In this document: one piece after another, positions 1 to 49,588 of the stretch
Layout of the letters: each line of letters starts with the position of its first letter
Position numbering within the stretch: the first letter of the stretch is position 1
The notes under the pieces: model-generated
Databases searched by the model: none
Seen by the model: the letters and a program-made list of their open reading frames with translations, nothing else
What the model was told of the DNA's origin: nothing
Assembly: GCF_003060965.1 (NCBI RefSeq)
Contig: NZ_QAII01000105.1
Span: forward strand, 1 to 49,588
Origin: Caulobacter sp. HMWF025
Lineage (GTDB): Bacteria > Pseudomonadota > Alphaproteobacteria > Caulobacterales > Caulobacteraceae
Reading direction: 5' to 3'
Length of the DNA stretch: 49,588 bases
Program-made: the position numbers and the translations under genes

Positions 1-1
1 G

Positions 2-2095
2 CCCAGCGTCACCAGCAGCGAGTATCTGCGGAACTACGGGCTTGCCGCGATCCATGCCGACGTGGCCTACGCCCTGGGCGCGACCGGATCGGGGATCACC
101 GTGGCGGTGATCGATACGGGCGTGAATCCTGCCCAGGCCGATCTCGTCGGCGCGGTCTCCTCAGCCTCCGTCGACATTCTCGGCAGCCGAAGCGCCCCTG
201 CGGGGGTTGATCCGCACGGCGAGCGGGTGGCCGGTGTCATTGCGGCGCGCTTCAACGGCATGGGATCGATCGGGGTGGCATACCAGTCGACCATCCTGTC
301 GATCCGGGCCGATGACACGGCCGGTGATGCCAAGTCCTGCGACGACAAGTGCAATTTCCGGTCTTCGGACCTGGCCCGGGCCGTCGACTATGCCGTCGCC
401 AACGGGGCCCGCGTGATCAACCTGTCGCTCGGGGGTGACGGCCCCCTGAGCCCGACTTTCGAGGCAGCGCTCGGACGGGCGGCGGCGGCGGGCGTGGTGA
501 TCGCAGCCTCCTCGGGCAATGACGGGCTGGCGGACCCAGGCTGGCCCGGACGCTATGCGACGGACCCGCGCTTCCAGGGGGCGGTGCTGGCCGTCGGAGC
601 GCTGTCCAAGGACGGTACCCTGGCCAGCTTCTCGAACCGGGCCGGGGTCAGCGCCAACGGCTACATTGCCGCGCCGGGCGAAGACGTGATCACCGGCTGC
701 GAGCCCGGCAGTTGCTGGCGTGTGGCCGGCACCTCGTTTGCCGCGCCCCATGTGGCCGGGGCCCTGGCATTGCTGCTTCAGGCCTTCCCGAACATTTCGG
801 GCCGCGATGCGGTCGATATCCTGCTGCGCACGGCCGAGGATCGCGGCGCCTCAGGAACCGACAGTCTGTACGGGCGCGGGGCGCTGGATTTAACCCGGGC
901 CTTTGCGCCGGTCGGGACCAGCAGCCTGCCGCTCGCCAAGGGCGGCGCGACGCCGGTGTCCAGCGGTGGACCGGGCACCACGACCGGCGCAGCCTTCGGC
1001 AATGCCCTGGTGCGCACCGACGGTCTCCGCACAGTGATCCGCGATGACTACCAGCGGCTCTTCGCCATCAATCTGGCCGATACGCTTCCGGCCCGGATAG
1101 GCGGGGGTATGGCGAGGGTTCAGGCCCCGGTTCAGGACTCGACCCGGCTGGTGCTGGCCTCGCCCCAGGCTCCGGTGGCCATGGCCTTCCAGGTCGAGGC
1201 CCCGCTGTTCGAGGCTCCGCTGGGTGAGCGGCCGGTCGAGGCCCTGTCGGCACCCCGACCCATGCGCTCGGCCAGGGTGCGGGCAAACTTCGGCCGCTTC
1301 AGCCTGACCAGCTGGCGGGGTGAGGGCGATGCTCCGGCACCCGAGGGCCTGGCCGGGCGCGATGCGTTCCAGGCCCTGGCCCGACCCGACCGGATGGCCG
1401 AGGCGACCCTTGGCGTCGGACGATTGACCCTGGCGGCGGAGCAGGGGACAGCCACGGTGCGCGCCCCGCTGCAACTGACCGTTCTTGAGGCCTCACGCTA
1501 TGCCTCGGCTTCGGCCGCCCTGATGCTGGGCCGGGCACGGCTGAGTGCCACAGGTGGGCTGCTGACCGAGCCACTCGGGCCGCTGGGCTCCTATGTCGCG
1601 CCCGGCTCCACTCTGGAAAGCTCGGCCCGGACCCGGTACGGCGCGGCGGCCCTGGACCTTCGGGTTTCGCCGCGGCTGGCCGTTCGGGCCGAGGCCGCCG
1701 TGGGGCGGACGCGCGCCGACGGAGCCGTCCTCGACCTGACGGAGGCCGTCAGCAGCAGCTGGAGTCTCGCCGCCACGCTGGACTGTGCGGGCCTGGGCTG
1801 GCTCTGTGACCAGGCCGGTCTGGAAATCGCCCAGCCCCTGCGCGTCGAGCGGGGCCGCTTCCAGGCCTATCTGGCCGACATTCCGGTGGCCTATGACGAT
1901 CCCCAGACCTTCTCGCTCCGCCGGATCAGTGCGGCCCCCGACGGGCGGGAGATCGATCTGCATTTCAGTCTGCAAAGGACGGTCGGTCCCGGCGAATGGG
2001 TGGTCGTGCGCAGCGGTTTAGCCCTGCAGCCCGGCCATCGCGCCGATGCAGCCCCGGAACTTGGTGCCAGCGCGCTCTGGCGCAGGCGCTTCTAG
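2..2095 (+). CDS. S8 (subtilisin-like) serine protease autotransporter, 5' end missing
   Basis: The reading frame is open from the window edge to the TAG at 2093, so the start and any signal peptide lie upstream. The subtilase catalytic triad is visible in order: Asp in VIDTGVN (codon 113-115), His in DPHGERVAGVI (215-217) and Ser in GTSFAAPHVAG (734-736). A glycine/proline/threonine-rich linker follows at about 920-1010. The last 350 residues or so are arginine-, alanine- and leucine-rich beta-strand-like sequence ending in Phe (LWRRRF), which fits an autotransporter outer-membrane barrel. By family knowledge such proteins carry their protease domain to the cell surface, where it cleaves itself or other surface proteins. 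The substrate cannot be told from sequence. The gene is separated by 70 bp from the acyl-CoA dehydrogenase and seems unrelated to it. Confidence 0.88.
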   Translation, partial: PSVTSSEYLRNYGLAAIHADVAYALGATGSGITVAVIDTGVNPAQADLVGAVSSASVDILGSRSAPAGVDPHGERVAGVIAARFNGMGSIGVAYQSTILSIRADDTAGDAKSCDDKCNFRSSDLARAVDYAVANGARVINLSLGGDGPLSPTFEAALGRAAAAGVVIAASSGNDGLADPGWPGRYATDPRFQGAVLAVGALSKDGTLASFSNRAGVSANGYIAAPGEDVITGCEPGSCWRVAGTSFAAPHVAGALALLLQAFPNISGRDAVDILLRTAEDRGASGTDSLYGRGALDLTRAFAPVGTSSLPLAKGGATPVSSGGPGTTTGAAFGNALVRTDGLRTVIRDDYQRLFAINLADTLPARIGGGMARVQAPVQDSTRLVLASPQAPVAMAFQVEAPLFEAPLGERPVEALSAPRPMRSARVRANFGRFSLTSWRGEGDAPAPEGLAGRDAFQALARPDRMAEATLGVGRLTLAAEQGTATVRAPLQLTVLEASRYASASAALMLGRARLSATGGLLTEPLGPLGSYVAPGSTLESSARTRYGAAALDLRVSPRLAVRAEAAVGRTRADGAVLDLTEAVSSSWSLAATLDCAGLGWLCDQAGLEIAQPLRVERGRFQAYLADIPVAYDDPQTFSLRRISAAPDGREIDLHFSLQRTVGPGEWVVVRSGLALQPGHRADAAPELGASALWRRRF

Positions 2096-2165
2096 GCCCT
2101 TCCATTCCTCGCCTTGATGGCTACAGTCCGCGTCAAAACAAGTGTTTGACGCTGGAAGGAAGTCC

Positions 2166-3314
2166 ATGGCCCTCGACCTCGAAACCCGCGAGCAACTGCT
2201 CGACATGGTCGCCCGCTTCGTGGCTGGCCGGCTTCGTCCCATCGAAGCCAAGGTGTCGGAAGATGACGCCGTACCCCAGGACGTCATCGACGAGATGAAG
2301 AGCCTTGGCCTGTTCGGCCTGTCGATTCCGGAGGAGTTCGGCGGGCTCGGCCTGAACATGGAAGAGGAATGCCTGGTCGGGATCGAACTGGGCCGGACCT
2401 CGCCGGCCTTCCGCTCGGTGTTCGGCACCAATGTCGGGATCGGCAGCCAGGGGCTGGTGATGTTCGGCACCGACGAGCAGAAGGCCAAATGGCTCCCCGG
2501 AATCGCGTCGGGCGACATCATCACCAGCTTTGCCCTGACAGAACCAGAAGCCGGTTCCGACAGCGCCTCGGTGCAGACCCGGGCCATACGGGACGGCGAC
2601 GACTACGTTCTGAACGGCTCCAAGCGCTACATTACCAATGCCGGCAAGGCCTCGCTGTTCACGGTCATGGCCCGCACCAATCCCGAGACCAAGGGCGGTT
2701 CCGGCGTGTCAGCCTTCCTGGTGCCGCGCGATCTGCCGGGCCTCTCGGTCAGCAAGCCCGAGAAGAAGATGGGCCAGCAGGGGGCTCACATCCACGATGT
2801 GACCTTCGAAAATGTCCGGGTTCCGGCCTGGAACCGGCTCGGTGAGGAAGGCGAAGGCTTCAAGGTCGCCATGCAGGTGCTGGACAGGGGCAGGCTGCAC
2901 ATCGCCGCCGTCTGTGTCGGCGTGGCCGAGCGCCTGATCCGCGACTGCGTGGCCTATGCCGGTGAGCGCAAGCAGTTCGGCCAGGCGATCGCCAACTTCC
3001 AGCTGATCCAGGCCATGCTGGCCGACAGCAAGACCGAGGCCCTGGCCGCCAAGGCCCTGGTCATGGAGACGGCCCGCAAGCGTGACGCCGGCCAGAACGT
3101 CACACTTGAGGCGGCCGCCAGCAAGCTCTTCGCGTCCGAGATGGTCGGGCGGGTGGCTGACCGGGCCGTGCAGATCTTCGGCGGCGCGGGCTATGTCGCC
3201 GACTATGGCATCGAGCGGCTCTATCGCGATGTCCGCATCTTCCGGATCTATGAGGGCACCAGCCAGATCCAGCAGGTGATCATCGCCCGGGAGACCATGA
3301 AGCAGGGCGGTTAG
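2166..3314 (+). CDS. acyl-CoA dehydrogenase
   Basis: This 382-residue FAD flavoenzyme forms the alpha,beta double bond of acyl-CoA thioesters in the cytoplasm and passes electrons to ETF. The family signatures are clear: FALTEPEAGSDSASV (flavin/substrate loop) near residue 125, AYAGERKQFGQAIANFQ near 260, and the C-terminal QIFGGAGYVADYGIERLYRD and YEGTSQIQ, whose Glu is in the position of the usual catalytic base. The length is normal for the family. The ATG at 2166 is preferred because GGAAGGA lies just upstream (2155-2161); an in-frame TTG at 2142 is less likely. The chain length or branched substrate cannot be decided here. No beta-oxidation partner sits next to it. Confidence 0.93.
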   Translation: MALDLETREQLLDMVARFVAGRLRPIEAKVSEDDAVPQDVIDEMKSLGLFGLSIPEEFGGLGLNMEEECLVGIELGRTSPAFRSVFGTNVGIGSQGLVMFGTDEQKAKWLPGIASGDIITSFALTEPEAGSDSASVQTRAIRDGDDYVLNGSKRYITNAGKASLFTVMARTNPETKGGSGVSAFLVPRDLPGLSVSKPEKKMGQQGAHIHDVTFENVRVPAWNRLGEEGEGFKVAMQVLDRGRLHIAAVCVGVAERLIRDCVAYAGERKQFGQAIANFQLIQAMLADSKTEALAAKALVMETARKRDAGQNVTLEAAASKLFASEMVGRVADRAVQIFGGAGYVADYGIERLYRDVRIFRIYEGTSQIQQVIIARETMKQGG

Positions 3315-3331
3315 GCCTGCCACGGCAGGCC
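3314..3331 (+). terminator. inverted repeat after the acyl-CoA dehydrogenase
   Basis: GGCCTGCC (3314-3321) and GGCAGGCC (3324-3331) are perfect 8-bp arms around AC, starting in the stop codon. Only a weak T-containing stretch (TTCCTGATTT) follows, so this is at best a modest terminator. Confidence 0.35.
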
Positions 3332-3403
3332 TTCCTGATTTGCAACCGATTTCCGCAATCGATTGGCGAGTGCGGCATCCTGACGCACCTCCAGCGGGAA
3401 TAT

Positions 3404-3418
3404 TTAAGCGGCCGTTAA
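3404..3418 (+). promoter_or_regulatory. consensus CtrA box upstream of mcpB
   Basis: TTAA-GCGGCCG-TTAA is an exact match to the full CtrA consensus TTAA-N7-TTAA. It lies 51 bp before the mcpB start codon. CtrA is the cell-cycle master regulator of Caulobacterales and controls motility and chemotaxis genes, so cell-cycle control of this receptor is a reasonable inference. Confidence 0.75.
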
Positions 3419-3469
3419 GTATGAGGGCAGAGGTTCGTTCGCGCACCTCACCCCCGGAAAACCAGCGCC

Positions 3470-5059
3470 ATGAGCCAAGATCACGCCGCCAGCGATAGAA
3501 CCGCATTCATGGGGCTCGATGATCGGGCCAGGACCGCCCTGCGCGATCTTCGTCCGGTCATCCGCAAGGAGATCGGCCCGGCGCTGAAGGCCTTCTATGA
3601 CCGGGTCAAGGCCACGCCCGAGACCCGCAAGTTCTTCAATGACGAGCGGCACATGGAAGCCGCCAGCAGCCGCCAGGCGGCGCACTGGGACGTCATTGCC
3701 CAGGGCGATTTCAGCAAGACCTATGTCGATGCCGTCCGCACCATCGGCCAGGTCCATGCCCGGATCGGACTGGAGCCGCGCTGGTACATCGGCGGTTATG
3801 CGATCGTCTCGGAGCACCTGATCCGCGCAACCCTCGAGTCGATGTGGCCGCGCGGCATGATGGCCAAGGGGGATTCCAGCAAGGCCGGGGAGGCGGTGAC
3901 CGCGCTCGTCAAGGCCGTCATGCTGGACATGGACTTCGCCATCTCGATCTATCTGGAAACGATCGACGCCGAACGTCAGCGCCTCGACGAGATCCGGGTC
4001 GCCAATGAGCAGGCGCAGTCTGCCATGGTCTCGGTCCTCGGGGAGGCGCTGGACCGCCTGGCGCAAGGCGATCTGGTCGGTCGCCTGTCGGCCGAGGTGA
4101 CACCGGAGTTCCAGAAGCTGAAGGACGATTTCAACAACGCCGTCGGGATCCTGGAGCAGACCATGGCCCGCGTGGCCGGCGTCACCGACGGCATCCGCGC
4201 CGGGACGGACGAGATCGGCGTCGCCGCCGATGATCTGTCGCGCCGGACCGAGCAGCAAGCCGCCAGTCTTGAGGAGACGGCAGCGGCGCTCGACGAAATC
4301 ACCTCGACCGTGCGCCGTTCTGCCGCAGGGGCCAAACAGGCCTCCGAGGTGGTTGCCGGGGCCAAGGCCGAGGCTGAACGCTCCGGTGTGGTCGTCGACC
4401 AGGCCGTCGCTGCCATGGGCGAGATCGAAACCTCGTCGCGCGAGATCGGCAATATCATCGGTGTGATCGACGAGATCGCCTTCCAGACCAACCTTCTGGC
4501 CCTCAATGCCGGGGTCGAGGCCGCCCGGGCCGGTGAAGCCGGTCGCGGTTTCGCGGTCGTCGCCCAGGAGGTGCGGGCCCTGGCCCAGCGCTCGGCCGAA
4601 GCGGCCAAGGAGATCAAGACACTGATCAGTGCCTCGACCCGCCAGGTCGAGGCCGGGGTCGGACTGGTCGGCCAGACGGGGGAGGCCCTGCGCGGTATTG
4701 TCGCCAAGGTGGCCGATATCGACGGGCTGATCGTCCAGATCTCGTCGTCGTCACAGGAGCAGGCCACGGGGCTGAACGAGGTCAACACGGCCGTCAATCA
4801 GATGGACCAGGTCACCCAGCAGAACGCCGCCATGGTCGAGGAGACGACGGCGGCCACCCACTCGCTGAAGAATCAGACAGCCGAGCTGGTCAGCCTGATC
4901 TCGGCCTTCAGGGTCAGCGGCGCGCGCAGCGCTGGGGCCCAGCCGCCAGCCGCCGCCCGGCCGGCCCCCGCGGCCCGTCCAGGAAGCGCAGCCCGCCCCG
5001 GAGCGCGCGGCGGTACGGCATCAGCTGCCGCCGCCCGCCAGGAGTGGGAAGAGTTCTAG
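3470..5059 (+). CDS. mcpB: McpB-like soluble chemoreceptor with N-terminal globin-coupled sensor domain
   Basis: This 529-residue cytoplasmic methyl-accepting protein has no transmembrane segment. Residues about 15-170 match the globin-coupled sensor (protoglobin) fold: GQVHARIGLEPRWYIGGY carries the proximal haem His at H96. A HAMP-like stretch (LAQGDLVGRLSAEVTPEFQ) follows near 195-215. Next comes a signalling coiled coil with the hairpin tip [20 protein letters not shown] near residue 340. The tail is Ala/Pro-rich and ends EWEEF, resembling the CheR/CheB tethering pentapeptide (NWETF type). By family knowledge it senses oxygen, or another haem ligand, and controls CheA. It sits directly upstream of the major che operon, as mcpB does in C. 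crescentus as I recall. The ATG start gives a complete globin domain. Confidence 0.9.
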   Translation: MSQDHAASDRTAFMGLDDRARTALRDLRPVIRKEIGPALKAFYDRVKATPETRKFFNDERHMEAASSRQAAHWDVIAQGDFSKTYVDAVRTIGQVHARIGLEPRWYIGGYAIVSEHLIRATLESMWPRGMMAKGDSSKAGEAVTALVKAVMLDMDFAISIYLETIDAERQRLDEIRVANEQAQSAMVSVLGEALDRLAQGDLVGRLSAEVTPEFQKLKDDFNNAVGILEQTMARVAGVTDGIRAGTDEIGVAADDLSRRTEQQAASLEETAAALDEITSTVRRSAAGAKQASEVVAGAKAEAERSGVVVDQAVAAMGEIETSSREIGNIIGVIDEIAFQTNLLALNAGVEAARAGEAGRGFAVVAQEVRALAQRSAEAAKEIKTLISASTRQVEAGVGLVGQTGEALRGIVAKVADIDGLIVQISSSSQEQATGLNEVNTAVNQMDQVTQQNAAMVEETTAATHSLKNQTAELVSLISAFRVSGARSAGAQPPAAARPAPAARPGSAARPGARGGTASAAAARQEWEEF

Positions 5060-5197
5060 GGGGCAACGGCGAAAGCCCCGGTCGCACTTCAGGTGTCCTG
5101 GCCAGGGCTTTCGCAACCCCGTAGATCAATTCTGTTTCGGGATAGAAGTTCCTGGTGCCGAAGATGCACGGCCCCGAGTTCTGCCTTCAAACGCAAA

Positions 5198-5263
5198 ACG
5201 CCTCTTCCGGCCCTGCCCCGGGTGAACCCTGCGGCACACCCGGCGACCAGCCAGAAGAGGCGT
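5198..5263 (-). terminator. long-loop inverted repeat between mcpB and the convergent small gene
   Basis: ACGCCTCTTC (5198-5207) and GAAGAGGCGT (5254-5263) form a perfect 10-bp stem with a 46-nt loop. Read on the minus strand the stem is followed by TTTGCGTTTG, giving a T-rich run just past the small gene's stop. It may terminate that gene. The large loop makes this less certain. Confidence 0.45.
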
Positions 5264-5293
5264 CTTGAGCGCTCTGGAGCGAGCGTGTCGGGC

Positions 5294-5605
5294 TTATGCG
5301 CCGCCCGGGAAGCGGAACGGGACCTTCACGGTGCCGGTTTTGGCACCCATGGGCAGCTTTTCAGCGATGCACATGGCGGCCTTGTCGAAGCCCTTTCCGG
5401 CCGCGCTGTTGTCGACGACCTTGCATTCGGAAAGCTTTCCGGCATCGGCCGTGCATTCCAGCATGACTTGGGCGGCGTCACGCGTATTGGCATATTGTTG
5501 CAGGCAACGGCTCATCTGGTCTTCAAAGCCACCGGCGGCCGAAGCGGCCTGAGCGACAAAAAAGCTGCCAGCGAGTCCCGCGGCAAAAGCGATCGGATAT
5601 TTCAT
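5294..5605 (-). CDS. small secreted TonB C-terminal-domain-like protein
   Basis: This 103-residue protein has a clear signal peptide (MKYPIAFAAGLAGSFFVAQAASA, then AGG), so the mature form of about 80 residues is periplasmic. LECTADAGKLSECKVVDNS followed by GKGFDKAAM and ending TVKVPFRFPGG follows the pattern of alphaproteobacterial TonB C-terminal domains (CTV..DG.L..C.V..ES..G.GF..AAL ... V.IP.RF). It lacks the N-terminal membrane anchor and proline spacer of a true TonB. Four Cys remain in the mature part (QMSRC, LEC, SEC, AMC), which would allow two disulphides. AGGAGC precedes the ATG at 5605. It lies alone between the two chemoreceptor genes on the opposite strand. Function is unknown; the TonB resemblance is from motif memory, not a search. 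Confidence 0.75.
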   Translation of the reverse strand: MKYPIAFAAGLAGSFFVAQAASAAGGFEDQMSRCLQQYANTRDAAQVMLECTADAGKLSECKVVDNSAAGKGFDKAAMCIAEKLPMGAKTGTVKVPFRFPGGA

Positions 5606-5940
5606 CCCGCTGCTCCTAGTAATGAATTCTCGTCACATGGACGACGCGCCAACCGGACGCAGACCCGTTTTCACATAATCGAGTTAAAATATTCTGATCG
5701 GGGCCGGAATACTAATCGTTTACTTCGCGATAACCTTACGGTGTCCTTAACCTTGTTCGTGTTTGTGCAAACCTGTCTCCAGGAGCCCCCTGCGACCAAT
5801 TGTCTCGCCTTGCAGGGTGCCGAGCCATCAAATCCAGTTTCTCTTAACCAAGGTCAGAGTCTGTTAGGACTCTATGTTGATGATCAGTCCTGCACGTTGG
5901 CGGTCCATGGACTCGGACCGCCGGTAGGAGGGGCCTAGGA
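5606..5940 (+). promoter_or_regulatory. promoter region of the mcpA-che operon
   Basis: This 335-bp stretch has no convincing gene. It separates the divergent small gene from mcpA and is clearly more AT-rich than its surroundings. It holds a near-consensus CtrA box (5736-5750, listed separately), a second TTAACC half-site at 5844-5849, and a strong Shine-Dalgarno GGAGGGG just before the mcpA ATG. No -35/-10 pair could be assigned with confidence. Confidence 0.6.
5736..5750 (+). promoter_or_regulatory. near-consensus CtrA box upstream of mcpA
   Basis: TTAC-GGTGTCC-TTAA matches TTAA-N7-TTAA at seven of eight fixed positions and is followed by CC, giving the extended half-site TTAACC. It lies 190 bp upstream of the mcpA start. 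With the perfect box before mcpB it suggests both receptor transcripts are under CtrA. Confidence 0.55.
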
Positions 5941-7905
5941 ATGAAGCGGTTTCGACTCGTCGATCTGCCACTGATCATCAAGATCGGCTTTGCGCCGGCG
6001 ATTGCACTGCTGATGCTGGCCCTGATGGCCGGTGGTGCTGTCGTGGTTCAGAACAGCCAGTCTGCGGCCCTTCGCCAGGTCGTCGAACAGGACATGCGCA
6101 CCAACAGCGAGATCCAGTCCCTGTCACGCCGCATCACCGATGCGCACGGTACACTGTATATGATCCTGGCCTCCAAGGCTGACCCGATGGCTCCGGCCGC
6201 TGGTCCGCGCATCACCGAGCTGCTGACCGAGTTCGATACGCTGGGCAAGGACATGAAGGCGCTCTCAGCGCGCCTGCCCGCTTCGGAGCGCCCCAAGATC
6301 GATGCCCTGGTCAAGGCCCTGGCCGAGTGCCGCAGCGCCGTCGATACGGTCAGCGGTATGGTCGATGTCGACTCCGGCATGGCCATGAGCTTCGCCGGCA
6401 GCTTTGAAGATCAGTACGTGAAGATGGCCGCGCAGCTGCAGAAGGTCGTTGACGACGCCAAGGCCCGCGCGACCGAGAAGGCCGACAAGCACAAGGCCGA
6501 AGCCACGGCCGCCACCAGCCTCACCATCATCCTGTCGCTGATCACCCTCGGCGCTGTCGGGGCCATGGCCTTCCTGACGGTCATGAACGTCCGCAAGTCG
6601 ATCGCCGACATCGCCGGGGCCACTGAGCGCCTGTCGAACGGCGACAACAGCATCGACCTGGAGCGCATGAACCGCCTGGACGAGCTGGGTGCCATCGTCC
6701 GCTCGCTGAAGGTGTTCCGCGACAACCAGCTGAACCTCGAACAGATGCGGGCCGAGCAGGAGCGCACGGCTGCGATGACGGCCGACGAGCGCCGCTCCAA
6801 GGAAGCCGCCGCCGCCGCGACCGCCCGTGAGGCCGCCCTGGTGGTCAGCAGCCTGGCCGAAGGCCTCGAAAAGCTGGCTTCCGGCGACCTGACGTTCCGC
6901 GTCACGGCCGACTTCCCGGGCGACTATCGCAAGCTTAAGGACGACTTCAACGGCGCGATCAACGCCCTGCAGGACACGATGAAGGTCATCGCCGCCTCGA
7001 CGGACGGCCTGTCGACCGGTGCCGACGAAATCGCCCACGCCTCCGACGACCTGTCGCGCCGCACCGAACAGCAGGCCGCCAGCCTGGAAGAAACCGCCGC
7101 TGCGCTCGACGAGCTGACCGCCACGGTGCGACGCACCGCTTCGGGTGCCCGTCAGGCTTCGGACGTTGTCTCGACCACCCGTGGCGAAGCGACGCATTCC
7201 GGCCAGGTTGTGCATCAGGCAGTTTCGGCCATGGGCGAGATCGAGAATTCGTCCAAGCAGATCAGCCAGATCATCGGCGTGATCGACGAAATCGCCTTCC
7301 AGACCAACCTTCTGGCCCTGAACGCCGGCGTTGAAGCCGCCCGGGCCGGGGAAGCGGGACGCGGCTTCGCCGTCGTCGCCCAGGAAGTCCGGGCCCTGGC
7401 CCAACGCTCGGCCGAGGCCGCCAAGGAGATCAAGACCCTGATTTCCTCGTCGACCCAGCAGGTGAGCCAGGGTGTGAACCTTGTGGGCCAGACGGGCGAG
7501 GCGCTGCAGCGCATCGTCCAGAAGGTCGGCGAGATCGACGCCCTCGTGACCGAGATCGCGGCTTCGGCCGCCGAGCAGGCCACGGGTCTGAACGAAGTCA
7601 ACACCGCCGTGAACCAGATGGACCAGGTCACCCAGCAGAACGCCGCCATGGTTGAGCAGTCGACCGCCGCGACGCACTCGCTGAAGGGTGAGACCGCCGA
7701 GCTGGTCCGGCTCATGGCCCGCTTCCGGGTGGGCAACAGCCAGGCCGGCTACAGCCGCCCGGCCGTGGCCGATCCGGCCCAGCACGCTCCGGCGCGCAAT
7801 CCTGTGGCTGAGCAGCGTGCCAAGCTCGGCGCGTTTGCCAGGCCCTCACGCGGTGGCGCAGCCACGGCTTCGGCACCGGCTACCGACGGTTGGGAGGAAT
7901 TCTGA
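5941..7905 (+). CDS. mcpA: McpA-like transmembrane methyl-accepting chemotaxis protein
   Basis: This 654-residue receptor begins the operon. TM1 spans about residues 11-36 ([20 protein letters not shown]). The periplasmic helical sensor is about 37-185, and TM2 is about 190-215 ([20 protein letters not shown]). A HAMP segment follows ([20 protein letters not shown]), then a second HAMP-like repeat ([19 protein letters not shown]). The signalling hairpin has tip [20 protein letters not shown] near 445. The C-terminus is GWEEF, a CheR-docking pentapeptide type. It controls CheA through CheW; the ligand is unknown. The signalling half is nearly identical in pattern to mcpB. The start has GGAGGGG upstream. 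The stop overlaps the cheX start (TGATG). Confidence 0.95.
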
Positions 7906-8189
7906 TGGCTGCGCTTCTGCTGCCTGAAACCCTGGACCTGAAGGCTGCCGGCCCTCTGAAGGCTTCCTTCCTGTCGCGTCGCGGTGAACCCGTCGACGTG
8001 GATGCCGGCCAGGTCCGCCGACTCGGCGGCCTGTGTCTCCAGATCCTGCTCGCGGCCCGCAAGGCCTGGGCGGAGGACGGAAAAGCCTTTTCGATCAACG
8101 GGCCTTCTGAGGCCTTCCTGGAAACAACCCGTCTCTTCGGCGCCGATGTGGCGCTTCTCTCGGCGGACATCAATGGAGTCAATTCGTGA
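7905..8189 (+). CDS. cheX: small STAS-domain protein of the che operon (Caulobacter CheX)
   Basis: This 94-residue cytoplasmic protein has the size and pattern of a STAS (anti-sigma-antagonist-like) domain: PETLDLKAAGPLKASFLSRR, then VDVDAGQVRRLGGLCLQILL and a C-terminal segment ending in LSADINGVNS. The name follows the C. crescentus operon and should not be confused with the unrelated CheX phosphatase of Thermotoga. The usual phosphorylatable Ser after the D-A motif is Q here (DAGQV), so regulation by phosphorylation is doubtful. Start codon ATG 7905 shares one base with the mcpA stop, with GGAGGAA just upstream. It overlaps cheYI by one base, implying translational coupling. Its biochemical role is not established. 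Confidence 0.82.
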   Translation: MAALLLPETLDLKAAGPLKASFLSRRGEPVDVDAGQVRRLGGLCLQILLAARKAWAEDGKAFSINGPSEAFLETTRLFGADVALLSADINGVNS

Positions 8190-8551
8190 TGCGCACGATC
8201 CTCACGGTCGACGATTCGCGCACCATGAGAGACATGCTTCGCATGGCTCTCGCCGGTGCCGGATTTAACGTGGTCGAGGCGGTTGACGGCGAACATGGTC
8301 TCGAGGTGCTCTCGGCCCATCGCCCCGACGTGATTATCACGGACATCAACATGCCCAAGCTCGATGGCTTCGGCTTCATCGAGGCGGTTCGCGTCGATGA
8401 TGACTATCGGGCCATCCCGATCCTCGTCCTGACGACGGAAAGCGACCCGAGCAAGAAGCAGCGGGCCCGCGAAGCCGGCGCGACAGGCTGGATCGTCAAG
8501 CCGTTCAATCCCGAGAAGCTCGTCGAGGCTATCCGCCGCGTTGCGGCCTGA
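8189..8551 (+). CDS. cheYI: CheY-type single-domain response regulator (CheYI)
   Basis: This 120-residue receiver has the acidic pair D8-D9, phospho-acceptor D52 in VIITDINMPKLDG, the conserved Thr in LVLTTES and the Lys in IVKPFN. It is expected to take phosphate from CheA and either bind the flagellar switch or act as a phosphate sink. Which of these cannot be told here. The start ATG at 8189 overlaps the cheX stop by one base (TGATG). A GTG directly before it is less likely. A 44-bp gap separates it from cheA. Confidence 0.95.
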   Translation: MRTILTVDDSRTMRDMLRMALAGAGFNVVEAVDGEHGLEVLSAHRPDVIITDINMPKLDGFGFIEAVRVDDDYRAIPILVLTTESDPSKKQRAREAGATGWIVKPFNPEKLVEAIRRVAA

Positions 8552-8595
8552 TCTCGAAGAACTGTCTTCGTCTGGAACTCTAAGGAACTACGGGA

Positions 8596-10863
8596 ATGGA
8601 CGAGCTAGAGGCCATTAAGGTCACCTTCTTTCAGGAATGCGAGGAACTGCTCGCCGACCTCGAAGGCGGGCTCCTGGCCATGCAGGAGGGCGTCGGTGAC
8701 ATCGAGACCGTCAATGCCGTCTTCCGGGCCGTGCATTCGATCAAGGGTGGCGCAGGTGCGTTCGGCCTCGAGCCGCTGGTCCGCTTCGCCCACGTCTTCG
8801 AGACCCTGCTGGATGCCGTCCGGTCGGGCGAGGTTCCCAATACCGTCGATCTGGCCGCGGTCATGCTGCGCGCCTCGGACGTTCTCGCCGACCATGTGAG
8901 CGCCGCGCGAGGCCTTGGTGACGTCGACATGGCTGCGTCTGCAGCGATGGCTGACGAGCTGAAGGCCTGGACCGATCCTTCGGCCGCGCCCCCGCCTGCG
9001 GCCGTGGCAGCAGAGACGGTCGACGCCCCGCCGCCGGCGCCTGTCGCTGCGGACCCCGACGCCCTGGATGATGATGACCTGGGCTTTGACTTCCAGCCCA
9101 TGACGATCTCGATCGACGCCCAAGCGGCCGATGCCGAGCTGATCCCGACCAATGTCTGGACGGTTTCGATCCGTCCCAAGTCCGACCTCTATCGCAAGGC
9201 CAACGAAACGGCCCTGCTGCTGCGGGAGCTGAGCCGCCTGGGTCCGATCGTTGCGACGATGGACGACAGCGCCCTCCCGACCCTGGAGTTTCTCGACGCC
9301 GAAGCCGCCTATGTCACCTGGAGCGTCCGCGTCGAGACCGACGACGGCGAAGAGGCGATCCGTGAAGTCTTCGAATTTGTCGACGGTGACTGCGAGCTCG
9401 ATATCGTTCGCGGTGAAGCGCCCGTAGAGGCTGCTCTCGCAAACCTGCTCAGCGCCATTGAACCGCCTGCCCCGCAAGCGGCCGTGCAGGCGGCGCCGGA
9501 ACCGGTCGCCGAGCCGGCACCTGTCGCTTCTGCACCCGAGCCCGTCGCCGAGGCCCCGCCGCCGGTCGTAGCCGCGGCCCCGGCCGCCGTGGCGGCGGCA
9601 CCGGCTGCGGCCGCGCCGGCCAAGGTCACCCAGGCCGATGTGCCCGGTCCCGGCCAGTCGGTGATCCGCGTCGATCCCGAACGTATTGACCGCCTGATCG
9701 ATCTGGTCGGAGAGCTGGTCATCAACCAGGCCATGCTGGCGCAGCGCGTCGGTGAATACGGTATCGCCCCGTCCTCGAACCTGGCCATGGGTCTGGATGA
9801 GCTGGAACAGCTCACCCGCGAGATCCAGGACAGCGTGATGGCCATCCGCGCCCAGCCGGTGAAGTCGGTGTTCCAGCGGATGCCACGTCTGGTCCGCGAA
9901 GTCGCCAACATGACGGGCAAGCAGGCCCGCCTGGTGATGGACGGTGAAAACACCGAGGTCGACAAGACCGTCATCGAGCGTCTGTCCGACCCGATCACCC
10001 ACATGCTGCGCAATGCAATCGACCACGGGCTGGAAAGCCCGGAGGAACGTCGCGCAGCGGGCAAGAATCCGGAAGGCGTCGTGCGCCTGGCCGCCCTGCA
10101 CCGCAGCGGCCGGATCGTCATCGAGGTCCAGGACGACGGCAAGGGCATCAACCGCGAGCGCGTCTTCTCAATCGCAGTAAAGAAGGGCCTGATTTCTCCG
10201 GACGTTCAGCTGACCGACGAAGAAATCGACAACCTGATCTTCCTGCCGGGCTTCTCGACGGCCGACAAAATCTCGGACGTGTCGGGCCGTGGCGTCGGCA
10301 TGGACGTGGTCAAGCGCAGCGTTCAGGCGCTCGGTGGCCGCATCTCGATCACCTCGCGTCCGGGCCTGGGCTCGACCTTCACGCTCAGCCTGCCCCTGAC
10401 CCTGGCCGTCCTTGACGGCATGGTGGTCGACGTGGCCGGCGAGACCCTGGTCGTGCCGTTGGCCGCCATCGTCGAAAGCCTGCGCCCGAAGGCCGAAGAG
10501 GTTCGCCCCCTGGGGCCGGTGGGTTCGGTCCTGGCCGTACGCGACAGCTTCGTGCCGCTCATCGACGTGGGCCTGGCCCTGGGCTACCGCAACACCTCGC
10601 CGTCACCGACCGAGGGGGTCGTTCTCCTGGTCGAGGGCGAAGACGGCTCACGCGCCGCGCTGGTGGCCGATGCCATCCACGGCCAGCGTCAGGTCGTCAT
10701 CAAGTCGCTGGAGCAGAACTATCAGCAGGTCGAGGGCGTTGCCGCGGCGACGATCCTGGGCGATGGCCGCGTGGCCCTCATCCTGGATGTCGATGCGGTC
10801 ATCAACCTTCGCCGGCGCGAATCGCCCCGGCCGACCGAACCTTCGTTGATCGCGGCGGAGTAA
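8596..10863 (+). CDS. cheA: chemotaxis histidine kinase CheA
   Basis: This 755-residue kinase has the canonical order. The Hpt domain is at about 1-110 with phospho-His H47 in AVHSIKGGAGAFGLE. A divergent P2-like response-regulator docking region is at about 185-280 and a long Ala/Pro linker at about 285-345. The dimerisation helices start near 350. The HATPase has the N box HMLRNAIDHGLE, the G1 box DDGKGINRER and the G2 box GRGVGMDVVKRSV. A CheW-like P5 domain covers about 615-745. It phosphorylates the CheY proteins and CheB under receptor control. AAGGAACTACGGGA precedes the ATG. cheW starts 3 bp after its stop. Confidence 0.97.
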   Translation: MDELEAIKVTFFQECEELLADLEGGLLAMQEGVGDIETVNAVFRAVHSIKGGAGAFGLEPLVRFAHVFETLLDAVRSGEVPNTVDLAAVMLRASDVLADHVSAARGLGDVDMAASAAMADELKAWTDPSAAPPPAAVAAETVDAPPPAPVAADPDALDDDDLGFDFQPMTISIDAQAADAELIPTNVWTVSIRPKSDLYRKANETALLLRELSRLGPIVATMDDSALPTLEFLDAEAAYVTWSVRVETDDGEEAIREVFEFVDGDCELDIVRGEAPVEAALANLLSAIEPPAPQAAVQAAPEPVAEPAPVASAPEPVAEAPPPVVAAAPAAVAAAPAAAAPAKVTQADVPGPGQSVIRVDPERIDRLIDLVGELVINQAMLAQRVGEYGIAPSSNLAMGLDELEQLTREIQDSVMAIRAQPVKSVFQRMPRLVREVANMTGKQARLVMDGENTEVDKTVIERLSDPITHMLRNAIDHGLESPEERRAAGKNPEGVVRLAALHRSGRIVIEVQDDGKGINRERVFSIAVKKGLISPDVQLTDEEIDNLIFLPGFSTADKISDVSGRGVGMDVVKRSVQALGGRISITSRPGLGSTFTLSLPLTLAVLDGMVVDVAGETLVVPLAAIVESLRPKAEEVRPLGPVGSVLAVRDSFVPLIDVGLALGYRNTSPSPTEGVVLLVEGEDGSRAALVADAIHGQRQVVIKSLEQNYQQVEGVAAATILGDGRVALILDVDAVINLRRRESPRPTEPSLIAAE

Positions 10864-10866
10864 GTC

Positions 10867-11334
10867 ATGTCTGACCCAATCCACGTCGCCAGTACTGAAC
10901 GCCGGGAGCTCATCTCGTTCCGTGTCGGCCAACAGGAGTACTGCGTGAACATCATGGCGGTTCGCGAAATCCGGGGCTGGAGCCCCGCGACCTCGCTGCC
11001 GCAATCGCCCGGCTACATGCGGGGCGTGATCAATCTGCGGGGCGCTGTGCTGCCGATCATGGACCTGGCCGCCCGGCTGGGCATGCCGATGGTCGAGCCC
11101 AATGTCCGTAGCGTCATTATCGTCGTTCAGGCCGGTGACCGCATGGTCGGCCTGCTCGTCGATGCCGTGTCCGACATCCTGTCGATCACCGATGATCTGG
11201 TTCAACCCACGCCCGACGTGGCCTGCGACTCCGTTCGCAGCTTCGTTCGGGGCATCATTTCAATTGAAGGCCGCATGATCAGCGAAGTTTCGCTCGACCG
11301 CATCCTCCCAGAACGAGAGGCCATGGCCGCCTGA
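10867..11334 (+). CDS. cheW: chemotaxis coupling protein CheW
   Basis: This 155-residue protein is a single CheW domain: [22 protein letters not shown] at the N-terminus, then [18 protein letters not shown], the canonical receptor-kinase coupling motif. It bridges McpA/McpB to the P5 domain of CheA in the array. The gene starts 3 bp after cheA and its stop overlaps the cheR start by one base (TGATG). Confidence 0.97.
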
Positions 11335-12212
11335 TGTCATCAGCAGCATTCTCAGAGCGCCGCGAGGCCCTGGTCGATGGCGAGTTCGCCTTCACGACCC
11401 AGGACTTCAAGAAGATTGCGCAACTCCTCTATGCCCAGGCGGGCATCAGCCTGCCTGACAGCAAGGCGACCCTGGTCTACTCGCGGCTGGCCAAACGTTT
11501 GCGCTCCCTCGGGATGAAGACGTTCACCGAGTACTGCAACTTTGTGGCCCTGGAGAGCAGCGTCGACGAGCAGCAGGAAATGTTGCGCGCCCTGACGACG
11601 AATGTGACGCGCTTCTTCCGCGAGCCCCACCATTTCGACGATCTACGCGCCAATATTCTGGAGCCGATGGCCGACAAGGTCCGCGCCGGCGGCCGCCTGC
11701 GCCTCTGGTCGGCCGCCAGTTCGTCCGGCCAGGAGCCCTATTCGATGGCCTTCACGGTCCTGTCGGTTTGGCCGAACGCCGCCGATCTGGACATTCGGAT
11801 CCTGGGCACCGACATCGACACCAACGTGCTCGCGACCGGCCGCGCCGCCGTCTATGACGAAAGCCTTCTGGAAGGCATTCCGCCGGCGGCCCGCAACCAG
11901 TATTTCGAGCGTGACGCCAGTGACCGTCGGGCCTTCCGCGTCTGCGAAGCCGCCCGCAGCATGGTGGCCTTCCGCGAACTGAACCTGAACGGCCCCAGCT
12001 GGCCAATGAAGGGTCCGTTCGACGCGATCTTCTGCCGCAACGTCGTGATCTATTTCGACGAACCGACGCAGGAGCGGGTCTGGAACCGCTTTGCCCCGCT
12101 GATCGCGCCCGGCGGCCGCCTCTATGTCGGACACTCCGAGCGCGTAGGCAGCTCGATCACTGCGTTCGAAAGCGCCGGTCTTACAGCTTATCGCAAGGTG
12201 GGAGGACGCTAA
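11334..12212 (+). CDS. cheR: chemoreceptor glutamate methyltransferase CheR
   Basis: This 292-residue SAM-dependent enzyme methylates receptor glutamates. The N-terminal helical domain covers about 1-75. The catalytic domain shows [14 protein letters not shown], the SAM-site region [19 protein letters not shown] (usual GEEPYS, here GQEPYS) and [13 protein letters not shown]. The C-terminal [12 protein letters not shown] is typical. The W-E-E-F tails of both receptors in this window are likely docking sites for it. The gene is coupled by one-base overlaps to cheW and cheB. Confidence 0.96.
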
Positions 12213-13240
12213 TGGCCAAGATTCGCGTTCTTGTCGTCGACGACTCGGCGACCATGCGTGGCCTGATCACGGCCGCGCTCAATCGTGACCCCGGTATCGA
12301 AGTCGTCGGTGCGGCGGGTGACCCGTTTGAAGCCCGGGGCATGATCAAGGCCCTGAACCCCGACGTCGTGACGCTCGACATCGAGATGCCGAACATGAAC
12401 GGCATCGAGTTCCTCGAGAAGATCATGCGTCTGCGTCCGATGCCGGTGGTCATGGTCTCGACCCTGACCCAGGCCGGCGCGGAGATGACGCTTCGAGCCC
12501 TCGAGCTTGGTGCCATCGATTGTGTCGCCAAGCCTGCGGACGCGCTCGGCACCCAGGATGCCCTGGCCGAGATCGTGGCCAAGGTGAAGATCGCAGCTCG
12601 CGCCTCGGTCCGGACCAAGGCTGATGCTTCTCCTGTCCTGGCCCGCAAGGGCGGCTACATGCCGTCCGGCGATGTTGTCGCCATCGGGTCATCAACGGGC
12701 GGCGTCGAGGCGCTCCTCGCGATCCTGACAATGTTCCCGGAAACCTGCCCGCCGACCGTGATCACCCAGCACATGCCGGCGACCTTTACCGCCAGCTTTG
12801 CAGCAAGGCTCGACCGGGCCAGTGGTGCCAAGGTCCAGGAAGCCTCGGACGGGGCCCTTCTGGAGCCAGGCAAGATCTATGTCGCACCGGGCGGTGCCAC
12901 GCACCTTGAAGTCGTTCGCTCGGCCGGACTGCGCTGCCGTCTGGTCACCGGCGACCCGGTGAGCGGCCATCGCCCGTCGGTGGACGTCCTTTTCGGCTCG
13001 GTGGCCCAGGCGGTCGGTGACAAGGCCGTTGGGGTGATCCTCACCGGGATGGGCCGTGACGGCGCCCAGGGCCTGCTGACGATGCGCAAGGCCGGAGCCA
13101 AGACCCTCGGCCAGGACGAGCAGAGCTGTGTCGTTTACGGCATGCCCCGTTCGGCTTTTGAAATCGGCGCGGTGGAGAAACAGGTTTCCCTGTCCTCCAT
13201 GGGCCAGTCCATTCTCGATCTGGCCTCAGCGAGGCGATGA
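12212..13240 (+). CDS. cheB: CheB protein-glutamate methylesterase/deamidase
   Basis: This 342-residue protein has a receiver domain with D10-D11 and phospho-acceptor D56 in [14 protein letters not shown] linker then leads to the methylesterase domain. The catalytic triad can be placed at S161 ([11 protein letters not shown]), H187 (ITQHMPATF) and D283 ([10 protein letters not shown]), spaced as in E. coli CheB. It removes methyl groups from receptors when phosphorylated by CheA. The ATG overlaps the cheR stop by one base. cheYII begins 4 bp after its stop. Confidence 0.97.
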
Positions 13241-13244
13241 ACCC

Positions 13245-13634
13245 ATGCCCCAAGCAAGCTCAATCTCCGTTCTCGTCGTCGATGACCAGCTGACCATGCG
13301 GGCCTTGATCCGCAATGCTCTGCAGCAAATCGGCTTTAAGGATGTCCGCGAGGCGCCCGATGGCGAAGAGGCCCTGAAAAGCCTCCTGGCCAAGCCGGCG
13401 AACCTGGTGATCTCCGACTTCAACATGCCCAAGATGGATGGTCTGGCGCTGCTGCGCGCCGTGCGCTCCCATCCCCCGATCCGGCAGACAGCCTTCGTGA
13501 TGCTCACGGGGCGGGCTGACCGTGAGCTCGTGCAGCGTGCGGTCCAGTTCGGCGTCAACAACTACTGCGTGAAGCCGTTCACCGTTCAGGGCCTCAAGGA
13601 AAAGATCGAACAGGTCTTTGGACAACTGACATGA
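13245..13634 (+). CDS. cheYII: CheY-type response regulator (CheYII)
   Basis: This 129-residue receiver has D13-D14, phospho-acceptor D58 in [13 protein letters not shown], the Thr in FVMLTGRAD and Lys in [18 protein letters not shown]. This C-terminal pattern is the one seen in the classical motor-binding CheY. The frame stays open upstream into cheB, but the ATG at 13245 gives a protein aligned with CheY and starts 4 bp after the cheB stop. Its stop overlaps the cheD ATG (ATGA). Confidence 0.93.
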
Positions 13635-14197
13635 CGACAGGTCTTCCACACGACGACTTTGAACGCTCGGTCAAGGTTCACGTGACCCAGGGCGAGAGCC
13701 ATGTCTCGGCCGATCCCAATGTGGTGATGACCACGGTCCTTGGGTCGTGCATCGCCGCCTGCCTGCGCGACCCCTCGACCGGGATCGGCGGCATGAACCA
13801 CTTCCTGTTGCCGGACTCCGGCGACGGACGACGGGACGGCGACTCGGTTCGCTACGGCGCCTATGCCATGGAACTGCTGATCAACGGCCTTCTGAAGAAG
13901 GGCGCGCGCCGCGAACGCCTCGAAGCCAAGATCTTCGGCGGTGGCAAGCTGTTCGATGGTCTGTCGGACGTCGGGGCCAGCAATGCCGCTTTCGCCGAGC
14001 GGTTCCTGCGCGATGAAGGCATTCCGATCGTTTCGTCGAGCACCGGTGGTGTGTCGGCCCGGCGTGTCGAATTCTGGCCCGCCTCAGGGCGGGTTCGCCA
14101 GCGTCTTGTCGCGGTCGACAACGCACCGCAGGATGTCCGTCGTCCGACCCCCGCCCCGATGCCGGCCGCCAGCAGCGGCGACCTGGAGCTGTTCTGA
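13631..14197 (+). CDS. cheD: chemoreceptor glutamine deamidase CheD
   Basis: This 188-residue enzyme deamidates receptor glutamines. The catalytic Cys C40 ([12 protein letters not shown]) and His H57 (GMNHFLLP) are 17 residues apart, as in the Thermotoga enzyme (C27, H44). [19 protein letters not shown] and AKIFGGG are further family motifs. The C-terminal 25 residues or so are proline-rich and end DLELF. The start overlaps cheYII (ATGA). Confidence 0.96.
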
Positions 14198-14202
14198 ACC
14201 GA

Positions 14203-14589
14203 ATGACCGCGCAACCGCAAGCGAATGCCCTGACCGACCTGCCGGAGAATCTCCTCCCGGTTGGCGAGCTCTCGCGCCGGTTGGCGGCCGAACTGATGTC
14301 GGCTGCCGCAGTCTGCCGCGATTGCGAGCATATCGCGGGCGATCTGGCCAATGGCGGCGCGGCGCTCGAGAGCATCACCCGCCTTCAGGCGCTTGATGAG
14401 CTGAGCCAGCGACTGCATGGCCTGTCCGATGTTCTGCAGCGGATCGGACAACATGCGTCCGGCGAGTGGAGCCTGTCCATCGAACCCCTTCTCGAAGGTC
14501 TCGGCCTGGCGGATTTGGTGGTGCGCCTGCGCGCCGCCGAGGACGGCGCAGACTGGGATGTCGAGGCGGGCGAACTCGACTTCTTTTAG
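14203..14589 (+). CDS. cheU: CheU, small che-operon protein of unknown function
   Basis: This 128-residue cytoplasmic protein is predicted mostly helical (SRRLAAELMSAAAVCRDCEHI, then LQALDELSQRLHGLSDVLQRI) and ends in an acidic tail, GELDFF. It has no domain I can name. The call rests on position: the gene between cheD and cheYIII in C. crescentus is called cheU. The acidic terminal Asp-Phe-Phe peptide could be a docking tail, which is inference. It starts 5 bp after cheD and stops 9 bp before cheYIII. Confidence 0.75.
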   Translation: MTAQPQANALTDLPENLLPVGELSRRLAAELMSAAAVCRDCEHIAGDLANGGAALESITRLQALDELSQRLHGLSDVLQRIGQHASGEWSLSIEPLLEGLGLADLVVRLRAAEDGADWDVEAGELDFF

Positions 14590-14598
14590 GGCGTAGCG

Positions 14599-15204
14599 AT
14601 GGGCGACGTCCTCCAGCCTTCAACCCGGATCAATCTGGAGAAGGCCGTCGTGCTGGTGCTCGACGACAATGGTGCATCACTCGACATTCTGTCCCAGGTC
14701 GTCTCCGGCTTCGGCGTCAAGCAGCTGTATCGTGCCGAGTCCGTGAAGGACGCCCAGGCACTGGTGAAGACCAAAACCTTCGATCTGGTCATCAGCGACG
14801 TGCAGATGCCCGAGGTGGACGGTGTCGAGTTCATCCAGTGGCTGCGCCGCGAGGCGAGCGAACCCAACCGCTATATTCCGGTGATCCTGGTAACGGGCCA
14901 TACCCGCAAACCGGACGTGCTCCGGATTCGCGACGCCGGAGCCAATTTCACGGTCGCCAAGCCGATCACACCCAAGGTGCTTCTCGAACGGATCTATTGG
15001 GTGGCTCGCGAAGAACGAGCCTTTATCGAATGCCCGACCTTTGTCGGCCCTGACCGGCGCTTCAAGCATGAAGGGCCGCCTCCGGGGACGGACGGCCGCC
15101 GACGCGACGACCTGCCCGCAGAGGTCGGCGATGCGCAGGAACCGAACATGTCGCAGGAAGAAATCAACAATCTCATGCGACCTGCGAAGGTGCAGGTCTC
15201 GTGA
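14599..15204 (+). CDS. cheYIII: CheY-like receiver with C-terminal FliM-like peptide (CheYIII)
   Basis: This 201-residue protein has an N-terminal receiver (about 15-140) with D22-D23, phospho-acceptor D67 in LVISDVQMPEVDG, the Thr in LVTGHT and Lys in VAKPITPK. It then has a 60-residue tail. The tail holds GPDRRF and GRRRDD, an Arg-rich segment common in alphaproteobacterial CheY-like proteins. It ends MSQEEINNLMRPAKVQVS, which resembles the FliM N-terminal peptide (LSQ.EID.LL) that binds phosphorylated CheY. The tail could compete with FliM for CheY-P or self-dock; this is inference. It starts 9 bp after cheU with a weak Shine-Dalgarno. Confidence 0.85.
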   Translation: MGDVLQPSTRINLEKAVVLVLDDNGASLDILSQVVSGFGVKQLYRAESVKDAQALVKTKTFDLVISDVQMPEVDGVEFIQWLRREASEPNRYIPVILVTGHTRKPDVLRIRDAGANFTVAKPITPKVLLERIYWVAREERAFIECPTFVGPDRRFKHEGPPPGTDGRRRDDLPAEVGDAQEPNMSQEEINNLMRPAKVQVS

Positions 15205-15226
15205 TGCCCGTGAAGGTGAACTCCTG

Positions 15227-15694
15227 ATGTCCGTCCGCAAGTTTCATCCGGCCAACCGTCTCGGGGCCATGATCAAGCAGAAGGGCGGTATGCTGGTTCA
15301 GAACGCCATCGCCGCCGCCGAGGCCGGCGTGGAGAGTTTGCGGGAGGCTTCCCTGAAGTCGCTCGATGACACCCTGACAGAAATGGAAGCGCGCTTCGGT
15401 CCCAAGGCCGATCGCTCTGACGCGGCCTTCGAGGATCTCTACGCGCTGTGCCTGCGGATCGTGGACGTTGCCGGCTTTGCGTCCGAGACCGGGGTCGACA
15501 AGGCAATCATGTCATTCTGCAATCTCGTCGACAATTGCGCCGAGGCCGGAACCTGGCGCTGGGACTCGGTCGACGTCCACCTCGATGCACTGCGGCTGCT
15601 GCGGTCCGTCGGGGCGCAGTTGCCGCCGGCCGACCGGGCAAACATGCTTGAAGGCCTCTACAGAGTCAGCGGGTTCCGGCCCGGCGAGTCCTGA
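15227..15694 (+). CDS. cheE: CheE, last gene of the che operon, unknown function
   Basis: This 155-residue protein is soluble and apparently all-helical: IKQKGGMLVQNAIAAAEAGV, then EDLYALCLRIVDVAG and HLDALRLL. The ATG at 15227 follows GAAGGTGA, and the frame remains open upstream across cheYIII without coding sense. The name follows its position at the end of the C. crescentus operon. I recognise no catalytic motif. A helical bundle suggests a protein-protein interaction role in CheY-P or kinase control, which is inference only. Confidence 0.75.
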   Translation: MSVRKFHPANRLGAMIKQKGGMLVQNAIAAAEAGVESLREASLKSLDDTLTEMEARFGPKADRSDAAFEDLYALCLRIVDVAGFASETGVDKAIMSFCNLVDNCAEAGTWRWDSVDVHLDALRLLRSVGAQLPPADRANMLEGLYRVSGFRPGES

Positions 15695-15719
15695 TAACTA
15701 CTGGACTATCCGGTCGCGT

Positions 15720-15736
15720 CCGGGGTCCTTGCCCGG
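15720..15736 (+). terminator. weak hairpin between convergent cheE and nagA
   Basis: CCGGG and CCCGG flank GTCCTTG in the 55-bp gap between two convergent operons. No T run follows, so only position supports a terminator role. Confidence 0.25.
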
Positions 15737-15749
15737 CCGCAGCCCCTGG

Positions 15750-16892
15750 CTAACGCCCGGACGAGACGCCGCCAATCCAGGTTTCCCGAACCTGCAGGTC
15801 CTCGTCGAGCAGAACGAGATCGGCCGCCTGACCGACACTGATCTGTCCCCGCTGATCTGTCAGACCCAGAAACGCAGCGGGCGCCGCCGAGGCCATTTGA
15901 ACGGCGGCCGCCAGTGAAAGGCCAATCATGGCCATCGCATTGCGAACCGCACTGACCATGTCGAGGTCCGAGCCGGCGAGGGTGCCGTGCTGATCGACGC
16001 AGACCCCGTCGACAACGTGGATCTGTCGGCCCTGCAAGGTGAAGGTCTTTTCGGTCATGCCTACGGTCGGCATCGCGTCAGTGACCAGCATGAAGCGATC
16101 CTGGGGGCGGGTCCGCAGGGCGATCCTTAGCACGGCCGGATCCACGTGACGGCCGTCGACGATGAGGCCGCACCAGGCGTCCTGATCCTCAAGGGCTGCG
16201 CCCACGACCCCGGGAGCCCGGCTGGTCAGGGGCGACATGGCGTTGAACAGATGCGTAAAGCCGGTCAGGCCGGCGTCAAGCGCATCACGAACCGTCGGGT
16301 ATGTCGCGTTTGTGTGGCCGGCAGCGATCCGCACACCGGCCTGGCTCAGTCGCCGGATCATCTCGGGTGTGGTGGTTTCTGGCGCGAGGGTGACCAGCGT
16401 GCAGCCGGTCCTCAGGGAGGCCAGCAGCTCGAAGGCGGCTTCATCGATGACCCTGAACTTGCCCGCGTCGTGGATGCCCTTGCGCTGGACATTCAGGAAG
16501 GGGCCTTCGATGTGCACACCCAGCACACCGGGAACGCCGGCAGCCATGGCCGCTTCGGTCGCCCGCATGGCCTGGTCGACAACCGACAGATCATCGCTGA
16601 TCAGGGTCGGCAGGAAGCCGGTCGTGCCGAATGCCCGGTGGGCCCGGCCGATGGTGGCAATTGTCTCCACAGTCGGGGCGTCATTGAACAGAACACCGCC
16701 ACCGCCATTGACCTGGGTGTCGATGAAGCCCGGCACCAGGGTGCCGCCCTCGAGGTCAACCAGCGCGGCACCCGAAGGGGCGTCTTGACGCTCCAGGATC
16801 GCTGCGATCCTCCCGCCCCTGATCACCAGACCCTTGCCGTCGAGGACGCCGTCCGCCGTCAGGATGCGGCCATTTACGAGTACAGCCTGCAT
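15750..16892 (-). CDS. nagA: N-acetylglucosamine-6-phosphate deacetylase
   Basis: This 380-residue amidohydrolase removes acetate from GlcNAc-6-P in the cytoplasm. Metal and substrate motifs are in order: GFIDTQVNGGGG, VHIEGPFLN (metal Glu), AAGHTNATY and THLFNAMSPL (metal His), LVTDAMP (catalytic Asp) and LAGSDLDM. The length is standard. Its ATG at 16892 overlaps the stop of the upstream deaminase by one base, so the two are translationally coupled. It takes the product of the PTS encoded from 24.2 to 28.5 kb. Confidence 0.96.
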   Translation of the reverse strand: MQAVLVNGRILTADGVLDGKGLVIRGGRIAAILERQDAPSGAALVDLEGGTLVPGFIDTQVNGGGGVLFNDAPTVETIATIGRAHRAFGTTGFLPTLISDDLSVVDQAMRATEAAMAAGVPGVLGVHIEGPFLNVQRKGIHDAGKFRVIDEAAFELLASLRTGCTLVTLAPETTTPEMIRRLSQAGVRIAAGHTNATYPTVRDALDAGLTGFTHLFNAMSPLTSRAPGVVGAALEDQDAWCGLIVDGRHVDPAVLRIALRTRPQDRFMLVTDAMPTVGMTEKTFTLQGRQIHVVDGVCVDQHGTLAGSDLDMVSAVRNAMAMIGLSLAAAVQMASAAPAAFLGLTDQRGQISVGQAADLVLLDEDLQVRETWIGGVSSGR

Positions 16893-17971
16893 CAGACGGT
16901 TTCTGTCACCTTGTTGAGGTGTGGGGGGCAGTCGGGATCATAGCCGCGCGCAACGGAAAGCGCATTGGCCATGCGATAAAAGCTCTGGATCATCAAGAGG
17001 GGCTCCAGAACGGGATGGGCCGCCAGGGCGGGCAGGGTCGAACCCGTAGTCTGGCCTGCCTGGACAAGCATGACATCCGCATCCCTGGCCGAGAGGCCGC
17101 TGGCCATGGCGTCGACGCTCTCGCGGCTCTCGTCGTTCTGGGCGAAGACCAGGACCGGAAAACCGGCCGTTACCAGGGCCATCGGACCGTGCAGGACTTC
17201 TGCAGCGCTGAAGGCCTCGGCATGGAGCCCGCAGGTCTCCTTGAATTTCAGGGCAGCCTCCTGGGCAACGCCAAAGCCCACGCCACGACCGAGCACATAG
17301 AGATTGTGTGCTGATTGGAGGCGTTCCACTGCCGGTGACCAGTCGAGCGACCAGGCGTCCGCAAGTCCGGAGGGCAGGGCGGTCAGGCCCGATCTCAGCT
17401 CTGCGTCCTCAGTCCAGGCTGCCACGAGGTGCACGATGGCCGAGAGCGCGGCGATATAGGACTTGGTCGCGGCCACGCTCAGTTCCGGCCCCGCATGCAG
17501 GGGCAGGACCTCGTCGGCGAGGTCCGCGAGAGGCGAAGTCGTGTCATTGACCAGGGCCACCGTGAAGGCCCCGGCCGCCTTGGCTGCCCGAACCGAAGCC
17601 AGCAGGTCGGGGCTTTTTCCCGACTGCGAGATGGCCAGATAGAGCACCCCGTCCATGGCCTGGGGCGCGGCATAGACCGAGCTGACAGACAGTCCGGCGG
17701 ACGCGGTGAGCACACCGGTCCGGGTTTCGATCAGGTACTTGGCGAAGGTCGCGGCGTGGTCTGAGCTGCCGCGTGCACAGGTGACCACGGCGCGGGGCGG
17801 ATGCGCCCGCAGACGGGCTCCGAGGGTCTCGGCCCGCTCGGCATTCAGGCCGAGTTGGGTGGCGACGACCGCCGAAGCCTGGCCCGCTTCCTGGAACATG
17901 CGGGTCGACTCTGGAGCCTTTGCGCCCGCGGCAGCGGGGGTCTTGGGTCGGGTCAAGGTGGTCGCCTCCAA
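16892..17971 (-). CDS. nagB: SIS-domain glucosamine-6-phosphate deaminase (NagB-II type)
   Basis: This protein of about 359 residues has two sugar-isomerase (SIS) domains, with the first phosphosugar loop at CARGSSDHAATFAKYLIE and AISQSGKSPDLLASVR. It ends near VARGYDPDCPPHLNKVTETV. It resembles the glutamine-independent half of GlmS. Such NagB-II/AgaS-type enzymes convert GlcN-6-P to fructose-6-P plus ammonia and replace classical NagB in Caulobacter and Shewanella nag clusters. The start is not ATG. TTG at 17971 has AGGAAA upstream, TTG at 17956 has GGAGG upstream, and an internal ATG lies at codon 24. I give the longest. The gene sits 13 bp after nagR. Confidence 0.9.
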   Translation of the reverse strand: MEATTLTRPKTPAAAGAKAPESTRMFQEAGQASAVVATQLGLNAERAETLGARLRAHPPRAVVTCARGSSDHAATFAKYLIETRTGVLTASAGLSVSSVYAAPQAMDGVLYLAISQSGKSPDLLASVRAAKAAGAFTVALVNDTTSPLADLADEVLPLHAGPELSVAATKSYIAALSAIVHLVAAWTEDAELRSGLTALPSGLADAWSLDWSPAVERLQSAHNLYVLGRGVGFGVAQEAALKFKETCGLHAEAFSAAEVLHGPMALVTAGFPVLVFAQNDESRESVDAMASGLSARDADVMLVQAGQTTGSTLPALAAHPVLEPLLMIQSFYRMANALSVARGYDPDCPPHLNKVTETV

Positions 17972-17984
17972 AGTCCGGTTTCCT

Positions 17985-18728
17985 TCAGCTCAGGGCGTTC
18001 AGTTCGGCGACAAAGTCGTAGGCGTCGCCACGATAGTAGGACTGCGTCACTTCAACGGCCCGCCCATCCTTGAGAAAGCCGCGTCGCTCGATCAGCAGGC
18101 CGGCGTCCTTGACCGGTACCCCGAGAAGCTCGGCGTGCTCGGCGGTGAACAGGACTGCGCGCAGGCGCTGCAGGGCCCTAACGGGCCGGTGTCCTGTCGC
18201 TTCAAGGGCTTCATAGAGCGAGGTTCCGACCGCTTCGGACGAGGTCAGGGCGAAGGCCGCGACCGTAGTGTACTCCACCGCCATCGGTGCCCCGTCGGCG
18301 TAGCGAATGCGCGCGAAGCGATAGACCGGGGTGCCCGGCGAGAGGCCCAGGGTCAGGGATTCCTCGGGGGTCACCGAGCCTTCGTTTCGGCTGATCCATT
18401 CGCTGCGGGGTACGCGCCCTCGCGAGATCATGTCCTCGGTAAAGGACGACAGCTTGGAGAAACTCTTTTCGACCCGGGCGGCCACGAAGGTTCCGGCACC
18501 CTGGCGGCGGGTCAGCAGGCCTTCGCTGACCAGGCCGTCCAGGGCCTTGCGCACCGTGATCCGCGAAATGTTGAACTCCTCGGCCATGTCGCGCTCGGCG
18601 GGCAGGGCGTCGTCGGGAGCCAGAACCTTCTTCTGGATGGCTTCACGCAGGGCGCGCTGCAGCTGCTTGTACAGCGGTGCGTGCTCCGAGCCGCCGGCGT
18701 CGAGGCGCCCGATCCGTTCTGAAAACAT
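17985..18728 (-). CDS. nagR: GntR/HutC-family regulator of GlcNAc use (UTRA domain)
   Basis: This 247-residue regulator has an N-terminal winged helix (PLYKQLQRALREAIQKK, then LPAERDMAEEFNISRITVRK and GLLTRRQGAGTFV) and a UTRA effector domain over the last 160 residues or so. By family knowledge the effector is probably a phosphosugar such as GlcNAc-6-P or GlcN-6-P. The ATG at 18728 is chosen over a TTG two codons upstream; GGGGAGG precedes both. It is the first gene of the nagR-nagB-nagA transcript and is divergent from the TBDT, so it can control both from the shared intergenic region. Confidence 0.92.
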   Translation of the reverse strand: MFSERIGRLDAGGSEHAPLYKQLQRALREAIQKKVLAPDDALPAERDMAEEFNISRITVRKALDGLVSEGLLTRRQGAGTFVAARVEKSFSKLSSFTEDMISRGRVPRSEWISRNEGSVTPEESLTLGLSPGTPVYRFARIRYADGAPMAVEYTTVAAFALTSSEAVGTSLYEALEATGHRPVRALQRLRAVLFTAEHAELLGVPVKDAGLLIERRGFLKDGRAVEVTQSYYRGDAYDFVAELNALS

Positions 18729-18986
18729 CGTCAAGTCCGCCTCCCCATACAGACTGCCATCCCCGGTTGGATGCCTCGATAGCATAGGACCATTTTCATA
18801 CCAATAAGAACGTGGTCTGCAATTGGTTTCTTTTTGGGCTTGTCATCAGATAAAATTTCGTCACAGTTAGGCTCCGAGGCCTGAGAAGTACCGCATTCTG
18901 CGGATGTCCGCAGAAAATTGGTACCAAATTGGGCTTGGGGTTCGGCTCCGGGCCCTTGGCCCGGCGAAATGGGGAGAAGCCGAGTT
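18729..18986. promoter_or_regulatory. divergent nagR / TBDT control region
   Basis: This 258-bp region is noticeably AT-rich and holds several TTGG/CCAA half-sites: ACCAA at 18800-18804, TTGGT at 18823-18827, and the perfect palindrome listed at 18918. GGGGAGAAG precedes the TBDT start. It should contain promoters in both directions; no -35/-10 boxes could be fixed. Confidence 0.6.
18918..18932. promoter_or_regulatory. palindromic operator candidate for NagR
   Basis: TTGGTACCAA (18918-18927) is a perfect 10-bp palindrome that overlaps CCAAATTGG (18924-18932, also symmetric). It lies about 60 bp before the TBDT start and faces the GntR gene. A NagR site is the simplest reading. Confidence 0.55.
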
Positions 18987-21662
18987 ATGAAGCGCATTCA
19001 AAAATCCATCCTGACCGCGTCCGCCAGTGCGCTGGCCGTTCTGGTCGCCATGCCCGCCTTCGCGCAGGATACGCCCAATGCGGTCGACGAAATCGTCGTC
19101 ACCGGCATCCGTGGCTCTCTGCAGGCGGCGCTGCAGCAGAAGCGGACCTCTGACCTGGTGTCGGAAGTCGTTACGGCTGAAGACATCGGCAAGTTCCCGG
19201 ACAAGAACGTGGCTGACTCGCTGTCGCGCGTCTCGGGCGTCAATGTCGTGACGGGTTCGGCCGCCGCCGGCGGCTTTGGCGAAAATGAGCGCGTCAGCGT
19301 TCGTGGTACTGATCCGAACCTTAACCTGACCCTGCTGAACGGTCACAACATGGCCACCGGCGACTGGTTCGTTCTTGACCAGACCAGCGGCGGGCGCAGC
19401 TTCAACTACTCCATGCTGCCGTCGGAAGTTGTCGGTCGCATCGACATCATCAAGAGCTCGGCGGCCAACATTCCCGAGGGTGGCGTCGGCGGTACCGTCG
19501 ACGTGCACACCCGCATGCCGCTGGACCTGCCCAGCATGACCGCCAATGCCTCGGTCCAGGGTCTCTATGCGACCCGCGCCGAGAAGTGGACGCCGCAGGT
19601 CTCCGGCATGCTCAGCTGGAAGAACCCCGAGAGCACCTTCGGGGTTCTGGTCGGCGCCTTCTACCAGGAGCGCGAATTCCGTCGCGATGGCCAGGAAATC
19701 CTCGGCTATTCGTCCTACGACAACTTCGCCGGCTCGGGTCAGACAGTTCTGGCTCCGAACCTGATCGGCAATGCCTTCTTCACCCAGACCCGTAAGCGCA
19801 AGGGCGTCAATTTCGTCTCCCAGTGGCAGCCGGACGAGAAGCTGGAACTGGCGTTCTCGGGCCTCTACACCAAGATGGAAGCCGACAATACCAACGTGAA
19901 CCACATGGCCTGGGTCGGTAACCTGATCAGCGCCAACACCGGTCCGGCGGGTTCGGCCGGCAACGCCCTGACCAGCTACAAGATCAGCAACGGCGTTCTG
20001 ACCGCAGCGACGTGGGCTGCTACCTCGCCGAACGGAACCAAGAGCCGCGGCCTGGTGCAGGATGACATCTTCCGCAGCGCGCACTCGACCTCGTGGGACC
20101 TGAACTTCGACGCCAAGTACCAGCTGTCGGAGAATGTGAAGCTGTCGGGCAACCTCGGCTACACCAAGGGCGAAGGGGCCACGGACGATACCGAGGCCTG
20201 GGAAACCTACTGGGAAACCGGCATGAGCTACGAGCTCGGCGCGCCGGTGACCAAGGTCAGCTATCCGGGTCTCGCCGCCGTGGGTTCGGCGGCCTATCTC
20301 AACAACTTCTACAGCTGGTCCTGGGGCGGCAAGGTCGATAGCCCGGATGAGGAGCTCTATGCCAAGGGCGACGTCGAATACACGGTCGACAACGGCTACC
20401 TGAAGACCCTGCTGTTCGGCGGTCGCTACACCGACCACACCCGCGAGGTGAACTACACTGCCTATGCCTGGTCCGGAAACGGCGTCAACAGCGGCACGTC
20501 CAATGTCGATCTGGGCTCGGTCGCCGGTGCAATGACCCCGTCGAACTACGGCGAGGACATCGGTCTGTCGGGCCAGGGCTATGTCACGGCCGACCGGGGC
20601 AAGGTCCTGTCGATCCTCAATGGCCAGAACGGCGGCCGTCAGTTTGCCTTCTATCCGCCGCTGAGCTTCTCGGTGCAGGAAAAGACCCAGGCTGTCTACG
20701 GCATGGCCAAGCTCGGCGGTGATCGCTGGCGCGGTAATGTGGGCGTTCGGGCCATCCATACCGAACAGGAAACCACCCAGTACTCGGCCAGCGTCCCGAC
20801 CAAGACGGTCACCAACGTCTTCGGCAGCTGGGGTGAGCGCAAAGTCAGCCGCGACTACTGGGACATCCTGCCCAGCGCGACCCTGGTCGTGGACGCGGAA
20901 GACGATGTCGTGGTCCGTCTGTCGGCCGCCAAGGTCATGTCGCGTCCCGGCTACGCCCAACTGGCCGGTGCCTTCAGCCTGAACGACACGGCCGTCACCG
21001 GCTCGGCCGGCGGCAACCCTGAACTGGATCCCTTCCGGGCCTGGCAGTTCAACGCGGCCGCCGAGTGGTACTACAAGCCCGAGGCCCTGCTGTCGGTCGG
21101 CGTCTTCCTGCTGGACATCGAAAGCTACATCACCAGCACGACCTTCAAGGAGTACCATGTCACCCAGCAGACCCAGCAGCGTCTGGGTCAGGGCAAGGGC
21201 GACACCTTCACGATGACGGGTCCGATCAACGGGGAAGGCGGTACCAACCGCGGCTTCGAAGTGACGCTCCAGCAACCCATCGGTGGCGGTTTCGGATTCA
21301 TCGGCAACTACACCTACTCGGACGCCAAGACCGACCTGGGCAAGCCGATCGATGGCAGCTCCAAGCACACCTATAACCTGACGGGTTACTTCGAGAACGA
21401 TCTGGTCTCGGCCCGCCTGGCCTATAACTACCGGTCAAAGTTCAAGTCGGGCACCGACCGCGGCACCGACATGTTCCAGGACAACTTCTCGACCCTGGAC
21501 GGCTCGGTCAGCGTCAATGTCAACGACACCGTCGCCCTGACCTTCGACGCCCAGAACCTGACCAATGAGAAGCTGAAGTACTTCGTGGGCACGCCCGACG
21601 TGCCCCGGGCGATCTATGACAACGGCCGGACCTTCTATGCCGGTGTCCGCCTGAAGTTCTAA
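18987..21662 (+). CDS. TonB-dependent receptor for GlcNAc/chitin oligosaccharides
   Basis: This 891-residue outer-membrane transporter has a signal peptide (MKRIQKSILTASASALAVLV, cleavage after AFA). The TonB box region and plug start at VDEIVVTGIRGSLQAALQQK, with ADSLSRVSGVNV and VSVRGTDPNLNLTLLNGHNM in the plug. The large barrel ends in Phe (TFYAGVRLKF). This architecture is the proteobacterial carbohydrate-TBDT type. Its position between nagR and the hexosaminidase matches the C. crescentus receptor shown to take up GlcNAc and chitin oligosaccharides (there confusingly also named NagA). The ATG at 18987 follows GGGGAGAAG. A strong hairpin follows the stop. Confidence 0.93.
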   Translation: MKRIQKSILTASASALAVLVAMPAFAQDTPNAVDEIVVTGIRGSLQAALQQKRTSDLVSEVVTAEDIGKFPDKNVADSLSRVSGVNVVTGSAAAGGFGENERVSVRGTDPNLNLTLLNGHNMATGDWFVLDQTSGGRSFNYSMLPSEVVGRIDIIKSSAANIPEGGVGGTVDVHTRMPLDLPSMTANASVQGLYATRAEKWTPQVSGMLSWKNPESTFGVLVGAFYQEREFRRDGQEILGYSSYDNFAGSGQTVLAPNLIGNAFFTQTRKRKGVNFVSQWQPDEKLELAFSGLYTKMEADNTNVNHMAWVGNLISANTGPAGSAGNALTSYKISNGVLTAATWAATSPNGTKSRGLVQDDIFRSAHSTSWDLNFDAKYQLSENVKLSGNLGYTKGEGATDDTEAWETYWETGMSYELGAPVTKVSYPGLAAVGSAAYLNNFYSWSWGGKVDSPDEELYAKGDVEYTVDNGYLKTLLFGGRYTDHTREVNYTAYAWSGNGVNSGTSNVDLGSVAGAMTPSNYGEDIGLSGQGYVTADRGKVLSILNGQNGGRQFAFYPPLSFSVQEKTQAVYGMAKLGGDRWRGNVGVRAIHTEQETTQYSASVPTKTVTNVFGSWGERKVSRDYWDILPSATLVVDAEDDVVVRLSAAKVMSRPGYAQLAGAFSLNDTAVTGSAGGNPELDPFRAWQFNAAAEWYYKPEALLSVGVFLLDIESYITSTTFKEYHVTQQTQQRLGQGKGDTFTMTGPINGEGGTNRGFEVTLQQPIGGGFGFIGNYTYSDAKTDLGKPIDGSSKHTYNLTGYFENDLVSARLAYNYRSKFKSGTDRGTDMFQDNFSTLDGSVSVNVNDTVALTFDAQNLTNEKLKYFVGTPDVPRAIYDNGRTFYAGVRLKF

Positions 21663-21668
21663 AGCCCG

Positions 21669-21701
21669 TCGGGACGCCCGCCCCCTCTCCGGGCGTCCCG
21701 A
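21669..21701 (+). terminator. strong hairpin after the nag TBDT gene
   Basis: TCGGGACGCCCG and CGGGCGTCCCGA form a perfect 12-bp stem with a 9-nt loop, 6 bp after the TBDT stop. There is no T run, so it may be an mRNA-stabilising or partial terminator. This would set receptor expression above the genes that follow. Confidence 0.6.
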
Positions 21702-21874
21702 TCCTGCCGATCAAACGGCGATTGCATCGGCCGCGTCATGCTTCAGGATCACCTGATGTCGCTCTGGCCCTGCCTCGCCCGATCCATTTCTCCTGACCTG
21801 CAAGCATGGAGCTTGGGCGGGGCGCGTGTCGCTCCGCCCACTTTTTTGCCGGGTCGTTTCGTGAGAGCCCTCTG

Positions 21875-24163
21875 ATGACCCTCGCCCGATCACTCATCGC
21901 CGTCCTGGTGTCCGCCGGAGCCCTTCTGGCCGCCGTCCCGGCCCTGGCCGCTCCCGTGGCGCTGACGCCCCTGCCGGTGAAGCTGACGACCGCCGAGGGG
22001 AGCTTTTCGCTATCTGCCCGCAGCCGGATCTTTGTCGCACGCGGCGATGTCGAGGCGCGGGGCGTTGCGACCCAGCTGGCCGATCTGCTCCGGCGCACGC
22101 GGGGTCTGAACCTCGCTGTCGTTGAGGGCGCGCCCCGGGCGGGTGAGGCCGGCATCGTCCTGGCCCGCGGCGGTCCCGCCGGAGAGGCCTACACCCTGCA
22201 GTCTGGCCCCTCGGGCGTTACCATCACGGCCGCCAGGCGGGCCGGACTGTTCTACGGTGCCATGACGCTCTGGCAGCTGGCCACCCAGGAGGCGGGCCGG
22301 GGTCCTGTGACCCTCCCCGCCGTGGCCATTGAAGACGCGCCGCGCTTTGGCTGGCGCGGCCTGATGATCGACAGCGCCCGCCACCTGCAGAGTGTGGAGA
22401 CCCTGCGCGCAATCATCGACGCCATGGCAGCCCACAAGCTCAACACGCTGCACTGGCACCTGGTCGACGACCAGGGCTGGCGGCTGGAGATCAAGAAGTA
22501 TCCGAAGCTGACCGAGGTCGGCGCCTGGCGCGTCCCGGCCGGTGCCGCGGGGCGCGATGCCCGCGGCAGGCCGGTACGCTACGGCGGCTATTACACCCAG
22601 GACCAGGTCCGGGACCTGGTGGCCTATGCCGCCGCCCGCAATGTGACCATCGTGCCCGAGATCGAGATGCCGGGCCATGCCCTGGCCCCGATCGTGGGCT
22701 ATCCGGCGCTGGGGGTGAACCCGAACCCGCCGGCCATGGATCGCAACAACTGGGGCATCTTCCCCTGGCTCTACAATCTCGACGACTCGACCTTCAGCTT
22801 TCTGAATGACGTGCTGGACGAGGTCATGGACCTCTTTCCGAGCGACTACATCCATGTCGGCGGCGACGAGGCCGTGAAGGACCAGTGGAAGGCCAGTCCG
22901 AAGATCCAGGCCCAGATGAAGGCCCTGGGCCTGAAGGATGAACACGAAGCCCAGAGCTATTTCATCCAGAGGGTCGGCAAGCATCTCTCCGCGCGCGGAC
23001 GCCGGCTGATCGGCTGGGACGAGATCCTTGAAGGCGGCCTGGCCCCCAATGCCACGGTCATGTCCTGGCGCGGCCTGGAGGGCGCGGTCGCGGCGGCTCG
23101 CCAGGGCCACGACACCGTCCTGTCGCCCTGGCCGCTGATGTATCTCGACAACCGCCAGAGCGCCTCGCCCGATGAGCCTCCGGGCCGCGGCCGGGTCGTC
23201 AGCCTGAAGGACGTCTATGACTTCGACCCCGCTCCGGCCGAGATGACGGTCGAGGAGCGAAAGCACGTGATCGGGCTGCAGGCCAACGCCTGGACCGAGC
23301 ACATGCGGACCGACCGGCGGCTCGAGACCATGGTCTTCCCCCGGATGGTCGCCCTGGCCGAGCGCGGCTGGTCGCCGGCGACGACGACGGACTGGGCCGA
23401 CTTCAATCGCCGTATGCCAGCGGAATTCGCGCGGCTGGACGCTCTGGGTGTGGCCTATGATGCCGTCCCCTTCGAGCCTCAGACGACCCTGTCGGCCGGT
23501 GCCGACGGCAAGGTTACGGTGGCCCTGGCCTCCAGCCTCGCCATCGGCGAGATCCGGTATGCCGTCGGTGGGTCTGAGCCGACCATGGCCTCGTCGCGCT
23601 ACCAGCAGCCTCTGGTTCTGGCGGCCAATGACAAGCTCCGGGCCCGGACCTTCGTGGACGGACGGCCGCTGGGACGGATCCGTGACCTGTCCGTTCATCC
23701 CGATTCCCTGCTGACCCGGACCGGCCACCAGCTGAAGGCCTGCAGTGACAAGCTGACCCTGCTGCTGGAAGACGATGCTCCGACGACCGGCGACCGGGCG
23801 GTCTTCCACATCGACATCATGAACCCCTGCTGGATCTGGGAGGGGGCGGACCTGAGCAAGGGCGCGGTGCTCACGGCGCGCATCGGCCAGGTGCCCTTCA
23901 ATTTCCAGATCGGTGCCGAGCGAGACCGTATTCCCCTGCGCGCTCCGGCCACGCCCGAGGGCGAGCTGGAGGTGCGGCTCGGCTGCGAGGGCGAGCGCAT
24001 CGCCGCCCTCCCGCTGGGCAAGGCCGCACGCGAGCCGGCCCTCTCGACGATCGCCGGCAAGATCCCGGCCCGCGACGGCAGGCATGACCTGTGCCTGATG
24101 TTCACGTCGAAAAGCGTCGATCCCACCTTCGCTATCGACCGCGTCACGCTGAAGCCGAACTAG
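21875..24163 (+). CDS. GH20 beta-N-acetylhexosaminidase, exported
   Basis: This 762-residue enzyme has a signal peptide (MTLARSLIAVLVSAGALLAA, cut after ALA). Residues about 30-145 are the GH20 N-terminal domain. The catalytic barrel follows, with NTLHWHLVDDQGWRLEI and the catalytic pair D331-E332 in HVGGDEAV. A chitobiase-like C-terminal fold follows (VGGSEPTMASSRYQ). The last 140 residues or so form an extra domain with paired Cys (KACSDK, NPCWIW, LGCEGE, HDLCLMF), which may bind carbohydrate. It releases GlcNAc from chitin oligosaccharides, probably in the periplasm after TBDT import, for the PTS encoded next. The ATG at 21875 has only a weak GAGAG upstream. Confidence 0.93.
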   Translation: MTLARSLIAVLVSAGALLAAVPALAAPVALTPLPVKLTTAEGSFSLSARSRIFVARGDVEARGVATQLADLLRRTRGLNLAVVEGAPRAGEAGIVLARGGPAGEAYTLQSGPSGVTITAARRAGLFYGAMTLWQLATQEAGRGPVTLPAVAIEDAPRFGWRGLMIDSARHLQSVETLRAIIDAMAAHKLNTLHWHLVDDQGWRLEIKKYPKLTEVGAWRVPAGAAGRDARGRPVRYGGYYTQDQVRDLVAYAAARNVTIVPEIEMPGHALAPIVGYPALGVNPNPPAMDRNNWGIFPWLYNLDDSTFSFLNDVLDEVMDLFPSDYIHVGGDEAVKDQWKASPKIQAQMKALGLKDEHEAQSYFIQRVGKHLSARGRRLIGWDEILEGGLAPNATVMSWRGLEGAVAAARQGHDTVLSPWPLMYLDNRQSASPDEPPGRGRVVSLKDVYDFDPAPAEMTVEERKHVIGLQANAWTEHMRTDRRLETMVFPRMVALAERGWSPATTTDWADFNRRMPAEFARLDALGVAYDAVPFEPQTTLSAGADGKVTVALASSLAIGEIRYAVGGSEPTMASSRYQQPLVLAANDKLRARTFVDGRPLGRIRDLSVHPDSLLTRTGHQLKACSDKLTLLLEDDAPTTGDRAVFHIDIMNPCWIWEGADLSKGAVLTARIGQVPFNFQIGAERDRIPLRAPATPEGELEVRLGCEGERIAALPLGKAAREPALSTIAGKIPARDGRHDLCLMFTSKSVDPTFAIDRVTLKPN

Positions 24164-24185
24164 AGTTTTCGAGAGAGTAGATCCC

Positions 24186-26714
24186 GTGGCCAACCTCGTT
24201 CTCTCCGCGCCGCTCAAGGGCTGGATCGCCCCGCTCGACGAGACGCCCGATGCGGTGTTTGCCCAGCGCATGCTCGGCGATGGCCTGGCCATTGATCCGA
24301 CGGGGTCGACCCTGCATGCGCCCTGCGATGCTGTGGTGATCTCGGTGCACCGTGCCCGTCATGCCGTAAGTCTTCGCGCCGCGAACGGGGCCGAGATCCT
24401 GATGCATCTGGGCCTGGAGACCGTTGCCCTGGACGGTGCGGGCTTTGAGGTGCTTGTGCGGGAGGGCGAGACGGTCACGACCGGACAGCCGCTGATCGCT
24501 TTTGATCTCGACTTCCTGGCCCAGAACGCCCGCAGCCTAATCACGCCGGTCCTGGTCACCAATCTGGAGGCCTTCCGGATCGTCACCCGGCATCAGGACC
24601 GCCCGACCGAGGTCGGTGAGGCGCTGATGGAACTCGTTTCACTCGAGGCCCGGCTCGCCGCTGCAGACACTCAGGATGGGGCGATCGAGGCGACGGTCGT
24701 CGTGCCGCTGAAGCATGGTCTGCATGCCCGCCCCGCAGCCCGCATTGCCGAGGCGCTACGGCCGTTCGCGGCCGAGCTCTCATTCATTCACGGCGACCGG
24801 CGCGCCAATGCCCGTAGCCCGATCGGCGTGATGGCGATGGCCATCCAGCACGGCGAGACGATCCGGGTCCTGGCCGGCGGGGCTGACGCCGAGGCGGCGC
24901 TTGCGGCGGTGGTCTCGCTGATCGAAAGCGGTATGGGCGAGGCCGGACCGGCACCCGCCAGGGCCGTGGCCGCCGTCTCTCCGGTGGTCGTGACCGAGAT
25001 CGCCGCGATCCCGGCTGAGGGCGTGCTGAAGGGCGTCCGGGCGGCACCGGGCCTGGCCATTGGCAAGGCCGTCCGCCTGGCGCACAGCGAGATCGCGGTC
25101 CGCGAAGCGGGCGCCGGTATCGCCATCGAACAGGCCGCTCTGGCAGAGGCCATGGCCAGGGTCCGGGGACGGCTGACGGAGGCATCGAGCCATGGTGACC
25201 GGGCGCGTCAGGCGATCCTGGCCGCCCACCTGGCCATTCTCGATGACCCCGAACTCACAGCCCAGGCCCAGGCACTCATCGCGCAGGGCAAGAGCGCCGG
25301 CCATGCCTGGAAGCAGGCGATCGGCGGCTATGTTGAGGCGCTGAAGGGCCTGGGCGATGCCCGCATGGCCGAGCGGGTTGACGATCTGATTGACCTGCAG
25401 CGCCAGGTCCTGCGGGCCCTGGCCGGAGAGGACGAGCACGCCGCAAGCCTCGCGCCCGGCTCGATCCTGCTCGCCGACGAACTGATGCCCTCCCAGCTGA
25501 TGGGACTGGAGGCCGGGGTGCTGGCCGGCTTCTGTACGGCGCGCGGCGGCCCGACCTCGCACGTCGCCATCCTCGCCGCCGCCATGGGCATTCCGGCCCT
25601 GGTCGCTGCCGGGGGCGCGGTCCTGACGATCGAGGACGGGGCGGCTCTCATCCTGGATGCCGATAGTGGCCAGCTCCGGGTTGCCCCCGATGCTCCCGCC
25701 CTGGAAGCCGCCCAGACCCGGCTGGCCCAGCAGCAGGAGCGCAAGGCCGCTGCACGCGCGACGGCCCACCAGACCAGTGTCACGCGCGACGGGGCTCGTA
25801 TCGAAGTCTATGGCAATGTCGGATCGCTCGGCGATGCCGAAGCCGCCGCCGCCAACGGGGCCGAGGGCTGCGGTCTGCTGCGGACCGAGTTCCTGTTCCT
25901 CGAGCGGGAAACGCCGCCCGATGAAGACGAACAGGCGCGGCAGTATCAGGAGATCGCCACCGCGCTCGACGGCAAGCCCCTGATCGTCCGTACACTGGAT
26001 GTCGGCGGCGACAAGGCCGCGCCCTATCTGCCGATCCCGGCCGAGGAGAATCCGGCGCTGGGCCTGCGCGGCGTGCGCGTCTCGCTCTGGCGGCCCCAGC
26101 TACTCAAGACCCAGCTCCGCGCGATCCTGCGGGTTCAGCCCGTCGGTCAGTGCCGGATCATGGTGCCCATGGTCGCCAGCCTGGACGAACTGCGCGCCGT
26201 CCGCGCGGTTCTGGACGAGGCGCGCCGCGAGCTGGGGGTCAGCGAGACGATCGAGCTCGGTGTCATGGTCGAGACCCCGGCGGCGGCGGTCACCGCCGAC
26301 CTGCTTGCCGCCGAAGCCGACTTCCTGTCGATCGGTACCAATGACCTGACCCAGTATGTGCTGGCCATGGACCGCGGAAATCCGGAGGTCGCCGCGCGGA
26401 TCGATGCCCTGCATCCGGCCGTTCTGCGGATGATCGCCCAGACCTGTGCGGGCGGGGCGCGGCATGGCCGCTGGGTCGGGGTCTGTGGCGGGGCCGCCTC
26501 CGATCTGGCCGCCGTGCCGATCCTGCTAGGGCTCGGCGTCACCGAGCTTTCGGCCACGGCCTCCAGCGTGCCCGAGGTCAAGGCTCTGGTCCGCCGTCTG
26601 GATCTCGAAGCGTGCCGGAGGCTTGCGGCTCAGGCCCTTGACCTGAGCTCGCCCGAGGCCGTCCGCGAACTTGCCGGGGGCTTTCTGGCCCAGTCTACCG
26701 AAGTGAAGGCCTAA
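24186..26714 (+). CDS. nagF: fused PTS protein EIIA-HPr-Enzyme I for GlcNAc
   Basis: This 842-residue multiphosphoryl transfer protein carries PEP phosphate to the permease. EIIA(Glc-type) is at about 1-155, with H59 and phospho-His H74 in ILMHLGLET. HPr is at about 165-250, with H180 in KHGLHARPAARI. Enzyme I is at about 285-840, with phospho-His H459 in GGPTSHVAILAAAMGIPAL, the PEP-binding region LRTEFLFLER and the active Cys C767 in GVCGGAASD. The start is GTG at 24186, preceded by GAGAG. It lies 22 bp after the hexosaminidase and 3 bp before nagE. The name follows the Ralstonia nagF/nagE usage. Confidence 0.95.
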   Translation: MANLVLSAPLKGWIAPLDETPDAVFAQRMLGDGLAIDPTGSTLHAPCDAVVISVHRARHAVSLRAANGAEILMHLGLETVALDGAGFEVLVREGETVTTGQPLIAFDLDFLAQNARSLITPVLVTNLEAFRIVTRHQDRPTEVGEALMELVSLEARLAAADTQDGAIEATVVVPLKHGLHARPAARIAEALRPFAAELSFIHGDRRANARSPIGVMAMAIQHGETIRVLAGGADAEAALAAVVSLIESGMGEAGPAPARAVAAVSPVVVTEIAAIPAEGVLKGVRAAPGLAIGKAVRLAHSEIAVREAGAGIAIEQAALAEAMARVRGRLTEASSHGDRARQAILAAHLAILDDPELTAQAQALIAQGKSAGHAWKQAIGGYVEALKGLGDARMAERVDDLIDLQRQVLRALAGEDEHAASLAPGSILLADELMPSQLMGLEAGVLAGFCTARGGPTSHVAILAAAMGIPALVAAGGAVLTIEDGAALILDADSGQLRVAPDAPALEAAQTRLAQQQERKAAARATAHQTSVTRDGARIEVYGNVGSLGDAEAAAANGAEGCGLLRTEFLFLERETPPDEDEQARQYQEIATALDGKPLIVRTLDVGGDKAAPYLPIPAEENPALGLRGVRVSLWRPQLLKTQLRAILRVQPVGQCRIMVPMVASLDELRAVRAVLDEARRELGVSETIELGVMVETPAAAVTADLLAAEADFLSIGTNDLTQYVLAMDRGNPEVAARIDALHPAVLRMIAQTCAGGARHGRWVGVCGGAASDLAAVPILLGLGVTELSATASSVPEVKALVRRLDLEACRRLAAQALDLSSPEAVRELAGGFLAQSTEVKA

Positions 26715-26717
26715 GCG

Positions 26718-28499
26718 ATGAAGTCACCGCTCGAAGTGCTGCAGCCCCTGGGCCGTGCCCTGATGCTGCCGATCGCCGTGCTGCCGGTGGCGGCCCTGCT
26801 GTTGAGGCTGGGCCAGGGCGACCTGCTGGGTGCACCGGCGCTGGCGGCGATGTCCGGGGGGCTGTCCTTGACCCTGGCCAGTGTCTTCGGCGCGGCAGGC
26901 GGAGCGATCTTCGGAAATCTCGGCCTGATCTTCGCCATCGGTGTGGCGGTGGGGCTCGCGCGCGAGAACCATGGCGCGGCGGGCCTGGCCGGCGTGGTCG
27001 CCTATCTCGTCGCCACCAAGGGGGCGGACGCTCTGATCGCGGTGCCGCCCGAGGTCGCTGCCAAGGCGGTTGAAGGAACCAGGGACCTTGTCGTCGCCGC
27101 CTGGAAGGCCAAGGAGATCGGCAAGCTCTCCATTCCGGTCGGGATCCTGTCCGGCCTGATCGCGGGCACGCTCTACAATCGCTACAGCACCATCAAGCTG
27201 CCGGAATACCTGGCTTTTTTCGGCGGGCGGCGGTTTGTGCCGATCGCGGCGGGCCTGGCCGGCGTGGGCCTGGCCCTCGTCTTCGGCTTCGGCTGGGGCT
27301 TTCTGGAAGCCGGCGTCGACGGGCTGAGCAGCCTCGTCGTCGCGTCTGGCGATGTCGGGCTCTTCATCTATGGCGTGCTCAACCGCCTGCTGATCGTGAC
27401 CGGCCTGCACCACATCCTCAACAACGTGGTCTGGTTCATCCTCGGCGACTTCAACGGCGCAACCGGCGACCTCAACCGCTTTGCCGCCGGCGACCCGACC
27501 GCCGGGGCCTTCATGAGCGGCTTCTTCCCGGTGATGATGTTCGGCCTGCCGGCCGCCTGCCTTGCCATGCTGCACACGGCCCGGCCGGAGCGCCGCAAGG
27601 CGGTGGGCGGGATGCTGACCTCCCTGGCCCTGACCTCGTTCCTGACCGGCGTCACCGAGCCGATCGAGTTCAGCTTCATGTTTCTGGCCCCTCTGCTCTA
27701 CGCCGTCCACGCGGTGCTGACGGGCCTGTCGATGGTCATCATGAACCTGCTGGACGTGAAGCTGGGTTTCGGCTTCTCCGCCGGCCTGTTTGACTATGTG
27801 CTGAACTTCAACAAGGCCACGCGGCCCCTGCTGCTGATCCCGGTGGGGCTGGCCTATGCGGGCGTCTATTACGTCGTGTTTCGCTGGGTGATCATCCGCT
27901 TCGATCTCAAGACGCCCGGCCGCGAGCCGGACGAGGCCATCACTATCGCGGTTAAGGCGGCGGCCGGCGGCCGGGGTGAGGACTTTCTGACCGCCCTGGG
28001 CGGGGCCGCCAATCTGGCCTCGGTTGATGCCTGCACCACCCGCCTGCGACTGATCGTGACCGGCGAGGGTCAGGTTGACGAGCCCCGCCTGAAAGCCCTG
28101 GGGGCCCGCGGGATTGTCCGCCCCTCGGAGCGCGCTCTGCAGGTGGTGCTGGGGCCGATCGCCGATCAGGTCGCCGGTGAAATCCGCGCCGCCATGGGAG
28201 GCGCAAGCGTGGCTCGTTCGGCGACTGTTCCGGAACCACAGCCGGCCGTCGAGGCCGGTGACCGGGTTATGGCGGAGCGTCTGGTGGCCGCCCTCGGCGG
28301 GTCGCGCAATATCGAGACCCTGGGCAGCTGCACCAGCCGCCTGCGTGTGGTGGTACTCGATCCCCTGGCCATCGATGAGGCCGCGCTCAAGACCCTGGGC
28401 GCACGCGGCGTGGCCCGGATCGGCGAGCGGACGATCCATGTGGTGATGGGGCCGCAGGCCGATGCCCTGGCCGAGGCGATCCGGCTGTTGCCCGCATGA
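26718..28499 (+). CDS. nagE: PTS GlcNAc permease EIIC-EIIB-EIIB
   Basis: This 593-residue membrane protein has an EIIC domain at about 1-395 with many transmembrane helices. It includes NRLLIVTGLHHILNNVVWF and TSFLTGVTEPIEFSFMF, the glucose-family EIIC substrate motifs. Two EIIB domains then follow in tandem, each with its own phospho-Cys: C439 in VDACTTRLRLIV and C538 in LGSCTSRLRVVV, joined by a short Ala/Pro/Glu linker. Most NagE proteins have one EIIB. It imports GlcNAc as GlcNAc-6-P using phosphate from the fused EIIA upstream. Its TGA overlaps the next ATG (ATGA). Confidence 0.94.
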   Translation: MKSPLEVLQPLGRALMLPIAVLPVAALLLRLGQGDLLGAPALAAMSGGLSLTLASVFGAAGGAIFGNLGLIFAIGVAVGLARENHGAAGLAGVVAYLVATKGADALIAVPPEVAAKAVEGTRDLVVAAWKAKEIGKLSIPVGILSGLIAGTLYNRYSTIKLPEYLAFFGGRRFVPIAAGLAGVGLALVFGFGWGFLEAGVDGLSSLVVASGDVGLFIYGVLNRLLIVTGLHHILNNVVWFILGDFNGATGDLNRFAAGDPTAGAFMSGFFPVMMFGLPAACLAMLHTARPERRKAVGGMLTSLALTSFLTGVTEPIEFSFMFLAPLLYAVHAVLTGLSMVIMNLLDVKLGFGFSAGLFDYVLNFNKATRPLLLIPVGLAYAGVYYVVFRWVIIRFDLKTPGREPDEAITIAVKAAAGGRGEDFLTALGGAANLASVDACTTRLRLIVTGEGQVDEPRLKALGARGIVRPSERALQVVLGPIADQVAGEIRAAMGGASVARSATVPEPQPAVEAGDRVMAERLVAALGGSRNIETLGSCTSRLRVVVLDPLAIDEAALKTLGARGVARIGERTIHVVMGPQADALAEAIRLLPA

Positions 28500-29125
28500 C
28501 TGTGACCCGTCGGGACGCGATGATGGGCGTCGTGGCCGGTCTTGCCCTGCCGGCCCGGGCCGGTGCCGGCGACGCGACCGCTTGGCTCAACCCGCCAACG
28601 ATCTGGAAAGCCACCAGCACCGGCCTGACCATGCGGGCCGAGACCGGATCTGATTTCTGGCGCAAGACCCTGGTCAACGACGCGATCATCGACAGCGGCC
28701 ACCTGTTCTATCGAAAGGTCGCCGGCGACTTCGTGAGTACCGTAACCGTAGACGCCGACTATGCCGGCGACGCCGACCAGACCGGCCTGATGGTTCGCGC
28801 CGATGCGGCGAACTGGATGAAGACCGGGGTGGAATGGCTGCATGGCCGGCTGAACTCGGCCACGGTCTTCACGCGCGACGGGTCTGACGGCTCGGTCAGC
28901 CCGCTGCCCGGCTGGACCGGGCCGATCCGGTTGCGGGTCAGCCGACGCGGTCCGATCCTGGCCTGTGCCTATGCCAGGCCGGGCGAGGCCTTTGTCGATG
29001 TGCGTCTCGGGCCTCTGGCCATGGGCGAGACGGTTCAACTGGGCTTGACGGCCTGCGCACCGTTCGGAAAGCCGTTCGAAGCGCGCTTTTCCGGCTGGAC
29101 GGTCGAGACGCCTCAGGCCTCATAG
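28496..29125 (+). CDS. DUF1349 family protein (concanavalin-like)
   Basis: This 209-residue protein has a short N-terminal TRRDAMMGVVAGLALPARAG stretch that looks like a signal peptide, possibly Tat-type because of the Arg pair. The rest matches the DUF1349 pattern: LTMRAETGSDFWRKT, DQTGLMVRADAANWMKTGVE and a C-terminal F-S-G-W-T-V-E motif. It is expected to form a jelly-roll like the regulatory domain found with xylosidases; function is unknown. It is translationally coupled to nagE by an ATGA overlap, so a role tied to sugar uptake is possible. Its 3' end overlaps the convergent sulfotransferase gene by 13 bp. Confidence 0.8.
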   Translation: MTVTRRDAMMGVVAGLALPARAGAGDATAWLNPPTIWKATSTGLTMRAETGSDFWRKTLVNDAIIDSGHLFYRKVAGDFVSTVTVDADYAGDADQTGLMVRADAANWMKTGVEWLHGRLNSATVFTRDGSDGSVSPLPGWTGPIRLRVSRRGPILACAYARPGEAFVDVRLGPLAMGETVQLGLTACAPFGKPFEARFSGWTVETPQAS

Positions 29126-30780
29126 CCGAGGTCCGCGATCACCTCGGCCAGAGCCCTGGCCTGCGGGGCCAGCGGCTCGCGATATTGCCGCCACCGCCCC
29201 ATCGAGCGGTCATTTAGCGGCTCGCTGACCTGGGCATAGCTCGGCGTCGGCGCATAGCGACGGTTCTCGTGGAAGCGCAGGCAGGCCGGTTCGAACGGCA
29301 GGTCGAGATGGTCCAGGAGCCGCCGTGTCCAGGTCTCCTGATCCGCCACCAGATCCTCGTAGCGCACGGCCAGCGCCGCACAATCCATGGCCCTGGCATA
29401 GCGCCCGGTCAGGGCATGGACGGCCTGCATGTGTGTGGCGATGTCCTCGATCCGGTAGCCGCAAAACTCGCCGTGAGTCAGGTTGTGGGACAGCATGGAG
29501 ACGGCGGTGTCGAGCGGATGGCGAACCATGCGGATCAGCTTCGCCTCGGGGAAGGCCGCCAGGATTACGGGGGTCCAGACCTCGCTCAGCGGCATCTTGT
29601 CCGTGAACAGGAGCGCCCCGGTATCTCTCAGGCCGAACCGATCTGCACGGTCCAGGTAGTGGTCCCGCAGAACCTCTCCGACGCCGGGCTGCCAGAGGGC
29701 GGCGAGGCCTCCGAACCGGGTTTCGAGCAATCCCACCAACTCGGAGACGAAAGGCAGTTCTCCCCCGGCCGCGATCGCCGGATGGCTGGTCAGGATCTGT
29801 TCGACCATGGTTGTGCCGGAACGGGGGAAGCCGAAGATGAAGACCGGCTGCGGGCCCCCGGCCCTGGCGGCAGCCGGCGGTTGCCCCCGGGTCTCGACGA
29901 GGCCGGCCAGGGTCTCATACTCCCGCGCCACGGCATCGGCGTCGTAGGCGAGGCCATCCCGTGCCGCGAGCCTGGCCTTGCCGGCCGTGAAATCAGCGAA
30001 GGCCTCGGCGGGGCGGCCCAGCTTCTCCTTCAGCCGTCCCCGTTCCAGCAGGGCATCCCCGCCGGGCTGGCCCGGTACCGCCTCGATCACGGCGAGGGCT
30101 TCGGCGTGTCGCCGTTCCCGGTCCAGCAGGATGGCACGGCGCAGGGTGACGTCGTGACCGGCCCGCTCGGCGCGATCCAGCAGGGTCCGGGCCGCAGCCA
30201 GGTCGCCTGCCAGTTCCCGCAGCCTTGACCAGTGAGCGAGGGTCTCGCCGTCATGGGGCTGGAGCTGGTCAGCCCGGACGAGCAGGGGCTCGGCCGCTTC
30301 CAGCTTGCCCTGTTCAATCAGGTTGGCGGCGAGGGCGACCTGGGTCGGTGGGTGGTCGCCGACCAGATCCAGGGCCCGGCGGTAGGCCTGTTCGCCGCCG
30401 GGCAGGTCGCGTCGCCGGGTCAGCAGGGATCCCAGCATGGCGTGGGCCTGGGCATTGCGGGCATTGCGGGCCAGGGCGGCATGGCAAGTGGCCTCGGCGT
30501 CATCAAACCGGCCCAGGCCGGCCAGCAGGATGGCGAGATCGTCGCGCGGCCAGTCGAGGCCGGGGGCGAGGCTGATGATCCGTTCCAGGATCGCAATGCC
30601 CTGTCCGGCCTGGCCCCGTTGCTGGAAGACCAGGGCCAGGATTTCCAGGGCGTCCACGTCGTCGGGGGCCTGGTTCAGCCGAAGCCGTGCCGTGGCCGCC
30701 GCCCGTTCGACCTGACCTGCATTGAGCAAGCCGCGCGCCTGTTCGATCAGGCCATGGGGCGGAAGACTGTTGTCGTCCAC
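29113..30780 (-). CDS. TPR-repeat sulfotransferase
   Basis: This 555-residue protein has tetratricopeptide repeats over about residues 10-240 (ARGLLNAGQVERAAATARLR, AHAMLGSLLTRRRDLPGGEQ). A PAPS-dependent sulfotransferase domain starts near 295 with the 5'-phosphosulfate loop FIFGFPRSGTTMVEQIL, followed by IRMVRHPLDTAVSML (3'-phosphate loop) and YEDLVAD. It is probably cytoplasmic or membrane-associated. Such TPR-sulfotransferases are common in alphaproteobacteria; their acceptors (polysaccharide, lipid or peptide) are mostly unknown. GTG at 30780 is chosen because AGGGGG lies 4 bp upstream; an in-frame start 114 bp further upstream has no such site. No partner genes are adjacent. Confidence 0.88.
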   Translation of the reverse strand: MDDNSLPPHGLIEQARGLLNAGQVERAAATARLRLNQAPDDVDALEILALVFQQRGQAGQGIAILERIISLAPGLDWPRDDLAILLAGLGRFDDAEATCHAALARNARNAQAHAMLGSLLTRRRDLPGGEQAYRRALDLVGDHPPTQVALAANLIEQGKLEAAEPLLVRADQLQPHDGETLAHWSRLRELAGDLAAARTLLDRAERAGHDVTLRRAILLDRERRHAEALAVIEAVPGQPGGDALLERGRLKEKLGRPAEAFADFTAGKARLAARDGLAYDADAVAREYETLAGLVETRGQPPAAARAGGPQPVFIFGFPRSGTTMVEQILTSHPAIAAGGELPFVSELVGLLETRFGGLAALWQPGVGEVLRDHYLDRADRFGLRDTGALLFTDKMPLSEVWTPVILAAFPEAKLIRMVRHPLDTAVSMLSHNLTHGEFCGYRIEDIATHMQAVHALTGRYARAMDCAALAVRYEDLVADQETWTRRLLDHLDLPFEPACLRFHENRRYAPTPSYAQVSEPLNDRSMGRWRQYREPLAPQARALAEVIADLGYEA

Positions 30781-30926
30781 GGATCCCCCTGTGGCGGCGC
30801 CCGGGAGCGCAAAAAGGCTGCTGGGGCGCAATCTATCGCGCCACCGGGCAGGCGGACAACTGTTTCGACCCTGACTACGGACCAGGTCGTTCATCGACGC
30901 GACGTGCGACGGGGCTTGATTTATAT

Positions 30927-30942
30927 TATCAATGGAATGATT
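30927..30942. promoter_or_regulatory. galactan-cluster operator candidate, copy 1
   Basis: TATCAATGGAATGATT lies 50 bp before the GH53 start, in an AT-rich island. It is 12/16 identical to the palindrome before the TBDT at 32364, keeping the symmetric TATCA-N6-TGAT frame. Confidence 0.45.
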
Positions 30943-30992
30943 TTGGGCGACATCGAATGGACCCCGAAAATGGGGGTGAACGAGGAAACACC

Positions 30993-32345
30993 GTGACTGC
31001 CAGGCGTCATCTCACGACCATCGGATTCGCAACCGCGCTGCTGCTGGCGGGTGTGGCCCGCGCTCAACCTGTTCCGACCTATCTGGGCGTCGACATTTCT
31101 TATGCCAACGAGATGGATGACTGCGGGGCGGTCTACACATCTGCGGGGCAGCGGGTTGAGCAGTATGCGTTCTTCAAGTCGGCCGGAGCCAATGTGGCCC
31201 GGATCCGCTTGTGGAATAACCCTGATTGGACGTCCTATTCCAATCTCGCCGACGTCAAGAAGAGCATCGCCCGGGCTCGCAAGGCGGGCCTGCAGGTGCT
31301 GCTGGACTTTCACTATTCTGATGACTGGGCCGATGGCGAAAAGCAGCTCGCGCCAAAGGCCTGGGCGAAGCTTTCGACGCCGGAGCAGGCCCGGGCGCTC
31401 TATGCCTATACGCGCGAGACCCTGGCAGAGCTCGACGCCGAGGGGCTGATGCCCGAGCTCGTCCAGGTCGGCAACGAGACCAATGGCGAGATCGTCTCGA
31501 CGCTCGCCCGAGCCAAGGAGCCCATCAACTGGACCCGCAATGCCCTGCTGTTCAATGCCGGGATCAAGGCCGTGCGGGACGCTGGAGCGACCTCAAAGAT
31601 CGAGCCGCGCGTGATGCTCCATATCGCCCAGCCGGAGAACGTCGAACCGTGGTTCGCCGCAGCGGCCAAGGCGGGAGTCACAGACTTCGACATGATCGGG
31701 ATCAGCTACTACAGCAAGTGGTCCCGCAGCTCGATGGCGCAGCTGGGCCAAACCATCAACCGCCTCCGCTTCCGTTATGCCGCCGATATCCTGGTCGTCG
31801 AGACGGCCTATCCGTTCACGACGGAGGGGGCCGACAGTTCGCCCAATCTTCTCGGTGAGGATTCCCTGATCCCGGGGTATCCCGCCACACGCTCGGGTCA
31901 GAAGAAGTACCTGATCGACCTGACCCAGCTGGTCATCGCCAATGGCGGAGCCGGGGTCGTCTACTGGGAGCCTTCATGGGTCTCGACCCGCTGCAAGACG
32001 CGTTGGGGCGTCGGGTCCAACTGGGAGAACTCGGCTCTGTTCGACTTCAAGGGCGAGGCCCTGGAAGGCGTAAGCTGGCTGAGCACGCCCTATGCCCATC
32101 CTGTCGAGGTGACCTTCAGGGTCGCGGCGAAGGATGAGCCGGTCCGCTTTATCGACGGGGACTTTCTCGCCGGAGCCGGTCCCTTGCCGATGGTCAGGGA
32201 CGGGCAGGACTGGACCCTTCGGACACGCCTGATGCCCGGGACCGAAATCACGGTCGCTACGGCTTTGACGGCCGATGCGGTGGCGGATGCGCCCGCTGTC
32301 TCGGGAGTTATCGGCAAAACGCCCTCCGAAGTTTCACTAAAATGA
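30993..32345 (+). CDS. GH53 endo-beta-1,4-galactanase, exported
   Basis: This 450-residue enzyme has a signal peptide (HLTTIGFATALLLAGVARAQ). The GH53 barrel begins YLGVDISYANEMDDCG. The acid/base is E162 in VQVGNETNGEI and the nucleophile E270 in LVVETAYPF. The C-terminal part keeps the GH53 YWEPSWV and GVGSNWENSALFDF. The last 90 residues or so form a small beta domain. It cuts beta-1,4-galactan side chains of pectin or arabinogalactan I into oligosaccharides outside the inner membrane. GTG at 30993 is preferred, with GAGGAAA just upstream. The TBDT and GH2 that follow complete the pathway. Confidence 0.93.
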   Translation: MTARRHLTTIGFATALLLAGVARAQPVPTYLGVDISYANEMDDCGAVYTSAGQRVEQYAFFKSAGANVARIRLWNNPDWTSYSNLADVKKSIARARKAGLQVLLDFHYSDDWADGEKQLAPKAWAKLSTPEQARALYAYTRETLAELDAEGLMPELVQVGNETNGEIVSTLARAKEPINWTRNALLFNAGIKAVRDAGATSKIEPRVMLHIAQPENVEPWFAAAAKAGVTDFDMIGISYYSKWSRSSMAQLGQTINRLRFRYAADILVVETAYPFTTEGADSSPNLLGEDSLIPGYPATRSGQKKYLIDLTQLVIANGGAGVVYWEPSWVSTRCKTRWGVGSNWENSALFDFKGEALEGVSWLSTPYAHPVEVTFRVAAKDEPVRFIDGDFLAGAGPLPMVRDGQDWTLRTRLMPGTEITVATALTADAVADAPAVSGVIGKTPSEVSLK

Positions 32346-32356
32346 CACCGGTGGCT
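32343..32356. promoter_or_regulatory. LacI-type operator candidate before the galactan TBDT
   Basis: TGACACCGGTGGCT contains the perfect core CACCGGTG and has the CG-centred dyad usual for LacI-family sites. Two flanking positions break the symmetry. It overlaps the GH53 stop codon and shares TGACACCG with the site before the exporter at 42218. Confidence 0.35.
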
Positions 32357-32363
32357 TGTCATG

Positions 32364-32379
32364 TATCATTGATATGATA
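32364..32379. promoter_or_regulatory. galactan-cluster operator candidate, copy 2
   Basis: TATCATTGATATGATA has perfect 6-bp arms (TATCAT/ATGATA) around TGAT. It sits 178 bp before the TBDT start codon and matches the copy upstream of GH53 at 12/16 positions. A shared regulator of both transcripts is inferred. Confidence 0.5.
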
Positions 32380-32557
32380 AATAGGCTTCAAGCGCGGGCA
32401 TGGTCTCGACGCGGAAGCGCCCAAAGAGGTGCAAGCCAGCTTCGACGCGAACGCTCGCGTCTCACTGAACCAGCGGGTGTCGCGCTGGCCGCTCAGCAAA
32501 AATCACAACGTGGCTGCGCTCGCAGAGGTGTGGCGCGCCTGACCTATGGGGGAACAC

Positions 32558-35188
32558 ATGACTCGTCATTCCATCCTGCTCGCCGCCGCAAGCGGCTTTG
32601 CCCTGATCGCCGCGACGGGTGCTCACGCCCAGTCCGCCCCGGCCGGCGAAGCGGCCCAGGTTGAAGAAATCGTCGTCACCGGTGTGCGCAAGAGCCTCCG
32701 CGATGCGCTGGCCGTGAAGCAGGGCTCGGATAAGGTGGTCGAGGCCATTTCCGCCAAGGACATCGGTGTTCTGCCCGACGTCACCATCGCCGAATCCATC
32801 GCCCGCCTGCCGGGCGTAAACGCCACCCGCGACCGGGGCAATGACAGCCAGGCCGTCGTGCGCGGCCTGGGTGCCCGCCTGGTTTTGGGCACCGTCAATA
32901 GTCGTGAAGTGGCCTCGACGGAACCGGACCGCAATGTGCGCTGGGAGATCTACCCGTCGGAAGTCGTCTCGGGCGTGCAGGTCTACAAGTCGCAGTCGGC
33001 CGACCTGATCGCCGGTGGCGTGGCCGCCAGCATAAACATCGATACGATCGCTCCGCTCGACTACAAGGGGCCCAGCTTCGTGGGGCGTGCCGGTCCGGTC
33101 TATTATGACGGCGGCGAGGACATTCCGAACTATGACCGTACTGGCTATCGGGCCAGCGGCTCCTTCGTGCACAAGTTCAGCGACGATCTGGCGATCGTCC
33201 TGGGGCTGACCAGTCAGCAGCAGAAGAACGGCTATCCGTCGTTTACGGGCTGGGGCTACAACGACCATCTGGCCCGTCCGCCGGCCGGTGCCAGCGACTA
33301 CAGCGGCGACCTGAACGGCGATGGCAAGCTGGATGCCACGCCCTGGGGCGCGCAACTGTCGGTCAGCCGCATCGACCAGAAGCGCAGCGGCGTTTCGACC
33401 GGCCTGCAGTGGAAGCCGTCCGACCGCTTCGAGCTGAAGGGCGACATGCTCTATTCGAAGATCAAGATTGACGAGCGGCAGGACCAGACCGTCTGGGGAC
33501 GGAATAACTGGGGCAACTGGAACAACGGCAACTGGGGTGACTATCACGCGACGGGCGCGTCCTTCACCGTCCTGAACGGCTCCGTTGTGGCCGCGACCAT
33601 CCCCTGGAGCTCGGTGACGACCGTGCTGTCGCACTACACCGAAGACAAGGAACTGCTGGTCGGTGGCCTGAACGGCAAATGGACCGCCGACCAGTGGGTC
33701 GTGACCGGCGATGTCTCGTACTCGAAGGCTGAGCGCAGCAATACTTGGAAGGCCGTTCGGGTCGAGGCCTATCCCAGCTCGACCAGCTTCGACACCCGCG
33801 CCGGCAAGACCCCTACCATCACCACCAGCCAGGCCTCGTCTGGCCTCGCCCAGTTTGCCAACCAGTGGGGCTCCAATGATGGTCCCGAGCATCTGAACGA
33901 TGAACTGAAGGCTGCGGCCTTCGATGTGGGTCGCGACCTGGGTGAAGGCGCGCTCAAGAGCGTCAAGTTCGGTGGCCGGATCTCGGACCGCACCAAGGAT
34001 CACAACCGCTTCAGCTTCTCGACCGCCCCGACGGGTGCCACCGTGCCCGGCAACCTGTTCACCAGCTACAAGGTCTCGAGCGTCAATGTCCCGGCCGTCC
34101 TGACCGGTGACTTCGACAAGATCGCCGCCATCGCCTACGGGGCCAACGCGTTCAAGCCGTCCAACGCCTCTGAAGAGCTGGCCCAGCGCTGGAGCGTCAA
34201 CGAGAAGGTCGCTGAAGGCTACGCCATGGCCAACTTCGCCACCGATGGCGTCGCGGGTTCCTGGATGACCGGCAACTTCGGGGTTCGCGTCGTCCACACC
34301 AAGACAAGCAGCGACGGCTACCGGCAGGCCACGGGCTCCAGCCCGCTGGCGGCCGTGACGGTCGAACACGACTATACGGACGTCCTGCCGAGCGCGAACG
34401 TGAAGTTCGACTTCGACGAAGGCCGGATCGTGCGCCTGGGCCTCGCCCAGGTGGTGGCCCGTCCGCCGCTGGACGAGCTGCGCGCCAGCCGCACCCTGAC
34501 CAGCTGGGCCCCCTATACGGGCAGCGCCGGCAACCCGAAGCTCGATCCATTCAAGGCCCTGCAGTTTGACGCCTCGGCCGAATGGTACTTCCGTCCCGAA
34601 GCCCTGCTGGCGGCGTCCTACTACTACAAGAACGTCGACTCCTACATCGGCTGGAAGCAGAGCCCGGTCACCTATGCCGGCACCACCTACGCCGTCTCCA
34701 GCCCGACCAATGGCGGTTCGGGCTATATCCAGGGCGTCGAACTGGCCTTCCAGACGCCGTTCTTCTTTGCGCCGGGCATCCTCAGCAAGTTCGGGATCTA
34801 TTCGAACTATGCCTATGTCGACTCGGACCTGAAGGAGTTCTCGCCGGCCAACAATCCACTCGACATGACCGGTCTGGCCAAGCACACGGCGACGGTCGAC
34901 CTCTGGTACGCCGATGGTCCGGTCGAGGCCCGCCTTGGCTACAAGTACCACAGCCCGATGACCGTGATTTACGGGTGGAGCGGCGCGGACCTGCAGACCC
35001 TGGAGAGCGAGAAGACCCTCGACTTCAGCTCGTCCTGGCAGATCAACAAGACCCTCGGCCTGCGCTTCCAGGTCAACAACCTGACCAACGAGGCGCTGCG
35101 GATGTATCGTGACAACAAGCCCGACCGGATCGGCCGCTACGACGTCTACGGCCGTCGCTATCTGATGGATGTGACGGTGAAGTTCTAG
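32558..35188 (+). CDS. TonB-dependent receptor for galacto-oligosaccharides
   Basis: This 876-residue outer-membrane transporter has a signal peptide (MTRHSILLAAASGFALIAAT, cut after AHA). It has a TonB-box/plug start at VEEIVVTGVRKSLRDALAVK, ESIARLPGVNATRDRG and VVRGLGARLVLGTVN, and ends in Phe (LMDVTVKF). By architecture it is a carbohydrate TBDT. The substrate is inferred from the flanking GH53 and GH2 enzymes as beta-1,4-galacto-oligosaccharides. ATG 32558 follows GGGGGAACAC; an ATG four codons earlier sits too close to that site. The 212-bp leader carries two operator candidates. A strong terminator follows. Confidence 0.9.
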   Translation: MTRHSILLAAASGFALIAATGAHAQSAPAGEAAQVEEIVVTGVRKSLRDALAVKQGSDKVVEAISAKDIGVLPDVTIAESIARLPGVNATRDRGNDSQAVVRGLGARLVLGTVNSREVASTEPDRNVRWEIYPSEVVSGVQVYKSQSADLIAGGVAASINIDTIAPLDYKGPSFVGRAGPVYYDGGEDIPNYDRTGYRASGSFVHKFSDDLAIVLGLTSQQQKNGYPSFTGWGYNDHLARPPAGASDYSGDLNGDGKLDATPWGAQLSVSRIDQKRSGVSTGLQWKPSDRFELKGDMLYSKIKIDERQDQTVWGRNNWGNWNNGNWGDYHATGASFTVLNGSVVAATIPWSSVTTVLSHYTEDKELLVGGLNGKWTADQWVVTGDVSYSKAERSNTWKAVRVEAYPSSTSFDTRAGKTPTITTSQASSGLAQFANQWGSNDGPEHLNDELKAAAFDVGRDLGEGALKSVKFGGRISDRTKDHNRFSFSTAPTGATVPGNLFTSYKVSSVNVPAVLTGDFDKIAAIAYGANAFKPSNASEELAQRWSVNEKVAEGYAMANFATDGVAGSWMTGNFGVRVVHTKTSSDGYRQATGSSPLAAVTVEHDYTDVLPSANVKFDFDEGRIVRLGLAQVVARPPLDELRASRTLTSWAPYTGSAGNPKLDPFKALQFDASAEWYFRPEALLAASYYYKNVDSYIGWKQSPVTYAGTTYAVSSPTNGGSGYIQGVELAFQTPFFFAPGILSKFGIYSNYAYVDSDLKEFSPANNPLDMTGLAKHTATVDLWYADGPVEARLGYKYHSPMTVIYGWSGADLQTLESEKTLDFSSSWQINKTLGLRFQVNNLTNEALRMYRDNKPDRIGRYDVYGRRYLMDVTVKF

Positions 35189-35219
35189 GCCGTCATTCCT
35201 TCCCGACGATCCCTGTGCC

Positions 35220-35256
35220 GGGGAGGGGGCCCGCATGGTCTCCTCCCCCTTTTTTT
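35220..35256 (+). terminator. Rho-independent terminator between galactan TBDT and beta-galactosidase
   Basis: GGGGAGG (35220-35226) pairs with CCTCCCC (35242-35248), then a C and seven T residues. It stands 31 bp after the TBDT stop and only 22 bp before the next ATG. It therefore probably lowers expression of the enzyme relative to the receptor. Confidence 0.75.
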
Positions 35257-35277
35257 GATTTCGTGAGAGGCTCGCCC

Positions 35278-37776
35278 ATGGTCCAGATCAATCGCCGTCA
35301 GGCTCTGGCTGCAACGGCCGGCGTCGCCACCCTGGCCCACGCGCCGTCAGGCCTGGCTCAGACTGCATCGGTCTCTACGGTCGATCTGGCGCCGCGCGAG
35401 CGCCTCTCTCTGGACTTCGACTGGCGCTTCGCCCTGGGCCATGCCCGGGACCCGGCCCGTGACTTCGGGTTCGGGGCCAACCAGCGCACGTTTGCCAAGG
35501 CCGGCGCCACGGCCGCCAACTGGCGGGTTGCCGACGCCGCCCAGGCCGATTTCGACGACAGCGCCTGGGCACCGGTCACCCTGCCGCACGACTGGGCCGT
35601 CACACTGCCCTTTGTGAACAACCCGGACTACAGGCCCAGCGGCAAGCCCGACGACGAGGATCTGCGCGCTGCCCACGGCTACAAGCCGCTGGGTCGAGAG
35701 TTTCCCGACACCAGCGTCGGCTGGTATCGCAAGACCTTTGCCCTGCCCGCCACAGACGCCGGCCGGCGCCTCTCCATCGAGTTTGACGGGGCCTTCCGCG
35801 ACACGACGGTGATCGTCAACGGCTATGTCCTCGAGCGTGAGGACAGCGGCTACAGCCCCTTCCGTGTGGACATCACCGACATCGCCAATGTCGGCGGCGA
35901 CAACATCCTGACGGTTCGCGTCGATGCCAGTCTCGGCGAGGGCTGGTTCTATGAAGGGGCCGGACTCTACCGCCACGTCTGGCTGGTCAAGACCGCGCCG
36001 GTCCATGTGCCCCAGTGGGGCGTTTTTGTTCGCGCCCGGACCGATGGCACGGTCGAGATCGACACTGATCTGGTCAATGAGAGTGCCGTCCCGGCTGCGT
36101 TTGACCTGAGCCACGCCGTGCTGGAGGCGTCTGGCAAGGCTGTGCTGGCCGTGGCACCGGCCACGGGGCGTCTGCCGGCCTGGCAGCGCCAGAGCCTGTC
36201 CCAGACCGTGACCCTGGTCGCGCCGGATCTCTGGTCGCTGGAAAATCCGCACCTCTACAGCCTCGTCACCGAAGTGAAGGTCGGCGGGGCGGTGGTCGAC
36301 CGGTTCGTCACCCGGTTTGGCGTGCGGGCGGTACGGTTCGACCCGGACCTGGGCTTCTTCCTCAATGACAGGCCGGTGAAGCTGAAGGGTAGCTGCAATC
36401 ACCAGGATCACGCCGGGGTCGGCGCGGCCCTTCCCGATGCCCTGCAGGTCTGGCGGCTGGAACAGCTGAAGAGCATGGGCTGCAACGCCTATCGCACCTC
36501 GCACAATCCGCCGACGCCCGAGCTACTGGATGCCTGTGACCGGCTGGGACTGCTGGTCATTGACGAGACCCGCCGGATGTCCAGCGATCCGACCTCCATG
36601 GACGAGCTGGAACGGCTGGTGCGCCGCGACCGCAACCACCCCTCGGTGGTCCTGTGGTCGATCGGCAATGAGGAGCCCCAGCAGGGCACGGCGCGCGGGG
36701 CCCGGGTGGCCCGAACGATGAAGCGACTGGTCAATCGCCTGGACCCTACGCGCGGGGTCACCGCCGCCCTCGACTCCGGCTTCGGCGAAGGCATTACCGA
36801 GGCGCTGGACGTCATCGGCTTCAACTATCGCCACGAGAAGATGGACGAGTTTCACACCCGTTTCCCCACGCTGCCGATCATCGGCAGTGAGAGCGGCAGC
36901 GTGGTGACCACGCGCGGCGAATATGCCCGCGACGAGGCCAGGAGCTATGTTCCGGCCTATGACACCGACCACCCCTGGTGGGCGACCACAGCCGAAAAGT
37001 GGTGGAGCCATGCGGCGGACCGCCCGTGGATGGCCGGTGGCTTCATCTGGACCGGCTTCGATTATCGCGGTGAGCCGACGCCGTTCAACCGCTGGCCCAG
37101 CATCAGCTCGCACTTCGGCGCGCTCGACACCTGCGGCTTCCCGAAGGACAACTATTTCTACTACCGCGCCTGGTGGCGGTCAGAGCCGCTGCTTCATCTG
37201 CTGCCGCACTGGAACTGGGAAGGCCGCGAGGGCCAGCCGGTCGCGGTCTGGGCGCACAGCAACTGCGACAAGGTCGAGCTCTTCCTGAACGGCAAGAGCC
37301 AGGGGGTTCGGGCGGTGGTACCAAACCACCATGTCGAGTGGTTGGTGCCCTACGCACCGGGTGTGCTTGAGGCCCATGGCTACAGGAACGGCAAGCTGAT
37401 CCTGCGGGCCCGACGCGAGACGGCCGGTCCTGCAGCGGCCCTGCGCCTGACCGCTGACCGCGTGCGCCTGAAAGCTGACGGCCAGGATGTTGCGATCCTA
37501 AAGGTCGAGGTGCTGGACGCGAAGGGGCGACCGGTGCCGAAGGCCGATGACCTGGTGGCCTTTGACGTGGCCGGGCCTGGTCAGGTGATCGGCGTCGGCA
37601 ACGGCAATCCGACCAGCCACGAGCCCGACGTGGCCAGTCAGCGCAAGGCGTTTAACGGCCTGGCCCAGGCCATCGTCCGCACCCGTCGCGGCGAGCCGGG
37701 CGCCCTACGGATCACGGCCTCGGCGGCGGGGATCAAGTCCTCGACGGTGATCCTCGCGGCCGAAGCCGGCCTTTAG
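35278..37776 (+). CDS. GH2 beta-galactosidase, exported (Tat-like signal)
   Basis: This 832-residue enzyme starts [20 protein letters not shown], an Arg-pair signal resembling a Tat substrate, cut after GLA. The GH2 sugar-binding jelly roll (SWTP-like [12 protein letters not shown]) is at about 75-230, followed by an Ig-like domain. The barrel has acid/base E465 in [10 protein letters not shown] and nucleophile E538 in [11 protein letters not shown]-terminal Ig/DUF4982-like domains follow ([15 protein letters not shown]). GSESGS-type GH2 enzymes are usually beta-galactosidases, which fits hydrolysis of galacto-oligosaccharides released by GH53. Its 3' end overlaps convergent selD by 4 bp. Confidence 0.9.
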
Positions 37777-38843
37777 ACGCGGACGTTTACCTCGGCCGGG
37801 CCGTCGGACATCCGGCCGATGACTCGCGCTGATGTGAAGCCGGCCCCAGTGACCGCAGCGAGGACGGCTTCGACATCCTGAGGCGCGACGGCGATGAGCA
37901 GGCCGCCGCTGGTCTGGGGATCGGCCAGAAGGTCTCGTCGCCAGTCTGGCGTGCCGGGTGGCAAGTGAACCGACAGACCATAGCTCGCCCAGTTGCGGAC
38001 CGCGGCACCCGTCCGGACACCGGCCTGGGCCAGATCGGCGACGTCGGGCAGCAGGTCAGGGGCATTGCCGTCGAGCTGCGCAGAAAGTCCGGCACCGCGG
38101 CACATTTCGAGCAAATGCCCGAGCAGTCCAAAGCCCGTTACGTCGGTCACGGCATGGACCCCCTCGATCTGGCCGAGGGTTGCGCCGACGCTGTTCAACT
38201 GGGTCGTTGTCGCGATCAGCGCGGCATAGCCTTCGGGGGAAAGGCGCTGCTGCTTGAAGGCTGCGCTGAGGACGCCCACCCCGAGGGCCTTGGTCAGGAT
38301 CAGCACATCCCCGTTACGCGCGCCGCGATTGGACAGCACGCGGTCTGGATGGACGAGACCCAGGGCGACCAGGCCATAGATGGGCTCGACGCTGTCGATC
38401 GAGTGGCCGCCGGCGATCGGTATGCCTGCGGCCGCGCAGACGGACGCCCCGCCGGCCAGGATCGCGCCGATGGTTTCGACCGGCAGCCGGTCGATCGGCA
38501 TGCCGACGATGGCCAAGGCGAAGATCGGTGTCGCGCCCATGGCATAGACGTCCGAGAGGGCGTTGGTGGCGGCGATGCGCCCAAAGTCATGGGGATCGTC
38601 GACGACCGGCATGAAGAAGTCCGTCGTCGCCACCAGGGCCTGGCTGTCGTTCAGCCGCCAGACGGCCGCATCGTCCGAGGTTTCGGTGCCGACCATAAGG
38701 TTGGGGAACAGGCCGGCGGCAGGCGACTGGGCCAGGATGTCCCGCAGCACGGCGGGCGAGAGCTTGCAGCCGCAGCCGCCGCCATGGGCCAGGGAAGTCA
38801 GTCGGACGGGATCTGGCACAGCGGTCGTCTCCGAAGCGGTCAT
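37773..38843 (-). CDS. selD: selenide, water dikinase (selenophosphate synthase)
   Basis: This 356-residue enzyme makes selenophosphate from selenide and ATP. The catalytic loop is GGGCGCK, with C24 at the position that is Cys or Sec in the family (here a normal Cys codon) and K27 as the conserved lysine. [41 protein letters not shown] and [13 protein letters not shown] are all classical. Length is normal. It is divergent from mnmH across 108 bp, and the product is the Se donor for that enzyme. No selA, selB or tRNA-Sec is in the window. Confidence 0.96.
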
Positions 38844-38951
38844 GTCGGTCGGACCTTACGATTCCCGGAGAGCCTGCGCATAGTCTCGACAGACTGATCG
38901 CGATGGACTGTACCGAATGACTTGTTTCTGCCTGCGGACCGCCCCCTGCCC

Positions 38952-40028
38952 ATGAAGCCCGTTCAGGTCCTTAACGCCGCCGACCCGGCCTCGCTGGCGG
39001 CCTTTGACGAGATCATCGATGTGCGCAGTCCTGGCGAGTTCGCGCTCGACCATCTGCCCGGAGCCATAAACCTGCCGGTCCTCGACGATGCCCAGAGGGC
39101 CGAGGTCGGAACGATCTATGTCCAGGAGTCGCGGCTGAGGGCGAACCGGATCGGGGCGGCGCATGTGGCCCGAAACATAGCCCGCCACCTTGAGACGGCG
39201 CTTGCCGATCGGCCCGAAGGCTACCGGCCGCTGGTCTATTGCTGGAGGGGCGGCCAGCGTTCGAATGCCATGGCCACCATCCTGTCGCGGATCGGCTGGC
39301 GTACGACCGTCCTCGACGGCGGCTACCGCACCTATCGCCGCTGGGTGCAGGCGCGGCTCTATGAGGACGCCTGTGCCCTGTCGCTGATCCTGCTGGACGG
39401 CAATACCGGTTCGGCCAAGACGGCGATTCTAGAGCGCTTGCCGGCGCTGGGCGTGCAGATCCTGGATCTTGAAGCCCTGGCCTGCCATCGCGGCTCTCTG
39501 TTCGGGGCCGTGCCGGGTCAGCCCCAGCCGGACCAGAAGGCGTTCGAAAGCCGGTTGCTGGCGGCCCTCCAGGCCCTCGATCCTGCGCGCCCCGTCGTCG
39601 TCGAGGCCGAGTCGAGCAAGATCGGCAATCGCGTCGTGCCCCCTATGCTTTGGGAGGCGATGTGTCAGGCCTCGCGGATCGAGGTGACGGTCCCAAGGCC
39701 GGAGCGCGCACGTTATCTGGTCCAGGCCTATGGCGACATAGGCGCGCACCGGGAGGTGCTACTGGCCATTCTCGAAAAGCTGCCGGTGCATCCCAGCCAG
39801 AGGTGCCTGGGGGTCTGGCGCGAGATGGTTGAGCGAGGCGAACTGACCGACCTGGCCGAAGCCCTGATGGCCGCCCACTATGATCTGGCCTATGCCAGCG
39901 GACGCCGGAAGTCCGGGCAGGAGACTCTGAAAACGATCGGCCTGGAGCGGCTTGACGCTGCTGGCCTCGACGCCGCTGCGCGGGACCTAGCGACCTTTGT
40001 ATCAGCGTGGAGGCCGCCCGGGACCTAG
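38952..40028 (+). CDS. mnmH: tRNA 2-selenouridine synthase
   Basis: This 358-residue enzyme swaps sulfur for selenium at wobble U34 of tRNAs for Lys, Glu and Gln, through a geranylated intermediate. The N-terminal rhodanese domain has the catalytic C97 in VYCWRGGQRSNAM, the same number as in E. coli. The second domain has a P-loop, DGNTGSAKTAIL, with Ala in place of the usual Gly before Lys. ATG 38952 fits the start of the rhodanese fold; an earlier in-frame start adds ten unlikely residues. It pairs with selD. Confidence 0.94.
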   Translation: MKPVQVLNAADPASLAAFDEIIDVRSPGEFALDHLPGAINLPVLDDAQRAEVGTIYVQESRLRANRIGAAHVARNIARHLETALADRPEGYRPLVYCWRGGQRSNAMATILSRIGWRTTVLDGGYRTYRRWVQARLYEDACALSLILLDGNTGSAKTAILERLPALGVQILDLEALACHRGSLFGAVPGQPQPDQKAFESRLLAALQALDPARPVVVEAESSKIGNRVVPPMLWEAMCQASRIEVTVPRPERARYLVQAYGDIGAHREVLLAILEKLPVHPSQRCLGVWREMVERGELTDLAEALMAAHYDLAYASGRRKSGQETLKTIGLERLDAAGLDAAARDLATFVSAWRPPGT

Positions 40029-40136
40029 GCCCCGATCTGGGGCGGTGTCTCCGCGAGCTTGCGCACTGAAGGCGATGTGCGCCGGGCAACGATATGGCAT
40101 AGGGTCTCGGCTCAGAGTCGAGGATGAGCCTGCCGG

Positions 40137-41138
40137 ATGCGCGCGACGATCAAGGATGTGTCTGCCCTTGCCGGCGTCTCGACCAAAACTGTGTCGCGGG
40201 TTCTCAATCGGGAAAAATACGTTTCTGAAGACCTGCGGCAGCGGGTCGAGGGCGCGATGGCCCAGCTCAACTTTCAACCCAGCGCGGCAGCCCGCATGCT
40301 GGCGGGCAAGCGGAGTCACCAGATCGCCCTGGTCTACGGAAGCCAGAGCCCCCACTACATCCATCAGATCCAGACCGGCATCTGGGCGCGTTGCGTCGAG
40401 GAGGGGGTCCGGCTGTTGGCCCAGCCAAGTGACGCAGACTCACCCGACCTTGCCCTTGAGGTCGGCAGCCTGATCGACCAGACCCAGGTCGATGGCGTCA
40501 TCCTCTCCGCGCCGGTCACAGATTCTGAGGCTGCGCTCGACGAGCTCGACCGCCGGCGCATGCCCTATGTTCGCATCTCGCCGGGTACGGATCATGGTCG
40601 TAGCTCGTCGGTGTCAATGGATGACGTCCAGGCCGCCGATGACATGACGAGTCACCTGATCGCGCTGGGGCACAAGCGCATTGGCTTCATCATCGGCCAC
40701 ACCAATCATGCGGCCAGCGACCTGCGACTGTTCGGCTATCGCCGGGCCCTGGATCGGGCGGGCCTTGCCTATGAGCCCAGATATGTCCGGCAGGGCTATT
40801 TCGACTTCGCTTCGGGCGAGGCGGCGGCAGAGATGTTGCTGGATCTGCCCAATGCCCCGACCGCCATATTCGCCAGCAATGACGACATGGCCGCCGGCGT
40901 CCTGGCCGTCGCCCACCGCCGGGGCCTGGCCCTGCCGGAGCAACTCTCGGTCGCCGGTTTCGATGACATCGCCCTGGCCGGCCAGATCTGGCCGCCGCTC
41001 ACAACGGTAAGGCAGCCGACGCGGGAGATGGCCTATGCCGCAGCCGCGCTATTGTTCGAAGGGGTCGAGGGTCCGGTCCATCGCCGCATTGCCCACGAAC
41101 TGGTGCTGCGGGCCTCGACTGCAGCACCGGGCGCCTGA
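40137..41138 (+). CDS. LacI-family transcriptional regulator
   Basis: This 333-residue repressor has an N-terminal helix-turn-helix (ATIKDVSALAGVSTKTVSRV with the hinge helix SAAARMLAGKRS) and a periplasmic-binding-protein-like effector domain (GVILSAPVTDSEAALDELDR, FIIGHTNHAASDLRLFGY, IFASNDDMAAGVLAVA, VAGFDDIALAGQIWPPLTTV). Effectors of this family are mostly sugars. It stands between the selenium genes and the exporter of the SQ cluster, convergent with the latter. A LacI-type site in the exporter promoter makes control of the SQ cluster likely. Control of the galactan cluster, 3 kb upstream, is the alternative. Confidence 0.93.
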   Translation: MRATIKDVSALAGVSTKTVSRVLNREKYVSEDLRQRVEGAMAQLNFQPSAAARMLAGKRSHQIALVYGSQSPHYIHQIQTGIWARCVEEGVRLLAQPSDADSPDLALEVGSLIDQTQVDGVILSAPVTDSEAALDELDRRRMPYVRISPGTDHGRSSSVSMDDVQAADDMTSHLIALGHKRIGFIIGHTNHAASDLRLFGYRRALDRAGLAYEPRYVRQGYFDFASGEAAAEMLLDLPNAPTAIFASNDDMAAGVLAVAHRRGLALPEQLSVAGFDDIALAGQIWPPLTTVRQPTREMAYAAAALLFEGVEGPVHRRIAHELVLRASTAAPGA

Positions 41139-41169
41139 CAGAAAGTCGGGCTTTGAGGGCAGGGCGACC

Positions 41170-42153
41170 CTAGCCCGGTATCAGGACCTTCGCTGCCACG
41201 ATGCTCAGGCCCAGGGCGATGAGCGTAGCGATGACGATCACCAGCAGCGGCTTCAGGCCATTCTGGGTCAGGGACTTCATGTTGGAGCGGATGCCGGTCG
41301 CCGTGACCGCACAGGCGAGCAGGGCGGCAGCCGTCTTGCTGGCCCCCTCGCCGAGGACCGGGGGAATGAAGCCGAAGGAGTTCACGGCGGCCAGTCCGAA
41401 AAACCCGATCACGAACCAGGGCAGGATCGGGCTGGTCACCTTCGAATCTGGATCCTTGGGCAGAAAAATCGCCACGACCATCATCGCGGGGGCGAGGAGA
41501 GCGACCCGTGTCAGCTTGACGATCGCCGCATTTTCTCCGGCGACCTGTGAGAAGGAATAGCCGGCCCCCAGGGCCTGGGCGACATCGTGGATTGACGCGC
41601 CGAGCAGGAAGCCGGCCTGTACGTCGCTGAGGTGCAGGTGGTGCGCCAGGACGGGGTAGACCGTCATGGCCAGAGCGCTCATGGCCGAGATGCCGACCAG
41701 GACCAGGGTCAACTGCGCCTGCGATGTGCGCCGCTCGCCGAGAAGGCTGGAGAAAGCCATTGCGGCGGATGCCCCGCAGATCGCGACTGCGCCACCACAC
41801 AGGGCCCCGAAGGCTGCTGTGAAGCCGAAGCGGCGGGCGAGAAACACGCCGCTGGTCAGTGTGATCGCAACGATCGCCATGACGGCCAGGAGCGCAGCAG
41901 GACCCAGTTGAAGGATCTGGCTGAAGGTAATCCTCGTGGCGACCAGCACGATCCCCCAGCGGAGCAGGGTCCGTGAAGCAATGGTGAGGCCAGGCTCCAG
42001 CCGCTTGTCGTCAGCCAGAAAACTCATCGACAGTCCGAACAACAGACACATCAGGGTGAGGGGCGCGCCGTAGTGGTCGGAGACATAGGCTGCGGCCAGG
42101 GTTGCGAGGATCGCAACGGCGAGGCCTGGGGCATAAATGCTGCCCTTCTGCAT
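41170..42153 (-). CDS. yeiH: YeiH-family membrane protein, putative sulfate/sulfite exporter
   Basis: This 327-residue integral membrane protein has about ten hydrophobic segments. The YeiH (Cons_hypoth698/PSE) pattern is present: FGLSMSFLADDKRLEPGL, ALCGGAVAICGASAAMAFSS, GFLLGASIHDVAQALGAGYS and the C-terminal ACAVTATGIRSNMKSL. ATG 42153 is preceded by GGAGGAAAGC. The family is annotated as putative sulfate exporters, with little direct biochemistry. Here it is divergent from the SQ monooxygenase operon, whose reaction releases sulfite, so sulfite or sulfate efflux is a natural inference. Confidence 0.85.
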   Translation of the reverse strand: MQKGSIYAPGLAVAILATLAAAYVSDHYGAPLTLMCLLFGLSMSFLADDKRLEPGLTIASRTLLRWGIVLVATRITFSQILQLGPAALLAVMAIVAITLTSGVFLARRFGFTAAFGALCGGAVAICGASAAMAFSSLLGERRTSQAQLTLVLVGISAMSALAMTVYPVLAHHLHLSDVQAGFLLGASIHDVAQALGAGYSFSQVAGENAAIVKLTRVALLAPAMMVVAIFLPKDPDSKVTSPILPWFVIGFFGLAAVNSFGFIPPVLGEGASKTAAALLACAVTATGIRSNMKSLTQNGLKPLLVIVIATLIALGLSIVAAKVLIPG

Positions 42154-42217
42154 GCTTTCCTCCGCAACCAACCGGAAAATACCGCCTGATGCTCCGGTCT
42201 AGCGCCAGATCGCGGTC

Positions 42218-42231
42218 TGACACCGTTATCA
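42218..42231. promoter_or_regulatory. LacI-type operator candidate upstream of yeiH
   Basis: TGACACCGTTATCA is a CG-centred imperfect palindrome (5 of 7 position pairs match), 65 bp upstream of the yeiH start. The neighbouring LacI gene is the obvious candidate regulator. Confidence 0.4.
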
Positions 42232-42394
42232 TATTGCAGGCATGAGGCAACTGCGTGGGCCGATTTCCGTTCGGGGATGAGGCTTACCTTGTCCGATATC
42301 TGAAAGAGATTTGCTGTAAAAGAATATTTTAAAAATATACTTAAAATACAACTGTCCGTGAAGATTTTTTGTAGCTAATTTATATTTTAGTCAT

Positions 42395-42415
42395 TATGCA
42401 TTGTGGGTTTGCATA
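42395..42415. promoter_or_regulatory. inverted repeat upstream of smoB
   Basis: TATGCA and TGCATA are perfect 6-bp arms around the 9-bp spacer TTGTGGGTT, inside the AT-rich island 126 bp before the smoB start. It may be an operator for a regulator of the SQ operon; it does not look like a LacI site. Confidence 0.35.
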
Positions 42416-42540
42416 TGAATAATACGGTCCATATCTGGGATAAATCGTGCAATTTCCGGGTATTCAATTAGTTCGGATCGATTCCTGGCACGGAAAATTT
42501 GGTGCGCTGCAGCGTTGCCAAGGCGCGCTGTCTCGGTAGT

Positions 42541-43458
42541 ATGACAGCGATGACATACCTCAGCGCACCTTCCCGATCGCGGCCGCTCCATGATGGCGGG
42601 CCTGAAGTTTCGTCCCTCGCATGGGGCATGTGGCGGTTCCGCGGGGACGACGTCGCTGCCGCCAGATCGCTGGTTCTGGCAGCCCTCGACGCGGGTGTGA
42701 CGCTTTTCGACACGGCGGACATCTACGGGCCGGACAATGGCGAAGGCTTCGGGGCGTCCGAGGCCCTCCTGGGCCGCGTCCTCGCTGAGACGCCAGGGCT
42801 GGCCAGCCGGATGGTCATCGCCACAAAGGGCGGGATTGTCATCGGCACGCCCTATAACTCCAGCGCGACCTACCTCGCATCAGCCATCGATGCGTCACTG
42901 ACCCGACTGGGCGTCGAGCACGTCGCGCTGTGGCAGATTCACCGACCCGACATTCTGACCCACCCGGCGGAGGTGGCGCGTGCCCTTGAAGCGGCTCACG
43001 CGGCGGGCAAGATCGGGGCGGTCGGGGTGTCGAACTACACGCCCGCGCAGGTCGAAGCCCTGGCGGCTCACCTCGCGCTCCCGGTCGTGTCTTGCCAGCC
43101 GGAGTTTTCGCCCCTGGCCATCGGGCCGCTCACGGATGGTGTTCTGGATCAGGCCCTGACCCGCAACCTGACGGTGCTCGCCTGGTCGCCGCTTGGTGGC
43201 GGGCGTCTCGCGGCCCCGACCGACGCGCGTGGACGCGCTGTTTGCGCTGTGCTCGACGAGATCGCAGAGACCTACGATGTCTCCCGTTCGGCAGCGGCCT
43301 ACAGCTGGATCATGGCGCATCCAGCCCGACCCATTCCCATCGTCGGCACCCAGACGCTGGCCCGAATTGCTGAAATCCCCGACGCCTACAAGCCGCGCTG
43401 GACGCGTACCGACTGGTACCGCGTCCTCGTCGCCTCCATGGGAGCTCCCTTGCCATGA
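42541..43458 (+). CDS. smoB: aldo/keto reductase, probable 6-oxo-glucose reductase (SmoB-like)
   Basis: This NADPH-dependent aldo/keto reductase has about 305 residues. The catalytic tetrad is D57 and Y62 (LFDTADIYG), K96 (VIATKGG) and H134 (LWQIHRPD). VGVSNYTPAQVEAL and VAWSPLGGGRL-like LAWSPLGGGRL follow, and a nucleotide-binding tail (PIPIVGTQTLARI) is present. In the Agrobacterium sulfo-SMO pathway an AKR reduces the 6-oxo-glucose made by the monooxygenase to glucose, and this gene is fused by an ATGA overlap to such a monooxygenase. ATG 42541 or 42550 is the likely start; a TTG at 42499 is less likely. The specific substrate is inferred from context. Confidence 0.85.
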   Translation: MTAMTYLSAPSRSRPLHDGGPEVSSLAWGMWRFRGDDVAAARSLVLAALDAGVTLFDTADIYGPDNGEGFGASEALLGRVLAETPGLASRMVIATKGGIVIGTPYNSSATYLASAIDASLTRLGVEHVALWQIHRPDILTHPAEVARALEAAHAAGKIGAVGVSNYTPAQVEALAAHLALPVVSCQPEFSPLAIGPLTDGVLDQALTRNLTVLAWSPLGGGRLAAPTDARGRAVCAVLDEIAETYDVSRSAAAYSWIMAHPARPIPIVGTQTLARIAEIPDAYKPRWTRTDWYRVLVASMGAPLP

Positions 43459-44534
43459 GCCTTTCGTCTTCCACGCGCCCCCCTTGCGAGATCAGCTGGT
43501 TCTCCGCGCTCTGCGATGATGACTACGAGTTTTTGGGCGTTCCGGACCCCAAGCTGAAGTCGAGCTGGGAGCATTGCCGCGACATCGTCCTGCAGGCCGA
43601 GTCCGGTGGGTTCGACAACATTTTGCTGCCGTCAGGCTATGAGCTCGGCATCGATACAACGGCCTTTGCTGCGGGGATTGCCCCCATGCTTCGTCGCATG
43701 CGCCTGCTCATGGCCGTGCGGATCGGCGAGATGTGGCCGCCGCAACTGGTCCGTCAGATCGCCACCATTGACCGGATGCTGGGCGGTCGCCTGGCCATCA
43801 ACATCATCTCTTCCGACATGCCCGGCGAAAAGCTGGCCTCGGGCCCGCGCTATGCCCGGACGGTCGAGGCGATGAGCATCCTCAAGACCATGCTGAACGG
43901 CGAGCCGCTGGATCACCAGGGTGAGTTCTGGAACCTGAAGCTGGACCCGCCCCGGGTGACGACGGTCTCGGGCAAGGCTCCCTCGCTGTACTTCGGCGGC
44001 CTGTCGGAAGACGCCCGCGAGGCCGCCGCCAAAGGCTGCGATGTCTTCCTGATGTGGCCGGACAAGAAGGAGGTGGTCGCCGCGATCATCGCCGACATGA
44101 CCGAACGTGCGGCCCGCCATGGCCGGACCCTCCGCTTCGGCTATCGCGCCCACGTCGTCGTGCGTGACAGTGAAGCCGAGGCCCGTACGGCCGCCGATCG
44201 TCTGCTGAGCAAGCTGGATGAGGGCACAGGCGCAGCCATTCGCGCCAAGTCCCTGGATTCGACCTCGGTCGGGGTTCAGGCCCAGGCCGCCCTGCGCGAG
44301 AGCGCCAGTGATGACGGCTATGCCGAGGCCAATCTCTGGACCGGTGTGGGGCGTGCCCGTTCGGGTTGCGGTGCGGCGATCGTGGGGGACCCCGATCAGG
44401 TGCTGGCAAAGCTCAACGACTACCGCGAAATGGGGATCGAGGCCTTCATCCTCTCCGGCTATCCCCATGCGGCCGAGGCAGACCTCTTCGCCCGCCATGT
44501 CCTGCCGCACATCGACCACGGGCCCCTAGCCTAG
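43455..44534 (+). CDS. smoC: LLM flavin-dependent monooxygenase, probable sulfoquinovose monooxygenase (SmoC-like)
   Basis: This 359-residue enzyme is related to alkanesulfonate monooxygenase SsuD but resembles SmoC more closely as I recall it: ISWFSALCDDDYEFLGVPD, SSWEHCRDIVLQAE, INIISSDMPGEKLASGPRY and a C-terminus HIDHGPL. Active-site positions can be placed at W201 (LMWPD), R231 and H233 (YRAHVVV), and Y336-P-H338 (LSGYPHAAEAD). With reduced FMN and O2 it would split the C-S bond of SQ, giving sulfite and 6-oxo-glucose in the cytoplasm. It overlaps smoB (ATGA) and is followed 10 bp later by an FMN reductase. A role on another sulfonate is the main alternative. Confidence 0.87.
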   Translation: MSLSSSTRPPCEISWFSALCDDDYEFLGVPDPKLKSSWEHCRDIVLQAESGGFDNILLPSGYELGIDTTAFAAGIAPMLRRMRLLMAVRIGEMWPPQLVRQIATIDRMLGGRLAINIISSDMPGEKLASGPRYARTVEAMSILKTMLNGEPLDHQGEFWNLKLDPPRVTTVSGKAPSLYFGGLSEDAREAAAKGCDVFLMWPDKKEVVAAIIADMTERAARHGRTLRFGYRAHVVVRDSEAEARTAADRLLSKLDEGTGAAIRAKSLDSTSVGVQAQAALRESASDDGYAEANLWTGVGRARSGCGAAIVGDPDQVLAKLNDYREMGIEAFILSGYPHAAEADLFARHVLPHIDHGPLA

Positions 44535-44544
44535 TGCGCCGCTG

Positions 44545-45141
44545 ATGCTCGTCTCGCAAAATGATCAGGCCGGCCGACGGCCGTTCGTCGTCGGTATCGG
44601 TGGCACGGCGGGCGGGCCCTCGTCGACCGAGCGGGCCCTGTCCATCGCCATGTCGGCGGTCGCCGCGCGCGGGGTGGGCACCCTGATCTTCGGCGGTGAA
44701 TTTCTCGGACGTCTGCCGATCTTTGTGCCGAAGGCGCAGCGGACCCCCGAGGAACGCGAGCTTGTCGATGCGGTCCGACGCGCTGACGGCCTTCTGATCG
44801 CTTCGCCGGGTTACCACGGGTGCGTCTCGGGCATGGTCAAGAATGCCCTCGACCTGCTTGAGGAGACGGCCAAGGACAGCCGGGTCTATCTCAGCGGCAT
44901 GCCGGTTGGACTGATCGTGACGGCCTATGGCTGGCAGGCCACCGGCGGCACGCTGTCGGCCCTTCGTTCGGTTGTGCACGCCCTGAGGGGCTGGCCGACA
45001 CCGATGGCGGCCGCGATCAACAGCTCGATGTCGCGGTTCCGCGAAGACGGCACCTGCGAAGACCCTGCCGCGACCGGGCAACTCGGCCTGGTCGGCGACC
45101 AGGTTGCGGACTTTCTTCTAACACCCCGGAAGTCGGCATGA
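44545..45141 (+). CDS. smoA: NAD(P)H-dependent FMN reductase (SsuE-like), partner of the SQ monooxygenase
   Basis: This 198-residue flavodoxin-fold reductase has GIGGTAGGPSSTERALSIAM (FMN phosphate loop) and SPGYHGCVSGMVKNALDLLEE, the SsuE/ArsH-type flavin motif with a Gly-Tyr-His variant. It would supply FMNH2 to the monooxygenase encoded 10 bp upstream. It fills the role of Agrobacterium SmoA; whether the two belong to the same fold family I could not check. A terminator follows 5 bp after the stop, so smoB-smoC-smoA looks like one transcript. Confidence 0.85.
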   Translation: MLVSQNDQAGRRPFVVGIGGTAGGPSSTERALSIAMSAVAARGVGTLIFGGEFLGRLPIFVPKAQRTPEERELVDAVRRADGLLIASPGYHGCVSGMVKNALDLLEETAKDSRVYLSGMPVGLIVTAYGWQATGGTLSALRSVVHALRGWPTPMAAAINSSMSRFREDGTCEDPAATGQLGLVGDQVADFLLTPRKSA

Positions 45142-45146
45142 CGGCG

Positions 45147-45178
45147 CTGGGACGGTCCTGCAAGGCCGCCCAGTTTTT
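45147..45178 (+). terminator. Rho-independent terminator after smoA
   Basis: CTGGG-A-CGG (45147-45155) pairs with CCG-CCCAG (45166-45173), with one bulged A. Five T residues follow directly. It ends the smoBCA transcript ahead of the TBDT gene. Confidence 0.7.
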
Positions 45179-45191
45179 CTAGAGAGACCAA

Positions 45192-45231
45192 CGCCTCATC
45201 AAGAGGCGAGAACACCTACCCAAGAGGTAGG
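45192..45231 (+). promoter_or_regulatory. two tandem hairpins in the leader of the SQ-cluster TBDT
   Basis: CGCCTC-ATCAA-GAGGCG (45192-45208) and CCTACC-CAAGA-GGTAGG (45215-45231) are perfect 6-bp stems with 5-nt loops, 6 nt apart. Both include CAAGAGG (45200-45206 and 45221-45227), 21 nt apart in register. The Shine-Dalgarno GGAGG follows at 45243. They may form an RNA element controlling translation or stability, or a pair of DNA operator sites. Confidence 0.5.
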
Positions 45232-45258
45232 AATTAAGCAGTGGGAGGGACTAGAGAG

Positions 45259-47595
45259 ATGAAGAATCAAACCCAACGGACGCGCATGCTGGTCGGCACT
45301 GCGCTCTCAAGCCTGGTTCTGGCAGGAGTCCTGGCGACGCCGGCGCTGGCCCAGACCGGCGATGATGCACCGGTTGTCGCCGAGGTCATCGTCACGGCGC
45401 AGAAGCGTTCGGAAAATCTCCAGAAGGTGCCGATCTCCATCAGCGTCGTCAGCGGCGAGGCGATGGAACGGGCCAATGTCAATTCGGCTGAACAGCTGAT
45501 CCAGATGGCGCCGTCCCTGAGCTTCCGGAAGGGCAATTCCAACAAGGACTCGGCCCTGACCGTGCGTGGCGTAGGAACGATCTCCTTCGCATCCGGTGTC
45601 GAGCCGTCGGTTTCGACCGTCGTTGACGGCGTGGTCTATGCCCGCAGCGGCCAGGCCACGGCAGACTTCCTCGACCTCGAGCGCGTTGAAATCCTGCGCG
45701 GCCCCCAGGGAACCCTGTTCGGTAAAAACGCCTCTGCCGGCGTGATCAGCATGATCACCCGTGCGCCCAAGCATGAGCTGGACGGCTATGTCGACGCTTC
45801 CTACTATCAGGGTAATGAGTATCGGGTGCGCGGAGCGATCTCCGGCCCCCTAAGCGACACGGTCGCCGGCTCACTGGCGGCGTTCTTCAGCCACTATGAC
45901 GGCAACGGCAAGAACGTCTTCAACGGCGACGACATCAACGGCTACGAGCACAATGGCCTGCGCGGCCGCCTGCGCTGGGAGCCCACTGAAGACCTGACGG
46001 TCGACTTCATCGCCGACTATTCGCACAACGTCGACAATGGCTATGCCGACAGCATCGGCACCGTTTTCTCAAGCGCCTTCAACGATGCGGTCTTCTCGCC
46101 GTCGCTCAGGCCGCTGACGCCGGGTGCCGGCAACAAGGACATCGACAACGACCAGTCGCCGTTGACCAAGGATATCAACAGCGGCTTCTCGACCCAGGTG
46201 AACTGGTCGATCGGCGACTATACCGTCACCTCGATCACCGCCTATCGCAACTGGAAGAACCAGCAGACGCGGGATGGCGACTTCCGCTCGGATTCCCCGA
46301 CCTATGTCTCGACCGGGGCCCTGGCGGGTGACATCCGTTCTCATGACTATGGCCGGCTGAACTTTGACCAATTTACCCAGGAACTGCGGCTTGCCTCGCC
46401 GACCGGCCAGTTCCTCGAATACGTGGCCGGTCTCTATTACTACCACACCTGGGAGAGCAACTATTTCAACCGCACGGTCACCAAGTGCCTGAGCTCGACC
46501 CTCGCGCCTGTGACCCTGGGCGCTCTGGGTGCCGCTACCCCCTGTACCAAGGCCGCTTCGGTCTATGAGACCAATGCCGGTATCGGTGAATTCGCGACCA
46601 CGCTGAAGAACTACGCAGCGTTCGGTCAGGGCACGCTGAACTTCTCGCCTAACCTGCGCGGTATCTTCGGTGCCCGCTGGACCCAGGACGAGATCGATTT
46701 CGTGCATCGCCGCCTCCGCACCTCGGGTGCCGCAGCCCTGAGCGGCGTCAACCCGACCTTCGCCGCCACCGGCGGGACAAAGGCTGACGGCTGGTCCGGC
46801 AAGCTGGGCGTCCAATACGACGTCGTGCCGACGATGATGGCCTACGGCAGCTATACCCGGGGCTACAAGGGCCCGGCGATGAACGTGTTCTTCAACATGC
46901 AGGCCAACGACAACTTCGGCATCGCGCCGGAAACGTCGGATGCCTATGAGGTGGGTCTGAAGTCGCGTCTGCTGGACGGTCGCCTTGTCCTGAACGTCTC
47001 GGCTTTCGACACGACCTACGACAACTTCCAGGCCAATAACCAGGACATGATCGGCACCACGGTCATTACCCGCCTGACCAACGCTGGATCCGTCAAAACC
47101 CAGGGCTTTGAAGCCGACTTCACCCTGGAGCCGGTGCGCAACCTGCGGATCAATGGCGGCTATGCCTATATCGACGCCAAGATCGACAAGTTCAAATGCC
47201 CGACCACGGGCACCTGCGCCGCGCTGGCCATCAACGGCAAGCCGCTGCCCTATTCATCCAAGCACAAGCTCTCGATGAACGGCAGCTACTTCATGCCGCT
47301 GGAAGGCCAGGCGTTCGATCTCGATTTCAATGTCGGCGCGCAATACCAGAGCAAGATGGGTTTCGACATCAACCAGAACCCGAATGCCGTCCAGAAAGGC
47401 TACGCCACGGCTGACGCCAGCGTCGCCTTTGTGGGCAAGAACAACCGCGTCCGACTGGCCCTCATCGCCAAGAACCTGACGGACGAAAACTTCGTCATCA
47501 ACCGTATCCCCAACGGCACGTCCTTCCTTCGGCAGATCACGCCCCGGGATGCCGAGCGCTATTTCGGCGCGACGCTCCGTTACAACCTCTTCTAG
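45259..47595 (+). CDS. TonB-dependent receptor of the sulfoquinovose cluster
   Basis: This 778-residue outer-membrane transporter has a signal peptide (MLVGTALSSLVLAGVLATPA, cut after ALA). The TonB-box/plug begins AEVIVTAQKRSENLQKVPIS, with LIQMAPSLSFRKGNSN and VEILRGPQGTLFGKNASAGV. The barrel ends in Phe (YFGATLRYNLF). It is of the VTAQKR subclass, unlike the EIVVTG receptors of the nag and galactan clusters. Its place between smoA and the sulfoquinovosidase suggests import of SQ glycosides such as sulfoquinovosyl glycerol. ATG 45259 has GGAGG upstream; a GTG at 45241 overlaps that site. Terminators lie on both sides, so it forms its own transcript. Confidence 0.9.
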   Translation: MKNQTQRTRMLVGTALSSLVLAGVLATPALAQTGDDAPVVAEVIVTAQKRSENLQKVPISISVVSGEAMERANVNSAEQLIQMAPSLSFRKGNSNKDSALTVRGVGTISFASGVEPSVSTVVDGVVYARSGQATADFLDLERVEILRGPQGTLFGKNASAGVISMITRAPKHELDGYVDASYYQGNEYRVRGAISGPLSDTVAGSLAAFFSHYDGNGKNVFNGDDINGYEHNGLRGRLRWEPTEDLTVDFIADYSHNVDNGYADSIGTVFSSAFNDAVFSPSLRPLTPGAGNKDIDNDQSPLTKDINSGFSTQVNWSIGDYTVTSITAYRNWKNQQTRDGDFRSDSPTYVSTGALAGDIRSHDYGRLNFDQFTQELRLASPTGQFLEYVAGLYYYHTWESNYFNRTVTKCLSSTLAPVTLGALGAATPCTKAASVYETNAGIGEFATTLKNYAAFGQGTLNFSPNLRGIFGARWTQDEIDFVHRRLRTSGAAALSGVNPTFAATGGTKADGWSGKLGVQYDVVPTMMAYGSYTRGYKGPAMNVFFNMQANDNFGIAPETSDAYEVGLKSRLLDGRLVLNVSAFDTTYDNFQANNQDMIGTTVITRLTNAGSVKTQGFEADFTLEPVRNLRINGGYAYIDAKIDKFKCPTTGTCAALAINGKPLPYSSKHKLSMNGSYFMPLEGQAFDLDFNVGAQYQSKMGFDINQNPNAVQKGYATADASVAFVGKNNRVRLALIAKNLTDENFVINRIPNGTSFLRQITPRDAERYFGATLRYNLF

Positions 47596-47610
47596 ATCTG
47601 TCCTGCAACT

Positions 47611-47652
47611 CGGGCCCGGCACCGCCTTCTCCCCTGCCGGGCCCGTCTTTTT
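47611..47652 (+). terminator. Rho-independent terminator after the SQ-cluster TBDT
   Basis: CGGGCCCGGC (47611-47620) and GCCGGGCCCG (47636-47645) form a perfect 10-bp stem, followed by TCTTTTT. Confidence 0.85.
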
Positions 47653-47710
47653 CAGACTGAAACGCCCATCGCTCCGCCAGTCGCAGCGAGCCTTCGTCCG
47701 GAGTTCAGAC

Positions 47711-49588
47711 GTGCTCAAGGTCATCGCCCTCGCGGATGGTTTCGAGATCCAGGCCGGCGGTCGCACGGTACTCCGTCATGCATCCGCAGAACCCTGCCTG
47801 TTCATCGGCCGGGGCGAAGCTGACGTTCAGATGCAACGCGGTAACTTCGCGATCTCCGACTATGTCAGTGAACGGATTCCACTTCGTTCAGCGACGCTGT
47901 CGCAGGACGACGACGGTTTAAAGGTCCGGTTCGCCGCATCAGAAGCTGGCCCGGCTGAACTGCTGATGGCCATTGGCGAGGAAGGCCACCTGAAGTTTCA
48001 GGGCGTGTCCGAGGCGATCAACCGGCTTTGGCTGAGAGTTCCGGCCACCAAGGACGAACATGTCTGGGGTGGTGGCGAACAGATGTCCTATTTCGACATG
48101 CGCGGCCGGCATTTCCCCTTGTGGACCTCCGAGCCGGGCGTGGGGCGAGACAAGTCGACCCAGCTGACCTGGATGGCGGACCAGGCCGGTGCCGGCGGCG
48201 ACTACTTCCATACCAACTATCCGCAGCCGACCTTTGTTTCCTCCCGGCGCTATGCGCTGCACGTCGAGACGACGGCCTATTCAGCCTTTGATTTCCGGCA
48301 TGCCGACTTCCATGAGATCGAGGTCTGGGCTGTTCCGGACGCTATCGAGCTCTTTGCGGGCGATACCTTCGTCGATCTGGTTGGAGTCCTTTCGGACCGG
48401 TTCGGACGCCAGCCGCCGTTGCCGGACTGGGTTCTGAACGGAGCCATTGTCGGGCTCAAGCAAGGCGCGGAAAGCTTTGATCGTCTTCAAGCCTATGTCG
48501 CCTCCGGAGCCGCCATCTCGGGGCTCTGGTGCGAGGACTGGGTCGGTCTGAGGATCACCTCGTTTGGCAAGCGCCTCTTCTGGGACTGGAAGTGGAATGC
48601 CGAGCGCTATCCCGGCCTGGATCATAAGATCACCGAACTCGCCGGGCAGGGCATCCGCTTCCTGGGTTACGTCAATCCCTATCTCTGCGTGGACGGGTCG
48701 CTGTTTCCGGTCGCGGAAAAGGCCGGCTACCTGGCCAGGCGCCTGGACAGTGACGCGACCTACCTCGTTGATTTCGGCGAGTTCGATTGCGGCGTCGTCG
48801 ACTTCACCAATCCTGAAGCGGCCGACTGGTTCGCCGACACCATAATCGGCGGCGAAATGCTGGACTTCGGCCTGTCCGGATGGATGGCGGACTTTGGCGA
48901 GTATCTTCCCACCGATGTACGCCTCGCCAATGGCGTCGACGGCATGCTGATGCACAATGCCTGGCCGACCATCTGGGCCAAGGTCAATGCGGACGCGGTC
49001 GCCCGCCGGGGTAAGACAGGCGAGGCCCTGTTCTTCATGCGGGCCGGCTACACCGGCGTGCAGCGCTACTGCCCGCTGCTCTGGGCCGGGGATCAGTCCG
49101 TGGACTTCACCCGCCATGACGGCATTGGAACTGTCGTTTGCGCGGCCCTGTCATCAGGGCTTCTGGGCAACGCCTATCACCACAGTGACATCGGCGGCTA
49201 CACCAGCCTGTTCGGCAATGTTCGTACGGCCGAGCTCCTGATGCGCTGGAGCGAGATGGCGGCCTTCACGGCCGTGATGCGCTCGCATGAGGGTAATCGG
49301 CCGGACCAGAACCTGCAGCTGGACCAGGATCCCGAAGTTCTCGCGCACTTTGCCCGGATGACCCGGATCTACCGGCACCTGGCACCCTACATCCGCTTCC
49401 TCGGCAACGAGGCATCGGAGGCGGGGCTGCCCCTGCAGCGGCCTCTCTTCCTGCACCATGAGGACGACGCACGGACCTATGCCGAGCAGACCCAGTACCT
49501 GTTCGGTCGCGACCTTCTGGTCGCCCCGGTTCTTGAGGCGGGCGTCCGCTCGCGCTCCGTCTACCTGCCTGCCGGGACCCAATGGATC
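47711..49588 (+). CDS. smoI: GH31 sulfoquinovosidase (YihQ/SmoI-like), 3' end missing
   Basis: 626 codons are present; E. coli YihQ has 678, so about 50 are missing. The start is GTG 47711 with GGAG 7 bp upstream. No signal peptide is seen, so the enzyme is probably cytoplasmic. All residues that define sulfoquinovosidases align with YihQ (numbers from memory): R288 and W291 in TSFGKRLFW (R301, W304, sulfonate binding), nucleophile D394 in WMADFGEYLPTD (D405), acid/base D461 in WAGDQSVDF (D472) and Y497 in HHSDIGGYTSLF (Y508). It releases SQ from SQ glycosides, feeding the monooxygenase. An ordinary alpha-glucosidase or xylosidase would lack the KR..W and DFGEYLPTD signatures. Confidence 0.94.
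   Translation, partial: MLKVIALADGFEIQAGGRTVLRHASAEPCLFIGRGEADVQMQRGNFAISDYVSERIPLRSATLSQDDDGLKVRFAASEAGPAELLMAIGEEGHLKFQGVSEAINRLWLRVPATKDEHVWGGGEQMSYFDMRGRHFPLWTSEPGVGRDKSTQLTWMADQAGAGGDYFHTNYPQPTFVSSRRYALHVETTAYSAFDFRHADFHEIEVWAVPDAIELFAGDTFVDLVGVLSDRFGRQPPLPDWVLNGAIVGLKQGAESFDRLQAYVASGAAISGLWCEDWVGLRITSFGKRLFWDWKWNAERYPGLDHKITELAGQGIRFLGYVNPYLCVDGSLFPVAEKAGYLARRLDSDATYLVDFGEFDCGVVDFTNPEAADWFADTIIGGEMLDFGLSGWMADFGEYLPTDVRLANGVDGMLMHNAWPTIWAKVNADAVARRGKTGEALFFMRAGYTGVQRYCPLLWAGDQSVDFTRHDGIGTVVCAALSSGLLGNAYHHSDIGGYTSLFGNVRTAELLMRWSEMAAFTAVMRSHEGNRPDQNLQLDQDPEVLAHFARMTRIYRHLAPYIRFLGNEASEAGLPLQRPLFLHHEDDARTYAEQTQYLFGRDLLVAPVLEAGVRSRSVYLPAGTQWI

Follow-up and report, generated by a model that had tools for sequence, protein, structure and literature searches.

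Related sulfoquinovose degradation systems

The sulfo-SMO pathway of Agrobacterium tumefaciens was reportedly described in Sharma 2022, and its gene names are used here. It shares SmoB, SmoC and a GH31 sulfoquinovosidase (SQase) with the same characteristic residues, as well as the predicted chemistry, with a locus of Caulobacter sp. HMWF025 located in the window, i.e. the whole stretch of 49,588 nucleotides that was analysed. On the other hand, the SmoC of the window belongs to a sister clade of the solved chains 7oh2/7olf, with 52-54% identity to them, and the flavin reductase of A. tumefaciens is presumably of another family than the PF03358 protein of the window. According to the relevant part of a review (PMC9594981), A. 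tumefaciens employs an ABC transporter for sulfoquinovosyl glycerol (SQGro), whereas the window's cluster is accompanied by a TonB-dependent receptor (TBDT) and an MFS permease.

A sulfo-ASMO/SMO pathway has been documented in Novosphingobium aromaticivorans (SquD, SquF; Liu 2021, as outlined in passages of PMC9594981 and PMC12890257). This system, which according to those passages was discovered by searching for gene clusters that include a YihQ-type SQase, resembles the window in combining a sulfoquinovose (SQ) monooxygenase with an aldo-keto reductase (AKR), but its cluster is described in the corresponding passage of PMC9594981 without the SsuE-like reductase, unlike that of the window with its PF03358 protein. 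In N. pentaromativorans (L133), TBDT, GH31, LacI, AKR and SmoC lie together as in the window, with a G3P dehydrogenase and a glycerol kinase in addition. Its SmoC is found on the same side of the tree as that of the window and, by analogy with this congener, one might guess that SquD of N. aromaticivorans falls within the same clade.

Sphingomonas sp. Leaf17 (L118), listed in the legend of Fig. 5 of PMC10755693, has LacI, YeiH, MFS, TBDT, AKR, SmoC and FMN reductase in common with the window, but its glycosidase is a GH188 (NAD+-dependent, SqgA-type) and not a GH31. The plasmid-borne Smo operon of Rhizobium sp. SL42 (L135) shares SmoC, AKR and a YeiH-type exporter, but differs by a TRAP transporter, a GH188 and a FerA/HpaC-type flavin reductase, and the 25 kb covered there contain no TBDT.

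Organization of the Caulobacter cluster

Positions 40137-49588 of the window and the adjacent part of the contig carry what looks like an apparently full gene set for the uptake and breakdown of the plant sulfosugar SQ:

40137..41138, + strand: LacI-family regulator (PF00356 and Peripla_BP_3)
41170..42171, - strand: YeiH-type putative sulfate/sulfite exporter (PF03601, 188 bits, over cut-off)
42499..43458, + strand: SmoB/SquF-like AKR, putative 6-dehydroglucose reductase (PF00248; best solved chains 7bbz/7bby, 155/154 bits)
43455..44534, + strand: SmoC/SquD-like, putative FMNH2-dependent SQ monooxygenase (LLM; 7olf/7oh2 scores and tree)
44545..45141, + strand: NAD(P)H FMN reductase, SsuE/MsuE-like (PF03358, 65 bits)
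45241..47595, + strand: TBDT (PF07715 plug and PF00593 barrel; co-occurrence and co-location with SmoC, trees)
47711..49588, + strand: GH31 SQase, YihQ/SmoI-like, K-E-R-W-Y type (NF007746, 5ohy/5ohs, residues)
contig 49778-50998, outside the window: MFS permease, directly 3' of GH31

The sequence-only reading had placed the exporter, AKR, monooxygenase, FMN reductase, TBDT and GH31 genes together, and all of them are indeed present at these positions. The ATGA coupling that it had seen for smoB and smoC is borne out by the junction CCATGAGC, in which the two genes overlap, and reading beyond 49588, as it had suggested, reveals the MFS permease. Two members of the cluster, LacI and this MFS, were absent from that reading. 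Since two other genomes (G171, G042) and a contig of an uncultured Caulobacter have the same gene order over the part that each of them covers, the layout is not a product of chance.

The GH31 reading frame opens with a GTG at 47711 and runs past the window end, its C-terminus lying behind a 10-N assembly gap, on either side of which the same run of some 36 bases occurs. This gap looks like a scaffolding overlap, and a broken GH31 gene at the window end was ruled out.

Identity of the enzymes

The best solved chains of the AKR, 7bbz/7bby, are those that we take to be SmoB, an enzyme of the SQ pathway; its start is probably the ATG at 42541 or 42550. The SMO pathway is assigned in PMC13372026 where a SmoB-type AKR and SmoC are both present with all matches within 10 ORFs, and here the two genes overlap.

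The monooxygenase scores 388 bits against 7olf and 381 against 7oh2, but 199 bits against SsuD, and its 52-54% identity to the former chains, presumably SmoC of the SQ pathway, compares with 37.5% to a Pantoea SsuD. In the tree, it stands apart from SsuD, in the sister clade of 7oh2/7olf; the clade of nine rows holding these two chains (support 100/100) leaves it out. Scores and tree thus side with SmoC, and the grouping with SsuD that the earlier reading had named as a refuting outcome is not seen. Alternatively, the monooxygenase and reductase could serve SsuD/SsuE-like scavenging of sulfur from alkanesulfonates, induced by sulfur starvation, and not a carbon pathway. In favour of this, the best NCBIfam model of the monooxygenase is the SsuD equivalog (245 bits, below its cut-off of 518), and the PF03358 reductase gives weak matches to SsuE/MsuE models. 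However, smoC overlaps smoB, an SQase lies near SmoC in 46 of the 51 surveyed loci described below, and the ABC binding protein tested occurs in 0/51. Scavenging of the SsuD type is therefore highly improbable; the scores, the tree and the linkage to an SQase all led to its rejection.

The FMN reductase fared less simply: a gene is present, as had been noted, but it belongs to PF03358, a family different from that of the flavin reductase in the Rhizobium sp. SL42 Smo operon, with which BLAST gave no match. The window thus has a PF03358 protein where a flavin reductase of the SmoA kind was sought. Since the flavin reductase is SsuE-like in many SMO clusters and absent from some, according to part of the review (PMC9594981), a SmoA-kind reductase is not required for sulfo-SMO. 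The PF03358 reductase is presumed to supply FMNH2 to SmoC.

The GH31 protein reaches 879.7 bits with NF007746 (cut-off 553), and its nearest solved chains are 5ohy/5ohs (971/969 bits). We take these chains to be an enzyme of the SQ pathway; the diagnostic positions of SQases are K/Q, E/Q, R, W and Y, in motifs named KERWY/QQRWY. Counted from GTG 47711, the SQase residues are K250, E275, R288, W291 and Y497, and the catalytic positions are D394 and D461. The window's protein was aligned with 24 others, four truncated sequences being left out of the count; the SQase residues are the same in 18/18 high-scoring GH31s (>=709 bits) covering those columns, whereas two low-scoring non-SQase GH31s (L037, L201) lack them. 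All five residues claimed earlier are hence visible in the alignment, with two contrasting proteins. The SQase and monooxygenase could in principle act on a related sulfosugar, such as an SQ epimer, as the distance of the SmoC clade from the solved chains would allow; yet the SQase residues, the proximity to 5ohy/5ohs and the use of GH188 of the SqgA family as the alternative partner make this most improbable.

Since SmoC is nearest 7olf/7oh2, GH31 is nearest 5ohy/5ohs, both with a wide score margin, and the five SQase residues are present, the cluster is, as judged from its sequences, a sulfo-SMO (sulfo-ASMO) cluster. The oxidative SQ pathway, with the SmoB, SmoC and SQase identities given in the sequence-only reading, is upheld by solved-chain scores, tree and residues.

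Occurrence among relatives

The survey comprised 51 full-length named SmoC loci and 20 control stretches. AKR accompanies SmoC in 48 of the 51 loci, MFS in 43 (missing from 8), a LacI of the window's kind in 37 and a relative of the window's FMN reductase in 11. The 46 loci with an SQase have either GH31 (13) or GH188 (33), never both, and five have neither; the GH188 label rests on one representative (L134) matching chains 8qc2/8qc3, which are named SqgA in the part of PMC10755693 concerned with them. As cluster partners, the TBDT (41/51) and the putative sulfur-oxyanion exporter (YeiH-type, 29/51) are frequent, in line with the earlier proposal. The idea of a special variant, on the other hand, is not supported: clusters arranged in this way turn up repeatedly among Caulobacteraceae and Sphingomonadaceae, N. 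aromaticivorans is a documented host of the pathway, and Leaf17, with a cluster of this kind, figures in a published legend. The sulfo-SMO pathway itself is already known and seen in many relatives, and the layout is not unique.

Uptake

A TBDT of the window's kind, common among the SmoC loci, is found in 0/20 control stretches, and it occurs in 20/26 genomes with SmoC against 10/273 without. With genome kinship ignored, co-occurrence has a Fisher p of 8e-19 and co-location one of 1.3e-10; in 11 of the 20 genomes having both, the TBDT lies <=4 kb from SmoC, and in L032, L033 and L053 it again sits between FMN reductase and GH31. It is presumed to be the outer-membrane importer of SQ or SQ-glycerol. 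Alternatively, the same enzymes could operate while the TBDT, a mere neighbour, imports another cargo (another glycoside, an iron chelate or a different sulfonate) and SQ enters via general porins. TBDTs are indeed common, the window's own genome matching PF00593 48 times, with fragments of one gene perhaps counted separately; the best NCBIfam models for this TBDT are siderophore, heme and B12 receptors, under cut-off in the best 25 of 26; and 10/51 SmoC loci lack it. Given the co-occurrence, co-location and conserved position, we regard this alternative as unlikely.

In a first tree, without near relatives from SmoC-negative genomes, 63 cluster TBDTs formed one clade, apart from 26 own-genome TBDTs, which also speaks against a mere neighbour, and from 5 control and 7 bystander TBDTs. 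When the SmoC-negative relatives were added, 6/10 of them fell among the cluster TBDTs, and exclusivity of the family to SQ clusters was abandoned. Some weight is lent to a different cargo by two relatives from genomes without SmoC: at L193, a TBDT that is one of these 6 adjoins a GH13 amylase-type gene, and at L197 the neighbours are a sulfolactate-dehydrogenase-like/YeiH/SSF set.

The suggestion that the TBDT replaces the ABC importer has to be revised. Since the two act at different membranes, the TBDT, located at the outer one, is no substitute; it is the MFS permease, just past the window, that probably stands in. Returning to the TBDT as SQ importer, we tentatively propose that caulobacters and sphingomonads actively scavenge SQ-glycerol at low concentration by means of a dedicated, undescribed TBDT family and an MFS, and that this family crossed the boundaries of orders along with the SMO cluster and with both SQase kinds. 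Given its relatives in what may be a C3-sulfonate cluster, the family might comprise organosulfonate receptors more broadly. A search of titles and abstract openings returned no paper on an SQ receptor, and mention of one within Sharma 2022 or Liu 2021 is possible.

Proposed pathway, regulation and fate of sulfite

The sequence shows which enzyme families are present, in what gene order and with what conservation; we infer substrate, transport direction and regulation. The set is very probably a catabolic operon for SQ glycosides, most likely SQGro. The TBDT would carry SQGro (or SQ) across the outer membrane and the MFS permease SQGro/SQ across the inner one, and the cytoplasmic GH31 SQase would liberate SQ. 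SmoC, with O2 and FMNH2 from the PF03358 reductase, would then cleave the C-S bond to yield sulfite and 6-dehydroglucose, which SmoB would reduce to glucose for the Entner-Doudoroff route; this chemistry is described in section 10 of PMC9594981. Excess sulfite/sulfate would be expelled by the YeiH-type protein, and LacI would govern the whole gene set. SQ is among the most abundant organosulfur compounds, at about 10 billion tons/year according to a passage of PMC12890257. Bacteria with the sulfo-SMO pathway recover all six SQ carbons and release inorganic sulfur; the gene set places caulobacters among likely SQ degraders, and with the TBDT there is now a specific candidate gene for sulfosugar passage through the outer membrane.

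LacI, which occupies the same place in L032, L033 and L053, probably represses the cluster. When palindromes of 14-20 bases were sought, allowing <=1 mismatch in each half, a single weak 14-base site turned up at 42206; no site precedes lacI or the TBDT gene, and no convincing LacI operator emerged. The exporter agrees with PF03601 but reaches 127 bits with TIGR00698, below the cut-off of 232.6. Sulfite oxidation via a PF00174 protein was dismissed: the single match in the own genome reads as an MsrP-like protein. The same genome encodes NIR_SIR-family proteins and an edd scoring over its cut-off.

A sulfoquinovose operon and its flanks

The cluster at 41170-49588 is a real and nearly complete sulfoquinovose (SQ) operon of a known pathway, which is frequent in this group of bacteria. 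Gene calls and profile matches placed every gene named in the sequence-only reading where that reading had put it, and the following features complete the picture:

40137-41138: LacI regulator, upstream of the cluster and missing from the earlier gene list
45241-47595 (+): TonB-dependent receptor (TBDT), between the FMN reductase and GH31 genes
contig 49778-50998: MFS permease of 406 aa, directly behind GH31, past the window end

The window comprises bases 1-49588 of a 72,372-base contig (assembly of 3.96 Mb in 176 contigs), and its end at 49588, corresponding to 9590-9599 of stretch L004, is a 10-N assembly gap inside the GH31 gene, with a stretch of ~36 bases repeated on either side. The best NCBIfam model for the permease is the D-galactonate transporter subfamily, at a score below the cut-off (141.7 vs 395); permeases of this type carry anionic sugars. 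The proposal that the TBDT replaces an importer was not borne out, since the MFS permease lies directly behind GH31, and we read the arrangement as TBDT plus MFS.

Just before the cluster lie divergent genes for SelD (-) and the selenouridine synthase MnmH (+) (37773-40028), so selenium-modified tRNA is probably made by this genome. Further upstream, two other TonB receptors (20124-21560 and 33818-35083, by domain matches) and a large GH2-like glycosidase ORF (35215-37776, labelled by eye) suggest another glycan-use region.

Pathway enzymes and fate of the products

Among solved chains, the monooxygenase scored best with 7olf (388 bits) and 7oh2 (381), which we take to be SmoC, vs 224 with 7jv3 and 199 with the SsuD chains 1nqk and 1m41, and its assignment to SmoC thus stands. 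The AKR was closest to 7bbz and 7bby (155 and 154 bits), presumably SmoB, followed by 7twz (141), and GH31 to 5ohy (971) and 5ohs (969), presumably the Agrobacterium sulfoquinovosidases (SQases), followed by 8r56 (801), 6pnr (742) and YihQ 5aed (686); the PDB names shown for these SmoC, SmoB and SQase chains are generic. As the sequence-only reading had noted, the five SQase residues of GH31 are intact, together with both catalytic Asp. When the enzyme was aligned with 24 others, four of them cut off and left out of the count, these residues were identical in all 18 high-scoring covering sequences and differed in both low-scoring ones. No signal peptide was apparent by eye at the GH31 N-terminus read from GTG 47711 (VLKVIALADGFEIQ), which suggests that SQ-glycosides are probably hydrolysed in the cytoplasm; the intact glycoside would then have to pass both membranes.

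The FMN reductase belongs to PF03358, whereas the Smo operon on the plasmid of Rhizobium sp. SL42 encodes a flavin reductase that matches FerA/HpaC-type models, and BLAST gave no match between the two at the threshold used. According to PMC9594981, an SsuE homologue occurs in many such clusters and is absent from some.

In the same genome, a profile search found edd above cut-off, family-level NIR_SIR matches on two contigs and a single PF00174 protein, which, from its ORF and family traits, we take to be MsrP-like. Sulfite assimilation or export is therefore more likely than oxidation by the PF00174 family.

Distribution of the cluster

SmoC was detected at E<=1e-60 in 26 of 299 genomes of the order, own genome counted, and the surroundings were examined for 20 of the 25 others. 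Since only 4 of 18 listed genomes of the own genus carry it, the cluster is patchy. With each species represented by one genome, a scan confirmed at least 558 SmoC relatives, the best 80 of which belong mainly to Caulobacteraceae and Sphingomonadaceae. Counts refer to the 51 loci of at least 20 kb among these 80 (29 shorter ones excluded), a gene being scored present at >=80 bits to any query from the window or four plasmid loci. AKR was present at 48 loci, MFS at 43, TBDT at 41, LacI at 37, YeiH at 29 and FMN reductase at 11; a sulfo-ED-type dehydratase occurred at three and an ABC ATPase at four (zero at 200 bits), while no locus had a SmoA-type, TRAP or ABC-binding-protein gene of the kinds tested. 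In 36 of 40 same-strand cases the AKR ORF ended no more than 400 bases from the SmoC ORF, and the gene order of the window is kept, as far as the stretches extend, in genomes G171 and G042 and in L053, an uncultured Caulobacter contig.

The SQase was GH188 at 33 loci and GH31 at 13, never both, with neither at five. Glycerol kinase and G3P dehydrogenase (seven loci each; five and four at 200 bits) accompanied only GH31 (7/13 vs 0/33 for GH188). In N. pentaromativorans this pair lies behind SmoC, which favours SQ-glycerol as substrate.

In the SmoC tree (108 rows, bootstrap unsettled, with a very long SsuD outgroup branch), the window groups with G171, G042 and L053 (support 100/99); a separate nine-row clade (100/100) holds 7oh2/7olf, Rhizobium SL42 and six genomes of the order. 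Genome G101, of the same genus, lies far from the window, whereas the window's neighbours include Phenylobacterium and other caulobacter rows; such a pattern would fit horizontal transfer.

Among plasmids, 115 records matched SmoC at 1e-50; 15 of them, from the Rhizobium group and sphingomonads, share 60-80% identity with it, and SsuD-like Pantoea genes make up many of the others. On the Rhizobium sp. WSM4643 plasmid (L132, 1-13047), a SmoC homologue 77% identical to that of the window, with no adjoining AKR, and an ABC importer point away from each other; behind the importer come genes annotated as L-arabinonate dehydratase, aldolase, SMP-30 lactonase and SDR, and a K-E-R-W-Y-type GH31. This looks like a sulfo-ED operon with an SQ monooxygenase alongside.

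Association of the TonB-dependent receptor with SQ genes

Kinship ignored, 20 of 26 SmoC genomes but only 10 of the 273 without SmoC carry the TBDT at E<=1e-120 (Fisher 8e-19). Among the 20, it lies within 4 kb of SmoC in 11, at ~12 and ~22 kb in two and on a different contig in seven. Counting TBDTs that match that of the window or two other Smo-locus TBDTs at >=35% identity and >=250 bits, co-location was seen at 41 of the 51 loci vs none of 20 control stretches (1.3e-10, kinship again ignored); any TBDT at 80 bits occurred in four controls. The controls, 19 kb each, were placed by hand in nine genomes that belong to the window's order and carry SmoC, whereas the 51 loci are mostly from sphingomonads.

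Both A. tumefaciens and N. aromaticivorans have been used to study the pathway, and its enzymes SquD and SquF have been characterised (PMC9594981, PMC12890257). GH188 genes are found in sulfo-SMO clusters, and the legend of Fig. 5 names Sphingomonas sp. Leaf17 among the examples (PMC10755693); the Leaf17 locus in our set (L118) has a TBDT and an MFS. TonB is mentioned neither in the main text of PMC9594981 nor in the searched text of PMC10755693. In PMC13372026, whose main text contains neither "transporter" nor "outer membrane", 13C-SQ assimilators included Novosphingobium, and sulfo-SMO was assigned to genomes with both SmoB and SmoC. Relative to the literature searched, the TBDT is a new and well-supported candidate for the outer-membrane step, its substrate being one that we infer.

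In a first quick tree, 63 cluster TBDTs formed one clade, outside which fell 26 own-genome TBDTs (those with an ORF >550 aa among 29 loci), five controls and seven bystanders. For a harder test, neighbourhoods of ten TBDTs from SmoC-negative and seven from SmoC-positive genomes were added, and all TBDTs were placed by FastTree and a subset (37 of 63 cluster, 5 of 26 own, five controls) by a second quick tree. Both put six of the ten SmoC-negative-genome TBDTs among the cluster TBDTs and four outside. The cluster group in FastTree is weakly supported (0.66) and lacks some cluster TBDTs; in the second quick tree nine of ten background rows stay together, and L167, on a very long branch, is placed elsewhere, so that the root is uncertain. 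Collectively, the receptor is strongly tied, yet not exclusive, to SQ genes.

Among the six, L192, L195 and L198 showed no linked pathway, two being on 5-kb contigs. At L200 (3375-13996, genome G236), TBDT, SQase-type GH31, LacI, AKR and MFS lie together; G236, 87% complete, is not among the SmoC-positive genomes of the order at E<=1e-60, and smoC may have been lost or missed, or another C-S cleaving enzyme may act instead. L197 (8351-17797, genome G159) has the TBDT relative beside an SSF symporter, an LMW phosphatase, a G3P-dehydrogenase-like protein, a 2-hydroxyacid dehydrogenase, a YeiH-type protein and a sulfolactate-dehydrogenase-like protein scoring below cut-off (186 bits vs 500), possibly a C3-sulfonate cluster with a TBDT of its own. 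At L193, the TBDT adjoins a GH13 gene.
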